Shown here: in pieces, positions 1 to 64,000 of the stretch
Position numbering within the stretch: the stretch's first letter is position 1
Layout: every line of letters begins with the position of its first letter
From: Thozetella sp. PMI_491
Lineage: Eukaryota; Ascomycota; Sordariomycetes; Chaetosphaeriales; Chaetosphaeriaceae
Direction of reading: 5' to 3'
Assembly (NCBI GenBank): GCA_021432635.1
Contig: MU270034.1
Coordinates: 368,321 to 432,320, forward strand
Length of the DNA: 64,000 bases
The notes under the pieces: model-generated
The model's input: the letters and a program-made list of their open reading frames with translations, nothing else
Told to the model about the DNA's origin: nothing
The model's database searches: none
Made by a program: the position numbers and the translations under genes

Positions 1-925
1 TGTACCAACAGTCGCTAAACGCCGTCCCAATACCTAAATACGGTCTAGACCGGCCTGTAGTCGAAGCCTAAAACTCACATAGTCCTAAAGGGTCGAGTGT
101 GTGCTGATAAAGGCTGTCAAACAAGCACAGCAGCCATAGCTATCACCAACATTCACCAATACCCACACCTACCAAGCCCACACTCACCAATTATCATATC
201 TACCAATACACACACTGCAGTTGAGACTATCACATCACATAGATACGTGGGTTCATCCAAATTGATCACGCGGGGCAGCCATTCTTCAGTATTGGCAAGT
301 GCTTACCATATACAATATTGAAATAGAGATACACATGCAGATGGTGGAACATCATGATCGTCGCTAAACAATATAAAAAATACATATTAGGTGCCTTTTT
401 CTTCTCTTTCGTCAGATAGCCTAAGGTAGGTAGGTATTGTTCGCAGGCCTTCGTCCACGAGACATAATACAATACAGCAGGGTGGCAACCGGCATCAACG
501 TTATGTAGTATACACGTTAATCATAGCTTAAGTGAGAAAGACTTGCCATCCTGGCACCATATTCTAGTATTTCTGCCAATATTTTGTATCGAATACAAGG
601 CTTCCACACCTGTGAAGTTCAAAAGTTCTCTGTTGGTGCCGCCGGGGGCACGGAAGCGCCACCCCGGGGAAATCCAGCTGACCGAAGCCCAAACGCTATA
701 CCTCAAAAGGGTGCAAGCCTAAAAGTACACGCCAACAGAAACCCGTCGACGTCTAGATCGGGGACTGATAAAAGGCCCGGCATCCTTTGCGAGCTTGCAC
801 GCAAATGAGGAGCTCTTCCACAAGGAACCCAAAGGCTGCGAAACACTACCTGCCAGAGACTCTATCAACCCTAAAACTCACTGGAATTACCCACAATAAG
901 GAGCCAATCTCTGCCGACAAACGCC
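1..925. other. Intergenic, no gene seen
   Basis: No open frame here shows a signal peptide, a recognisable domain or a convincing splice structure. The short frames are interrupted and of odd composition. The last few hundred bases must hold the promoter and leader of the hydrolase that starts at 926. The window may begin inside an intergenic region. Confidence 0.6.
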
Positions 926-1981
926 ATGCCTCGTACCGATGTCGAATTCAAGACTTCTGACGGGGTCATCCTCCGGGGCTGGCTCTACACTCCCGAATCC
1001 GTGACTTCTGCATCCTGCCCGTTGCCATGCTTGGTCATGTGTCACGGCTTCAGTGCCGTGAAAGAGATGTACTTAGACGCCTTTTCGGAGCGCTTCACGA
1101 GCCAACTTGCTCTCGCATGCCTCGTATATGACAACCGTGGCTTTGGAACCAGTGACGTCGCACCGGGCCAGCCGCGCCAAGATATCATCCCTGCGATGCA
1201 GATGTCCGACCTATCGGACGCCATCACGTACGCCCAGTCGCTCCCAGAAGTCGATGCTGACCGTATCGGCATCTGGGGCAGCTCTTACGGTGGCGGCCAC
1301 GTCTTGCACGTTGGTGCTACGGATCGCCGGGTAAAGGCAGTCATCAGTCAAGTTCCCCTGGTCAATGGCTGGGATAACTTTAATCGCCTAGTGCGCCCAG
1401 ACATCTCGGAGGTGATGACCAAATCATTCGAGCAAGGTAGGCGCAAAGCCTTGTTTCCTCTCTCCCCCCCCACTCGTTACTGTGAGGCTGAGGTAGTCAC
1501 TTACGAACTGCTAGACCGTCTGGCTCGAGCTATGGGGCAGGCTTGCGCAACCTTACCTGTCACGGCCGAGAAACCCGAGCAGCCTAGTGCATTCCCAACA
1601 GTGGAGATTCATACTTTCTTCGCCGAGTGGGAGAAGAAGAGCCGATGGAAGAATGAAGTGACCCTCAGGTCGTAAGTGTGGTGATCTTTCGTAGGCTTCC
1701 TAGCGTATTAACTAATAATCCCCCCAAGACTCGAGAGTCTGAGAGCTTATGACCCGTCTGGATGGATCCACCGCATCTCTCCTACGCCGTTGCTCATGGT
1801 TGTTGCTGAGAGAGACACAGTCACGCCAACAGACCTCGCGTTGGCCGCGTACACTAAGGCCCATGAGCCAAAGGAGCTCCAGGTTCTTCCTGGGGGCCAT
1901 TTGGGCGTATACACGGCACCTGTTTTCCTGAAGAATACAGAGTGCCAGATTGACTTCTTGAGGCGCCATCTTATCATTTAA
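926..1981 (+). CDS. Alpha/beta hydrolase (polyketide-transferase / Af380-like)
   Basis: Predicted alpha/beta-hydrolase of the group often found in fungal secondary-metabolite clusters (dienelactone-hydrolase-like 'polyketide transferases'). Exons 926-1436, 1515-1671 and 1729-1981 give about 306 residues, normal for the family. The oxyanion region is MCHGFSAVKEMY (about 38-49), the YDNRGFGTSD turn is at about 68-77, and the nucleophile elbow GSSYGG has Ser120. The acid is probably the Asp of AERDTVTP, and the His that of GGHLGVY near the C-terminus. The first intron (78 nt) keeps the frame open, so a naive translation carries 26 extra residues; removing it joins a GAG-CAA-G end to AC-CGT and restores family-like sequence. 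The second intron (1672-1728) has donor GTAAGT and a TAACTAA-type branch site. No signal peptide, so probably cytosolic. It is convergent with the dienelactone hydrolase at 2167. The substrate is unknown. Confidence 0.85.
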
Positions 1982-2166
1982 TCGTCACCGCAAGTAGGAA
2001 TGTCAGCAAGATGGCGTGCAGGCGTGTGTGGGACCAAGGTTTGATATCCTGGGAGGGTAACTTGAGTTGATATAGATCACAATAGTTTGCAAAAACAAAT
2101 CCATACAAACAGGGCGGTGAGCGTTAGGTCATTCCTATGCGCTAGAAAAGCCACAAGACTCTCTCC

Positions 2167-2931
2167 TTAAGCCTTCTCAAGATACAGCCAGTGCTTCATC
2201 CACCCCACAGCGGCATTCTTGCCACGCACCATGGCGGCACGTTCACCGGGCTTCTTAAGGTCGCCTCGGATGAAGCACGAGTGCTCAACACCGGGTAAGT
2301 GCTGGTAGTCAAGCTCGACTCCGTTCTCGCGCAACTTGGTGAATGCGAGATTCTTGAGGTCAGGCGGGAACATGACGTCGTTCTCAGGCGCCAGCAGCTG
2401 GGTGGGAACACGCACGGCGTCGATGTCATCCGGTACGAGCCAGCTAGGGTGACCGGCGGTAATACAGTCGACCAGCGGGGGGTCGTGCTCACCGGCGCCG
2501 AGCCGGAACACGCCCCACCCGCCCCAGCAATAGCCCACAGCGGCCACAGCTTTGTGGCCTGCGGTGGCGCGCAAGGCACGTGCAAAGGCGAAGATGGAGG
2601 GCTCCCGGATAACTCGCGCGTTGCGCTCGCCCCAAGCGATCAATTCGCTCTGGATCTCGGCGTATCGCTCAGCCAGGACGGGCTCCGGACTCACGACCTC
2701 ACCGTCGCAAAAGTCTGGCAGGTACACAGTGGCGCCTACCTCCTCTGCATAATGGTCCGCCAGCAGGCGAGAGTTTTGGAACGTCCAGCCGAGGAGGTCA
2801 TGGATTAACAGGATGGCCACGTCTGGGTTGTCTCCAGCAATGTAGGTGTCGATGTCAGCCAGCTTGCCGATTCGACCAGCGGGCTTCCCATCCCACTTGA
2901 ACCCGGTAATGCAGCACGGAGAGAAAGACAT
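2167..2931 (-). CDS. Dienelactone hydrolase family protein
   Basis: Single-exon gene of 254 residues with the layout of dienelactone hydrolases (carboxymethylenebutenolidase, yeast Aim2-like). These are cytosolic alpha/beta-hydrolases that use a Cys nucleophile. Visible catalytic triad: Cys135 in GYCWGGWG, Asp185 in APENDVMFPP, and His217 in PGVEHSCF. The early LLIHDLLGW segment (about 41-49) is the oxyanion strand-loop. Length and start match the family, and no upstream in-frame Met is better. It is tail to tail with the hydrolase at 926-1981, with 185 bp between them, so the two are not co-transcribed. In fungi such enzymes act on lactones or esters from aromatic breakdown or secondary metabolism; nothing here fixes the substrate. 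Confidence 0.9.
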   Translation of the reverse strand: MSFSPCCITGFKWDGKPAGRIGKLADIDTYIAGDNPDVAILLIHDLLGWTFQNSRLLADHYAEEVGATVYLPDFCDGEVVSPEPVLAERYAEIQSELIAWGERNARVIREPSIFAFARALRATAGHKAVAAVGYCWGGWGVFRLGAGEHDPPLVDCITAGHPSWLVPDDIDAVRVPTQLLAPENDVMFPPDLKNLAFTKLRENGVELDYQHLPGVEHSCFIRGDLKKPGERAAMVRGKNAAVGWMKHWLYLEKA

Positions 2932-4776
2932 TTTGGAGTGACGTATGATGAAGTCGGTTCCTAGAGGGCAGGTTGGTATAAGAATTTAGTTGAGGGGTGC
3001 CAGGTAGAAGTCAGTTGGGATAAAAGCCGATTCTCACGGACCCTGTTGTCTTAAATTGCAATATTATAAGGTATAAACATGGCCCAGCGAAATCACCTGA
3101 AAGGGCGTTATCCCTCGTGTCTAGGTAAGCAACATGACAAGAATTCGAGTTCGAGTCTTGGCGCTACGTAGTGAGCGGCAAGGTGCGTGACAAGGCTGCG
3201 TAGCCTGCCACCCCGGACACACAGCTCGTCGTAAGAGACGCGTACGACCCGTTGTAGCGTTGCGACGTGCCTTGTGGTATACATAATAATACTCTATCAA
3301 TGACGGGGCTAACATAGGTTGGTTTGCAATTTCTAGGTGCAGGCCGAGACATATAGGTAAGCGGTCGGCATGGAGTTCCTCCGGACTGCTTCGGCTTAGC
3401 ACCAACGAGTCACGGATACGGGCCGTTATCATGCGGCTAAGTCGGCAGGACGTATTTCGTGCTGCATGCTGCCCAGTCTATCGAAATCTCTCTCCGGGGC
3501 TATGACGACGACGCTGCTCTATCGGCAGAAGATACGGCAAGGGAGCCATGCGACAGCAACAGAACAAGGACATGGGCCCATCACTCCGAGTAGTTTCGAC
3601 ATGCCGTACCCCGCATGACCTCTCCTCCATAGTCTCATGGAGACGGCCTTGGATCATCCAAATTTTTCTCAGTCGCTATTGAGCGCACACAACCTTGCGC
3701 TTAATAGTGAACCGAGGGTAGGCTGAAGTAATACGCGGTTGAACAGACAGCTTGTGGAGCTGTGATCACTCCTGAGATCGCATACTCTTCCATATTGCAT
3801 ACATTTTCACCACCGAGGTGAATGAATATCTATTTGGAAGGACGTCGGATACTTTGCACACCAATATCAACGTTCTAGTGACAGCCCGGTAAGTGAGCAC
3901 AGCTAAACGCAATCTTGTAGAGAAGGCTAACTGAAGCACTCAGAATGAGGGTCCCAACACTGCTCTCGGCATAATAAAAACAACTTAGCACAACTGGAAG
4001 TCTATAATTTGGACTGTTTTGAGAGCCTTTTGCTTCCCGTATTTATAGGGCGAGGCCAGCTGCAACCACCTTTGCTTTCTCGGTGCGTTCCTTCACATCA
4101 TCAAAAACGTAGGGGAAGACACAGCTGTGCCTTTTAATGAAAGAAGGCACTGTGAGTATTCCCTGAATAATTAAGAGGCTAATTGGTGTCGTGCCTTTAG
4201 ATGAGACTGCAATTGAGGGCGAGGGGGGCAGGAGGCCCATGCTGGCCACATCTCGATGGGTGTTGCTGATATGATATGCTTCAAGACCAAAAACGAACTA
4301 TGATGGGTCGACGCCAGAAGAGGATAAAACGCAGCAGCGTCTCGACATGCACGCGAACACGTTGGGTTTAAACGATAGAGCGCCTAATATGAGTGACCAC
4401 AGTTTCCGGACTTCTCCTTAGTCTTCTTAGACCGACGCTATTGTCAATTCTCAGGAGAACGCTGATGTGAATGCAATGTAGGTCGCTGCACAGCAAGCTC
4501 ACAGAAATATGGCAGTGATGTTGCTTTGAGAATACCTAGCAACTGCTGCCGGGGCTGATGGCACGCTCATCTCCGCATCGGTTCCGGCCACCGAATCGGT
4601 TCCGGAACGGCTAGTGACAGGTTCCCTGGTGCATTGTGTTCGGGTTTATCGCCAAAAAAGAAAAATAGGAAGAACCCCCAAATAAATTCATTTCTCTTTC
4701 ATAGTCCTCACCTTTTTCAACTACTTCACCACGTTGCCAGGAAGCCGAGAAATTATTCGACAGCCGCCTAATCATC
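2932..4776. other. Intergenic, no gene seen
   Basis: About 1.8 kb without a supportable gene. Short frames near 3121-3432 and 4043-4249 have no recognisable domain or splice partners. The stretch must contain the promoter of the dienelactone hydrolase on one side and of the PEBP gene on the other. Confidence 0.55.
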
Positions 4777-5426
4777 ATGCCTGCCCAGGCTGTGGAAAAG
4801 GCCTTGGCAGCCATTGAGCAAGACAAGTCGAAGGTACTAGGCTTATCCTTCGCAAAGCACCCTGACGTCCAGCCCGGCCAGTTCATTCCAAGAGCAGGTA
4901 CAGGCACTCTATTTTTTTTTCCCTCCTTCCCTCTTTAACGCCATAGACGCGGGTATATTTGTGTCCATATTCATGTATAGCCAGCTACTAGGAAGAACTA
5001 ACAGGGTGCATTATCCTAGACGCGTTATCCGCCCCCGAGGTGTTTTATCCGGCCGGATCGCCTGAAAAGACGTATATAGTGGTTTGCCTTGACCTAGACC
5101 CGCCATTCGCCTCGTTTCCGTTCGCGGGACCCATCAATCACTGGACACAATCTGGATTCCGCCTCGCGTCCTCCGAAGGCAATGGGAAGCTGGAAACCTC
5201 AGATCCATTTGTGATAAATTACCTCAGACCCGGCCCACCCCCAGGTGCCGGGCCGCACCGGTACCTCTTTCTTCTATACGAGCAACCTGGTAGTTTCGAC
5301 GTCAAGGCTCACGCCCCGGGCAAAGAAATCAGCGTCCCCGCTCGGATTCGTTACAACCTGGACGCCTGGGAACAGAAGGTCGGACTGAGTGAAGTTTTAG
5401 CGGCGACTTATTTTAAATCCAAGTAG
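4777..5426 (+). CDS. Phosphatidylethanolamine-binding protein (PEBP) family
   Basis: Two exons, 4777-4897 and 5005-5426, give a 180-residue protein. It matches the PEBP fold (yeast Tfs1 carboxypeptidase-Y inhibitor type). The signature ligand-pocket segments are the strand VVCLDLDPPFASFP, corresponding to the family's DPDxP region, followed by GPINHW. Later come the Pro/Gly-rich GPPPGAGPHRYLFLLYEQP segment (the GxHRY motif) and the C-terminal helix with W-E-Q-K-V-G-L. The intron (107 nt) has donor GTACAG and acceptor AACAG and keeps phase. Start codon chosen at 4777, which gives the usual N-terminal helix. No signal peptide, so probably cytosolic. Known PEBPs bind anionic phospholipids or inhibit proteases and kinases; the partner is not visible here. 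Confidence 0.88.
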
Positions 5427-5911
5427 TAGGAGTGCTGAGGCGGGCATAAAGACATAGAGGTCGCGACTCCACGACTGGTAATGATGGTGGCCGGGACTCT
5501 CCGCTCTGAATAATTCGTTCTTCAAATACGTAGAAAATGCCACATTTCCTCTCTTTTAATAGAGTGGTGCGCATACTATTCGAGCTAGGCAAGCATGTGC
5601 ACAGGGCAGCCGCTGTTAGCGCACCAATTGTATTACCTTGATGGATGCTGGAACAATATCGCGGCATTTTCACGCGTTAACGGACGAGACTAGGGGTTAG
5701 AGGGCTAAATGCTGTTGTGTTTCCGCAATGTCGATCTAGAACTCATAATCTTTCTATTCAAGGCTTTATAGACAGATGAAGTCAAAGTATATACATGAAA
5801 GTCTTGCCGCTCTGCCACATTTCTCTACCCATGGCCCAAAGAAAGAAACATGTGTCCGTTGGCCTTGGGAAGTGGATGCAAAGACTTGGATCCGATAGAG
5901 GACTCAAGTAC
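5427..5911. other. Intergenic between convergent genes
   Basis: A 485-bp gap between the 3' ends of the PEBP and BYS1-type genes. No supportable coding frame; the frame antisense to the BYS1 gene begins here and is treated as a shadow. Confidence 0.55.
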
Positions 5912-6499
5912 TTAAGCGCGGAATATAGTTTCGCGCTTAGTGACGAACTGAGCCTGCGGTTGGCAGAGATCTACCCAGAAATCGCCAGTGTTGAGAGGGC
6001 AGAACCGAGTCTTGACATCGTCAGGGTTCTGGTACGCGTCAAGGCAGATCTGGCCCGCAGGGCACCGGATCTTTAGGCACGTCCCTTGGCCCTCGCCGGC
6101 GCCGGTGGGGCTGATCTTGACGTTATCGTGGTAGAAAGGGGTGCCCACGAGGCCACTGGCGCTACCGTCTAGGTTGCTGAGGTCCCAGTATAAGCCATTA
6201 GTGAAGGCGTACTCGAACTGCAATATTCCGCTGTTGAAATTGACGTCTCCCTTGGATATCTTGACACTGGTGCCTTGGCCGTTCTGGATCCATCCCAAGT
6301 AGATGATGTTACCCGGGTTTACGACGAAAGGAGCTGCGCCAGCGTTGCCTTGGCAGATCCCGTTGGGTCCCGAGTTGCACCCGCCTCCGTTAGACTGGTA
6401 AATGTAGATGGTGCTAGAGCACCAGTTGTTGATGTTGAGTGTAGCGCTAGCGGTCGAGACCAGCCCAAGGACAACGGAAGCAACAAGGCGAGAGAGCAT
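5912..6499 (-). CDS. Secreted BYS1-domain (thaumatin-like) protein
   Basis: Single exon, 195 residues. The N-terminus MLSRLVASVVLGLVSTASA is a clear signal peptide. The mature part begins with LNINNWCSSTIYIYQSNGGG and continues with YLGWIQNGQGTSVKIS, QFEYAFTNGLYWDLSNLDG and YHDNVKISPTGAGEGQGTC. This is the beta-sandwich pattern of the Blastomyces yeast-phase-specific BYS1 / thaumatin-like group. Several cysteines near the C-terminus (CLKIRCPAGQIC) probably form disulphides. Such proteins are secreted or wall-associated and some have been proposed as effectors; function is otherwise unknown. The tail after the last Cys pair (QFVTKRETIFRA) contains a Lys-Arg that could be a processing site. It is convergent with the PEBP gene. 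Confidence 0.85.
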   Translation of the reverse strand: MLSRLVASVVLGLVSTASATLNINNWCSSTIYIYQSNGGGCNSGPNGICQGNAGAAPFVVNPGNIIYLGWIQNGQGTSVKISKGDVNFNSGILQFEYAFTNGLYWDLSNLDGSASGLVGTPFYHDNVKISPTGAGEGQGTCLKIRCPAGQICLDAYQNPDDVKTRFCPLNTGDFWVDLCQPQAQFVTKRETIFRA

Positions 6500-9344
6500 G
6501 ATGTCGGCGGAACCGAACTTGGGTGAAGGCCTACAAAGAAGGAAGGGATGTCTCTCTGTATAACCAAAGCAGATACGAAACCCCAGGCTGTGCCGAATGA
6601 AACGGCTGGGAGAAGGGGCCTTTTAAACAGGCACGGTAGTGCGATATGCACGCTCTGAGCGTGCAAAGGCATGATGCGAGGCACGATGCGAGCTTGTCAC
6701 CAAACATGTCAGCTCAGTCCTTGCCTACGTTCGCCAACCGATACCTTAAACAAGGCTGCGCCAGCGCCGTGCTCAGGGCTATCGTGTAATATTGGCCGGA
6801 GAGGCAAATGAACAAGGAGTTAGGATGGGAACGGACCGCTATGACGGCGGTATTGGTTTTTAGCGAGATTATATCTATACTAGAGAGCCGCCTAGTACAG
6901 TAGTAGACTGATTAGTGCTCAACTAGGAACTGAAACAAGCCACCAGCAGCAGTATATTTCACCTATTCGGTCGACGTTCACGCGAAAGACTCGCCGGATA
7001 CTACTAGCATTTCTCATGGTGGCACCCTGTCATTAGTTGACTCGGCTTTCAGGCGCGCGGGGGTGCGTAGCGATCAATACGTCGGCGCCACAGCCCCGAA
7101 TCCCCAAACTCTCTCTTCTGTGCAGCCTGCCCAGAGAGCAATGGTGGGAGTATCAGTAAGCTACATTCGAAGTCGCGCGCGGCGCGCCGTCAGTGTAGCA
7201 TCTGACATTGCTTCTAGGTGATGAAGAATGGCCGATATTAAAAATGGGCTCCGAAATCCCAAGTAGGGCTGACTGGTACCATTTTCTGTGCAGATTCAAT
7301 AGTTCCCAGGGTTCGTCAGCTGCCCGGGTCCCATACTCGCGTGAAGGATTTGCCTCCCGAACACTAATTAGGTCCTGATTGCCCGGCGAACCGCCGGGGG
7401 ATGGCACCCCATGCAGGGGCTTGTCTCTCTGCCTCTCGCTATCGCCTAGCAACAATTCCTTTGCAGGCAGGAAACAGCTTCATTTGCAAAACTTGCTGCA
7501 CCAGCATCTCCTCCTAGCGGGTGCCAGACCACACGCTATGGACGACGATGTGCAGTACAATTCCCTCTACGCGGCGAACGAATGAACCTGCGCGCGTGCA
7601 CCTCTCCTCATCCTCTCTGGCTGTCGGTGCCGTTTCGCCAGAATGGTATCGCCGTTGGTGAGAATGTTGTATGTAGTTCGAACAATGCCATTGACGGGCC
7701 GGCCAATTGGCGACGGAGCCGCGCTCACGTGGACCGAGCATGAGTTGGTGTGTTCCAGCAGGCGTCTCCTAAATGAAGCATCATGTGCGGCGAAGCGCAT
7801 TGATCCTAGCTTCAGATCTTAACGACTATACACGCGCCATCAACAAACATTGAACAAAAGGCAGTGTTCTATTCTACCGGGATCGCTATCCGAGGTACGA
7901 AGCCAGATGTCTTGGCCAAATTGCTAAGGCATGGAAGCAGTAGCACAAGCTTTACGCTGTTGCTTTGGCGTGGGGACCAATGCGAGGTAGATCGATATTA
8001 GCTAGATAGGGAACCCGCCTAGTGAAGGTGGCTTGTGCGAGAAATCCTACATTACTACCTACTGCCTGGCAGGTATTTCCCGACGCAGATTGCATCGCTG
8101 GGAGAGGTGATTGAGTCGTCACCTCGGTGGGGCCAACAAGGCGGAAAATGAGAGGGATCTAATATTGACGGGTGGTGACGCGGACGCAGCGGATATAAAA
8201 GTTCCAAAAATGCACAGCAATACGATATAGCCGTACTATCGCGAAGGTGCGACACCTTGTCGCTGGAACACACTGTCGACCACTTCCCGTAGCAGGGACG
8301 CTGCGAAAAGCGCTAGAGGTACCATTGCGAATCCTACCACTCCCCTAACGGCTATACAAGCCTCAGGAGCAACCTGCCTTTAAGACGCACTTTTAGATGG
8401 GCAGGGTGCAGTATTCGAGGTTGACATTCAGCTTTCGATATAAAGATTAGTTAGGAGAAAGGTGTTTAAGAGATTGCAGTCTTGGCAACTAGAGCTATGG
8501 AACTACGGCCAAGCTTTTTAGGCAACGCCAATCCCAGGGAACCCGGACACCAAGGGTTTCACAGCCGCGCTCCAGAAATCACTCGCCGTCTAGGATTTCC
8601 TGTTGTATTTTCCTCTGTTGCTTGCCGGCGCATCTGCACATCGACACCTAAGATACCAAGCATCGGCCGTGGTAACAACTCCGCCAACATCTATATTGGT
8701 ACGACAGTTGACGTTCTCTAAGAAGAATCCACCGCGTTAATCGCTAGTTAAAAGTCATTTGCGAGGTAAGAAAGATCTCCGAATTTTTCCTTATATCTCA
8801 GATACATCCGCGACATAGGTACTTGCCCTGTGCTTGTTTAGACATCTTCCTACTGCCCACGCCCTTGTGTGGATTGTATTGACACATTCTGTATGCCAAA
8901 AGAAGCTCGGTGTATTTACTAGCATTGTATAAAGTGTACCTCGTTGTCCAAAGTTTGACTTCACCGTGTTCCAATGTGACTTTTCGGACTATCTTTGCTC
9001 TTGGCTGTAACGGCATGGATGAGCGTTTTGCCTATCTCTATTGAGTCTATATGATGCATTTTAGCCGAATTCTCTATTTGAGGTATTGTGCCTGACCACT
9101 GCTGGAACTAATAGTCGCATAGAAAATTGAATGGATCGATGAGACAGGATTTGGGCGAGAGGTACAGAGACAGCATCCAAAGCAGCGACGTTTTACACTC
9201 GGCCCAGTACGATCCTAGGTAGACGCACAGCACGGTTGAATAAAACTGTTCTCCAACAAGACCAAATCATCCCCAAATAACCCAATAAATGCCCTTGTCA
9301 CGTAAAACCGACTAAATGCAACTTGCGAGAATCTCCACCCAAGT
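6500..9344. other. Long intergenic region, no gene seen
   Basis: About 2.8 kb in which I see no signal peptide followed by plausible exons, no recognisable domain and no RNA gene. Several 60-100-codon frames exist (for example 7153-7455, 8055-8273, 8798-9016) but look like chance or decayed sequence. It separates the housekeeping-like genes from the RiPP locus and may mark the cluster's left edge. Confidence 0.5.
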
Positions 9345-11826
9345 TCAGAAGATCTCTTTGTTCATGAACATAGCGTTGAACCATTGCTCATCTTGGAGCG
9401 GGTGGCGCTTGAGAGCATCACCACGATTCCTCTTGGGGAATACCCCAGTTGCTTGAGTTACAACTCCAGTATGCTGCTGTCTCTGTTCAGCCTCCCGCTT
9501 CTTGTTGGACCGCGCTGAGAGATCGCCGGCTACACACGAAGCACCCTTAAAAGCCGCGTCTGCGGCTGCCGCCCATATAGCAGTGGCATTGGTGATCATA
9601 GGAGCCGTCCAGTAAAGCCGACAGTCGGCAGGTACGTTCACATACTGCGCCGGGAGGCCATCTTCGATGTGGTCCCTTGGGATCGCGTCACGTACGTTTA
9701 GTGACGCGGCAATGGACCGGTTGAGCGGCAGAGATGAATAGCGAGCAAACTCTGACACATGCTCATCGCGCGTAGCATAACGCATAAAGCGCGTGATGTA
9801 ACCGTGCACTGATATAAAAATTGTCAGGAATCCGGGTTTTTGTAAGCAATGCGAGGCAGCAACAGAGAGAGAAAAAGGGTTGGTTACCATCGCTCCAGCG
9901 TAGACTCTGTGAGCCTTTAATGCCTCCTACCCCTTGTATCAGGCCCTCGACTGGGCGCCCTCCCATGGCAATTGATCTAACGCCTCCCTGTGAGCGAAGC
10001 ATTTCCGAAAATATGGAACAGGTCGAGGCGCATGCGCCGTCGTAAAGGAGGATGATATTTTCCGCGTCGAACGGCTGGAGGACACTAGAGAGTGAGCCGT
10101 AGCCGGTGATCTCGATGCCAACACCAAACGTGGAATTGCTCGTAGTGAGGCTATCGTGTAGATTCCAGCGCACGAGGCTTGTATAGTTGGTGTTCTTGTA
10201 TAAATGCGGGCGGAACTTTTCCTCAAAACTCAGGAATGGCTGTCCAGTCATGTTGTAGTCGTACTGGTAGTTATACCATGTCTCCCAGGACTTGATCAAT
10301 GAGGAGTTCCTGCTGGTCCACGGGTCAAGGGCAGCAACGAGGTCGCTATCTACCTGGGCCGCTGCGAGAAACCCCGCGCTTTCTTTCCATCGTGACAAAC
10401 CGTCTTCGACAATAGTCGGAAAGAGCTGGCGGAAGAAGTCGTATCCTAGCATAAGATAACCGCCGCCGTTCGCCTGCAAATCCACTATAAGCTTGGTCTT
10501 GCCTGCATCGACGGCTTCTGCGATGCATTCCTGGACCACGGCCTGGAACTCGGCGAATGAGTCGGCAAACATATCCAGCAAGGCGATAACAACTATATTG
10601 TCGTATCCTTCGCCCTGTAGATAGTAACATGACGCAACAGTATCGTTTGTAATTGCCACTGGGGAAGGGTATCCTGATATTGCCGGAGCTGTGCTTCTCG
10701 CCGCCACCCTCTTGGTGACTGTCGCGTTGGACGAGGCCGAACCAGCAGCCATCATCCCATTCGGGTTGCAAAACTTGGCATAGTATGACGGCCCGTCAAT
10801 GACCCCAGTCAGATTGGCAGTGATCACGGCTTTGTTCTGCACCGTGATTATTGTGCCGTTTGCAAGTGTAAATGTTGTGATGGGGCCCGGGTAGATGAAG
10901 CGTGTGCGCCCGCCCTTAGCAAAGAATCCCCCGGCGCCATGCGTAGCGTGATAGCTAAGGGAGAAGAACATTGAGTTGTAGATGGCATCCTTGTCTTGGT
11001 TTCCAACAGCCAGGGACCCAAAGTCATCCACATACTCAGCTGCGCTCACCCCATTTATCAGGGCAACAGCGCTAGCTGTGTCAGGGTTGGCAACGACGTC
11101 CTCTCCACTCTGGTCAGTGACTGTTTATGTGCCAGGACTACCGCAAAGAGAACCATGACCTACCATAGAGTTTAATAACCGGAAGGCTGACTCCATCTTC
11201 ACTAATCGAAACCAGTGATTGCCGTCGTTCGAAGCCAAAGACCCTTGTCAACGCATCTGGGTAGAAAAGAAGATGGCCGTCGTGACCCTTTCCGGTAATG
11301 TTTAGATATAGGTCAAGCTGAAACTCGTACTCGTTCGCGTACTCGTCGGCCACCAGTCCTGCCCTAATTCTGGCAAGGTTGCCGAATATGTCGTACGCTT
11401 AGGCCTTCCGTGTTGGCAACATCACAATAATAGGACGCTCGGTTGGACGCACCTGGAAATGGGTAATCGGCCGGGGGGTCGGCTTTGTAGGTCGTGTCGC
11501 TCTGCCATTCCAGGTAAGGGACCATGGTGTCAACCAACTCGATGGCGGCATCCTTGCCCAGCGGGACGGAGTTGAGACATTCATACGCCAGCCGAGCAGC
11601 GACAGTCGGAGTTGCTGCATAGAGTCAGTATGGATATGCTATGTGCTGAGACACTGGTCACCGGCATACCAAGAGGCGAGGCTGATACTTGAGCGGCCCA
11701 GAGGGTAGAGACTTGAGCACAAGGCTCAACTGTCACGGCGGACTGGATGTGTCTAGTTGGGTCCGCGCTGGCGAAGCGGGCGGCTGCCAAAAGCGCGGCC
11801 AAGAGGCCAGAAGAGCACGTCGGCAT
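9345..11826 (-). CDS. Secreted S41-family peptidase (UstP-like)
   Basis: Five exons on the minus strand (11826-11670, 11614-11453, 11397-11164, 11120-9888, 9808-9345) keep phase throughout and give 749 residues. The N-terminus MPTCSSGLLAALLAAARFASA is a signal peptide. The CLNSVPLGKDAAIELVD and VPYLEWQSDTTYKADPPADY segments, then GKGHDGHLLFYP, are typical of fungal S41 (tail-specific/CPAF-like) peptidases. The C-terminal protease core carries KLIVDLQANGGGYLMLGYDF and the region ILLYDGACASTCSIFSEMLR, where the nucleophile Ser is expected. Known family members include UstP and the PhomP proteins of dikaritin clusters. It lies directly downstream of, and in the same direction as, the repeat precursor at 12925, 1.1 kb away. 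An in-frame Met at 11859 is an alternative start. Inferred role: trimming or maturation of the secreted precursor. Confidence 0.85.
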
Positions 11827-12924
11827 CTTCCAGCTGCTTTTCCCGAACAATGTTTGCATATAACTCAGCGTGACAGGAACTGTGCCTTTGGCATGACCAG
11901 ATCGTATTGGCAAACTATGTTTGTGGGTCTAGCATCGACATTTAAGATCTGCAAACAAAAAAAGAGAAGAAAAAGAGGCTTCTAGTGCCAACCTCCGTGC
12001 GGCGCCACCAGCGGCGAGCATGAGGAAGAAAGGCGGTGTTGTAACCCTTTGGCTACTCAACTCCGAAGTGCCAGGGAGAGGGAAATAGGAGTAGTATTCG
12101 CGCCAAACACTAGTATTATCCGACTACCTTGATGCATACCTTGGCAACGGCCCCCCCTGTTTAGTTGGGTACATAGGATTGTGGCCGCCTAGGTACTGTA
12201 CTTGGTACTTGCTACATGCTCCAGACCAGGGGAGCCGCCGACCTTAATTTAGCGCCTTCCTTCGGCGCAAGCCGCTATAGGTGCTGCATGCTACCGCTTT
12301 TGGTATAAAATAAAACTCCACGTCGTAGCTGTACCAATTACATTGTAGCATTTTCATGAGATCACCTATTCTCGCAGCAAGTTTCGATCATATCGCGCCG
12401 GTTAGCGAGCGGCCCGATTCCCGATCGAACCCCCTCCCACCAATGTATTACGATGAACTAGCTTAGCCTTGGGAAGTCCGGGCTCGGGCATGTTGCTCCG
12501 AAGTAGAAGAGACTCTCACCTCCTTGCTAGATCTTTTGCCCTGTTTTGGGTAGGATATGGGCCTTTGCCAAGCCCTTAACAAATTTTGACCCAGACACGG
12601 TTGCTCGTATTCCGCCATCATTTTATGCCCGCATAGCCTCGCTTGATACTTCAATTAGGCTCATCTAGCTGGAAAGAACGAGATTTGGAGCTGATTTGGA
12701 GAACTTGAACTCGCTTCCCTACTGACTGTTCCCCTATGAAGATTGCCAGTAGACGGAAGATTCCCCGTCCCGCAACACATTCTGAGATTGACGGCTTCAA
12801 GATGCCAACAAACAGTGACGGAACACCGTACATTTGAAACAAGACTCCAAGCCTGACGGGCATCTATTGGAACTCCTCCTCTATGTACCTCCTACAAGAC
12901 TAGACATGATTTGTGTATAGTTGC
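11827..12924. other. Intergenic between S41 gene and precursor
   Basis: Holds the S41 promoter (right-hand part is upstream of 11826 on the minus strand) and the 3' region of the precursor gene. No supportable coding frame. A run of purine-rich sequence near 11957-11980 may be 5' leader. Confidence 0.5.
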
Positions 12925-13498
12925 TCAGGCAGTACGCTTCTCAGCCCACCCAGCGACAGTGCCCGCAGCGTTGTACGCAACTACCTCGGAAGCGTCCGTG
13001 TTAGGCTCGCGCTTCTCAGCCCACCCAGCGACAGTGCCTGCAGCGTTGTACGCAACTACCTCGGAGGCGTCAGTGTTAGGCTCACGCTTCTCAGCCCACC
13101 CAGCGACAGTGCCCGCGGCGTTATAGGCAACTACCTCTGAGGCATCCGTGTTGGGGGCGCGCTTCTCCGCCCATCCAGCAACAGTGCCAGCTGCGTTGTA
13201 CGCAACCACCTCGGAAGCATCCGTGTTGGGGGCACGTTTCTCCGCCCACCCAGCGACAGTGCCAGCAGCATTGTACGCAACTACCTCCGAGGCGTCCGTG
13301 TTGGGGGCGCGCTTCTCAGCCCATCCAGCAACAGTGCCTGCGGCGTTGTAGGCAACCACCTCGGAAGCATCCGTGTTAGGTGAGCGCTTTGTGCTGTAGA
13401 CTTGTTAGTTTTGCCCAGTTAATTACGATAAATGCCATGACATACGGTGCAGCCAAAGCCACAGCGGCCACAACGACAACAGATTCGAAGAATCTCAT
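12925..13498 (-). CDS. Repeat-containing RiPP precursor (UstA-like, six Kex2-bounded units)
   Basis: Two exons, 13498-13446 and 13393-12925, separated by a 52-nt intron (donor GTATGT, branch ACTAACA, acceptor CTACAG). Predicted protein 173 residues: signal peptide MRFFESVVVVAAVALAA, a short PTKR, six tandem 25-residue units, then Thr-Ala and stop. Each unit starts with a variable residue (Ser, Ala, Ala, Ala, Glu, Glu) plus PNTDASEVVA, has a single Tyr at position 12 followed by NAAGTVAG and a single Trp at position 21, and ends AEKR. Apart from position 1 the six are identical in protein, while their DNA differs at silent sites. Lys-Arg ends are Kex2 sites, as in the UstA, PhomA and AprA precursors. 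Neighbours are an S41 peptidase and three UstYa proteins, the defining dikaritin gene set. The likely core includes the Tyr-to-Trp stretch. Alternative: a Kex2-processed secreted peptide or pheromone not modified by UstYa. Confidence 0.88.
12934..13383 (-). repeat. Six tandem 75-bp units inside the precursor gene
   Basis: Six head-to-tail copies of a 75-bp unit, in frame with the precursor, each encoding one Kex2-bounded 25-residue peptide. Copies differ from one another by a few bases, nearly all silent. Not a CRISPR array: no spacers, and it is coding. Confidence 0.95.
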
Positions 13499-13627
13499 GA
13501 TGGTGTAATCGAACACGGAAGAAGTGATGGGCGATGTTAAGGTAGGAGGAAGGAGGATATCGGCGTGAAATTCCAAAGAGTCTGTAGTCGCTTTCATAAT
13601 GGAGCCACATCTTTGGGCATCATACCA

Positions 13628-13633
13628 TTTATA
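13628..13633 (-). promoter_or_regulatory. Possible TATA box of the precursor gene
   Basis: On the minus strand the sequence CGTATAAATGG lies about 130 nt upstream of the precursor start codon at 13498. This is a reasonable distance for a TATA element plus 5' leader. It rests on the motif and position only. Confidence 0.4.
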
Positions 13634-15103
13634 CGTCCTAGCTCTCGCATAGCGATGTAATCGAGCCGCCCTGTAGCCTTCTCACTCGTCCCTGTACAGC
13701 TTTCTCGCCTAATACTGGAGTTTCCCGAGGGGTGGGTAGCTTCTTTGCTACAAAGTTACCTTCCCGAAACGGCGCTACGTAGCATGGCCACATAGACTTG
13801 CCGTACATCAATGTGAGCGTAGTAGGTGTGGGCAACAGGAGGGCGACTCTATTCCTAGATGGGAGGGGCCTTTCGGCGCCGCGGCACCCGGTCGCATGTG
13901 ATCCTTGCGAGGATTCAGCGGTACGAGGAGCCGTACGAGGACCCTGTTAGATGCTACCGCATCTCTCTATCTTTGGTTGCTTGTGCAGGAAAGTAGATGG
14001 AACGGTGGAGATGGCGGGTGATACATACATACACTAGGATCACATCTCGGGCAAACTTTTCGTGGAGGATCAGACGCCGCGTTGTCCTAGATTGGCTGCA
14101 TAGCATCCATGGTTCGGCGCAGAAGGTATTGCGAGCGACATTGCAGGGAGCACGAGACCCAGAATACCTGGTAGTACGATTCCCTGAAGGTACAACGGAT
14201 CTAGTTCCCAGTCCTTCTATGCTTGTGGAGCTGTCGCACCAAGACGGAGTCCGCATAGAGTAAGGTACGGCGCATAGAAGAACGTGTTCGGGCATACCTA
14301 CGGAGTGCCCGGGGCTCTGTAATGGACGGGTGGGTCAGGTGGGGCGCTATTCTATGTCCTTAGAAAGGGAGCAGCGGTTGGGTATGAGGTAGCGAACGCA
14401 TAAGTGTTCCATGGACCTTGGCGAAGATTGTGTCCAGATCGAGTTAAGCAGCGCGAGGGAATCGATGGACATTGCGAGTAGTCTATACCCTACCCCTGCC
14501 CCCTGCCCCTAGCTATTGCTGAAGCCAGGTGTAGTTCGGTAAGTTAGTGCTTAGCTCCGAAATTCCCGAACAGTGGTTAAATTGTTCTGGCTTGGCAAAG
14601 CAAATTCCACTGCAAGTTCCGCTGCAAATCCGCAGTTGTTGAGCATTGATGGATGGGTATGTATCTTAACGGTGGGATAGTTACCGGCCAATCGCAAGAG
14701 ATGGCGCCAGGAGCTCCAACCGACCGGGATTCTAAGTTCTACGGGTCCCACGAGTAGTAGCCAGTGGTAGTAGCTAAGGTAGTAGTAGAGTTGCAGTACT
14801 AGGGAGGCTGGTAAGGACCTGGTGTACGTGTACTTGACAGCACCTGCCATAAGCGGAGCCGCCAACACTGTGCCACAATCCACCCTTTTATCGGTTCTTG
14901 GCGAAGATGGCTCTAAGCTCCATACTTCTCGCTTAATCGTTACGATAGCACGACGCCTTGCCGTGTGAAGCCATAAAACATACCCCTTCACGGAAAAGCA
15001 CGTGAAGGGGCTATTTATCATTGCGCGAAAATCTTTGACTGCCGCTGGCCTCCGAGACATAGTCACCATGAGGGATTGTTGGTCTCGTTCCAATTCAGAC
15101 ACC
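13634..15103. other. Intergenic, promoters of precursor and first UstYa gene
   Basis: Shared upstream region of the divergently transcribed precursor (minus) and UstYa gene 1 (plus). An 88-codon frame at 13997-14263 has no recognisable domain, so I do not call it. Confidence 0.5.
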
Positions 15104-16346
15104 ATGGATAAGCAGTCGTTCTTGTCGCGCCCCAACGCGCCTCTGAGCATGGAGTGGACCAAATATGAGAGCGCAAGGTCCTCAACAGATGAGGACGCGA
15201 ACGATGGCTTGCTGACAGGAAAGGCCATAGCCCGGCGTGGTTCGAACAAGGCCGGGTGGCTGTGGGCCGCCTCACTGACTTTAAACGTCATACTCGGCGC
15301 TGGTTTGGTGTTCCTAGCGGTTCGCAAGCCAAACGACCCTTCACTTCAGATCTATTGTAGGTCCAAGATCCCGCACCTCTTCAAATCATCACTGATTTGT
15401 GCGTGCGCGTGTGTGGTTGGGCTGACGTAAAGTCAGCACCTGTGAATCACCTAGTCGAGTACCATGTTACCAACATCTCGGCCAGTTTCATGACCAAGAC
15501 TCCATACATGGGCTTTCCAGATGATAAAATAGATCAAATGTGGGAGGATCTCTACCAGTGTGAGTATGCGAGCTGGCACTTCGTACATGGCTTTATTCCA
15601 CATAGGCTCACGCTCTTGTCTTGCCCAAGTTGGCGATAGCTACATATCTCCCGAGCAGGCTAAGCTACTACCGTACCCTACGATCAACGAGCGGGGTACC
15701 GACAGATACCTTTTGCAGCTAGAGGTCTTCCATCAGCTCCATTGCCTCAACGACATTAGAAAGGCTTTTTATCCCGAGAGATGGCCGGACAAGTGGCCAT
15801 ACCACGAGGATGGGACTATCAACAGGAAGCACAACCAATTCCGTCACTGGGGTAGGCGTCGCTAGTATTCACGCATAGCCGAGTCCACAGGCCGCTAACA
15901 GAGCTTCAGAGCACTGCATTGACATTCTGCGGAGCACCCTCATGTGTAACGCAGATGTCTCGCCTATCTCATGGCGCCTAAATCTTCCTATAGGCGCCGT
16001 CCTCGCCCCGAATCTTGAAACGACACATACCTGTCGTAACTTCTCCAAAATCGTAGAATGGGCACGTGCGAACGAGGCAGTAGATCTACGGCAAGTGGTA
16101 ACTGACGAGGAAAGACAAGATATTATTGATAACCCACCATTCGACCAGTCAGCGTGGGAGGACCTTTCAGAGTTTTGGCCCGCATTCCCCGGAAATACAT
16201 ATTTCAAGCAGTGGCAGCATGGTTGGAACGAGACTAACGAGGGGCGTGCTTTCTGGCAGCAGTGGAGAATAGACGAAGCTGCTGAGAAAACGCAGCTGCC
16301 TGAGTTCGTCGAACCGCATACACACCAGCCGCCGCATGGCAACTAG
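15104..16346 (+). CDS. UstYa-family (DUF3328) oxidase 1
   Basis: Four exons (15104-15356, 15437-15559, 15630-15851, 15910-16346) give 344 residues. An N-terminal cytoplasmic segment is followed by one transmembrane helix (about 50-73, WLWAASLTLNVILGAGLVFL) and a lumenal domain starting IYSPVNHLVEY. It carries both hallmark motifs of UstYa proteins: HQLHC (160-164) and HWEHC (198-202) followed by IDILRSTLMCNADVS. Known family members (UstYa/Yb, PhomYa, AprY) are membrane-anchored oxidases that build the ether or C-N macrocycle of dikaritin peptides. The C-terminal half (about 220-344, ending PHTHQPPHGN) is longer than in the other two copies. An upstream in-frame Met at 15068 is an alternative start. 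It is convergent with UstYa 2, with only 274 bp between stops. Confidence 0.9.
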
Positions 16347-16620
16347 CTATAGAATACCCTCTAAATAATGACTGGATTTCTCAAAAAATGTAGTTTAAAT
16401 ATGTCAATAAGATTGTACATCAAGTATACTGTGCTTAGTATTCTAGCAAAGCGGTGCCATTTTCTTCAAGGCAGAGAGTATCGAGTCTACACCAAGCTCA
16501 TTAAACTGTCCCGTAATGCTTTGCAGATATGTCGCTCATATGATGTGTGGCTAACGGAAAGAACGAGTGTAATATTTATAAAAACTTTGTAGTCCGCGAT
16601 AATCTATGCATCATTGGGAA

Positions 16621-17692
16621 CTAATATACATCAAATGGGATCCGTTTCTGGCCCGGGGGCGGTCTCAGGGCCAAGAACTGCTCTTCTGTATAAGGCTTTT
16701 CTGGATTCCAATGCAAAATATTCTCATAATTTTGGCATTTCCGCTTGACGTTGAAGTCCACCACGGGTGGCTTGGAACCTTCGACCCAGAAGGCCGTGTA
16801 GACGTCGGTGCTGTACTTGCACCGGAATGTCTGAACCAGGGTGTGCAGGCAATGCATAGCGTGGATTTCAAGCCTTCCTGTCTTGTTGCCGTAGTAATGG
16901 TCGGCATAAACCCACATCCGCATGTTGTTCAGGCAGTGGATATCATGTTGTCCTTGGTTCACGGCGAGGTATTGGTCCTCACCATACCCTAGATAGAGAT
17001 CAGAACCAAATAGACATTATAGATAGCTAGGTAAGCCATCATTACGTACCCCAGTCTAGAGGCGCCTTAATCACGACCTCTGGGTCCTTCCCCATCTGCC
17101 GGACCTCTTCTTCACTGATGACGAATAGACGATCGCCCTTATGAAGCTTGCGCCATGCCTCGTCGACCTCAGGCGACGGCGGCTCGCGGTAGATAGAGGA
17201 ACCCCCTTCGTTGTTTTTGTTTATCAGCGCCGTCTTTATTTGCTCCTCGTGCATATGTATTGTAGTGCGACTGAGGAGAGGTGCTATAGGAGCTATTAGC
17301 AACGCTCACGTCCCAAGTTCACCGGAAGGGACGTTCACTTACAATACGAATTTGTCGCGAGGATCAACTCATGGTCCGACGCGGTTCTTGTGCTAAGCCA
17401 GGCGTAGCCAAAAAGAGCAAAGGCCACGACCAGTAGAATAGCGTCTACAACTGCTAGCCATTGCATGCATCGACGCCAGAAAGGCGAGAATGCCCACGAC
17501 TGGGAACAGTTCATGAGTTCAACATCCTTCTCAACTTGAGTCTAAATAGTGACGATATGAGCCAAGATTCACGCTGGGGCGATTTACGAGGAGGGCTGTT
17601 ACCGAGTCGGAGCTGCTGGACCGGCCATCCTGGGATGGCGAACGTTCGGCATCCTCTGCTAGAGGAAAATATTTTCCCTTGGAGTCCATCAT
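16621..17692 (-). CDS. UstYa-family (DUF3328) oxidase 2
   Basis: Four exons on the minus strand (17692-17588, 17541-17343, 17283-17050, 16988-16621), all phase-consistent, give 301 residues. The Ser/Asp-rich N-terminus is followed by a transmembrane helix at about 64-84 (LAVVDAILLVVAFALFGYAW). The lumenal domain contains HDIHC (194-198) and HAMHC (222-226), each preceded or followed by the usual CLNNMR and KYSTDVYTAFWVEG blocks. The first intron is only 46 nt and has no strong branch site, so the N-terminal junction is the least certain part. Its closest relative in the window is UstYa 3: equal length, same motif spacing, and matching intron positions for the last two introns. Probable role: oxidative cyclisation of the precursor peptide, possibly as a heteromeric pair with another UstYa, as UstYa/UstYb are thought to act. 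Confidence 0.87.
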
Positions 17693-18815
17693 TCTCTGGT
17701 ACTGCCGAGTTGATCCGTGGGCATGCGCAAAGGAGCAAAACAGATAGGACGTGACACCTGCCCAGAGCCTCTGCTTAGAAGGGGAGGGGTCGACTATCCT
17801 TTAGTGATACCGCCAGTTCTCTCGCATTTCCGTCCCGAGGCTAAAACTATTGGGGCGTGGCAATATTAACAGCGAGGATAGATGCGTGGGACTTTGCCTT
17901 GCTGGTTACAGGGCAAGGGGGTGTTTTCCTAGTGCCTGCTAGGCTCTGGCTACACAGAAGCGCATAGGTAGGTAGTTTTCCCGCCAAATAGAATCCTTGT
18001 CGGCGTCTCGCTAGATAGGGGAAATAGCAAAGATTCAAGGTCTCGTGTCCCAGCCCGCCCACGAAAGAGCAGCCGGACTAGGCGATTGGGGGATTGTGGA
18101 GTTCGCATGGGTGGAGATCTCGGCCTCGAGTCACGAACACATCCCCCTTCTGTTTCTCAGCCATGGGGATGAGTCGCCCTATTGCTATCAAAAGGAGTTG
18201 CCAAGAGGGATCTAACACGATGATGCGACCCTGACTGATGGATCCTCCCACCGTCGCTGGGACAGTGGACAGGGTTCGGTTACCAGGGCCCGCAATGCCC
18301 CTGGCTATGGAAGTACAGATACAAAGCTTCGCTTAGTAGCAGCGATGCAACCCAACTAGAATGGCAAGGAATAGGGCGAGTCATTTAGGGTATTTACTAA
18401 GTGTTCATACGATGCGCCTCCTGAACCCGACTGCTCTAGACCGCTATACTATGGTGCATTAGGAACCGGAGCGAATCCTTCCCGTGCGGCGCAAAAGCGC
18501 CGCTTCTCCGCTGCTTCTCCACCGCTACTAGTCTCCCAGGTATGCACTCTACTATAATTGGCCTCCAATATGGTTGCAAAGCACGCACTATACGAATGAG
18601 AAGGAACATGTAGCATGGGTTCTAGGTAGTCACAACGTCCTACGGCGACCCCGGGGGACACAGTCAGCCGGGCGTCTACTCTCTGCTCCCCGACCTTCAT
18701 CAATTTTGCCACAAGGGCCTGCCTCAGTCTCTCTCTACTCGCGCACTTCTCCCTTATCCATTCCAGCGGTGATTCCTGTTTCTGCTAATCCAGTCAGGTC
18801 CAGAGGGCCTCAACC
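17693..18815. other. Divergent promoter region between UstYa 2 and UstYa 3
   Basis: 1.1 kb separating two divergent UstYa genes, so it should hold both promoters. No supportable gene. Two minus/plus frames (17847-18062, 18449-18819) lack domain or composition support. A shared bidirectional promoter is plausible, but I cannot identify a regulator site with confidence. Confidence 0.5.
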
Positions 18816-19844
18816 ATGAAGCCCATACAGCGTTTCGCAGAAAGAGAGGGTGGGAAGGAGAGGTCATCGGTAAGGCTACAAGCCTCTCGGGGAAATCATT
18901 GTGAAGCACTTGTCTGTGATCCTTTGCTAAAAATCATGCTGCAGGACTTTGCAGAAATTTCCTTCAACAGCAATCGTGTGGATAGGCGCATCTACATGAT
19001 TACACTAGCTCAAGTGTTGATCATCCCGCTCTCTTTGCTCGCGATATGGGCTGCCTGCGGCCAGATCTTCCAAAAGCCCACGGACCATGAGTTAGTAGTA
19101 GCTACTAACATGTGGTGTACGTAACCCATTCGGGAAAATTCGGGAGAAACGGTGAACGACTGACCCCAGAAACAGCTCCTTTCCTAGACCGCCGAGAGAT
19201 GCATTTCAAAGAGACGTGGCTCAAGAGCTCCTTCGTCAACCACCACAACACACCTCCGTCGATCCTACGCCAGGAGCCATCGAAGGACGTAGATGCAGCG
19301 TGGGAGTATATGCACCAGAATGGTCGGATTTTCTTGGTAACAGAGGAAGAGGTTCGTCGCCTGGGGAAAGACCCCGAGATGACGGTAACCGCACCCAAGG
19401 AGTGGCGTAAGCAGCATAGTCTCTCCCCCCCCCAGAGACGCCCGGCTAACTTGAATACCTTGACCTTTAGAAAATGGGGAGGAAAAGTACTTTGCGATGA
19501 CGCAGTCCCAGCACGACCTACACTGTTTAAATATGGTACGCAAGGCCATGTTCAAAGACTACTACTTCAACGGGACCATGGATTGGGGGACAGAGCAGCA
19601 TTTCCTGCACTGCCTGCACTCATTGCTCCAGTCCCTCCAGTGCAAGTATAGTACCGACGTGTATCTTGCTTCGTGGGTCGAGGGCCAGGACACCGCTGTG
19701 GTTGATTTTAATGTTAGTCGTAAATGTCTTGACTATGACGTCGACATGAACCAGTGGATACCGCCTACGCAGAGAACGGAGGCGGATTTCTTTGGGCTAC
19801 GGGCACCGCCGGATGCAAAATTCATGCCACCAACGGTGTTTTAG
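18816..19844 (+). CDS. UstYa-family (DUF3328) oxidase 3
   Basis: Three exons (18816-19116, 19176-19406, 19471-19844) give 301 residues. The N-terminal 60 residues are poorly conserved and may hide another exon boundary. The transmembrane helix is at about 61-84 (LAQVLIIPLSLLAIWAACGQ). The lumenal part begins after ATNMW and carries HDLHC (191-195) and HFLHC (220-224), then KYSTDVYLASWVEG. Introns 1 and 2 sit at the same codons as introns 2 and 3 of UstYa 2, which shows recent common ancestry with it. The family catalyses side-chain macrocyclisation in dikaritin pathways. Three UstYa genes next to one precursor suggest more than one oxidative step. Start choice is moderately secure; the core domain is secure. 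Confidence 0.87.
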
Positions 19845-20607
19845 CCGAGCGCCGCAGGAATCCAAACTTTGCGCGCATGTAAAGCTATTGATCAGCTTTG
19901 AGCATATATGATTATACCCAAGAGCCTTCTCTTAGTGCAAGACAGTAGTTATTGAAGGTTAATTTCTTTCACATTTTTCTGCCTTGGATATAAATGCTTC
20001 GCCCCATCATATGTTAGTCACAACCGAAGCAGGTATTTGAGGCTGCCAAGGACAACGGCCAATTATAGCCAACTGACCACCAGTCCATGGCAAATATAAA
20101 AAGCGCTCTCATAGCCCCCGCCCCCCGGGAGTTAACACAGATGCTAGGTTTCCTTAAGTGTCTCATATCGAGGCTGGGTTGAAGAATCTCCCCCACCCTC
20201 GCTCCAAGCTCCTTCATCTTGGAAAAGAGCCCCGGGATTGGCTGGGTACCACTTTTTTTAACCCAATCAACCTTTTCCTTCCTACTCGGCGAGCAAATCC
20301 AAGTATATCGGAGATCTCGCTCGTATTTCCCGTTATCGGCAGAGTCGGCCAGACCGGCTCGGCCAAGCAGTTCCTAAGCTCCGAGATGTCTCAGCAGTTT
20401 CAGTTACAAGACAAACGTCCTCTCTAGTATAAAGACAACTGAATACGAACGGCTAGCCCCGCGTGACTATTAAGTTTCCGCCACCCCTAGAATCAGCAGT
20501 AGACTTTGCCTACCCCCGTTAATCCACCACTTATTTATTAGAGCAGCGCATTTCTCCTTTCTCGGGCCTTCCGCCTGGCTAATCACTAAAGTAACCCAGC
20601 ACGTATC
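19845..20607. other. Intergenic, promoter of the MmgE/PrpD gene
   Basis: About 760 bp between two genes in the same direction. No supportable coding frame. Pyrimidine-rich stretches in the last 100 bp are consistent with a fungal core promoter. Confidence 0.5.
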
Positions 20608-22020
20608 ATGTCTCCAGACCCGAAAAATGCAGAGTCATCCCCAGGACCAACGGCACAATTGTCGTCCTGGGTACACTCCACCAAATTGGAAGACGTCCCA
20701 GAGCGAATAGTGGGCGCTCATCTTCCCTGGACCGAGAAAGCTGTCAGAGCCATTTGTAATCTCGAGCCAGGAGGCGAGACAACCATATTTGGGTGGTGCG
20801 ACAGGAAGATTGGTCCACTCTCCGCTGCACTTCTCAATAGTACCTTCATCCAGGGCTTTGAGCTCGACGACTGGCATAGCGAGGCACCTCTACATTCCAA
20901 CAGCATCCTCCTCCCAGCCTTGCTCGCTGCAGCTCAGCACGTGAACGCGCAAGACAAGCCACAGCCAATATCTGGATCTGACATTCTGCTCGCCACCATC
21001 GTCGGATATGAGGTGGGCCCGCGAGTTGGTCTCGCCCTCTACGGGTCCCATGTGCTGACTACCGGTTGGCACTCTGGCGCCGTGTTTGGGCCCGCGGCAT
21101 CGGCTGCCGCGGTTGGGAGGCTTTTGAGCCTCACATCCGCGCAGATTGAGGACGCTTTAGGGATTGCGTGTACTCAATCCTGTGGCTTGATGTCTGCGCA
21201 GTTCGGGAGCGATGTCAAGCGCATGCAACACGGCTTTGCTGCGCGAAACGGCCTGCTCGCTGCATTCCTAGCCCGTGGAGGGTTTACCGGGATCAAGGGC
21301 GTCTTCGAGCAAGAATATGGAGGCTTTCTTCAACAGTTTAGCTCGGGTAACGGTAAAAGCCCACAGTATCTGCCAAAAGAGCTAAACCGAGATCTCGGTA
21401 TCAAGTGGCAGGTCGACGGTGTGCGGGTCAAGCCATATGCGTCCATGGCTGGCACGCACCCGACCGTGGATTGCGTACGTGGACTGCAAGAACGGTTCCC
21501 AGAGCAGATGAGAAACAGGATCCACGAGATCAAGAAAATCAACATCAAACTGGGCGAGGCAGCATTCCATCATGGTGGCTGGAAGGCAACGCGGCCACTG
21601 ACTAGCACAGGCGCGCAAATGAGCAATTCGTACGTTGCCGCGACGCAGATTATCCACAGGCACGTGCTTCCCGCGCAATTCCGGCACGACATGCTGGAAA
21701 ACGAGGAAGTATGGAGGTTGGTGGATCTAACAGACTGCGAGATGACCGACGACTTCGGTTCTTTCAAAGGACGGCAGACCGTTACAATCGAGTTTGCCGA
21801 TGGAACTGTGCTAGAACAGTCGGTTGTTGCTGCACGAGGAGTTCAACCGCCTCTTTCCAACGACGAAATAGTGGACAAGTGGAGACAACTCATGAAAGGT
21901 GTTATTGACGATGAGAGGGTGGCGAAGATCGAATCGCTAGTACTGAGCTTGGAGGAGTGCAGTGATATTTTGCCGCTCATAGAGTTGATGGCAGGCCGGA
22001 CGGAGAATCCAATTGAATAG
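20608..22020 (+). CDS. MmgE/PrpD family protein (cis-aconitate decarboxylase-like)
   Basis: Single exon, 470 residues. The sequence resembles fungal cis-aconitate decarboxylase and 2-methylcitrate dehydratase relatives. The signature FELDDWHSEAPLHSNSILLP, the Gly-rich WHSGAVFGPAASAAAVGRLL, the segment GIACTQSCGLMSAQFGSDVK and QHGFAARNGLLAA are all present, and the second domain runs to the C-terminus. This family decarboxylates or dehydrates short tricarboxylic acids in the mitochondrion or cytosol, producing for example itaconate. Oddity: between LEDVPER and IVGAHLPW the helix that normally follows (an ERAKxLxLDGIxC-type stretch, roughly 15-17 residues) is missing with no intron to account for it, which may impair folding. 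It lies beyond the UstYa genes and is convergent with the Zn2Cys6 regulator; a role in the peptide pathway is not established. Confidence 0.85.
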   Translation: MSPDPKNAESSPGPTAQLSSWVHSTKLEDVPERIVGAHLPWTEKAVRAICNLEPGGETTIFGWCDRKIGPLSAALLNSTFIQGFELDDWHSEAPLHSNSILLPALLAAAQHVNAQDKPQPISGSDILLATIVGYEVGPRVGLALYGSHVLTTGWHSGAVFGPAASAAAVGRLLSLTSAQIEDALGIACTQSCGLMSAQFGSDVKRMQHGFAARNGLLAAFLARGGFTGIKGVFEQEYGGFLQQFSSGNGKSPQYLPKELNRDLGIKWQVDGVRVKPYASMAGTHPTVDCVRGLQERFPEQMRNRIHEIKKINIKLGEAAFHHGGWKATRPLTSTGAQMSNSYVAATQIIHRHVLPAQFRHDMLENEEVWRLVDLTDCEMTDDFGSFKGRQTVTIEFADGTVLEQSVVAARGVQPPLSNDEIVDKWRQLMKGVIDDERVAKIESLVLSLEECSDILPLIELMAGRTENPIE

Positions 22021-22162
22021 ATGGAAAAAGAAAAAAAGAACCGAAAAAAGGGGGGAGGGGGGGCTGCAAGACACAACCTTATCGTGTAGCCAATATTCAC
22101 CTATGTTGCCGAGATCTCGTTTCTCGGAGCACCGCTATGCCGTTCGAAGGGCTAAAAGAGGC

Positions 22163-24579
22163 TCAATTCCAGTTCCAGTCCAGATCCTCGAGTCCTTCCC
22201 AGTTCCAATCGGGAACTTCCGTGAGATCGAGCAACGTGGCTGGAAGCGTCGTTGGGTGCATAGGTGGTTCGTCATTGAGAGAATCCGATTTTTCTGGCGC
22301 CGTTGCTGATGCTGTTGTGTGCGCAGTCCGAACAAACCCCGGCGGTGCTTCACTTTCCTGCTCGATATATGGATTCGACTTGCCTCCAAACTCAGCTCGC
22401 CACCACCAGAGACAGTCGAAAACGATACTCATGGACTGTCGTCTGTGAGCGTAGAGCCTAGAGCTGATTTTCAGAAGGCTTACTAGTCGACCTCGGAGCA
22501 AAAGACGAAGGCCATCTACCGAGCCGTCCTTGAACTTGAAAACTCTTGTACTGGACCATAGCTGGGTCAAGATGATGGCAGTCCTGGAGCCGAGGTCGTT
22601 GTTCTGAATCGAATGCTTTTTGGACAAGCGAATAGCCTCAAAGAACATGTCTTCTCCCAGCCCAGTGCTAACACGCGCACGTAGACAGCTACGCTGGACT
22701 CGGAGGATACATACGGCTGCACACGCCAATGCGCGCGCCTGGAGAGCGTTGCAGTAATTCCCAAAGTCCTGATACCTGTCGAGCCTGGAAGCCGTCCCTA
22801 TCAGCTCGCAGGAAATATAGTAAGCCTGCAGGACCCCTGAGATGCAAGCGCCATCAGAGGGAGTGAAAAGGTGGAAAGCCCGAATCATAAGGCGTACGCT
22901 GCTGAGAGTATAACTGCCTAGAATCAATTAGCGGCTTGCTGGTTCCAGGCGAGGGATATTCATGCTTTTGGTCACTGATGGCAGTACCAGGTGACCGACA
23001 TTCTGGAATGCGGGCTTACTTAGATCAGACTCTTCTGGTGCATAGACTTGCAGAGCCTGTGCGTCAAAGTAGTCGATAAGAGAATTCAGCAGCTCACTGT
23101 TGCGACCCGAATCGAGATCGATTGCTCGCATAATTGTAGACACCGCATCTATGTGGACCCGGTGCAGGTGATTCCGGTAGGAGATTTTCGGAGGCAGACC
23201 GTCAAGTAACGAAACGCTGCGATCACAACCGGCGGGAGTCATCGTGGAGGGAAAGGGAAACCCGTCGCAGAGACTCGTGCTATTTGACACGTGAGTTCAG
23301 GGATCCAAGCCATAAGTGAACAGCGTGAAAGGAGCAAACCTCTGAAATACAGTCATGCAACTGACCCATAGTCGAGCGCGGAACTGCTTTTCTCCTTCGG
23401 ACTGTCTTGATGGCACGCGAGAAAAGTCTTGTTTCTTGGCTGCGTAAGGCAGGCCCTTCTGGATAGCGAGCTGCATTGCTGCGCCTACGAGCGCATGACT
23501 CTGATCTTCGAAGGTGCTGTTTGTCGGCAAGGGCCAGAGGCACAAAATTACAACGGCCTGTATGGCCGAGATCGCATCGTCTGGGTCGAAGACGGATTGC
23601 CGAGCCAGCTGTTTCAGCGGCTTTATGAGCGATTCGACGATGGTAGGGTCTTCGTACTTGCGCGACCCTACGTAGACAATGGTCCAGAACAGAAAAACGG
23701 AGTACTCGTATACTTCATTGGGAGTCCTTTCGCAGTCAATGATGTCTAGAACATCAGGGGCATAGCGATCCCGGAACCTTGTTTGTCTGGTCAAGAGTCG
23801 GCCTTCTTTGGCCAAGAATAGAAGAGTCTCACATGGAAAAGCACCCGTTGACCTTGGGGGCACTCAACTCGAGAGCCCCTATTTTGCGGGACATCGTTTG
23901 CGAGTCGTATGATATTGTCCGTGCCGGAGAGCTCTGGCCTATGTCGGCTGGATGAATGAAGGCAGCACCGAAACCGGGTTGTGCATCCTGCTTGGGGCTC
24001 GGCCAATTTTCCGTGGCCATGGTACCGCTTTGGACCAAAAGACGGGGGCTACTCGATGCGGAAAGTTCCTGGCTTACGCTCAGCAGAGTCCTACTGGGTG
24101 TCGAAGTATTTTCGTTCTGGTGGATGTCGGTCTGCTCCGCTAGCATCCGGGGGGCGGTTAAAGGTGGCGACTCATACCGCGATCGCAGCCTATTCAGCTC
24201 ACGCTCTAGCTGCGCTTTCCTTTGGGCAGTTAGCAAATAAAGGGGTTATAGTAGAATTCGGAGCACCAACGTCTGCCGAGTCCGTCGTTCCGATGTATCG
24301 GATATGATGCAGTCTCGCTGCATCTTCCGGCACCGGGAACATGGGCCGTAATTGTCTTCGTGGGCATCACATCGTAGCTGTCAATTGGTGCCATCATCAG
24401 ACTTGGAGCGTTCAAGGGCAAAGCAAGGAGCTTCCGGGTATTCTATTTCCCACCTTAAGCTGTCGGCAAGCGTTGCAGGCCTTCACGCGACCGTGTACAA
24501 CGAGCCTACGAGCAGAGCGTGACGCGTGGTCGCGCCGTGGACCAGTCCTAAGCTCTGGTGACCCGGTACTTAGCTCCAT
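22163..24579 (-). CDS. Zn2Cys6 transcription factor
   Basis: Six phase-consistent exons on the minus strand (24579-24454, 24377-24271, 24219-23833, 23777-23340, 23279-22996, 22917-22163) give about 698 residues. The N-terminal binuclear zinc cluster is split by intron 1: ACNACRQLK at 34-42, then LRCDAHEDNYGPC and SRCRKMQRDC. This gives the Cys spacing 2-6-9-2-6. A short coiled-coil-like linker follows (AQLERELNRLRSR). The central fungal_trans domain runs from the CERTPNEVYEYSVFLFWTIV block to RAFHLF, and the C-terminus is acidic with repeated Trp (WNWEGLEDLDWNWN), a plausible activation region. The intron near 22918-22995 is the least certain. It is a nuclear DNA-binding regulator. It is the only intact regulator near the RiPP locus, 4.7 kb from the last UstYa gene, so it is a candidate pathway regulator. 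Confidence 0.85.
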
Positions 24580-27216
24580 TTCTACCGCGAATGCACGAGG
24601 AAGCAGAACAGGCGCGTTGGAGGAGAGAATGCGGACCAATGTTGACGTGGTCTTACGTCTGACGCATGTAGATATATATATGGCGTGCACGGTTAAGAAC
24701 AGCGTTTTCAGGAAGGTAGTGGGGTTAGCTGACAGCTCTATTTTATTCTTTCGTGCTCGGGACCGGATCGGGTACTCAATCGGCCCACTTTGCCCTATCT
24801 AGCGGCCCTATCCAGCGGCCCTGGTTTCCTAGGCTCATCGATCGGGATATTACTGTTGTTTATCGAGGGCCAGAGGAACTAGAATTTAGATACCGTATTT
24901 ATACGCGTATCTATCTTTACGTTGGCGAGCAGGTCGTGTACAGGAACAATAACCAGGCCAGGTGTATCTAGGCGAGGTGCCGCTGTGCCTAAACTGGCCT
25001 AGACATGGCAATGATATCTAAACTACACATCACTACATGGAGAGCGCACTATCAATAAACAATCTAAGTCACCCGGGAGCACAATGCGAGCCGTGGGGCC
25101 ATTATAAACACCAGGACATATAACTGTTTGATCATGTCAACGCGGTGGGTCACTTGCAACAACTGGAATGCCGCCCAAGGCCATATTTAGCAAGCTTGCT
25201 GGAGATATTTATTTTGTGGACAAAATGTCTTAGGTTGGTAAGAACTATACCCCGCTGGTTACCTATTCACCTAGCTACCTAGTTTACGGCCCGAGATTGG
25301 CGTTTTCTATTATCGTGAGGCGATGCTGCCTGCATTCAATTGCCGAATCCGATTTGCGGCACGGCCGACTCGGGCCGATTCGGCCCCGGTGTTAGCACCG
25401 CTGGGCCTTACCTTGTGTAGTAACAACGTAGTAACAATAACGACAACAGAAGGAAACCTAGATGAATAATAGGGGCTACGAATGTAGGGAAATTATCTTG
25501 CGTCTATTCGACCTCACTCATGCCGGCTCCTCCGCGGACAAATCAATCAAGCCTGGCTTCCCGTCACGGGCTTCTTAATCCTGAAGGGCTGGCTCAGTGT
25601 CACCTAGGAGGCGACATACAAGAGAATCCGGAAGGATTTCACGTCACCCTTGTCGCCAAACACCCATGACAGCGCTGTTTAACGACGGCAGAATTCACAA
25701 ACCTGATAGCGTCGACCGCCTCTTGCGTGCACGTCTTCTCCAGCAAGCGGTGCATAGGCCTATCCTCCAGGAAGCTGCTAGATGCCGAGAGCGGGTGCTT
25801 CTTGCGCTCGTGCTGTTCCTAGGTGAGATAGGGCTTCCCAGCCTCACGGAGGTTCCAGTTTTTGACAAAAGGGTTTGGTATGGAATCCAACAACCCTGCG
25901 TGCTTCGGGGTTTCCCGCTCTAGAAGATTCTCTCTTGGTCCTCGGAAGAGAATCGTGGGTTGAGGCGAAGAGGGATGGAATTAAAATAACTTACCAGCTC
26001 GTGGTCGAGGAACGGGGCGCCCCCTCAAGACCGTGCCACATTTCACTGCGATCCTCCATACCACATAGAAAGATGCTAGTTAGAACTGAGCTGGTCATCA
26101 CATACTCGAAAAAATGCAACGGATGCTATTTGTTCAGAACCTTGTCCTTCGTGCCGGGCGCGAGCGATCGGAGTAATGTGCCGCTAAGATCCTGCTGCAT
26201 GTTCTGCTACTGAACCCATGGCATATATAAACTCCCTGGTGGCTCCATGGTACGTACGTATGAGGTTGAGGATTTCAAAGCCTCAGCAACAACGCCTCAG
26301 GGCTTACGTCTCTAGTAGTTCTCCACGAATAAGTCGGCGAGTGAGGTGGGGCGTTTTGGGGTCAGCTCCTAGCTTTCAGCCATCTGCAGGGACACGCTCT
26401 GCGGGATAGTCTATCTAGTTCTTCTGCGTCGAAATGAAGAAAATAGATGACAAAACAACGTCGCCGAGCGTGGATATGACCTGGCCGAGGCAAAGGCATG
26501 GCGATGACGTATGGGGAGCACGAGGACTCGTGTGCATGCAGCCTTACGGACCGGCCACTCGGTTGGTACGTAAGGTAGCACTTGAGCAGGGGTGGGTGAG
26601 TTTCCAACTCCACATCAAACCCGGTATTCTTTTTATTTTAAAAATTTAAAATTTTTTTTATTTAAAAAAAATGCTTGCCGCAGAGGAACCTCGTCTGTGT
26701 TTATACAAGGCCTCCAATGGGTCAATAAGCCAATCGGTCAGGGCTCACTGACAGACTGAGACTGCATCAAGACTGCATTACTCTCAAGCTAAGACTTTGT
26801 ATGGTGGCGTAGGTGCTTCTCCCCCCCCTTTTTTTTTTCTTCCAACTCGGCAATCTGTTCATAGGGAAAGGTTAATTGGGGAGGCTGTGAGGCTTGGCGG
26901 GGCGAAGTTCGCGTCAGTACTCCGCTAGCTTTAAGACTGCCTGGAACGTTCATTTTAGATGGTTATAATTAGGTAGAGAGACATGCGGCGCCCGGCCGCG
27001 TCTGCTGGGGTTTGGGGGATTTGGGGGGATTTCGGGGAGGAAATGTGGGTCTGGGAGATCTCCGGATCCAAAAAGGGGCTTGTCTGGCCCCCCCAAAATT
27101 CGGTCGTCTTTTTTTTCCCTTTCCTTCTCCACCTCACCACCATCAACCCCCATGTCCACCTCCTGCTGCCTCGCGCAGTTGTATCAACCACCCGGCCGGC
27201 ACAGTCAGATCTCCCG
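24580..27216. other. Long intergenic region, no gene seen
   Basis: 2.6 kb without a supportable gene. Frames at 25597-26213 on the plus strand lack domains. At about 26630-26670 there is a low-complexity A/T run, and near 26820 a pyrimidine run. The last part is the promoter and leader of the GT71 gene. Confidence 0.5.
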
Positions 27217-28839
27217 ATGTTGAGGTTAGCAACGCCGTCTGCATCTCCGATTGGAGAGAGGATACGAAGCTGCACCTCTCGGGTCCCTCTGCCGCGGCCG
27301 GCGCGCTTCACGCTTGCCAAGCTCGCCGCCCTGACGCTGCTGCTCTACATCTCGTATCTCGTCACCTCGCCCTTAGCGCCGGGGCGCTGGGCAAGCGCGG
27401 TTCCGCGCTATGGCAATCCCGATGAACCCCAGCGTCCGCCCATCGCGCCCAAGGTGGCAACCTTTTGGGGGGAGCTCCTCGAAGCCTTGATTGCGGCTGA
27501 GCCGGACCAGACGCAGATCACGCCCAATCACACCCTGGAGCGGGCCGACTTTGACCCAACACATCCCGACCACCACCTCGGGCTCGACATCATCCTCAAC
27601 GTGACCGAGGCCCAGAAGATGTCGCTAAAGACCAACCACCAAACCTTCCTTGGCTCACTCCCCGCCCTCGCGCCAAAGCTGCCCTATGAAAAGGGCTCCC
27701 GCGGCATCGTCATCACCGCCAACCCTGACCTGCTGGGCATCACCGTGACCTCGCTCCTTATGCTCCGCCGTTCCGGCTCGGCGCTCCCTGTGGAGGTCTT
27801 CCTGAGCAACTCTACAGATCATGGCCGCGTCCTGTGCGACAAGGCGCTCCGCCCACTGGGCGCCCAGTGCTTCAACATGGAGGACTTCCTCCGTGGGCAC
27901 CCTGGCGCTGCGGACTTGGTCGCCCCGGAGCTCGTGAAGTTCCAGTTCAAAGTCTTCGCCCTCCTCTTCTCCTCCTTCCAGTCGGTTCTCTTTCTCGACG
28001 CAGACGCGTTCCCTCTGCACAATCCGGACTATCTCATGCGCGCCGAGCCTTTTGCTAGCCACGGCCTGGTCACGTTTCCCGATTTTTGGCTGCCGACCGT
28101 GTCCCCGATCTTCTGGGACATTGCCTCGCCCAGAGGCAGGGAGGCCGCTCCCGAGGTGACCGTTTCGTCGCGGGCCACCGAGTCTGGCATCATGCTCTTC
28201 GACAAGCAAGTCCACAGCGAGACCTTGCTGCTGGCCACCTACTACAATCTGTACGGGCCGCGTGTGTACTACTGGTTGCAGTCATCAGGAGCCTGGGGCA
28301 CGGGCGACAAGGAGACGTTTCGGCTGGCCGCTGAGGTGCTTGGGAAGCCTGTCTGGCATGTTCGGGTGGGGCCCGATTTCATGAGCCCGGATTCGGTCCA
28401 CGATGGGAGCGGTATCAGGCAGTATGATCCCGAGGAGGACTGGTACAGGTACAAGCAGGAGATTGCCGCAGCAAAGGTGAAGCGGGCAACGCAGGACGAG
28501 GCAGCCGGGGAGATGGAGAAGAGGGAGGAGGAGAAGAAGGACGGTGATGCACAAGCGGCCGAGGGAGAAAAGATCACATCGCGGTGGATCTTTGTCCATA
28601 CGAACAGGGTCAAGATTGATGCCCGCCGGCTGCTTAAGACCATCAAAATCGCCAAAGACAAAGACGGCAACTGGATGAGGATGTGGGGTGATGACAGTGG
28701 GCCGCTCATCGAGGCGGCAGGTTATGATCTCGAGAAGACTTTGTGGCAGGAGCTTATCAAAGCTGACTGCAGTCATTCGTCATATCTGGAGGATTGCGAG
28801 GCCATGCATGATTTTTATAACACGGTTTTTAGAGACTAA
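27217..28839 (+). CDS. GT71 (MNN1-type) alpha-mannosyltransferase
   Basis: Single exon; from the Met at 27217 it gives 540 residues. This start puts a basic stretch and a transmembrane anchor (LAKLAALTLLLYISYLVTS, about 32-50) near the N-terminus, the type-II layout expected of Golgi mannosyltransferases. An in-frame upstream Met at 26983 would add 78 low-complexity residues and is rejected. The luminal catalytic domain includes GIVITANPDLLGITVTSLLM, PVEVFLSNSTD, and the metal/sugar-nucleotide motif LFLDADAFP (DAD at 261-263), followed by LVTFPDFWLPTVSPIFW. A charged insert (about 420-445, rich in Lys/Glu) precedes the C-terminal WIFVHTNRVKIDARRL block. MNN1-family enzymes add alpha-1,3-mannose to protein glycans. 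No link to the neighbours is apparent. Confidence 0.92.
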   Translation: MLRLATPSASPIGERIRSCTSRVPLPRPARFTLAKLAALTLLLYISYLVTSPLAPGRWASAVPRYGNPDEPQRPPIAPKVATFWGELLEALIAAEPDQTQITPNHTLERADFDPTHPDHHLGLDIILNVTEAQKMSLKTNHQTFLGSLPALAPKLPYEKGSRGIVITANPDLLGITVTSLLMLRRSGSALPVEVFLSNSTDHGRVLCDKALRPLGAQCFNMEDFLRGHPGAADLVAPELVKFQFKVFALLFSSFQSVLFLDADAFPLHNPDYLMRAEPFASHGLVTFPDFWLPTVSPIFWDIASPRGREAAPEVTVSSRATESGIMLFDKQVHSETLLLATYYNLYGPRVYYWLQSSGAWGTGDKETFRLAAEVLGKPVWHVRVGPDFMSPDSVHDGSGIRQYDPEEDWYRYKQEIAAAKVKRATQDEAAGEMEKREEEKKDGDAQAAEGEKITSRWIFVHTNRVKIDARRLLKTIKIAKDKDGNWMRMWGDDSGPLIEAAGYDLEKTLWQELIKADCSHSSYLEDCEAMHDFYNTVFRD

Positions 28840-29484
28840 CCTCACGCCATAGCACGGGAAAGGGCATTGTATAGACTATGTAGCAATTATTAATTCGGTA
28901 CTGGCTAGATAACGTTGGGCGGCGCAAATTGGCATATACGATTCTATTATAATACCTGCCGTGCCTTGCAGCTGTTGTGCTGCGAATTCCTGCCCTTGAT
29001 CACTATAACATATATTAACCAGTGAAGGCTCCTGGTATTCTTATTCTTGCCTCAGACCTTTCAGTTCCACATCTTTCCTAATCATCCTAGATGCTCCGAG
29101 AAGAGTGCTGCCTATTGCCTCCCTCAACCTAGTACCTATTATCCACCCTGTAAACTTGTTACAAGCATGCCTTATCCCGACTCCTTAGAGAGAGGCCTAG
29201 TGCTAATCTAAGGTAGATAGAAGTGGTAGAACCTCTAAGTTATTGCTTTAGGCTATAATAGCAGACTAATTAAAAGGAGAAGAGCGTGTGGCTTACTAGG
29301 TAAGCTTTAAGAGCATTTCATAATTAAAAGCTTTATAAAAAGAGTAAATTAATATTTAAGACTATAGTCTTTACTTAGATAAATTATTTTAATAATTAAT
29401 TTAGTTTATATTATAGTAAGAATCGCTAGTATAATATAAAACTAGTTAACTATACTTTAATTATAATAAGACTCTTATTATAAT
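28840..29484. other. AT-rich intergenic DNA
   Basis: No coding frame. From about 29200 the sequence becomes very AT-rich, with many TA and TTA/TAA steps, typical of RIP-affected or decayed transposon DNA. It leads straight into the inverted repeat. Confidence 0.6.
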
Positions 29485-29972
29485 CAGGGCTGTGAATTTA
29501 GTTGTTAGTTTTTAGTTGTAGTTTTAGTTTTCTTAGTTAGTTTAGTATTAATTACTAGTAAAACTAAACTAGACTAGTATTAGTTTTAGTAAAAACTAAA
29601 CTAGGGTGGGTCTAGTTTTTACTAAACTAAACTAGATTAGTTTTAGTTTTAGTAAAAACTAAACTAAAGAAANNNNNNNNNNTATATTTATAAGTGATTA
29701 AACCTTAAAAGAAACTAAAAAAGCTTTAATCTTTATTAATATTAATTATATTTATATTTATAACCTTATATAAAATACTATAGGTTTCTTTAGTTTAGTT
29801 TTTACTAAAACTAAAACTAATCTAGTTTAGTTTAGTAAAAACTAGACCCACCCTAGTTTAGTTTTTACTAAAACTAATACTAGTCTAGTTTAGTTTTACC
29901 AGCAACTAATACTAAACTAACTAAGAAAACTAAAACTACAACTAAAAACTAACAACTAAATTCACAGCCCTG
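29485..29972. mobile_element. Large inverted repeat with CAGGGC termini (interrupted by a gap)
   Basis: The left arm (29485-29672) starts CAGGGCTGTGAATTTAGTTG. The right arm (about 29784-29972) is its near-exact reverse complement and ends in CAGCCCTG. The arms are built of repeated TTAGTTTTTACTAAAACTAA-like words, so each is itself partly palindromic. The CAGGG...CCCTG ends resemble hAT-type termini, but the 8 bp on either side (ATTATAAT and GGCATGGC) do not match, so no target-site duplication is visible. No transposase frame is present. It may be a MITE or foldback element. Ten Ns lie inside, so the true loop length is unknown. A second copy begins at 63935. Confidence 0.7.
29673..29682. 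other. Assembly gap (10 Ns)
   Basis: Ten consecutive undetermined bases at the inner end of the left arm. The size is probably nominal, because assemblers often fail in palindromic sequence. Confidence 0.98.
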
Positions 29973-30184
29973 GGCATGGCCAATACACGCAGAGCACTTG
30001 GAATGAAGCCCAAATTGTTCAAAGACAAGTATGCTACATTATAGAGCCGGAATATATCCATGTGCATAAACATAGGCGGAAATAATTTCTCAAATCTAGC
30101 ACTAATAAAACTAGCTGCAATAAATAGTGTGTTACAAGAGATGCAATTATAGTAGCTACCTTAGGAAATAATATTGTAAGCTTA

Positions 30185-32613
30185 TCACTTTTTAAGTGAA
30201 GAAGTGAGTTTTATGGTCTCGCATTTAGGCGCCGTCAGCTCATGAGCTGTTTCACTGTCTCGTTTAGAGTTCTTAACTGCTACATGGTTCTCATTTACCA
30301 GATACCGAGAAGCAAAGAGTCGTAGCCCTTGATCGGTTTTGCAAAACGTGGTGTAATAGGTTAGATATTTGTCGCCTTGCAGTCCAAGAGTGAGACCATA
30401 TGCTTGGTAGTCTTTATCGGATGATTTTAGTATCTTGAGGGAACTATGTTGAGCAATAGTCAGTAATAGATCACAACGTTGATATCAATAAGATAATGCA
30501 ACAAGATAGACTGTGAAAACTAATGACAGGCAGCTGGCCTTATTTAAGCAGTTGAGGGGTAGACAGGAGACATACACAGCTTTTGTCTTAAGGGGTGTTT
30601 TCGCAGGGTCCCATAACCGTACTTCGGCGCCAGATTTATATGGAGCAATGAATTTATAGCCCATAAGGCGACCCAGGACATCCATATTAACCGCTCCATC
30701 TTTGAGATTGACCGTCCCCCACGGAGCGGTTTCGTCATAATTCTCCTTAGTGTCGACAAGGTAGATATACCCATCAGTTCCTGCAACGAGAATTGACGTT
30801 TTGGCGCCATCCATGATGAGGCGGTAACCTTCTGGCCTTGTTTGCGGTTTTTGGTTTGCAACAAGATTGCTGGCTACCGGTTTCTTCTTCGCAATATCAG
30901 TTGCCAGTTTCTCGAGACAGAAGTAAATGCTGCTGTATCTGGTTTCTCAGCCCCAGATCTCAACCGTTGACCCTGGTGAGGTACAACAGTTAGCTTATAC
31001 TACTGACTTATAGTTGCCAGGCGGCAGCTTAATTTTGCTCACGTACGTAACACAAGCTATACTCTTCTCATAGAGAATGTCCGTCCGAAGGTCGTAGTTC
31101 CATAGGTCAAGGGCCGTGAAGTAAATAATGTTCTTAACGCCGAGAAGAAGCTCTACTCCATTCTGACACGCGGAATCTGCCTTGTTTGTTGCCACAGCGG
31201 ATGTATAGATGGATGGTTTGTTAACAAGTCCAACCGTTTTTTTAAACTTGCCGTTCAAGACATTGACGCCAACCTCAAAAGCCATAGGAAAACCAAGCTC
31301 AAGAGTAGCCGAAATTGTACCATTGAACTATACAGAGCCAATAAATCAGTATTTTCAGCCTCGAGGAGTGGGAGGGTATTTTCCAACAGTAGCTTGTGTT
31401 GCTTACCTCTGCTACTGGTTTGAATTTTGCCTTGAAGCCGTCAATCCCGTTGTCGGCTCGGTTTTTGATGCTAAGCTTGGCTTTTCCAGGGCTGATAGAT
31501 AGAGTACCGCCAATAAGTAGCTCAGCACTTCCATCAATACTAAAGACGATATCTGTGTTGAGAGTAATTTCAGGGCCAAGAGTGATGACCCCTGGGATGG
31601 TGAGGGGGCTCAACGGTACTGAGGCAAGTTGCTTTTCATAAATCGTCTTTGCATATTTACCATTGGTTGTGATTCCCACGATAGCACTGATAACAAAGTC
31701 TTCTTTGCTGGTTAACGCAATACTGCCCTCCGTCAGACCATTTTGTAGACTGACTAAGAGACTGTTAGCTAATTGCCACCATCTCAAAACTATCTCCACG
31801 TTTAAAAGACACGCCACAGCAGCCTATTTCTAGATGCCAACTAGCTTTGAAGAGTGCCGGTCTAGGTGTCTTCTAAAGGGGGAATAGAACGCATTGGAGG
31901 TACTTGCATGCCAGACGCCCGTCCACTGAGAAATGGCCTTGGAAACCACACTGAACACATTCAATGCTATAGTCGCTTCCAGTCTTGGCAAGAGAGAAGC
32001 CAGTTCCGAGACTAGAAATTTGAGGCGGCTTGTTACTATATTTAAGCCCAACAAAGCGGCTAAAGCGGAAGTCATCGTGGTAGGAATGGTCGAACGGAAC
32101 TCCGAAGAGAACCCCAACGAGCTTGGCGCTGACAACGGCAACTTCGATAACAAATTTTCCGACTCTTTGGATTATCTCCACGGCCCTCTCGAAGAACGTT
32201 TGGACTTTCTGTGCAGTTTTACGTATTAATGAATGGAGATTATAATATTCCAGCCATGCCATGTGATATGGTCGCCCTTTTGGCCCCACTCACCGAAAAG
32301 AAACGAGCGATGCCTCGGAAAACACCTTTAAAAAATCCGATGAAATCGCGTTTCTCAAGACCGACTTTTCCGTAGTCACGTCGGGTCTGCTTCTTGCTTC
32401 TTTCTTCTCCGGGTATCACCTCCCCATTGCTAGCAAGAACAGATAAGGTATCTTTCGAGACAGGTTTGTTGACGACGGCTGAATATTCGCCCCGGTTACC
32501 ACCGAAGAAACCTGCGTCAGCCTGGGGGTCATTATCAAGATTAACAGTTCACCCGCCGCTTTAGATGAAGACGCCGCTTTAGATGAAGAGATGTTGTTAG
32601 TTGTGGGCTCCAT
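30185..32613 (-). pseudogene. Multi-exon extracellular beta-sandwich protein, damaged (DUF7223-like?)
   Basis: A minus-strand gene can be followed through exons near 32294, 32208-31908, 31753-31407, 31327-31020, 30946-30576 and 30443-30185. Conserved-looking text includes TRRDYGKVGLEKRDFIGFF, LASVPLSPLTIPGVITLGPE, FEVGVNVLNGKFKKTVGL and QGDKYLTYYTTFCKTDQG. This resembles large fungal secreted proteins of unknown function with a repeated beta-sandwich region (I recall DUF7029/DUF7223, not certain). One intron (31754-31907) uses a GC donor (GCAAGT). Two faults: the first exon's frame breaks between SSSKAAGE and the downstream coding frame near 32535-32550, and a TGA at 30949-30947 lies in the frame that continues to the end. 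No signal peptide is found. So it is probably a pseudogene, unless unusual splicing removes both. Confidence 0.5.
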
Positions 32614-35170
32614 ATCTCATTTGCTTTTCGAGCTTATGCTGAGCCACGGATGCGGCAAGGATAAGGCTCTGCAAGCCCTAAGTGGCTGTATCTATTAATG
32701 TAGATCAATTATGATTATTACTGTACTTTTGCTGTGCTTAGAGATACCAGGTATGGTATTTACTATGTGGATTGACGGGTTTTCATTTCTTCTGTGTGCA
32801 CAGCCCAACTTTTGAGGCTTGCTAAAGATAAATTTCCTTGCATACACTAGCTATATAGAGCTATATTATAACTTAGTTAGTAAACCTTCTTTATTATAAC
32901 TAGAGCACCTCTTGCTTTTGTTGGTTTTTGCTACAGTCCCCTGCTCTAGATTAGTAGCGATATAGGTGGTTATTGCTATAGTACGCTATATTCCTTATTA
33001 TACCAGGAGAATCAATTAGAATCTAGACCTTAAGGTCACTAAGGAGTTTTAATCCGTCTCTAGATTACTTCTTACAAAGAAAGGTAAATTATCATTAGCA
33101 AGTCACGAAACCTAGGCAGGCTATCTGCAAACTAAAAATATACTGGCAGATCCATACGGTAGTTACCTTACTATGCCCGATATATCTATATTTAACTCGA
33201 CATCCCTAAAGACAGCGACAGTCTAGTAATAATAAGCACCAAGATCTACTTTGACAGATGCGATCACCCAACGTCACGGAGCCTCATCCCGGACTGTCAC
33301 GTGCTGCGCACATCAAGATTAACGGGTGCCTCACGACGATCGCAATAAGGTTTAGCTACAATACCTGCCCGCCTAGATAATCAAGACTAACAACGGCTAA
33401 GAGTTATTATAACGAATTAATTCAGCTAGTGACCTAACGATGACGAAATATTGACAGCATTGAACTCAAGTCTACGGCTCAGGCTTATTCTACTTGCAGC
33501 CCTCCAATTGTAAATCTTTCAAGAATAAAATACAAAATATCAATTAATAGACAGCTTAGACAGGGCATTAAGCCAGTGCTAAACTGTAGCTTACTGAGGC
33601 GCCCAACCCTCGATGTCCACCATCTTGGCCTACGTACTGCTTCACTTCTGTTTGGCTTTGAGACATATTTTGACCTCGCACTTTCTGTCCCTCGGCTTGG
33701 GTGTTTGGCAATAATCAAAGATAAATGAATTTATGCTTAACCTCAATTTTCTCTTCTAACGTCAAAATGTGTTATCTTGGAAAATGTACAATATGCTGGA
33801 ATTGTTACAGACACTCCGTGCGGCGCTAAAGACGACTGGATCCCTTCCCGTCGGAGAACTAAATACCTAGTCCTATCCCCACGAGAACTACACCTTTGAA
33901 ACTTCAGAAACTTTTCCATACCTTGAATCAGAGCCGCTACGGCACTTATCTAAATATTTTTCAAGGTATACTCGCAGTACTATAGATATATTTTGTAGTA
34001 ATAGGCAAGGTTCGGAATCTTCCTGGTGTACTAATAAGGCTGTAAAGCGGAGATGATCCGCCGCCTATCTATACGCCTTGTCGTCAGAGTACTTAACTGT
34101 GGGCTGAAATTGGCAATCGGAGGTATGAATGTTCGTCGTAGGGGTCCACTGATCAATCGAACTCTAAAAGTCCCAGTTAGATGAAGTTACTTCGAAGCTA
34201 AGTAACGGCTATTTTCCGGACTGCAGAAGCCCCCCCCCTTTACAAGTCAAGTTGCCCAATAAAAGATTAAAAATAAGCTAAATTTAACTAACTTCGCGTG
34301 TATCATCCCTGTAAGATATAAGAGGCTTATGGCTAGCTCAAAAATCATCCCTGGATCGACATAGTGAGACATCCTCGCTAAGCATCCATTTAAAAGGTTT
34401 ATCCATTTGACGGCTAACTCTAACTTCCTAGCTCTCACTAGGAGGATGCCCTAAAACCTTAACGATGTGAAACTCCTCATTAACACTGAATTACAAAGAC
34501 AAGGTGATGCTATACTAATTTTACATGGCTAGACTGAATTCCGTCACTCTGTATGTCTTATAATCCTCGTATCCCTGACATTAGCCGAACGAGAGGGGCT
34601 CTGCCTAAAAAATATTACTTTCATCTGCCAATTCTAAACAAGCACTAACCCGAGTTCTTTTGCACGTTGGGGGATAGATGGCTTCCTCCATGTCTTAAAT
34701 GGGGGAATTCTCTCAACTTGACGATGTGAACTTTCAGCTACCCTTACGATCAGCCCAGAGATATATCTTTCTAAAGTCTCTAATAGACTTGCTACTTCAA
34801 TATTCTATTAGTAATTCTGAAGGCCTCAGGTCTTCAAGAAGTTAATTTAGAGTTAGGGTAGCCTATGTCGTCGGTTAGAGGAAGTATATGTATAGCAATA
34901 CATTCTGAGACGCTGTGTCGATCACCAAGGTGTTTAAGGCTGCGCCTAACTCATTTAGTAATAGCTGACACATCTCTCTCAGCTGGTTTCTAACTATAGG
35001 ATAAGTGGTAAGCAGTTGATTTAGAGGCTTGCATCTAATATAAATACCTGGTCTGCCCGCGGCGTTCTCCGCTCTCATCACCACTACCACCACCACCACT
35101 TCTAGTACTATTGGCTCTTGCAATATCAAGATTCACCTTTCTAACTTTAATTTTGATAACACAAGGAATC
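32614..35170. other. AT-rich gene-poor stretch
   Basis: About 2.5 kb of mostly AT-rich DNA with no supportable gene. Frames such as 33485-33718 and 34247-34438 are short and unsupported. A CAC/CCA triplet run occurs near 35077-35100, just before the small secreted protein gene. Confidence 0.55.
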
Positions 35171-35640
35171 ATGCAGTTAACCGACTTTCTCGCAGTCCTC
35201 GCTTTGGTGGCTCCTGCGGTCGCTCAGAAGGAGGTGGTAAGCACTCTAGTATCTCTCTCTTAAGAAATACATGTACTCACTAGTAATAGCTTGCCACAAT
35301 CTCGGGTGTAGGCGGGGTAAAACATCGGATCAGGATTCCTGGGCGATGCTATGATCTAATACAGGGCGTGTGAGTTTGTCACGATACTGAATTTATGATC
35401 GCACATGTTAACACGACAACTAGTGCTCACATTGTTTCTGACATCGAAATAAAACCCGACGGTGTGAAGTACTGTCAACTATTTACGTAAGATTATCCAC
35501 GTCTACTTTCTATTCCACTGCTAATGGCATACAGGAAAAAGAGGTGCCTGGAACCCATTGGACCTCCATTCAACCAAAAGAATCAGGGCCCCATTGATAA
35601 GCAACACAGTAATTCTCTCTCCGTCAAGTGCGAGCCTTGA
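35171..35640 (+). CDS. Small secreted cysteine-containing protein (candidate effector)
   Basis: Four short exons (35171-35236, 35290-35369, 35424-35486, 35535-35640) join in phase to a 104-residue protein. Exon 1 encodes a textbook signal peptide, MQLTDFLAVLALVAPAVA. The mature part of about 86 residues has four cysteines (in PGRCYDL, KYCQLF, KKRCLEP and the final KCEP), enough for two disulphides. The introns are 48-54 nt with good donors (GTAAGC, GTGAGT, GTAAGA) and TAG/CAG acceptors. Each exon is too short to be seen as a long open frame, so the gene is easy to miss. I recognise no family. The features fit a secreted effector-like or antimicrobial-type peptide; function unknown. It sits in AT-rich DNA next to broken genes, a usual place for such genes. 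Confidence 0.72.
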
Positions 35641-36123
35641 AACTCTTTAGAGAACGACGGGGAGGGCGGAGATGATTAAAAATGGCCGACATACCTCGTG
35701 CGCAAATCTTGAAGGTGGTGACGTACACCGAATACGACTTTTGAGAGTCCTTGGTATAGGTTTTCCCCAGCTTATCTTCCTACTCATAGATCTCTATAGG
35801 TTTTACTATACGATATGCCAGTAGAGATTTTATATTAAATTCTTAGTACAATATATAATAAAAGGTACTCCCCTAAATTCCTTATAGCTACATAAAAATC
35901 GCCGAGAGGTTTCAGAATTTAAGAAGCAAGACAAGAGTTTAAAATGGAGGAATAGAATACATTAATCAAAGTTAGGCAAGGACATAGTTTATATTTACAC
36001 AAGATAGGATAACTTTTACAAGGCTTTCTAAAAGCTAAATACAATTACAAGGTCACGCAAGCCATATTCTGAGACCTACCTTCTCGGAAGGACTTCAAGA
36101 TCCTGCTCGGGAGGATCCGTCAT

Positions 36124-36639
36124 GTGTCGATGTTGCGGTGCCAGTCGAACTATAAGTGTAGTAGTCGAATCCACCACGATGCGTTGACCAAGGCACAGAT
36201 TCTGCTGACGAGTTCTCAATATGGTGAATCACATCCCGTCTTGTCGGCTCAGCAGATATTGCGGTTGGCGGCCGCAGTACAATACCTATCTCCAAACGAA
36301 GTAATTTCCGGTCTTAGTCAACATCATCACAACATCATGGAAAGCATGGTCGAGTCAGCGATCAACAGAGTCACTACGAATGACGCATTGCTAGGCACCC
36401 TAGAAGGCGTTGAGAATATCATCTTAGAATCCTATCATCACATTGACAATGGAAACATCCGACAAGCATGGGTTACTATGCGTCGAGCTGTGACGGCAGC
36501 GCAACTGCTGGGCTTGGATTTACCCGGCCACTATCGCTTTAAAGTCATCAGCTTAGAGAACGAGCTAGATTCTGAGTCCATATGGGTTTTTATCGTATCC
36601 CTGGAGCGCTCCCTGTCGCTCCCTGCATCAAAGCGGTAA
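36124..36639 (+). pseudogene. Fragment of a fungal transcription factor (fungal_trans domain)
   Basis: An open stretch of about 171 codons. It resembles the middle of fungal_trans-type regulators: a block QAWVTMRRAVTAAQLLGLDL followed by DSESIWVFIVSLERSLSLP, the usual 'RR..W.....ER.LSL' pattern. No zinc cluster precedes it and the C-terminal part is missing, so this is a truncated remnant. It is in the same direction as the transporter fragment 200 bp downstream. Confidence 0.55.
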
Positions 36640-36837
36640 CTAAGTAAAACAGGTAAACTCTAGTAGAATCTACGCTATTGCTATAGCCCGGCCAGGGCCT
36701 CCTTCGTCGGCAGTACGCTGGATGTGAGGGCGGGTCTCCTGAACGACCCTAATCTTTATCTTGGGTGAAGCTTCCCTTTATCGATATGGGGGTGAGTATG
36801 GATAACTACGTTCTGACCAAGTATAAGTAAAGTATGT

Positions 36838-37570
36838 GTGATAAAGCTTGACTCTTTAGAGCTAGAGGGGGCCGTAATGTTCTGGTGGGTATTCCCAGAC
36901 GCTCCGCAAAATATTCAAGGATTTTCCGAAGAGGAGCGCCATCTGCTGATGAAGCGTATACGTGGGAACAACGCCGACGCGGAGAATAAGACATTCAAGC
37001 CCTACCAGGTTCTCGAAGCGTTTAAGGACTATCAGCTCTGGGGAGTGTCGGTCTTGTCCGTTCTAACCTGCACGGGTTCTGGTGCTGTTACTACCTTCGC
37101 CCCTATAGTATTCAACGGCATGGAGTTTAAGGTTTTCGAATCAATGCCCCTCAACGTTCCAATTAGAGGGTAGCATTCATTTGCATACTCGGATTAGGCT
37201 ATCTAAGCAAAAATATTCCGAACGCCCGGTTGCACATCACCTCCTGCTCCTGGTTGCCCATCATTTTAGGGTACAGTCATCTGTATGCCCATTTCAATGG
37301 CAACATCCTACGCATTTAAAGAAGTGGGAAATTATAATATTTCTGGCAGCTGACAACTCCCATCAAACCGCGCTGGGCGGATCTTCGGGTATTATCTGAT
37401 TAATTTTTTCTCTTCTGCCTGGCCGTAGTGTGTCGGTCTCGGCACTTCCAACGTGGCAGGGCACGCGAAACGACGGTCTATGCCGCGGTAACTTTCATTG
37501 CCTACCCTAGTGGTAGCTTGATTGTCCTCCATGGCTTGCTGTATCCACAAAGCCCTACCATGTCATGTGA
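36838..37570 (+). pseudogene. Broken MFS transporter (allantoate-permease-like)
   Basis: The frame 36838-37173 reads like the middle loop and following helices of DAL5/anion:cation-symporter MFS transporters: FPDAPQNIQGFSEEERHLL, RIRGNNADAENKTFKPYQV, and FKDYQLWGVSVLSVLTCTGS. After the stop at 37173 the family sequence continues in other frames (a segment like LGYLSKNI near 37195, then GTSNVAGHAKR near 37440). The gene is therefore frameshifted and carries stops. The first six helices are absent. Not functional. Confidence 0.7.
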
Positions 37571-38701
37571 TTGCCAGGTGTGGGGGCAGTCTGCCACACA
37601 TCTAGACAAATAAAGGGGAAACTCTTTGAAAATCACAGAAAAAAAAAGGAAAGAGAATTATTTTTTCTTCTTTTGGAATGGTCCAGCACAGGCTGATATC
37701 AGGAGGGTTAGTTACTAACACATTCGGAATGGCGGAAATGTTGAGAACAACTGACCTCGAACTGTGGGCCTTCGCATACATGATACAATTACTTGTATTA
37801 GTACGACGCTCTAACCAACTGACTGGAAGAGGGTTAGTACAAACGATGCGAGTGGAACCACATGACACTTACGCTACAAGACCGAATTGTTACGTCATGA
37901 ACAAATTCTAAATTATATAGAGTAATTTTAACCTTGGCCACACCCATCTCTAACATAGGCACTTTAAAATTCAATCTGGCTGTCCAGATTTGTACCCATC
38001 TAACAAACTAAATTTTGCACAAGACTCCCAGCTTTAACTATAGGAGTACTGTTTAAACTCAGATAACAGCGTGGTAGTCAAGATCTTAACTAAGACTAAT
38101 AGTTATTTATAAAATATACCTCTTTGTTTATAATTAGTTAATATTAAATCTATAGTAAGATCTATGTTTAAAATACTCTATTGTTTTTGCTTAACTTTAG
38201 CTATCTTTATTTTCTTCCTATTATCTCGATGTTCTTAATTTTCAATATGTTTTCAAATTTAATTACTTTGAATCTACTTTTAAATCTATAACTATTAATT
38301 TTAATTAACTAGATTTAAATAACATTCTACACAATGTTTACATATTTACAGACTGGGGTGGCACAGAACTATTAAAAAAACTCACAGTCTACTACAATGT
38401 GACACAGACTTATAGATAGTGTGCTTAAGCTCCTCAGTTATACTTGGCAAATATTTCTTTGTGAGCTGTGGTAGTTATTCTTTGCAATAGTTGCTGCACA
38501 ACACGACATTTCAGATTCCCTATACTGGTATGTGTGGCCCCTTTCTCCATCGTGCTGCTAAAGTCAAAGACATCCGCGTAAGGCTGAACTTTCCAGCAGT
38601 CTTTAAAACCATATGGGGCCCGAAGAGTCTCTATCCTCAATCCAAATGTCTACCTTCAGCTTCGCCCCCAAAGCACGAGGACATTGTATAAGCCGTGGCA
38701 C
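37571..38701. other. Intergenic, partly AT-rich
   Basis: No supportable gene. The part from about 37910 to 38400 is strongly AT-rich and repeat-like, without recognisable termini. Confidence 0.5.
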
Positions 38702-39480
38702 TCATACGTCGTAATCTCCCGAGTCACTCCATCCATCCATCCCTTCTACCTCCCGCATGAAGAGCATGGCATCCTGTGAAGTACCTTGAATACCCTTGGT
38801 GTGTATATTCTGAACGACCTGGTGCCAAATTTTGGCTTCATATGTGGCCTCATCCTCATCCCCGACATCGTTGACTCCTGCGGGCGAATGTGTTCTTAGT
38901 CGAGCGGCAATAGCATGGCTGATTCTGAAAGGTACACCTAGTGCTGAACGCACATGATTATTCATCAGCCTTGAGAGTTTATCAATGAGTCCAATAGCCC
39001 CAACGAGGAGTATCTGAACAATATACATGATGGCCGATTTGGTGTGGGATGGATCCCAGGCGCTCCATTGGCAACTTAAGGTCTTTCTGGGTGGAGGACT
39101 TCTGGAAAGTAAAGCAAGAGATCGAGTGCGTATACAATGCCGCCGCTATGGCACCCTATTGCGACGTGTGGTATCCCTAGATGCTTAGGCAAAGCAGCCA
39201 TTACTTCTGCTCTCATTTCATTAGCTTGAAATTAGAGGTGGGTAGACATCAATAGATTTGCGCCATAGCTGCCAAAACACAACTATGACAGGCAGTGAAC
39301 TTACTTCTTCATACCTCCATTCTTCGATCGGCATCGACAGCATCTGTACCGCCAGTGCCGGGCCGATCTATGGCTAAGACCCGGATCTTATGTCTTCGAG
39401 CGTACTATCTTGCGTAATATAAAGTAATCGTAATCCCAGCAAGGGACTGAGGAAGAGAAAGGCATTCTCTTGTTCGCCAT
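38702..39480 (-). pseudogene. Broken alpha/beta hydrolase
   Basis: On the minus strand, pieces of an alpha/beta hydrolase can be read in order. VLAIDRPGTGGTDAVDADR lies near 39330-39380. LGIPHVAIGCHSGGIVYALD lies near 39120-39190, with the nucleophile elbow GCHSGG. A C-terminal frame at 39028-38702 (WSDSGDYDV at the end) completes it. The middle piece runs into a TAA near 39090, and the next piece continues in a shifted frame. So at least one nonsense change and one frameshift are present, and the N-terminus is missing. Not functional as it stands. Confidence 0.6.
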
Positions 39481-39808
39481 GGTATCCGTAGTCGGAAAAC
39501 TAATTGCGCAAAGCTATCCTAACTGCAAAACCGAGAGATCTTGACGAAAATGTTCTTCAACAGCTGCTGAGTTTTTCGGGCAAGCAACAGGGCCGGTCAA
39601 TCGAGAAAGCCTTTACTACATCCCCAAGTCTTCCCCCGGCAATTATTGACATGACCTATTGCCATGGAGCACAAGCAGAGGCACACATAGCCCGGCCTCG
39701 GCCAAAGTCCGAAAACGCGCGAGAGGTGTCGGCTGTGCCTTGAATTATATACTTACCACCAAGGCTAGTATAGATATTAGTAACAGGAGATTGATACTAG
39801 TATATATC

Positions 39809-40396
39809 TTAGATTATCTTTAGTACTCTTCGCTGCCAACCATGGGTGTTAAACGAGTCCCGAGGGCCCATAGACGTACAGAACTCTCCATTTACAAAGC
39901 CGCAGACACTCGGAATGTGATACGCCACCAACCCAATCCGACGGAAGGTAGCCTTGCTTTCTGTCTCACAGAGAAGTAGCCCGCAGATGACAGGGTCATC
40001 ATCAGGGTCAAAGCTCTTGGTTTTCCATAGTAGCTGCATCAAAACAACTTCCTCGGGGCTATTCCCAAACAACGGTCTTCCGTTGAGGGTCGCGCCGTAC
40101 CCTCTTCCATCAAATTGTATTTTGCAAGTTCCCAGCTTGCAGGCGTCCATGCAGTTTCCCTCTAATATAATGAAGGAACCCTCCTTAACACCCATATAAG
40201 GATTTTTCCCACCCAGAAGTATCATATTATGATTAACTAGGCAACGGCTATGCCGATTCAGCCATGGTGAAGAAGCGATTGAGTCGTGAAGGACATGGTC
40301 CGCATCTTCCCAGGCGTACTCCACCCGGCCTTCCATCGACGCCCAACTCCACGACGGCGCCCGATAAGTTGCGGCCTCGCTATCACTCGAATACAT
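39809..40396 (-). pseudogene. C-terminal remnant of a HET-domain protein
   Basis: A 195-codon frame begins in TYRAPSWSWASMEGRVEYAW. This matches the 'YRAPSWSWAS' block found after the HET domain in heterokaryon-incompatibility proteins. It continues through a typical C-terminal region. No HET domain lies upstream in any frame I can join (the sequence toward 40540 breaks up), so this is a 5'-truncated remnant. Confidence 0.65.
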
Positions 40397-41566
40397 CCGA
40401 CACTACCAGGCGAGACAACGTGCCAATTGGTGAGCCAGCCCCGGGAACGGAAGCTCTAGTCCTGCTGAAATATCAGGCTGAGTGGGCCAATGTATTCTGC
40501 AAGCTGATCGAGAACCGTATCTAGTGATGGAAAGAAGACTCTGCGAAAGCATAGATTAAAGTAAGGGCGTGACGACTAAATGATAATCCATAGGTAGGAA
40601 TAAATAGTATTTAGTAGCTATGTCTCCTCTAGCTGAGATTTAGATGTTATCTACATCTCTTTGACTTATAATGGTAGCCCAAGTACCGCAGAGCGTGCCA
40701 CTAGGTATTGAGCCTATTACCTCGCTCGTACCATGAACTCTCTCGCAAGCTTGACATGCTTGATATCCAGGAATACGAATCCTTAAGCTACACTAGAGCT
40801 GACAATAACGTCCAACTGCTCTTGGCATTCTTATAGTATCAGCAACGGGCGTATTGCCACGGGTGTACACCCTAATGTTAATGCTGACTAGGCCACTAGG
40901 CCGTGCCTATACTCCCCTTCTAGTCGCGTACCCGTCGTCTCCCACAAGGATTTAATGGGCAAGTGTTAACAGACTTAATTAACAGGACAGGACAACGCTG
41001 TCCTTTCGCAGGCAAAGTCGTCGCAGGCGCTGCTCTCGGTACTCCGTAAAGTTGCAAGCAGGGACAGAAGGAATACGCTGCAGATGATTTAGTATAGGAG
41101 CTACAAAACTATTCCCGACGGGATAAAGGTAGAAATGCTTACATTGAGACCTACAGGCATCGCTAATAATATTGAAATGCGAACTAACATCCAAATCGCC
41201 ATTATGGAAGGCTGGTCGTAACTATGTACTTTACAAGTTATCGAATGGGATTAAAGAGCTGTGGTTTACTAACTTGAAGACTGCAAGGCGATGCCAGTTG
41301 GCGGGTTCTAGTAGCCGTTTGGGCAGTACTTAAACTTCCCAGCAGCCCTTTATGCCATACAGTCCAATATACACCTAATCTCGCGTCAAAGACAGTACAG
41401 CTCGTCCATCCGGTCTATGAAATCAGCCCGTGTCACTATCATACTAGCCTTAGAAATAGTTAGACCAATCCTCCAGAATGCAGATAAACTAGATGACTCA
41501 CATTCAGAGGGTAACGAGCATCTTTTTCTCTTTCGGTTCCAGGCCTGGTGTCTTTCTCCATTTGCT
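40397..41566. other. Intergenic, no gene seen
   Basis: No supportable gene apart from decayed HET sequence in the first 150 bp. Frames at 40979-41194 and 41386-41589 are short and unsupported, although the latter may be part of the decayed 3' end of the ankyrin gene. Confidence 0.45.
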
Positions 41567-43400
41567 TCAGTAGTATCCGGCGCGGCCAAACCTCCTTGAA
41601 CAGGTACTCAAAAGACTCTGGATTGCTTCCTCGAAGACGGAGCGTTTGGATTTCCTGGAGAATTTCGTCCTCCCGCCGCGCAACAGATACTCCGCCGATT
41701 CTTTAAGCATCGATGGCAATAACCGTAAGCGCGCTTTGCCCATATCTCGTAGAAATAGCTTCGATCTCCAGATCAGCACCCCAGTAGAGCAATTGGCATG
41801 CGACCCTCGGGCGTCCTTGGGTTACGGCTTCGTAGAGTGGAGTATGGCCTTTGGCCATGGTGTCTATGTCACAGCCAGCATCGCGCAGAACTTTCATGGC
41901 CCTGAGCGATCCTGATCTCGCGGCTCGGAGGAACACCGTAGAGCCCCCTTCGTTCTCCGCATGTGGCGACGCACCATACTTGAGAAGCATTTCCATAGCT
42001 GCTACGTGTCCTCCTTCCGCGGCGTAGTGCAGCGCAGTCATCAGGGATGTGATGCCTTGAGGGTCTCTGGCGGTTCTCATATCTACCTCAGACCCAAGGT
42101 CAAGCAAGGTCTCGATTGCTCGAAGGGAGCCGCACTGTGCCGCTAATTACATGCAACGCCGTCATATGACCATGAAGTTGGTTGATGCTCTGCTTGTCGG
42201 GCAGAAGACTGGCTACCAAGCTATCCAGTTGGAATTCGATCGCGTAATAAAGTGGTGGTCGACCGGGACAATAATAGACCACATCACGGTGGTACATCTG
42301 CTGCCATGACTGGTATACCCCAACGTGGGAAGAAGGGTTTGTGAACCATGTGAGCAGGCTTTGTAATTCTTCTTCTTGCTCATTGAGGCCGCGACAGTGG
42401 CGCAAGTGGTCTGCCCAGTACCGGCAAGCGTAATCATAGAATTCGTAGTTGCTTATTCTATTTCGCAATAATTGACGTTCTGCATGCAGATCATGCTGGT
42501 ACCTGTGAGAAGGAATGCAGATTTCCTGATTCCAAGCTCCGGTTAGCAGACAATAGATAGTAATGAAACCCTTACGAGAGGTCGCTTCATACCGGTCCTG
42601 CAATGGGACACTTGAAGTCATCAAATGCAATGTATTGCAAGCAGAGCTTAGCGCATTGGAGATGAATGCTATCCGGATCCATGGGAAATACCATAGCAAG
42701 CTCCGGATCCATCTTGCCGGATATGAGATACTCTTCCACCGAATAATGTGCTAGAGTCATGACGGTGACCTGCGTTCCGCGGAGGTCGGTATAGATTTCT
42801 CCACTAGTGTCCTCTGTGTGCAGAGTAACTAGACTTCCTAGGCAGGATGCGAGATCCCAAACGTCTGTCGCAATGCCAGATTCATCAAGGTATTGGTCTC
42901 CTTTCCGGATAGAGACTATTTCAGCGACTTGTCGTAGAGTCAGTGGCACTTTGCAGTGAATGAGCCACTGCAAAATGGATTTCATGGTCTCAATATCGCC
43001 TGGCCGCTTGGAACATAGCTGCCGGAGGATCTCGTCATAGGTCGCATACATAGAAGATGGTGATCGGTTCATTGCTTCTTTGATAGCTCTATCCGACCGG
43101 AGCCCGCAGATGTAATCCAGCTGCAACTTAGACAGCAGGATCCTAAGGATATCTGTATCAGTTTCTGCATCTCAATTTCCGCGTTCAATTCACTCACATG
43201 CCATCGGCCTTCTGTTTGAGATCCGACAACAACTCTGAGCGCAGGTCTTTATTTTTGATTTTCAAAGACCCGGCCGCAAGTCTTCGATCAATCTCTGAAG
43301 CCAGAAAAATCTCAATGTCTTCTTGCATGAAATCAGATACGAGTACGCTGTAGGAAGCAATGCTAGTTCGTAAGTTTCGCCTTCAAGTCTGTTTTTATCC
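41567..43400 (-). pseudogene. STAND (NACHT-like)/ankyrin protein, disrupted
   Basis: Minus-strand pieces give, in order: an upstream segment FMQEDIEIFLASEIDRRLAA and LLSDLKQKADGM (43340-43200), an intron, then the post-NACHT helical region (43126-42587, with YDEILRQLCS and the LAHYSVEEYLISG block), and finally ankyrin repeats (42107-41703, with TALHYAAEGGHVAAMEMLLK and HTPLYEAVTQGRPRVACQLL). These proteins are fungal NLR-like STAND ATPases of non-self recognition. Damage: a TGA at 42589-42587 in the continuing frame, and a frameshift at about 42140 between TALHVI and the following repeat. No P-loop/NACHT domain is visible upstream. A separate frame at 43575-43363 is of unknown nature. Confidence 0.65.
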
Positions 43401-43705
43401 TTTCTGCTTGCCTGTTAGCCATTGTTTTGGTCTCGGTGAAAATGTACCGGACTCGCCCATCCGTTTCCGTCATCACGACATCACCTTTTTCTATGCTCAA
43501 AGGGCCCAGTCCTATTTGGCCATCCGTCGTGATGGAAATATCCAGCAAACATGGTCCTCGCGCGCTTAAGCCCATAAAGTTGGCTGAAGATGGAGGTCCC
43601 GTGGTTTCCCAGCGCTCGTCTGTACTCGGACTTGCGGCCTCGTCTTGGCTTCGCTCCGATTTCTCGGGCCAAGGCGACTCTGGAGAGGCGGTTTCAATCT
43701 GTTAG

Positions 43706-44375
43706 ACGCCGCAAGAAACCCTGTCTATCTTTTCTCTGTTGACTCTAGAGCTGTAATTACACTTTATCACCATCTTATACAGTATTGTATCTAATATCTT
43801 CAGAATAACTAATACTTCAACAACAAAAAAGCTGCAAAAGTGAGCGACTGAATCCTCAGCTTCCAATGGCTAAACTAACGTCTCTTTCCACCTCCAAGCT
43901 ACACAAGTAACAAAGCCAAACAAGCTCGAATGACTCCCGGGCTGCCGCGAGATCGTGTCCATCATCTAGTTTAGAAATTAGATGAAAATTGGGGGTATGC
44001 TGTCATGAAACAAAGGCACTGCGCTTGCATGATCGCCACAGTCGCTACCCGGACCGAGGACACGAAGAGGGTTGTGCCGCCGTGAGAGATGCGGGGCCAC
44101 GAATGCTGTGCGAAGACGACGTCCGATAGCACAGACAACCTTTCATCATCAATGGGCATAACAAGACGAGGCATAGTTAGCTTTCGCGTAGTAGAATTCG
44201 GCGAGGGTTTCGGGACCCAGATCGAAATACCGGTGCAAATGGGCCGAAGGGGTTCCCATATACGATAATGAGGATCGCTGAAGCTGGTAGTGTAGCCGAA
44301 GAAGCTGCCAACTCCTTGTAGCTGCGAATGGAGACAAGCAACCAAGTTGAGCAGGATCTCCGGCGTTTCTGCCTT
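43706..44375. other. Intergenic, no gene seen
   Basis: Short overlapping frames on the minus strand (43971-44345) have no recognisable domain and may be decayed gene sequence. Confidence 0.4.
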
Positions 44376-46009
44376 CTAAATCGGGTACAAGACTGGCCAG
44401 CGGCTAGAAAGGGGCTCGGGGTCTCGCGGAGAAGTACAGCCTGCGTTATCTTGTGCAGTTGACGGTCGGAGCTGGAGACTTCGATTGATTTCAGCGTGGG
44501 CCGGACAAACGGTAACGCAGCATAAACGTCGCCTCAAGCAACCGATGCTTGTCGGTTCTTGCTGATGTGGAGCTACTGCTCCAGAGTCCACAGGCCACCC
44601 CCTCGGAAAAAGTCACGACTTCCCAGTGTTGTGTAGAAGTCGAACAAGAAGTCGAACACTGAGCTGCCAAAAAGAGACACTATGTGTCTAGCCGCGCCGC
44701 GTACTGCCACCGCATCCAAGTTGACTCGCCTCCAAGAAACGCTTCCCCTATAGGGCTCTCTTTGCACTTGCGTAGTGTAATGATGAGCGTGTCGGCATCC
44801 ATGCTGTATTATCCGTGCATGAAAACAATGCAACGACCCAGGCAAGTTCCCTGAAGCACGTAAAGACGGTGAAACCATCGTCGCGAGAGGACATAGGCCC
44901 CAGCCAACGCGATCGACAAATCGCTCCCATGTTTGGCATCGGGTCATGTTCAGCGAGGAGGAAGCTTTGTTGCGTCGTCTGACGCAGGCAGTAGGTCGTA
45001 CTAGACTGTATCGACGAGACCACGAGGCTTAGCAAAGCTAGGCGAAAGATGAGTCGGGGGCTTCCTGAGCCAGATCACCTCTTCTGCGCTACTGTAGATC
45101 TGCCCCATCTTCCGGACCTGAGATGCTCTCCCTTCAAGATCTAGCAGATTGATGCACATGGCATCGAGCCAGTAGTCTTCGGGGCGAGTTAGCCGGAGCC
45201 AGAGTAATGCGTAGTAAAGATTTGGGGCACGCGAAACCTGCGCCCATTGAGGAGAACGGTCCTGCTGTGGTCAGCGAGCCGCTTGGTCTGTTTCCGAACA
45301 GAAGCCGCCAATCGCTTCGAGCTTTTGTATTTCCCCTCTGGTTTGATCCTGTCGAAAATGGACGCTGTTGATTCACTCGTTAAACGTCCTCGGCAGCGGT
45401 GATACATGATGAGACTAGCTCGCCAAGAAGCTCTGCTACCCCACTGGCCCCAGACCTAGCCCAGGACTTGTCTTTGAGCCAAGAGTATGACACTGCCGCG
45501 TAGCTTGGCATCTCTTCTAGTTCTAATATCACATTCAGGACGTCGCGGAAAAGAGTTATCTCGCATATCCTTCTCCTCGCCGGAGCCGACTCGCTAGTGG
45601 TGGATTCCTCTAAAAGAACTCCAATCCACAGCGCGATTAGTCCTGACAATCTCAAAACATTCGATTGGTTTTCAGATATTGGTATATCGACGGCTGCCAT
45701 GAATACCAACGATGATGCGGGCCATACTCTGCTGATACTCTTGTGAGATTGGCCTCCATGACAGAGAGTATCAGGAAGGGGCGGACCCGGGGGCGAGCTC
45801 GAGGTCTTGTAGCCTCGCAACGCGTGCGGCTGGCAGAACGGCGAAAGCGGTGTAAGGAAACCTCCTAATGGGGAAGAGGCTAGCACCGAAGCAGCCCGAC
45901 CCCAAGTCGCAGTGAACAACCCTCGAACATAAACGGTGACTAGGTAGGCTGCCCTGCCGAAGTTGCCACCGCTCTGATAACCCGGCTTTGAACGTTTAAA
46001 ACAAGGCAC
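44376..46009 (-). pseudogene. HET-domain (heterokaryon incompatibility) protein, disrupted
   Basis: On the minus strand a HET domain is recognisable in successive frames: MPSYAAVSYSWLKDKSW (about 45520-45460), TVLLNGRRFRVP (45270-45230), then in a different frame RPEDYWLDAMCINLLD and KMGQIYSSAEEVIWL (45180-45060). A one-base frameshift at about 45215 separates the last two, and further frames (44947-44376) look like C-terminal sequence broken again. HET-domain proteins trigger cell death on contact between incompatible strains. This copy cannot encode an intact protein. Confidence 0.65.
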
Positions 46010-46260
46010 TGCTTTTGATATTTTCCCTGAACAGACTGAGCCGTGTAATGCGGGTTGGAAGACCGATTCTGATGCACTCTATAGATAGACTCTTGTATAC
46101 TTACATTAACATTAGGTAAGGCCTCGTGATCCATCTGGGACATCGCTTTGCCGTTTTCCCGGCTGCTTCACTGGCTGACCGCGGGGTAAATATTCTCCGC
46201 TAGCCTGCAATAATATAAATATGATATATGATGCTCTAAACATAGAGGCTGATGTGACCA

Positions 46261-48207
46261 TTATCGTGATGCCTCCAGCTCTGCTGGTTCTCTGTGGGTC
46301 TCAAGCTCTGAAAAATATTTGGACTCCTCTAACTGGTAGACCGAGTTTAGATAGACGCTCGGCTCCTGTACTTCGCTTGGCCCTGACGTCAACCCATTAT
46401 GACTCTGACTGTCCGCTGTCGCTGTCTTCCGACTTCTATGGCAGAGCCACCATATAATCCCCACTAAAATAGCCAGAATAGCGGCACCACCAACTGCGGC
46501 ACCTATTATTACAGGTGCTTTGCTAGGGCTGCTTGGCTGTGGATTGCTACTTGGCTGTGAATCTTGGGGGTTACTTTGGTTTGTCGAGTCTGGAATAGAG
46601 TTCAGCCATGCTGCTATATATTAAGAGCAGAGAAAGCCTGATTACATACTGGTGGTATTTGACTTGTTTGAACTGACGAACAATTCTTTGACGGCCCTGG
46701 AAGACCAGTGCACTGAGTCCAACCCCCTACGATCACGGTTAACGTATATGGCGGAGTATATGAAATGATAGGTAACATACCTATTACTATACCAATCTTT
46801 CACGACTTGAGGGGAGTCGTATGGACCGGCCTCGGGATCGTAAGAGGCCTTTAGAGACATAGAGGGCAGGTCGAATACTCCAATTCCTTGGCCCCACGGA
46901 TCAGGGTCTGAACCGGTGGTTCCACCTATGATAATCATCTGAGAGTCCCCTAAAGCGGCGCAGCGGCTAAACCCGCGCGTGGTTGTTGGTGTGTAATTGG
47001 CCTTGAACCAAACAAACCCAGGCAGGCTAAGTACGTAGAGATCCCCGAACAAAGAGCCGCTCTGTGTTGAAAACCCGGAGTAAACATAACTAAAGCAGCC
47101 GTTAGCTATAGGTACTGAAAGTAATATTGTGAAACGAGGATTTATACATCTCGAACGTGCCCTGGGGTCCTTCAACGCCCTCGGCGCAGAACTCGTGCCT
47201 TGGGGTTGGTCGGTTCCCTGTGGTTGTCTGCCAGTACCACTGCTTTGCAAACGGATCGTATAAGGTGATGTTATCAAAAGGAACCCCTGCGCTGGTGCCC
47301 AAAGCGCTATAGGCATTATAAGCGTCGTCGCTAACCGAAGTCACACCTCCAATAAAGAGAACGAGGCCGTGCGGACCAAAGCACGGTAAGCATACCGCCT
47401 CGGCACCCAAGGAGGTCCCATGAGAAGTAAATGCAGTGGCAGAGTCATTAGCCCACAGCTGACTCGTCATATTGTATGTCAAAAGCCCCGGCACGAGTAT
47501 CTTTTTCTCATTTTCGCCCGTCATTTGGCCGCCCACCTGAAATCCAGTATTGAAGCATGTGGCTGCGGCTCCCGCGGTGGCACGGTGAAAGCCTGCTGTC
47601 TGTGTCTGTGCAACACTGTCCGAGTCTTCAAACTTCCAAAATCCTCCTCCGGTTCCGTCAACTACTAGTTTCCAGATACGAGTGTCGTTGGAGAGGGTTC
47701 CGTCGGTTTTTTGCCTGTCTGCCCACATATATATTGCTTGCCTGTTATGGTCGATCCACAGTGTCTCCCTAATAAGATCCGGGGCGTCTGACTTCTTGAT
47801 CTCGTTCATTGCCACGGTCGTGTTGGTCCATTTTGTCTTGAGAGGGATCGACAAGGTTGAGTTCACTGGAACCATGATCGAGTCAGTGTAAGTTTCGAGC
47901 GATAAAGCTGTATAAGTACGATATTCATAATGTATTACCTGGAACCATGGGGAGTCCTTCAGGCTCCCCATCCCCGTGCTGTATGATCCAGCCACCATCG
48001 ATATATAGGAAGTCTCCGAGTCGAGCGACTAAGCGTGCGGCACGAAGAATTAGCTCTAGTATCCAAGGCGAGGTTCTCAGCAAACCATGTTCGCCTACCT
48101 GAGTGTCCTGTCCGCTGGAGATAGTTCTCCGGGGTCGGATGGTCGGACAAACAGAGCACAGGGGCTATGACGGCGACGAATAACACCACCACAAACGAGA
48201 GCGCCAT
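46261..48207 (-). CDS. Kelch-repeat membrane protein
   Basis: Five exons on the minus strand (48207-48099, 48028-47939, 47865-47148, 47089-46650, 46613-46261) join in phase to about 569 residues. The N-terminus MALSFVVVLFVAVIAPVLC is a signal peptide. The lumenal/extracellular part has kelch-type beta-propeller blades (GDFLYIDGGWI, PCFGPHGLVLFIGG, FNTGFQVGGQ, SQMIIIGGT). Near the C-terminus a transmembrane helix follows a Ser/Pro/Gln-rich stalk (VIIGAAVGGAAILAILVGII), then a cytoplasmic tail with YLNSVYQLEE. Exon 4 contains a 54- or 66-nt in-frame stretch near 46800 with splice-like ends, which may be a further intron. The last intron is only 36 nt. It is divergent from the SGNH hydrolase gene at 49155. 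Function unknown; probably at the cell surface. Confidence 0.78.
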
Positions 48208-48954
48208 AAAGGCAGCGGTAGAGGCCCAATGCAGCCTCGATGAGTTTTGTGAACGCAGATAGATCAAGTGGGTAAAATCACGGAACCATCATGACAACAA
48301 CCAGCGGATTATATTAGATTCTAAGCGCCCGGGCGGTGATAAAGCAGCTGGTCTGCAGGGAGCCTGTTGGTAAGGTTCTCAATTTCATACCGAAATACTA
48401 TGTGGGTCATTTCTAATTACGGGTATACTTGGAACCAACATCTCCCGTCATTGAAACGCGTCCTCAGCGGCCGGAAGAGGGAGCCTGCGAAGTACCAACA
48501 TCGCAATCAAGAGGAGAACTATTCAGCTTGGCGTAGGAGGAAAACGGAAAGAAGCGAAATAGGCTATAGGCAAATCTATCAACATACCCTCGAGGTTGTA
48601 AGTGGGCGCGTAATATTGGAAGGAGAGAGCGAGGCTTTCAAAGAGATGGTAGATGTCATATTAATGCATCTTTGGTAGTGCAAAATCGGGGAATCACCGG
48701 GCAAAATATATGTCGTAGACTGGGATAGAGACCGCCGTGGGATCACCGTCCTGGGGGAGCGGGAAAGCGCGAACCTTAGGCTAATTATAGAGGATTGATT
48801 GCATGGACTGTGTGGCAAGGCGGCTCCAGGACGACTTTGGATTGGCCTGTTGGCGGTTGGCGCCTCCCATTTGGCCAGGGTTAGCACAATTGCGGGCGCC
48901 TCGGTACCGCATTAAAATCGGGGTTTTGCTACCAACATCTTCGCTAACAGCCAG

Positions 48955-48978
48955 CTCATTGGCTCATTGGCTCATTGG
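48955..48978. promoter_or_regulatory. Three tandem CTCATTGG motifs (inverted CCAAT boxes)
   Basis: Three head-to-tail 8-bp copies of CTCATTGG lie 177-200 bp upstream of the SGNH hydrolase start and about 750 bp from the kelch start. Each holds ATTGG, the reverse complement of the CCAAT box bound by the HAP/CBF complex in fungi. Position in a divergent promoter supports a regulatory role; binding is inferred. Confidence 0.4.
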
Positions 48979-49154
48979 CCCTTGGTATGCAATGTCAGCC
49001 CACAGGGGCTTGCCTGTGCCAGACCAACACCAGATCCGCGGCCATACGAGGTGGCTATAAATCCTTTCTTTCTTGCATGGAGCAAATATCAGATGGGTCC
49101 AGCTTTGCGGTTTGATGCCAATCGAGCGAGAATTCACTCTACCGACGATGCAGC

Positions 49155-50519
49155 ATGCCGCGCGATGAACAGGCGATCAGGCTATTGGATTCTCAGGACA
49201 GCGATGACTTCGATATGGAAGATGTCGAGCAGGATCTCGCGTGCGCCGACCAGAAAGCCCAACAGAGAGTATGCCAAAACCAGAAGTGGCGAATGGTAGT
49301 ACTAGCAGCCGCAATCCTTATCTTGAGTGCTGTTTGCGGCGCCATGGGTTATGTATTTGGGACAAGAAGCGCTCGTTCCAGAGCACCCTCGCCTCCCATC
49401 CGTGTCATGATTGCCGGCGATTCCATCTCCGGGGGCTGGGAAGGAACACACACCTGGCGTTATCGACTTTGGCAGTGGTTCCAGACAAACAACGTCGACG
49501 TGGTTTTTGTCGGTCCATATAATGGAACAAAGTCTCCCCCGGCGGATGACGAGGCCTCGGTAACTCTCAGTCTAGGCCCTGTCATCCGCCGCTCCGACGA
49601 TGATCTTCAACACCCCTCTGGGGTATACGGGGGCTATGCTCTCGACGTGGAGCCGGAATTCCTCCACAGCGGAAGCGCTCACTTCGCCGTTTGGAGCAGA
49701 CAAGTCGCACAAGATGTCGACCTCATCAGCCAACATATCCGCGATTACAGTCCAGATTATCTCCTCGTTGAACTGGGCTTCAACGACCTTATATGGGGCG
49801 GACTTGATCCCGAGCAGGCATTACAAGTAATGAAAAAGTTTGTGGACAACGCGCGGGCTGCCAGCCCAGAGCTCCGGTTTGCCCTTGCCAACGTGCCACA
49901 ATGGACTGGTATCGAGGGAACCGATTTCTTTAACAGAACAAACCAATATAACGATAAATTACGAGAAGTCATACCGACGTGGTCGTCGCTTAGCTCACCC
50001 GTTCAACTGGTCGAGTTTAAGGAATCATACTCTTGTTTGTCGCGCCCCTCCTGCATCACTTCCAGCCAGCTCCCGCTAATCATCCATTCCATAGGCGGTC
50101 AAACAGGCTGTCCCGCAAGTCTCGACGGGCTCCACCCCAATTTCCAAGGGGAATTCGAGCTCGCCTCTGCTTTTAGCAAAACCCTGTATGATAAGTTCAG
50201 TGTGGGACGGCAGCCATTAATACTGCCGGCTGAGTTCCTTAAACCGCCCTGTATCGCCCCTGCGAATCCGGCTACCCATCTAGGCTCAGACGGCATCAGG
50301 TTCACATGGAGTTCAGTGTACGGAGCGTATGGCTATGAGGCTCAAATTCGGAATCAAGGTGCGCAGTGGTCCACAGACTCGGTAAACTCTACCCAAGGAC
50401 TACATATGGATACTCCTTGGATAACCGAAGGAAAGTCGTGGGAGTTTAGAGTGAGGACATACTGCGATATATCTACTAGGTCCCAGTGGACCGATGTGGT
50501 ATCTGCTAGTGTAGTATGA
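49155..50519 (+). CDS. Membrane-anchored SGNH/GDSL hydrolase with C-terminal Fn3-like domain
   Basis: Single exon, 454 residues. An acidic cytoplasmic N-terminus (LDSQDSDDFDMEDVEQDL) precedes one transmembrane helix (about 46-68), giving a type-II or secreted-anchored layout. The SGNH esterase core follows with block I IAGDSISGGW (Ser90), block III ELGFNDLIWGG (Gly208 and Asn210), and block V SLDGLHPNFQG (Asp324, His327). The C-terminal 90 residues look like a fibronectin type-III fold (FTWSSVYGAYGYEAQIRNQG, WEFRVRTYC). SGNH enzymes of this kind deacetylate or de-esterify polysaccharides at the cell surface or in the secretory path; the substrate is not known. Codon use and motifs look intact, unlike the broken genes to its left. 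Confidence 0.88.
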   Translation: MPRDEQAIRLLDSQDSDDFDMEDVEQDLACADQKAQQRVCQNQKWRMVVLAAAILILSAVCGAMGYVFGTRSARSRAPSPPIRVMIAGDSISGGWEGTHTWRYRLWQWFQTNNVDVVFVGPYNGTKSPPADDEASVTLSLGPVIRRSDDDLQHPSGVYGGYALDVEPEFLHSGSAHFAVWSRQVAQDVDLISQHIRDYSPDYLLVELGFNDLIWGGLDPEQALQVMKKFVDNARAASPELRFALANVPQWTGIEGTDFFNRTNQYNDKLREVIPTWSSLSSPVQLVEFKESYSCLSRPSCITSSQLPLIIHSIGGQTGCPASLDGLHPNFQGEFELASAFSKTLYDKFSVGRQPLILPAEFLKPPCIAPANPATHLGSDGIRFTWSSVYGAYGYEAQIRNQGAQWSTDSVNSTQGLHMDTPWITEGKSWEFRVRTYCDISTRSQWTDVVSASVV

Positions 50520-51147
50520 CTTAAGTCCCAATGCTCCGGGCATGCATTGTCGGCGGGACAGGCTTGACGTTGGTAGTGGATATTTCAAGACATAGGTCCA
50601 TTCTTGACGGAAGATAGAAGAAGTGCCGTATATAAAATCCATAAGTCTCCGACGTTAAGCGTCCCAATATATCTAACATAGATGTTATAGCTCTAGGGTC
50701 GTAAGGTTAGTGATTTTATAGGGGTTAGTCCGCGGTAAATTCTTTAAAGTTAGCCGCAAAACCCATGAATATCCCAACAGACAAGTGACATCGGGCTGTT
50801 CGGTTTAAGATTCGGGGGATATAGGGGGAAGGATTTAGTTTTAGGGCGTGGCAAGGGTAGGTGATAGATTATAAGGCATGTGTAGTAGGCTACAATATAG
50901 AATGGGAGGAGATTTCGAGCAAGCTGTCGATTGAAATGGAAAAGAGAGGCTGTCTTGCTATCGATATTATACAATTTTATCCTAAAAGAGAAGTAATCTC
51001 GGCTCTAGGCTAAGTCGACCTACGTTCCAACCGCCCATCCTTATATATTAATACACTAACGTGTCTCTCCCTCACCCTGTTTATACTAATAGCTACTATG
51101 TAAGATTTATATGCTTAATTGATATAGTAAGTAGCTCGTTAGAATTA
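50520..51147. other. AT-rich intergenic DNA
   Basis: No coding frame with support. AT-rich sequence becomes denser toward the MITE. Confidence 0.55.
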
Positions 51148-51580
51148 ACGTAATCCATAAGCGAGCGCCGCACACAAGCGAGCGCCGCACTTCAAATCGC
51201 ATATAAACTTGAGAATTTCATAATCTTCTAACGCTACCAATTTATACTTAAACATTTTTAAACTTCCCCTGCCTATTCATTATAGATAATTTAATGAGAT
51301 GTAGCTTTAAGTAATTTTCAAAATATTCTTTTGTGATAGTAGTATGAAGATAAATAAAAGTAGAGAAATTTTTCTCCACTTTTTTATTACTCGGTGAATA
51401 AAATATTTAAAAATTAGATTAAAGATATAATAGTTAATTATTATTATTTAATAATGTTATATAAGTTTTATAATGTTTTGATTAGAATTAGTGGTGTTAA
51501 AGAGTTATGAAATTCTCGAGTTAATATGCGATTTGAAGTGCGGCGCTCGCTTGTGTGCGGCGCTCGCTTATGGATTACGT
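51148..51580. mobile_element. MITE with about 78-bp terminal inverted repeats, TA-flanked
   Basis: A 433-bp element whose ends are inverted repeats of about 78 bp with only two or three mismatches, starting ACGTAATCCATAAGCGAGCG. Both sides carry a TA dinucleotide (51146-51147 and 51581-51582), the target duplication of Tc1/mariner-superfamily elements. Each arm contains a 15-bp word (AAGCGAGCGCCGCAC) twice in tandem, separated by AC. The interior is AT-rich and encodes no transposase, so it is non-autonomous. The GC-rich arms in an AT-rich setting suggest a recent insertion, or arms that escaped decay. Confidence 0.88.
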
Positions 51581-52825
51581 TATGGTTTTATTATTATTTT
51601 TATAATTTCTTACTCCAGTTTAGATTTTTTTTTAGCTGTTTTTAATATTAGTAACATTATACTAGTCTATAAAGCAAGCAAGATTTGAAATATTTTTCAA
51701 AGTATGTTTTGTAGTTGTATCTAGGGGGGTTCTCTTTAAGAAGAGAATGCTTAGTATTAGTAAAGGGTATTTTGAAAGACTAAAGAATAGCTAGTTAAGT
51801 AGATTTTATATTAAAAATCTCTTAATTTTACTTCTATCTACTTTTAATCGTGCACCGACCAACACGACTTCGACGGTTGCTTGAGGTGGAAGAATAAGCG
51901 GAGGTGGTTTAGAAGGCGTTCGGCCTGGATAAAACAGCTTTTTATAGAGTGTATCGGTAACAAAATGTGTACCAGTATTATGAAATGGTATCGTTTGTCT
52001 CCTTGTTATCTATCTAATAGTCTCTGTTTTGCAGCCGGTACAATTCCTCGCTAGATATATCGTTAGAGTGATACAGGTTGCGGTGCGCGACACCGACGAG
52101 GCAATTAGAGCGGATATAAGAGAGTTTCTGGGATTCCTATGCTGCGGGTGATATATCTTGTGGCAAGGAGATCTCGTGCTGACAAACAGGTTGTAGAAGA
52201 TTGTCAGCGTGCGAGTGGCCGACCTTGCAGGCACGAATAGGGAGACCTGAGGATACTTAAGTATTTACAGAACCGCAGCATCTCTCTACACGCGCAATCC
52301 GGCTCTACGCCCCGTGCAGGCAGCTCTATATCTGCCTCGCTGGATACTTTACTTGGCTTTAGGCGCTTATGACCAGTATTATCGTATCAAAGCGTGAAAC
52401 ATATGTCCTAATAGCGACGCCTATATGCGTTGCCGGTGACTCGACTACCAATATATTACCCACCACGCCGTCTTACGACCGGGCCGGCGTACACCGTCAG
52501 TGATTATCGCTGATGCTATCTAGCTAAGTGTAGCTGGTTCACTGGCTACCTTAACTGTAGGGTCTTTCTAGCATGAGGCTAACGCTAAAGCCACATCGTT
52601 ATTCTTCTAGCCTGTTGGCCATACCTTCAATATGAGCAAAAAATCTAAAGGAGTAGACTTGAGGTTCTGTGGTGTGTGTATTTCGGTGTGTGTTCACAGC
52701 TACCATGCGCTTTACAGACCACGGAGCGCTCCCCTCTTTCAATATATCTGCAAACATAGAGCGATGGGAAGCCTACAAGGCAGCGTGCCGCTACCCGCAG
52801 GTCGAACTGCTGCAATGCCACTCAG
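51581..52825. other. Intergenic, AT-rich then mixed
   Basis: No supportable gene. A minus-strand frame at 52010-52234 has no recognisable domain. Confidence 0.5.
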
Positions 52826-53213
52826 CTATTCAGTCCTAGGGGCGCAAGTATCATTGTTCCCCTCTCCGTTGTCCTGGCATACATAATCATCGGGGCACTT
52901 CTGGCCGCCAGCCATGGACGGCTGGTACCTGGTGCATGAATTCCAGCGGGCACACGCAAAGCGATTCGTCCGGTAGCCCGGAGGTCCCCGGTGTCCTTTC
53001 AAATACATTCATGAGCCCTGCTTCATCGTATCCTATGGTCACGGTAAGCTAGAGCAAGGAAATGCCTGGATCGACATACCACAGCCATCTCGGAGCGTGG
53101 TAAAAACAGTACATGAGACTTGTGGAGCACTGCTGATTCAATGGCATAAGGCAGGGCAGGTCGTCGGCCACAGCCATCGCAAGAAGCGGAATAAGACGTA
53201 CTGTAGTTTTCAT
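52826..53213 (-). CDS. Possible small secreted cysteine-rich protein (splicing unresolved)
   Basis: At 53213 a minus-strand Met opens MKTTVRLIPLLAMAVA, a plausible signal peptide, followed by a segment with Cys in DDLPCLMPL, NQQCSTS and LMYCFYH. A good donor (GTATGT) follows within 80 bases. A second open stretch ending at 52826 has further cysteines (RFACARW, NSCTRY, QKCPDDYVCQDNG, DTCAPRTE). The arrangement suggests a two- or three-exon secreted Cys-rich protein of about 100 residues. I could not find an acceptor that joins the two pieces in phase, so the model is incomplete and could be a decayed gene. No family recognised. Confidence 0.4.
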
Positions 53214-53449
53214 TGTCGACAATAACAAATAGAATCGAGGGACTTGGGTTCTGTAAGGGTCCAACTATGCTTTATGTCGCATAGTACTCTTTTGCCTCTT
53301 TTATAATTACTCTCTGCCATCAACGTACTCCGTAGGCGAGCTCCGGCGAACATAGGCCGGAACAGACCGGAACAGGCCGGACACACAAGCGAGCCCCATA
53401 CCCAATTGCATACCCCGGCTGCTCTATATTCGTCGATATATCGATACAT

Positions 53450-53764
53450 TTACTTACCACAAGTTCGATCTGGAATCTTTGTATACCCGGCAAATGAGAC
53501 ATGGGTCGATACTGCCCTAACCGGGGGCGGCGAGCCTCTGAAACGTTGGACTTGTGGTGCCTCGGCGTAGGGTTCCTTGCGGGGATTCCCATTGCTGCCG
53601 AGGAACCATTCGAGGTAGTCGATCCTCTTCTCTACCTGTAGAGGGAAACCAAACTCCATTCTCGCGATCTCCTTGCTAGGTAGAGGATACGCGTCAAATA
53701 CATAGCAAGGTCTGGAAAGGCAACCAGGCTGGCCACGATCACTGTCCAGGGCACGGTCGGTCAA
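53450..53764 (-). CDS. Hypothetical open frame, 104 codons
   Basis: An open frame with a mixed, protein-like composition (for example PSKEIARMEFGFPLQ and RIDYLEWFLGSNGNP) but no signal peptide, domain or clear splice partner. It could be an exon of an unrecognised gene or chance. Included only because its length and composition stand out from the surrounding frames. Confidence 0.2.
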   Translation of the reverse strand: MTDRALDSDRGQPGCLSRPCYVFDAYPLPSKEIARMEFGFPLQVEKRIDYLEWFLGSNGNPRKEPYAEAPQVQRFRGSPPPVRAVSTHVSFAGYTKIPDRTCGK

Positions 53765-53963
53765 GCATGTCCTGGATGGTGCAAGACGTTACACGTACCA
53801 CCTAGCTCGTGAAATATCTCGGATGAACAAGAAAATATAGTCCCAACGCATCGCTTATTTATCGGGCCATCTCCTATCGTTCCTCGCCCTCGCCGTCTCT
53901 ACAACCCAAGAAACACTACCCAATCTATCCTGATTCTGTTCCCTACCACTGCTTATCTTCGCA

Positions 53964-54341
53964 ATGCACGCGGCACTTGTCCTCCTCACCGCACTGGCAT
54001 CCCGTCTCGGGGCTGCACAGTCTGACAGCATTGTCGCCCATCTCGATCTGTTCACTCAAGCTCGATGCCCAGGCGAGCCTTCCGACAGTCTCAGCATATC
54101 TAGCGAGGATCTAGATAGTTGCTTTACCTTTGACAACTCCTGGAAATCCATCGACATTCCGCGCTCGCTAGCGGCATCGCCGGTAAGTATCCCGACCCTT
54201 TAGATACGCCGACGGTAGCTAAGCCGTATAGTTGAATTGTTCCAATCCAAAGAGTGTGTTGGCGGCCACGTGACCGTTACTGCTGCAGGTTGTACTTCTG
54301 GAAGCCAGTTTTGGTCCGTCAGGGCAACTGCTAGTCTTTGA
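53964..54341 (+). CDS. Small secreted cysteine-containing protein
   Basis: Two exons (53964-54182 and 54255-54341), in phase, give 101 residues. The N-terminus MHAALVLLTALASRLGAAQ is a strong signal peptide. The mature protein has four cysteines (QARCPGEP, LDSCFTF, SPCVGGH, AAGCTSG). Its C-terminal half (GGHVTVTAAGCTSGSQFWSV) looks like the short beta-rich secreted proteins common in plant- or soil-associated ascomycetes. The intron (72 nt) has donor GTAAGT and acceptor AAAGAG. The pyrimidine-rich leader with CAAT-like elements fits a promoter immediately upstream. Function unknown; candidate effector or wall-associated protein. Confidence 0.7.
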
Positions 54342-56030
54342 TGGGTCCGCTGTCGGTATCGATGCAATACGCGGTATATCATATCGGCTTCAAAGTTTTC
54401 CAGTATTGGACGTGCGTAGCTAGCTGCCTTTAGCAGTGAGGCTATTATATATTCCAGCTTGATTCTTCGGGATACTAGAATATCAACATTCTCTTGGCAT
54501 TTTTTACTAGTATTGACCACCCCCTCGTTTGTATGCTTGATAAATATTACCAGCCTACGCGCAGTAGCCCGGCCGGCGTGCCTGCGCTGCCTGGCGCCGG
54601 TTCAGCGTCAAAGCTCGAGAGCAACTCTGTAGTCCGCACTGTTGCACCTTCCCGCCACCGGGTTGCCTGTTGAACCGTAGCGATTTTGCTATTGGGTAAG
54701 CAATGGTGTGGTGGCGTCCTAGAAGGCGATCGCAATTGGTCCTCGCAGGTGGAGCCGCCAGCAGCGCGCCAGGCTCTAAGCCAAACCTGCCCCGGGACCG
54801 CGTCAGACCTTGCGCCGCGCGGGAGAAATCCAAAAAAATTCACCCCGGCTGCTTCGGCGCGTGGAGCCCTCTAATTACCGGACCCCCCTCCCGGGGCGGC
54901 ACGGGCCGGTTCTCTGCGAGCTGTACTGCAGCGCCGCGCGGATTGGGGGCCAGGGCCTGGAAAATGTCCCAACTGTGAGCTGTGTATAGCCCCGGGAAAA
55001 TCTTTGTCTAAGAGCTATCTATAGCAGAGTGAACTCGTCTGTAGCCCAGTGGTCCGCAGAGACCAAGGCCGACGAGATGGCTTTGTCTCCGTATTATTTG
55101 CTATAACAGTGAGCCCTCTAAAGGCGCGTGATGAGCTGGGCGTACGTTGCAGCTTCCTAGCATTCGCTGCAGACGAGGAATCTATATTGAGAATGGACAA
55201 CCAGGTTTTAAAATGTTTCGCTCGAGGCGACGTCTACATCGTATTGCGGGCTATCACATCGATTTGTTCGGCGTGCGAGGGGGGCCACAGCCACCACTAG
55301 AAACTAGCTGTTTCGCTTACATTTTTATCCTGTAAACTGTTGATTCCTAGATTTTAGCTATATTTTTACTGGCCAGCCGCCGCCTGCTTCGTACCGATCT
55401 CGCAATTAAACCAGGGGTGTACTGACATACTTATTGCACCAACGTTTCCATATATTTGCAGTAGTGTGGTTTTCTGGGGGAGGTGCGGGGTTGTCATTGG
55501 TCCTCGCTAATTTGGGGGCAGTGGCCGGTCCGAATATCCGGTTCCGGAAGCCGCACGCATGCTCTCGTCGAGTCCTGGACGGAGTTCACTTTTGTCCTAG
55601 TGCTTAAGTGCACCTAAGGAATAATTCGCGGGGATGCGACAATAGAGGGATGCCGAGTGAGCTTGCTAACCAACCGGCACCAGACATTGTCCTAGGGGTA
55701 GGGGTAAGCTATGCGTGGCGTTTCCCAGATTGGGGCTTACCCACCGCTGCAGCAGGCTTGGTTATGCTCCTACCCTGCTCAGGCATAACGCTCTCGTTGC
55801 AGAACAGTATGAAGAACAACTTTAGCAACATGGATTCCCTACTTTGCCAACTCGCTTTGCACCTATTTATAGGTTGAATATTTGACCAACACCTGCAGTG
55901 ATTTTCTCTGTTCCCGAGCGTAGCGCGGCTTCAAGAGCAGTTAAATAGATTTGCATCTCGTGCGAGTGTTTTATTAGAATATATTCTTTGTATTTAATCT
56001 TTTTTCTAAGTATTAAGCATAGTATTTGCG
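54342..56030. other. Intergenic, with a GC-rich block
   Basis: No supportable gene. The block 54550-54970 is notably GC-rich with several overlapping open frames on both strands, none with domain or splice support. The last part is the tyrosinase promoter. Confidence 0.45.
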
Positions 56031-57620
56031 ATGCTTTGGGTACTCCATGCCACTTCGGCGCTGGCTCTCCTGCTGGCTCCCGCCGTTGATGCTAGCATTA
56101 CATCTTTCGCCCAAGGGGCCATAGACTCCGGCTTAGCGCTCGCCGGGTTGAATTCCCAGGCACTTCTACAGTCCCTCGGCAATTTCCAGTCAGGATGCAC
56201 ACCGGCGACCCTAAAAATTCGTCAAGAATGGTTTGTATTGGTGGAGGTTGTTCAGTGATCTGAGTTTTCGCTTATTTCCATTCCAGGAGAACGCTTCCTG
56301 CCAGCCAGAGAAAGAACTACATCGCTGCTGTGAAATGCGTTCAATCTTCCCCGAGCCTCTTCCCAGAAGGCCAGGTTCCGGGATCCTTTTCACTATTTGA
56401 TGACTTCGTAGCGGTTCATCTCAACCAGACCCCGTTCATCCATCTTTCGGTTAGTACACTATTTGTCCATTCTGGTGCACCTATGTTGCGTATCCTAGTT
56501 GCTTGATCTGTGTGCTCATTCTTATGAGCTGTCAACTTTCAACTTACCAAGCTTTAGGCTACTTTCCTCACCTGGCACAGGTATTTTATTTGGACATATG
56601 AGAAAAAGCTTCAGGCATGCGGATTTAACGGTATGCATACAATTCGCCCCCCCCTCCCCCCCATTCGAATTACCCATAATTGACAAGGGAATAGGCAATC
56701 TTCCCTACTGGGAATGGGGACACGATGTCGAATCTCCTCATGAGTCCCCGGTTTTCGACGGCTCAGACACGTCCCTTGGCAGTGACGGTGCTTATGTTCC
56801 ACACGCTGGCCTAAGGCTTCCTCAGCCAGGAGGGACTACTGAAGTAGATCTGGCCCCCGGCACCGGTGGTGGCTGCATTTACGCAGGGCCATTCGCAAAT
56901 TTGTCGATTCACCTAGGGCCGGTGATCCTACCAGTATACGGCTCGACAAATACCACCGGAGTAGCCAATCCATTAGCAGACAATCCCCGCTGCGTCAAAC
57001 GAGATTTGAATTCCGACTCTGCGAAAAGATTTACAACTTTTCGGAATACGACGGAGTTGATCTTGGACTACTCGGAGGTCGAGTGGTTTCAAGCTATCAT
57101 GGTCAGTCTACATTTATTCCGCGCTCGCCAATCCGTAACATTGCACTTACCAATGTCGCAATACAGCAAGGAGATCCCAGGTACGTTCTAAACAATTTAG
57201 GCGTACATGGTGGGGGTCACTTCATAATCGGTGGTGACCCCGGTTCGGATCCATTTATTTCCAACGGTGATCCAGCCTTCTACTTGCACCACGCACAGGT
57301 AGATCGCATATACTGGATATGGCAAATGCTCGACTGGACTCATAGACAGGTACGTTGAGGATCTCGGCTGATTCTATTTTTGCCAATACGAGCATGAAAC
57401 CATATACCGGGCATAACGTGTTGGCTCGTGGTTGAAGACAAGATTGTGCTAATCCTTAGCATAGGACGTCTGGGGCACTGGAACACTTCTAAACACACCA
57501 CCAAGCCCCAACGTAACGGTGCATGACTACATTGATATCAGACCGCTTAACGATCCAATTCAAATCAAGACATTAATGAATACAGTTGGAGGGACACCGT
57601 TCTGCTATGTATACATCTAA
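56031..57620 (+). CDS. Secreted tyrosinase (type-3 copper oxidase; UstQ-like size and form)
   Basis: Six exons (56031-56230, 56287-56449, 56558-56630, 56695-57101, 57167-57349, 57465-57620), all phase-consistent, give 393 residues. The signal peptide is MLWVLHATSALALLLAPAVDA. The CuA site uses His111 (AVHLNQ), His119 (FIHLS) and His128 (TFLTWHRYF). The CuB site uses His295 and His299 (GVHGGGHF) and His322 (AFYLHHAQVDRIYW). All six copper ligands are present and the frame is open, so it should be active. Short secreted fungal tyrosinases of this form include UstQ and the PhomQ proteins, which act with UstYa proteins in dikaritin synthesis. Here it is about 37 kb from the UstYa genes with many dead genes between, so a pathway link is inference; pigment or quinone formation is the alternative. 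Confidence 0.9.
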
Positions 57621-57770
57621 CCCTGCCGTTACCCTCAGGGTTAAGTCAACCATGGATTATTTAAGCTACTGGCTGCGTTGTTGGAGACCATGGACGGCCA
57701 AACAAAAATAAAAGCTCAGACTCGCGACCTGGACTCTATGAAATAGTCATGGTTTATAAAGACGTACGGT

Positions 57771-58010
57771 TCAGAATACTGCTCTCGAAGTTGTCGTAGT
57801 TTCAAGCGCCTCGGTCAGATCCGCAAGCGCCAGGGACAGCTTTTGTTCCCGGAACCGCAAGGTAGAGAACATCCACTTCAGTATGACCATTTTTCCGTTT
57901 GTATTATCGTCAACCTTGGGCTTAGTACTGTCAGAGTCAATATTCATATCAGCGAGCCTGTCGCTAAGGTGATCAGGCAGGAGCTCACGATGGCAATGGT
58001 CAAGTGAGGT
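57771..58010 (-). CDS. Unassigned open frame, possible decayed STAND N-terminal segment
   Basis: About 78 open codons on the minus strand ending at 57771, without a start codon at its 5' end. The segment KMVILKWMFSTLRFREQKLS and LADLTEALE resembles the helical N-terminal domain of fungal STAND/ankyrin proteins, where a 'K.LKW.F....' pattern recurs. No neighbouring exon could be joined with confidence. Most likely a gene fragment. Confidence 0.25.
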   Translation of the reverse strand, partial: TSLDHCHRELLPDHLSDRLADMNIDSDSTKPKVDDNTNGKMVILKWMFSTLRFREQKLSLALADLTEALETTTTSRAVF

Positions 58011-60742
58011 TTATCTTGCGCACTCGCGTCACTAAATATGCATACGAGGAGATCAATTTACGTGTGAGGATTAGTAAATGTAGGAGCGTAGCTTTAGACT
58101 TCACCAACGTTGGCACCTGCCTGGAAGAATCATGACATGACCTCCACAGCACTTTTGGTGATGCGGTACAATTTGCCACCCAAGTAAGGCTCAGTCGTAC
58201 AGTATAATTTTCTTGCACATTATACGGTCATAGGACATTCTTATTGATCATCTTCGCTTTTTGCACCTGCTCGCTACAATAGGTGCAGTTTGACTAACCA
58301 AGAATGTCAAGAAACGCATAAAGCGACTTTATGGAGATGCTTGGCTATAGATCCAGAATGAGTGTTGAATCAACAATACAGGTAAGAAGTGCCATACGAC
58401 TTTAGGTTTACAATCTTTCGTACTACTAGTCCGTGCAGTGGAGTGATTCAAGGTAAGTTTCGTAACATGCACAAGATTGACAGCAACTATATGTGGACGC
58501 ATTTCTTAGTGCTTACTGCATTAGCTGCTCTGTCGTTTCTATAACCTCTCTAAGCTAAGTTTAACTTGGTTCTTGGCAGTGCCTAGTACGGAACGGACTC
58601 GGCAGCGGCCTCGCAGCACCCTTTGGTAGTCAATGACCGGCCTCATCGTGTCTTATTCCTAGTACTCAACATAGACCACACCAGCACACCAAAGAGGAAA
58701 TTTGTCGATTTCCGTTCCGCGAAAGTCAATATTAATGTAGATGTCGACACCGCTACTGTCGGCCGTCTACACCTCTACGCTTCACCTACGTAAACCCTGC
58801 TACAAGCCAATTGCGCCAACACTTGTATTCCTAGCCACTAAATGGTCTAGCTCTCTTTCGTTCAAAATCAATCACGACTGCAATTCCTCGTTGTATCCGT
58901 AAATTGAACAAGCACTGTGCCGACATGACCTGGCAGACCCATGGCATGCAGCGTTACGAGGTTTCCCACGATATCCATCGAGAGCATTCATATCGCAAAG
59001 GGCCTCATCATTATCAGCAGCGACTATGCCTTATTTCAGAATGGGCTAGAACAGTGTCTATGGTAAACAGATAAATACTTCGGCTGTCCCAAGAGATCGC
59101 TCTCCACGCCCGACGTGGCCCAGAATCTGTCCATGCCTTTTAACCTCTGTTTTCGCTCTAATCAGTTCTCGCTGGGAGGTTCCAGAATCTTATCCCTGCT
59201 ACTGGCGGCTTCCTAAGTCATATCGTTCTTAGGTTCCCACCACACTCTTAGGTGTTGTCACCAGCATCCTTTATCGACTCATTTCTCGCAAGTGGCTAGA
59301 TTGTCTTTATCGGGATCTCGAGGATAAAAGTACGTGATGGGCTAAATTTAATAGTTATTGATTAAGGGATAACAATAATCTATAATTAGTACATGTCAGG
59401 CTGTATAAGCCTTTTGTGAGCATATTAGAGTACGAAATAAGCATATTGACTAAATACTTGAAAAGCCGCTGTCGGTCGCTCAAGCAATATCGATCTTCAG
59501 TGGGTTTCCCGGCTTCCTAGTCGTCGGGAACCTATTCACTATCATCACCACTGACCCTTTGTCGAGCCAAGATTCGACAACAACGAAAATATCTGACTGG
59601 ACACAATTTTCGTGGCTCGTCCACAGACTTCCTATGGAGCTCTTCCATAAGATTTAATTGGTAATGATCGTATGAGTTACTAGGTTGGCATATATGGCTA
59701 TTAATAGCGGACTGGCGCCTCGAAAGAGTCGAGCTGATCAGATTACACCAAACATGCCGTTACTACAACAGCCTCTGCAGGTCTTTTATCCCGCAGAGAA
59801 TCGCAGTGCAGATGCAATCCCCCCCGCGGGGGGGGGCTTGTCAAATCTCTCTCTCAACAAAGCAGCATAAAAGTGCTTTCATCATACTTTGCGCTCTTGA
59901 CCGTTGGGAGGAGACCGCCTTAACCTGGTCAACCTGCAAGTTCCTCCATACGTACCAAGCACATGCTCGGTAACAAGGCCGATCCAAGTGCCACCAGCAC
60001 TCACGCATGGGCCCCTCTCGTGTTAGCCGCGCGATTTGACTGTATCGCTGTGGCATCGAGCTTGTAAATGCTGGAACAGACGTGAACCACAGGGGCTTTC
60101 ATGAATAGACCCCATTGCACCTTGCTCGCCACAAGGCAAATGAGATCATGTCGGCTTCCTTGCATCGTTCGGTGCAGCCAGGAATGTTCTAGACAGTGAT
60201 CGCACTCCAACGTAGAAATACGGCTGTAATGAATATACAAATATGGGGCGCATCGAGCTAATGTAATAGAGGGTATGTCCTGGGTGCTTCTAATTGAAGG
60301 TCCATACAACTCATTTCAGCACACTAAATAGGCATAAAATACGAAACTCATGGCTCTTACCATCTATATCGTATTCGGTAGAAAGATCTCAATTCGTCAA
60401 ATTCTACACAATCATGATATTAGTACCTTTGCCGTTCTCATACGACGGACCCGGTTTGGCACACGCAACCTTTTTCAATAGCTCCGTGCCAGCATCAACG
60501 ACCTCGGCCAATAATATCATAGCATCCCTGAGCAGAAAAATATCCCCAAGTCATCTCGCAGTCCGCTATCAATGATGATAACGTCCGATCTTTAGCTCTA
60601 GTGGCGAGATGAGTGGTCACAGAACGGGATGCTATACACATAACTTGCTTTGCCGAGCTGTTTTCTTCTTTCCATGATGCTTTCTACTTTCTCCTACTAA
60701 GGCTTTATTCTCTACAGTTGTATCGGGCACCGATGAATTCAT
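58011..60742. other. Long intergenic region, no intact gene
   Basis: 2.7 kb with no intact gene. A piece near 58080-58200 (minus strand, YLGGKLYRITKSAVEVM) may belong with the fragment at 57771. A run of Cs then Gs occurs near 59819-59835. Confidence 0.45.
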
Positions 60743-62659
60743 TCATGTTTTAAGTTGCGCCCATATATCTTGCCAGAAGCTAAGTTGTTCAGCTCTCCAA
60801 TCGTCCACCTCCAAGGTGATATTTCCTACAGCAAAGACTATATTTTCCCGTCTCTCAGAATAGTCAGGCCAGTCAACCGTAGCTCCTGGAAAGTTGGGAT
60901 TTAGATCATAAACAAATGATGCCCAAGAGCTAGACATATAGTCTGCCAATGAAGAATAATTCTTATATGGTCCGATCCAGTTGGTGTTCGAGACGCTAGG
61001 GTTGTTGAAAACGAAGCTTATCTGGAGGGATGATGATGGTAAGCCTATTGATTCCAGCAGAGAGGGATGGATTAGGAGGGCATTTCAGCCCTATGGTGAA
61101 TTGTACCTCAGCATAATGGGTCGAGAAGACCGGTGCGTCTGTTGCCACCAAGGTGAGTGAGTTATCCCAGGGGGGTTGATCAAATCGATACGAGTAGACA
61201 GGTTTCCGGATGCTGCTGTTCCTCCCGGCGAAGAACTGCGTATGCTGGCGTCTACCAGCGTGAATAACCTCATCCCCGACGATTGCCGCCCCTCTCTTAT
61301 ACATGAACCCCTGGCTTTCGAACCTGGTCGTCCCGGTATTGAAAGGGCAGCCGGCTGCCGGGTCGTCAGGATAGAGTGCCATGGCCTTGTTTATAGAGTC
61401 ATTGGATAGTCCCCTCCCCATGCTCGCGAGAAGTGCAAACACATCGCTATCGTTGTTCAAAGTATTCCTTGGCCCAAAGAATGTTGCTGTGCCCTCGTCT
61501 GTGTTTGAGCCAGCAAGAATCGCCACGTCCGCGACAAGGCCCTGCGCAAAAGCCTCAGAGGGCAACTGCTTCAGAAATACACCGTCCACTATGGGAGTGT
61601 AGACTTGGGAGTAAAATGCTCCATATAGCGACTCAAATGAGGCGTTCCTTAGACAGTCGAGCGTGGCTTGAGTGTCACGGCAGCCAACGAAATCGCACAC
61701 AGAGTCATAGTATAGCTGATAAGTGGCATTTAGGTCCTCTGGGGAGTTTACTGCGAGGCAAGTTAGTGCTGAATGTTTTTTAAAGAATGTGACGGCGTAC
61801 TCGCAGGCCCCAAGGCATTCCCGCTCTCGAGGATTGCTGCGCGGAAGAGGCCACTGTTCTGCCCATCGAAGCCTACCAAGTGATAGCCAACACTGAAAGC
61901 GCCTGCACTCTCGCCCCATATGGTGACTGCCGCGGAATCACCCCCAAAGGCTTCGATATTCTCATTTATCCACTGCAACGCCATGCGCTGGTCAAAGAGC
62001 CCGATGTTGGCCACTCCGGCCGCCAAGACTTCTTTAGAGGCTAGAAATCCAAACCCGCCAACTCTGTAGTTCATCGAGACCGCAATCACCGGTTTGCCGA
62101 TCACGACAGACTGCCGAACGATGAAGGTAGTGTTGTACCGCGGATCAGCGCTGCCACCAGCATCGAATCCTGGGAGGCGTCGTTAGTGTCGTACAAGCTT
62201 CGGTTGGAGCAGACACAAACACGCACCTCCACCATATATCCAAACCAAGACTGGAAGCTTGCTGCCGGTAGCGGTGCCTTCGGGCCGAACAATGTCAAGA
62301 GTTAAGCAATCCTCTCCCAAGCTCAAACCGATGTCGAACCCTGCGTAGCCCGGACACGACGGTGAGCGGACTGTGGCATCTCGAGCCCCAACCCAGTGCG
62401 ATTGGTACGGCACTGGGTGGCGGAAGCGCAAGTCTCCGATGGGAGGCTCTGCATAAGGTACTCCGAGGAAAAGATCTTGCATGTATCCTGGTAGGTTCAA
62501 GCCTCGCAATGTTCCATTTCTGACGACCGCTGTGGGATGTCCTTTCGAGCATGAGCTACTGGCTGATGGTCTTCTCCCGTTCGTCCCCAGGCCAACAACT
62601 GGGACCACCTGGAGCGCGCAGGCAAGGACGGAAATGAAGACCGAGAATATGGATGTCAT
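60743..62659 (-). CDS. Secreted type-B carboxylesterase/lipase
   Basis: Four exons on the minus strand (62659-62227, 62169-61801, 61750-61107, 61021-60743), all in phase, give 574 residues. The signal peptide is about residues 1-24 (MTSIFSVFISVLACALQVVP and on). Family landmarks are the FLGVPYAEPPIGDLRFRHP segment, SLGEDCLTLDI, the oxyanion hole VWIYGGGF at exon junction 1, the nucleophile Ser232 in IWGESAGAFS, the acid Glu in AGSNTDEGTATF, and the His in FSTHYAE just before intron 3. Intron 3 (85 nt) keeps the frame open until a stop shortly after. Introns 1 and 2 have CTAAC branch sites. Fungal enzymes of this type hydrolyse esters outside the cell (cholinesterase/fumonisin-esterase/lipase relatives); the substrate is unknown. 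Confidence 0.92.
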
Positions 62660-63790
62660 CGCGTACCCAATCCCTCGTCATGCGCTGGAGATGGCTTCGT
62701 TGACTGTACCGCCTGCGCCTTTTACATGGCTGTGGTTAAGTAGCTTCTTAACGGCGAGCACGGCGAGCTGGTCCGGAAGATACCCCGTGCCCGGTACACT
62801 ACTTCTGGCGTAGCCCGACGAGCCGAGCCATAATTGGTTCAACTGGTTGGTATTATGATTAGCCGCTTAACAACCATGGCATATTGTGGGGCCGTGCCTA
62901 CTAAATTGCACCCTAGACCTAGCAACCCTTAGGCAATTGTAGAACCCTAAACCCCGCCCCCGTATTCCCGGGCCCAGCAATAGCCCGGCATGGAATACCG
63001 AGCCGTCACGCACTGAACCTGGATGTCCCCGACGCTGAGAATCTGGCGATCCGTGCGCCCTGCTCTGCTCAGGGTTACCTGGCTCAAATAAATCATGAGA
63101 ACTTTGTGTGTCCGGGACTATTTGTTCGTGAACAATGAACTTCCCAAGAACGTAGCTACTAGCTAAGCCCGTAGGAAGCTGCCAAGCTAAGGTGCCTATT
63201 ATATATGTGTCCTCCCCTGGTTCTCATGCAAAGCAATAGTCATATTACACTCTGGTTTGTATAGAAGGCTACTTTACTGTCTATTAATTGTATAATTAGC
63301 CTCGTTACTCTTTTTCTGGCTAGCGTAGGCTAACATAATGTTATTGTTGAGAGAGGTTGATCGATGTTTTTCCGTACTGTTGCTCCTTTATCACGCTATG
63401 GCTCACTTGCGACCGATAGACTTGCTCCGATACCGACACCGGCAGGCCAGTGGGAAGGGGTTGTGCGCTTTAAAATTGTCAAATTCTATGAACTGATTGC
63501 TTTCTCGTAGAGCTCCCTCTCTGCATAGAGCTCCCCAACCAGAACACCATGCTGGGCCAGGTCATAAGATCCGCCAACATAGTGCCACAGCCAGAAGCAG
63601 TGATGATGCCGACAGTCAGGGGCAAGTGTTCCTCCTTCCTGCTGATGGTTGAGTTATGGGCTGTGTTAGCAAAAGGCACTGTGATGTGGGGGCAGCCTGA
63701 GAAACAGCTTGAAGGGCGACGACATATGTATCTCTGTTGGAATAGCTGTTCGCAGCGCTGGCGAGCTGTGGAGGATCTGTAGTATTAGGA
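62660..63790. other. Intergenic, no gene seen
   Basis: The first part is the carboxylesterase promoter. Overlapping frames at 63479-63782 on both strands have no recognisable domain. Confidence 0.45.
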
Positions 63791-63875
63791 TCCCATTGAT
63801 CACGTGGATTCTTCTTACGTGATCAATGGGAGCATATAAAAGTCGTTCCTGAGCTTATTGGCTCTTAGGAACGAC
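63791..63875. repeat. Two hairpins flanking a TATA-like sequence
   Basis: A perfect 15-bp inverted repeat (63791-63805 with 63817-63831, 11-nt loop) is followed by CATATAAAAG and then a second hairpin (63842-63850 with 63867-63875). The layout recalls the promoter part of a retrotransposon LTR, and a TGTTGGAAT word, a common Copia LTR start, lies at 63735. No PPT, PBS or second LTR is visible, so it is left as a repeat. Confidence 0.45.
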
Positions 63876-63934
63876 ATACACAAGATAGATACTAATATAC
63901 AATACGGATTTACACAGTTTGTTTGCTTTATTGC

Positions 63935-64000
63935 CAGGGCTGTGAATTTAGTTGTTAGTTTTTAGTTGTAGTTTTAGTTTTCTTAGTTAGTTTAGTATTA
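63935..64000 (+). repeat. Second copy of the CAGGGC repeat arm, cut by the window end
   Basis: The 66 bases from CAGGGCTGTGAATTTAG to the window end match 29485-29550 base for base, in the same orientation. So the element at 29485 belongs to a dispersed family with at least two copies. Confidence 0.9.

What the first reader, a model, noticed from the sequence alone, without database searches (positions are those of the whole stretch)
9345..19844. Apparently new dikaritin-type RiPP gene cluster
Seen: a signal-peptide precursor with six Kex2-bounded repeats, an S41 secreted peptidase, and three UstYa/DUF3328 proteins in about 10.5 kb. Known: this combination defines ustiloxin, phomopsin, asperipin-2a and victorin pathways. 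The repeated unit here (single Tyr, NAAGTVAG, single Trp, AEKR) does not match the core peptides I know for those products, so the compound is probably undescribed.
Basis: partly seen in the sequence, partly recalled or inferred. Interest (0 to 1): 0.95.

Follow-up and report, generated by a model that had tools for sequence, protein, structure and literature searches.

The report
Kex2-repeat peptide cluster with UstYa oxidases
In the fungus Thozetella, one gene encodes a protein of six near-identical 25-residue repeats each ending in a Kex2-type cutting site, beside one S41-type protease gene and three UstYa-family genes; the repeats are predicted to be cut out and likely cross-linked into a small secreted peptide of unknown structure, and close relatives of the protease and of two of the UstYa genes also occur in Trichoderma.

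Summary
On the minus strand at 12925-13498 lies a two-exon gene for 173 residues: a predicted signal peptide, then six 25-residue units [S/A/E]PNTDASEVVAYNAAGTVAGWAEKR. Beside it lie a CPAF/S41-type protease (9345-11859, -) and three UstYa/DUF3328 proteins (15104-16346 +, 16621-17692 -, 18816-19844 +), each with paired HxxHC motifs. Outside codon 1, all 16 variable DNA sites among the units are synonymous, so the peptide is under selection. Class: a dikaritin-type RiPP cluster, a new member of a known kind. The repeat was not found in a 5.8-billion-protein search or in held papers, but the enzymes are not private to this fungus: UstYa2 and UstYa3 have orthologues in Coniochaeta and Trichoderma, and the S41 groups with Trichoderma longibrachiatum and kin; in T. 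gracile S41, UstYa2, UstYa3 and one more UstYa bear locus tags 6994-7000. Two points set it apart from ustiloxin and phomopsin: no tyrosinase was found nearer than 36.5 kb, and each unit begins X-Pro with only X free, a Ste13-like signature that a survey reports absent from precursors of toxic cyclic tetrapeptides and of epichloecyclins. The alpha-pheromone gene lies elsewhere. The Tyr-to-Trp ring is a guess; product, ends and cross-links are untested.

The parts
12925..13498 (-). Precursor gene, two exons (13446-13498, 12925-13393), 173 aa, predicted signal peptide plus six Kex2-bounded repeats
   Evidence: Splice model and translation; only place of this repeat found in the 72.3 Mb genome
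12934..13383 (-). Six 25-codon units [S/A/E]PNTDASEVVAYNAAGTVAGWAEKR
   Evidence: TRF; 16 of 16 variable sites outside codon 1 synonymous
9345..11859 (-). S41/CPAF-type protease, five exons, 754 aa from the long start (public model GQ53DRAFT_864062 starts at 11826, 743 aa)
   Evidence: Pfam, homologues, predicted fold like CPAF 3dor
15104..16346 (+). UstYa1, DUF3328/PF11807, 352 aa, HQLHC and HWEHC
   Evidence: orthologues not searched for
16621..17692 (-). UstYa2, PF11807, 301 aa, HDIHC and HAMHC; orthologues in Coniochaeta and Trichoderma
18816..19844 (+). UstYa3, PF11807, 301 aa, HDLHC and HFLHC; orthologues in Coniochaeta and T. gracile
   Evidence: predicted structure of the public model P0131, pLDDT 92.6
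20608..22020 (+). MmgE/PrpD-family protein at the cluster edge; membership uncertain
   Evidence: PF03972 E 4.2e-59, PF19305 E 3.2e-33; next best in genome 32% identity
22163..24579 (-). Zn2Cys6 transcription factor, possible cluster regulator; membership uncertain
   Evidence: PF00172 E 5.2e-8, PF04082 E 1.1e-6; no convincing shared promoter motif

Best explanation
This is a fungal gene cluster that encodes a six-repeat protein with Kex2-type sites, an S41/CPAF-type protease and three UstYa/DUF3328 proteins, and it is predicted to make a dikaritin-type peptide: the precursor would enter the secretory pathway, be cut after each KR by Kex2 and trimmed by Kex1 to 23-residue peptides, likely lose the N-terminal X-Pro to a Ste13-type dipeptidase, and likely be oxidised and cross-linked at its single Tyr by the UstYa enzymes. 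Shown: the genes, the repeats, the paired HxxHC motifs, the selection on the peptide, relatives of S41, UstYa2 and UstYa3 in other genera. Inferred from family knowledge: secretion, Kex2/Kex1 cutting, copper chemistry. Inferred and weaker: Ste13 trimming, the role of the S41 protease (cutting at the peptide ends), which residue Tyr is linked to, and whether the whole 21-23 residues or a shorter core is the final product (I put whole length at about 45%).
For: Precursor anatomy. Three PF11807 genes and an S41 gene within about 10.5 kb. Of 10 S41 (PF23658) places in the genome this is the only one with a UstYa match within 30 kb among the 149 scored (next nearest 31.8 kb on C66), and about 10 kb around each of the other 9 holds no repeat precursor by my detector. 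Among units, 16 of 16 variable sites outside codon 1 are synonymous; the alpha-pheromone gene of the same genome shows 8 of 8. All three UstYa carry HxxHC twice, the copper site of CctR (PMC12435403, abstract and passages). UstYa3 model (P0131): helix 2-25, and the two motifs on helices 129-144 and 156-175. DPPIV-type peptidases: 3 places in the genome.
Against: No transcript, protein or mass data. No homologous precursor was found, so co-conservation of precursor and enzymes is untested; orthologues of UstYa1 were not searched for. No tyrosinase found near (nearest 56396-57328). Coniochaeta's S41 in the tree falls in another clade, so the S41 is not shown to go with the two UstYa there. Shared promoter motifs: fewer shared 9-12-mers than random windows. 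DUF3328 proteins also hydroxylate, chlorinate and occur in non-RiPP pathways (PMC12048977 section 22), so ring formation does not follow from their presence. The Ste13 signature is often a repeated XA/XP; here it is a single X-Pro per unit, which could be chance. Strict unit conservation is not special to this gene.
Confidence: 0.7

Rival explanations
1. A variant inside the same class: the final product is a short core (for example the Tyr-to-Trp stretch) cut out of the 23-mer by the S41 protease, as ustiloxin's four-residue core comes from 13-14-residue Kex2 peptides; the rest of the unit is a recognition sequence.
For: UstA is thought to be cut into 13-14-mers before cyclisation, with core YAIG (PMC6514808 passages). 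An S41 protease is present. RiPP recognition sequences can be conserved too.
Against: Positions 2-25 are invariant among the six units while synonymous sites drift; in the L005 precursor of the same genome, by contrast, positions 1-4 of 11 vary. No cleavage site inside the unit can be named.
Confidence: 0.35
2. The repeat yields a linear secreted signalling peptide, pheromone-like, released by Kex2, Kex1 and Ste13; the UstYa and S41 genes act on something else.
For: X-Pro after each KR fits the Ste13 signature, which a survey ties to alpha-type pheromones and candidate peptide hormones (PMC6339444 passages). The unit is as strictly conserved as the alpha-pheromone.
Against: The alpha-pheromone gene (WCQIRGQSCW, four copies) is on another contig. 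A survey found 3 of 216 putative fungal pheromone genes with a DUF3328 gene among the 15 nearest genes (PMC7329392). All three UstYa genes end within 6.4 kb of the precursor.
Confidence: 0.12
3. The cluster is a decayed or silent relic.
For: No expression data; the precursor may be absent from public annotation (its own copy did not come up, though the scoring filters could also explain that).
Against: Reading frames of precursor, S41 and the three UstYa are intact with GT-AG introns; units under purifying selection; conserved motifs intact.
Confidence: 0.05

Closest known systems
Ustiloxin B and phomopsin pathways (dikaritins)
   Same: Signal peptide plus KR-bounded repeats, several UstYa/DUF3328 proteins; S41 peptidases and zinc-finger regulators are among the conserved proteins of such clusters (PMC6514808 passages)
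   Different: No tyrosinase, methyltransferase or P450 found in the stretches scanned; 25-residue unit with one Tyr and one Trp, no YAIG core; X-Pro start of each unit
Asperipin-2a pathway
   Same: Repeat precursor plus UstYa-type oxidase without tyrosinase
   Different: Asperipin has one UstYa homologue and no S41 protease, core FYYTGY (PMC6514808 passages)
Unnamed cluster in Trichoderma gracile (TgHK011_006994 to _007000)
   Same: S41 63% identical in the same 100/100 clade, UstYa2 59%, a UstYa3 orthologue, close locus tags
   Different: Its precursor was not found; it has one more UstYa copy without intact HxxHC motifs (P0129)
Ascomycete alpha-pheromone precursors
   Same: Kex2 sites, X-Pro/X-Ala after KR, strict conservation of the unit
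   Different: Not WC..GQ.CW; UstYa genes beside it; the pheromone gene is elsewhere
CctR (cyclochlorotine hydroxylase), AprY, ApnU
   Same: DUF3328; CctR has a membrane helix and HxxHC(x)nHxxHC, all three reported copper-dependent (PMC12435403 passages)
   Different: Substrate and reaction of the three UstYa proteins here unknown

Membership tests
Dikaritin RiPP cluster | Precursor with signal peptide and Kex2-bounded repeats | tested here: met
   signal peptide by hydrophobicity only
Dikaritin RiPP cluster | UstYa/DUF3328 gene close to the precursor | tested here: met
   Three PF11807 genes ending within 6.4 kb
Dikaritin RiPP cluster | Paired HxxHC motif in the UstYa proteins | tested here: met
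   3 of 3
Dikaritin RiPP cluster | S41 family peptidase (conserved in phomopsin-type clusters, not among the asperipin-2a genes) | tested here: met
Dikaritin RiPP cluster | Tyrosinase homologue (PhomQ was used to name the family; not among the asperipin-2a genes) | tested here: not met
   No PF00264 in the stretches scanned between 1 and 38.2 kb; in the genome-wide list the nearest is 56396-57328 of the window
Dikaritin RiPP cluster | Zinc-finger regulator in the cluster | tested here: inconclusive
   Zn2Cys6 factor 2.3 kb past UstYa3, no convincing shared promoter motif
Dikaritin RiPP cluster | Cyclic, oxidatively cross-linked peptide product | not testable with these tools
   Needs mass spectrometry
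Ascomycete alpha-pheromone | WC..GQ.CW-type peptide, no UstYa neighbours | tested here: not met
   Motif absent from the unit; a WCQIRGQSCW gene lies at C21:364918-365463
Ste13-processed Kex2-repeat protein | X-Ala or X-Pro directly after the Kex2 site | tested here: met
   6 of 6 units begin X-Pro with X = S, A or E; a single dipeptide, and its removal is untested

The most novel reading that the evidence does not exclude
A pheromone-style precursor wired to copper oxidases: identical 21-residue secreted peptides are released by Kex2, Kex1 and an X-Pro dipeptidase and stapled by UstYa enzymes, giving a long cross-linked peptide signal rather than a short toxin, made by an enzyme set shared with Coniochaeta and Trichoderma and possibly moved between lineages; a second precursor of the same genome (mostly [D/E]A starts, WGT ends, L025) may follow the same design.
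Probability: 0.22. Interest if true: 0.72.

Novelty: new member of a known kind. Interest (0 to 1): 0.45.

Why it matters
A 2022 review counts only five reported dikaritins (PMC10512285, passages) against 1758 repeat precursors with DUF3328 neighbours (PMC7329392), so each clean cluster with a visible precursor helps. This one has a small enzyme set without a nearby tyrosinase. A UstYa2 orthologue lies in T. reesei, and the S41 clade holds Trichoderma sp. CBMAI-0711, which I recall to be a T. reesei strain; if the rest of the cluster is there too, the chemistry could be studied in a genetically easy fungus. If the X-Pro start is a Ste13 site, it joins two things held apart so far: pheromone-type trimming and oxidative cross-linking.

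Tried and rejected
Rejected: alpha-pheromone identity (a WCQIRGQSCW gene found elsewhere). Rejected as proof of uniqueness: strict unit conservation. Controls in the same genome, as variable sites lying in codons with one amino acid: 11 of 11 (L018, 4 of its 5 units used), 8 of 8 (alpha-pheromone, 4 units), 10 of 14 (L025, 6 of 7 units used), 4 of 11 (L005, 12 units used, the gene is cut by the locus edge), against 16 of 19 here. Led nowhere: homologues of the precursor (27 candidates, none at E<=10); promoter motifs (one 9-mer and no 10-12-mer shared by three or more of seven promoters, fewer than random windows; of 80 gapped CGG patterns the best, CGG-N6-CGG, is in 5 of 7 promoters, with no control run); solved relatives of UstYa by sequence (two weak hits to TRIM16 proteins, E 0.12-0.15; none) or fold (none at E<=0.001); NCBIfam (no hits in 5 proteins); papers on DUF3328 in T. 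longibrachiatum (none), Thozetella with RiPP (none), a Trichoderma RiPP paper of which I read parts 1-3 of 6 (PMC7099791; the cluster it details there is not this one). One search, for the T. reesei gene name, was rejected for its wording and not repeated. A survey of all UstYa neighbourhoods of the genome could not be done; only the loci of the 30 best of 149 matches, about 1.5 kb each side, were examined, and 3 of 30 held a repeat precursor; frames of low-complexity or out-of-frame repeats in L005, L025 and L038 were set aside by eye. The S41 tree uses 31 of 120 listed homologues, the UstYa tree 23 of 71 plus the three window proteins; both are rooted for drawing only, and the second warns of long branches, UstYa1 above all. 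One search printed nonsense for two UstYa proteins and one S41 attempt because of coordinates off by one; one search corrects the UstYa coordinates.
Full report
What was checked. The window is G000:C20:368321-432320 of a 72.3 Mb fungal genome. Its S41 protein is 100% identical over 99% of the query to GQ53DRAFT_864062 of Thozetella sp. PMI_491, listed on a contig of 1,084,023 bases, the length of C20, so the source is taken to be that fungus.

The precursor. On the minus strand, ATG at 13498, a 52-nt intron 13394-13445 and a stop ending at 12925 give 173 residues: MRFFESVVVVAAVALAAPTKR, six units of 25 residues, TA. The units read [S/A/E]PNTDASEVVAYNAAGTVAGWAEKR. TRF finds the array at 12935-13389 with period 75. 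The search of the genome found the repeat nowhere else. A search of 5.8 billion proteins gave 27 candidates sharing words and none at E<=10; not even the window's own copy was listed, so the gene may be missing from public annotation, or the scoring filters removed it.

Selection. Comparing the six units codon by codon, 19 sites vary; 3 lie in codon 1 and change S, A or E; the other 16 are all synonymous third positions. If every single-base change were equally likely, about 25% would be synonymous and all 16 being so would have a chance near 3e-10; this treats columns as independent events, which gene conversion can break. As a control, the alpha-pheromone units of the same genome show 8 of 8, the L018 precursor 11 of 11, L025 10 of 14, L005 4 of 11 (units used are given under Tried and rejected). 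So strict conservation points to a functional peptide but is not special to this gene.

The X-Pro start. All six units begin X-Pro right after KR, and only X varies. Le Marquer et al. state that XA or XP after the Kex2 site is the Ste13 signature, often repeated, generally dedicated to alpha-type pheromones in Ascomycota, and absent from the precursors of toxic cyclic tetrapeptides (which I take to be ustiloxins) and of epichloecyclins (PMC6339444, passages only). Here it is one dipeptide per unit. The genome has 3 DPPIV_N places. Of the seven units of the L025 precursor, also beside a UstYa gene, six start [D/E]A and one RA. Removal of X-Pro here is inferred, not shown.

The enzymes. The S41 protein has the CPAF-related PDZ domain (PF23658, E 3.4e-35) and a sub-threshold S41 match; its predicted structure (mean pLDDT 86.1) matches mature CPAF at E 4.3e-10, TM-score 0.41 by query and 0.55 by target. 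In the alignment of 46 sequences H148, C542, S544 and C546 are invariant; that H and S are catalytic is recalled from CPAF. The three UstYa proteins match PF11807, each has a hydrophobic stretch long enough for a membrane helix and two HxxHC motifs. Of 71 homologues of UstYa2, 66 have two such motifs. In CctR this motif binds two coppers per monomer and its mutation abolishes activity; the same paper says AprY and ApnU are also copper- and oxygen-dependent (PMC12435403, abstract and passages). No solved relative of UstYa was found by sequence or fold.

Neighbours. Six-frame Pfam scans covered 1-9302, 11700-15102, 22000-26802 and 28300-38202 on both strands; 9.3-11.7, 15.1-22 and 26.8-28.3 kb were covered only by the gene models and open frames. 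They found no tyrosinase, methyltransferase, P450 or transporter at E<=0.01. The genome-wide tyrosinase list puts the nearest at 56396-57328, 36.5 kb beyond UstYa3. An MmgE/PrpD protein (20608-22020, +) and a Zn2Cys6 factor (22163-24579, -) follow UstYa3. No convincing promoter motif ties them in.

Relatives. The best foreign S41 hits, P0002 and P0004-P0007, are Trichoderma longibrachiatum, gracile, citrinoviride, ghanense and novae-zelandiae, 62-63% identity (P0003, 63%, has no name); Trichoderma sp. CBMAI-0711 has 61% (287 hits, 120 listed). I recall these as section Longibrachiatum. In a tree of 31 of the 120 the window's protein and six Trichoderma rows of that group form a 100/100 clade, next to another Thozetella protein and one from Xylariales sp. 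PMI_506, while S41 proteins of T. virens, T. atroviride, T. gamsii and T. evansii fall elsewhere. UstYa2 hits: T. gracile TgHK011_006997 59% over 100%, Coniochaeta hoffmannii 80% over 68%, Coniochaeta sp. 2T2.1 66% over 82%, T. citrinoviride, T. longibrachiatum and T. reesei TRIREDRAFT_105220 at 55-56% (71 hits). The tree places UstYa2 with these (93/91, below the tool's strong mark) and UstYa3 with a second Coniochaeta protein (100/99) and T. gracile _006999 (99/97). S41 and UstYa2 share contig length in T. citrinoviride (97,722 bases); in T. longibrachiatum the S41 shares it with a further UstYa2-like hit (P0128) that I did not place in the tree; the two Coniochaeta sp. 2T2.1 UstYa proteins share one of 3.96 Mb. 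Coniochaetales and Hypocreales are; Thozetella's order, Chaetosphaeriales, is recalled. The pattern fits transfer between lineages or old paralogy with losses; I did not test which. Against a simple story: Coniochaeta's S41 in the tree lies in another clade, UstYa1 was not searched, and no relative of the precursor was found.

Sister precursors. Among the loci of the 30 best UstYa matches of 149, 3 hold repeat precursors: L018 SEAQSPDILYNNPAGWGKR, L025 EANNVDVVLKAENWGTKR, L005 AGIDYIKEGKR. Counting the window's, 3 of 4 have a Trp followed by only one or two residues before KR, and L018 shares YN..AGW with AYNAAGTVAGW. The number is too small for a test; a survey of DUF3328-linked precursors gives a Trp content rate of 20.5% (PMC7329392).

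Mechanism. Most likely: secretion, Kex2 and Kex1 cutting to 23-mers, X-Pro removal, oxidative linking at the only Tyr by UstYa enzymes in a secretory organelle, S41 trimming at some step. The first steps follow what is written of Kex2-repeat precursors and dikaritins (PMC9233826 and PMC9769878, passages). The linked partner of Tyr, the job of each UstYa and the final ends are open.

Novelty. The class is known and crowded: 7878 repeat precursors, 1758 beside DUF3328 genes, 838 types (PMC7329392, parts 1-3 of 4 of its results), five dikaritins reported as of a 2022 review (PMC10512285, passages). This is a new member with an undescribed repeat, not a new kind. That the repeat is not in print rests (five fragments, two of them from L018 and L025; no paper), in a library without most subscription journals and with no look at supplements.

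Noticed in passing
L018 (G000:C7:261883 region), 146-529 +: Another repeat precursor beside a UstYa gene: SEAQSPDILYNNPAGWGKR, five copies (the last cut at its end), sharing YN..AGW with the window's unit.
   Followed up: partly
L025 (G000:C14:834680 region), 2572-3069 +: Repeat precursor ANNVDVVLKAENWGTKR with a D, E or R before it, seven copies (the last cut), X-Ala start and no Tyr, beside a UstYa gene.
   Followed up: partly
L005 (G000:C2:1598207 region), 1-504 -: Repeat precursor AGIDYIKEGKR / EEIEYIKEGKR with variable first four positions, beside a UstYa gene; cut by the locus edge.
   Followed up: partly
G000 whole genome: 149 scored PF11807 matches merging to about 120 gene-like places, against a total of 9399 counts in 1461 fungal strains in PMC7329392 (about 6 per strain): a large UstYa repertoire.
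   Followed up: no
G000:C21:350068-365463: The alpha-pheromone gene (WCQIRGQSCW, four copies) lies about 14 kb from the best DPPIV_N match of the genome.
   Followed up: no
window 56396-57328 +: Tyrosinase gene 36.5 kb past UstYa3.
   Followed up: no
window 28000-40000 and 50000-52000: GC falls to 39-47% with short tandem arrays (29543-29666, 29791-29919); perhaps repeat-rich or mobile-element DNA.
   Followed up: no
P0129, P0132 (T. gracile _007000, T. reesei M419DRAFT_64107): A further Trichoderma UstYa paralogue, in T. gracile next to the others by tag, lacks the paired HxxHC motif.
   Followed up: no
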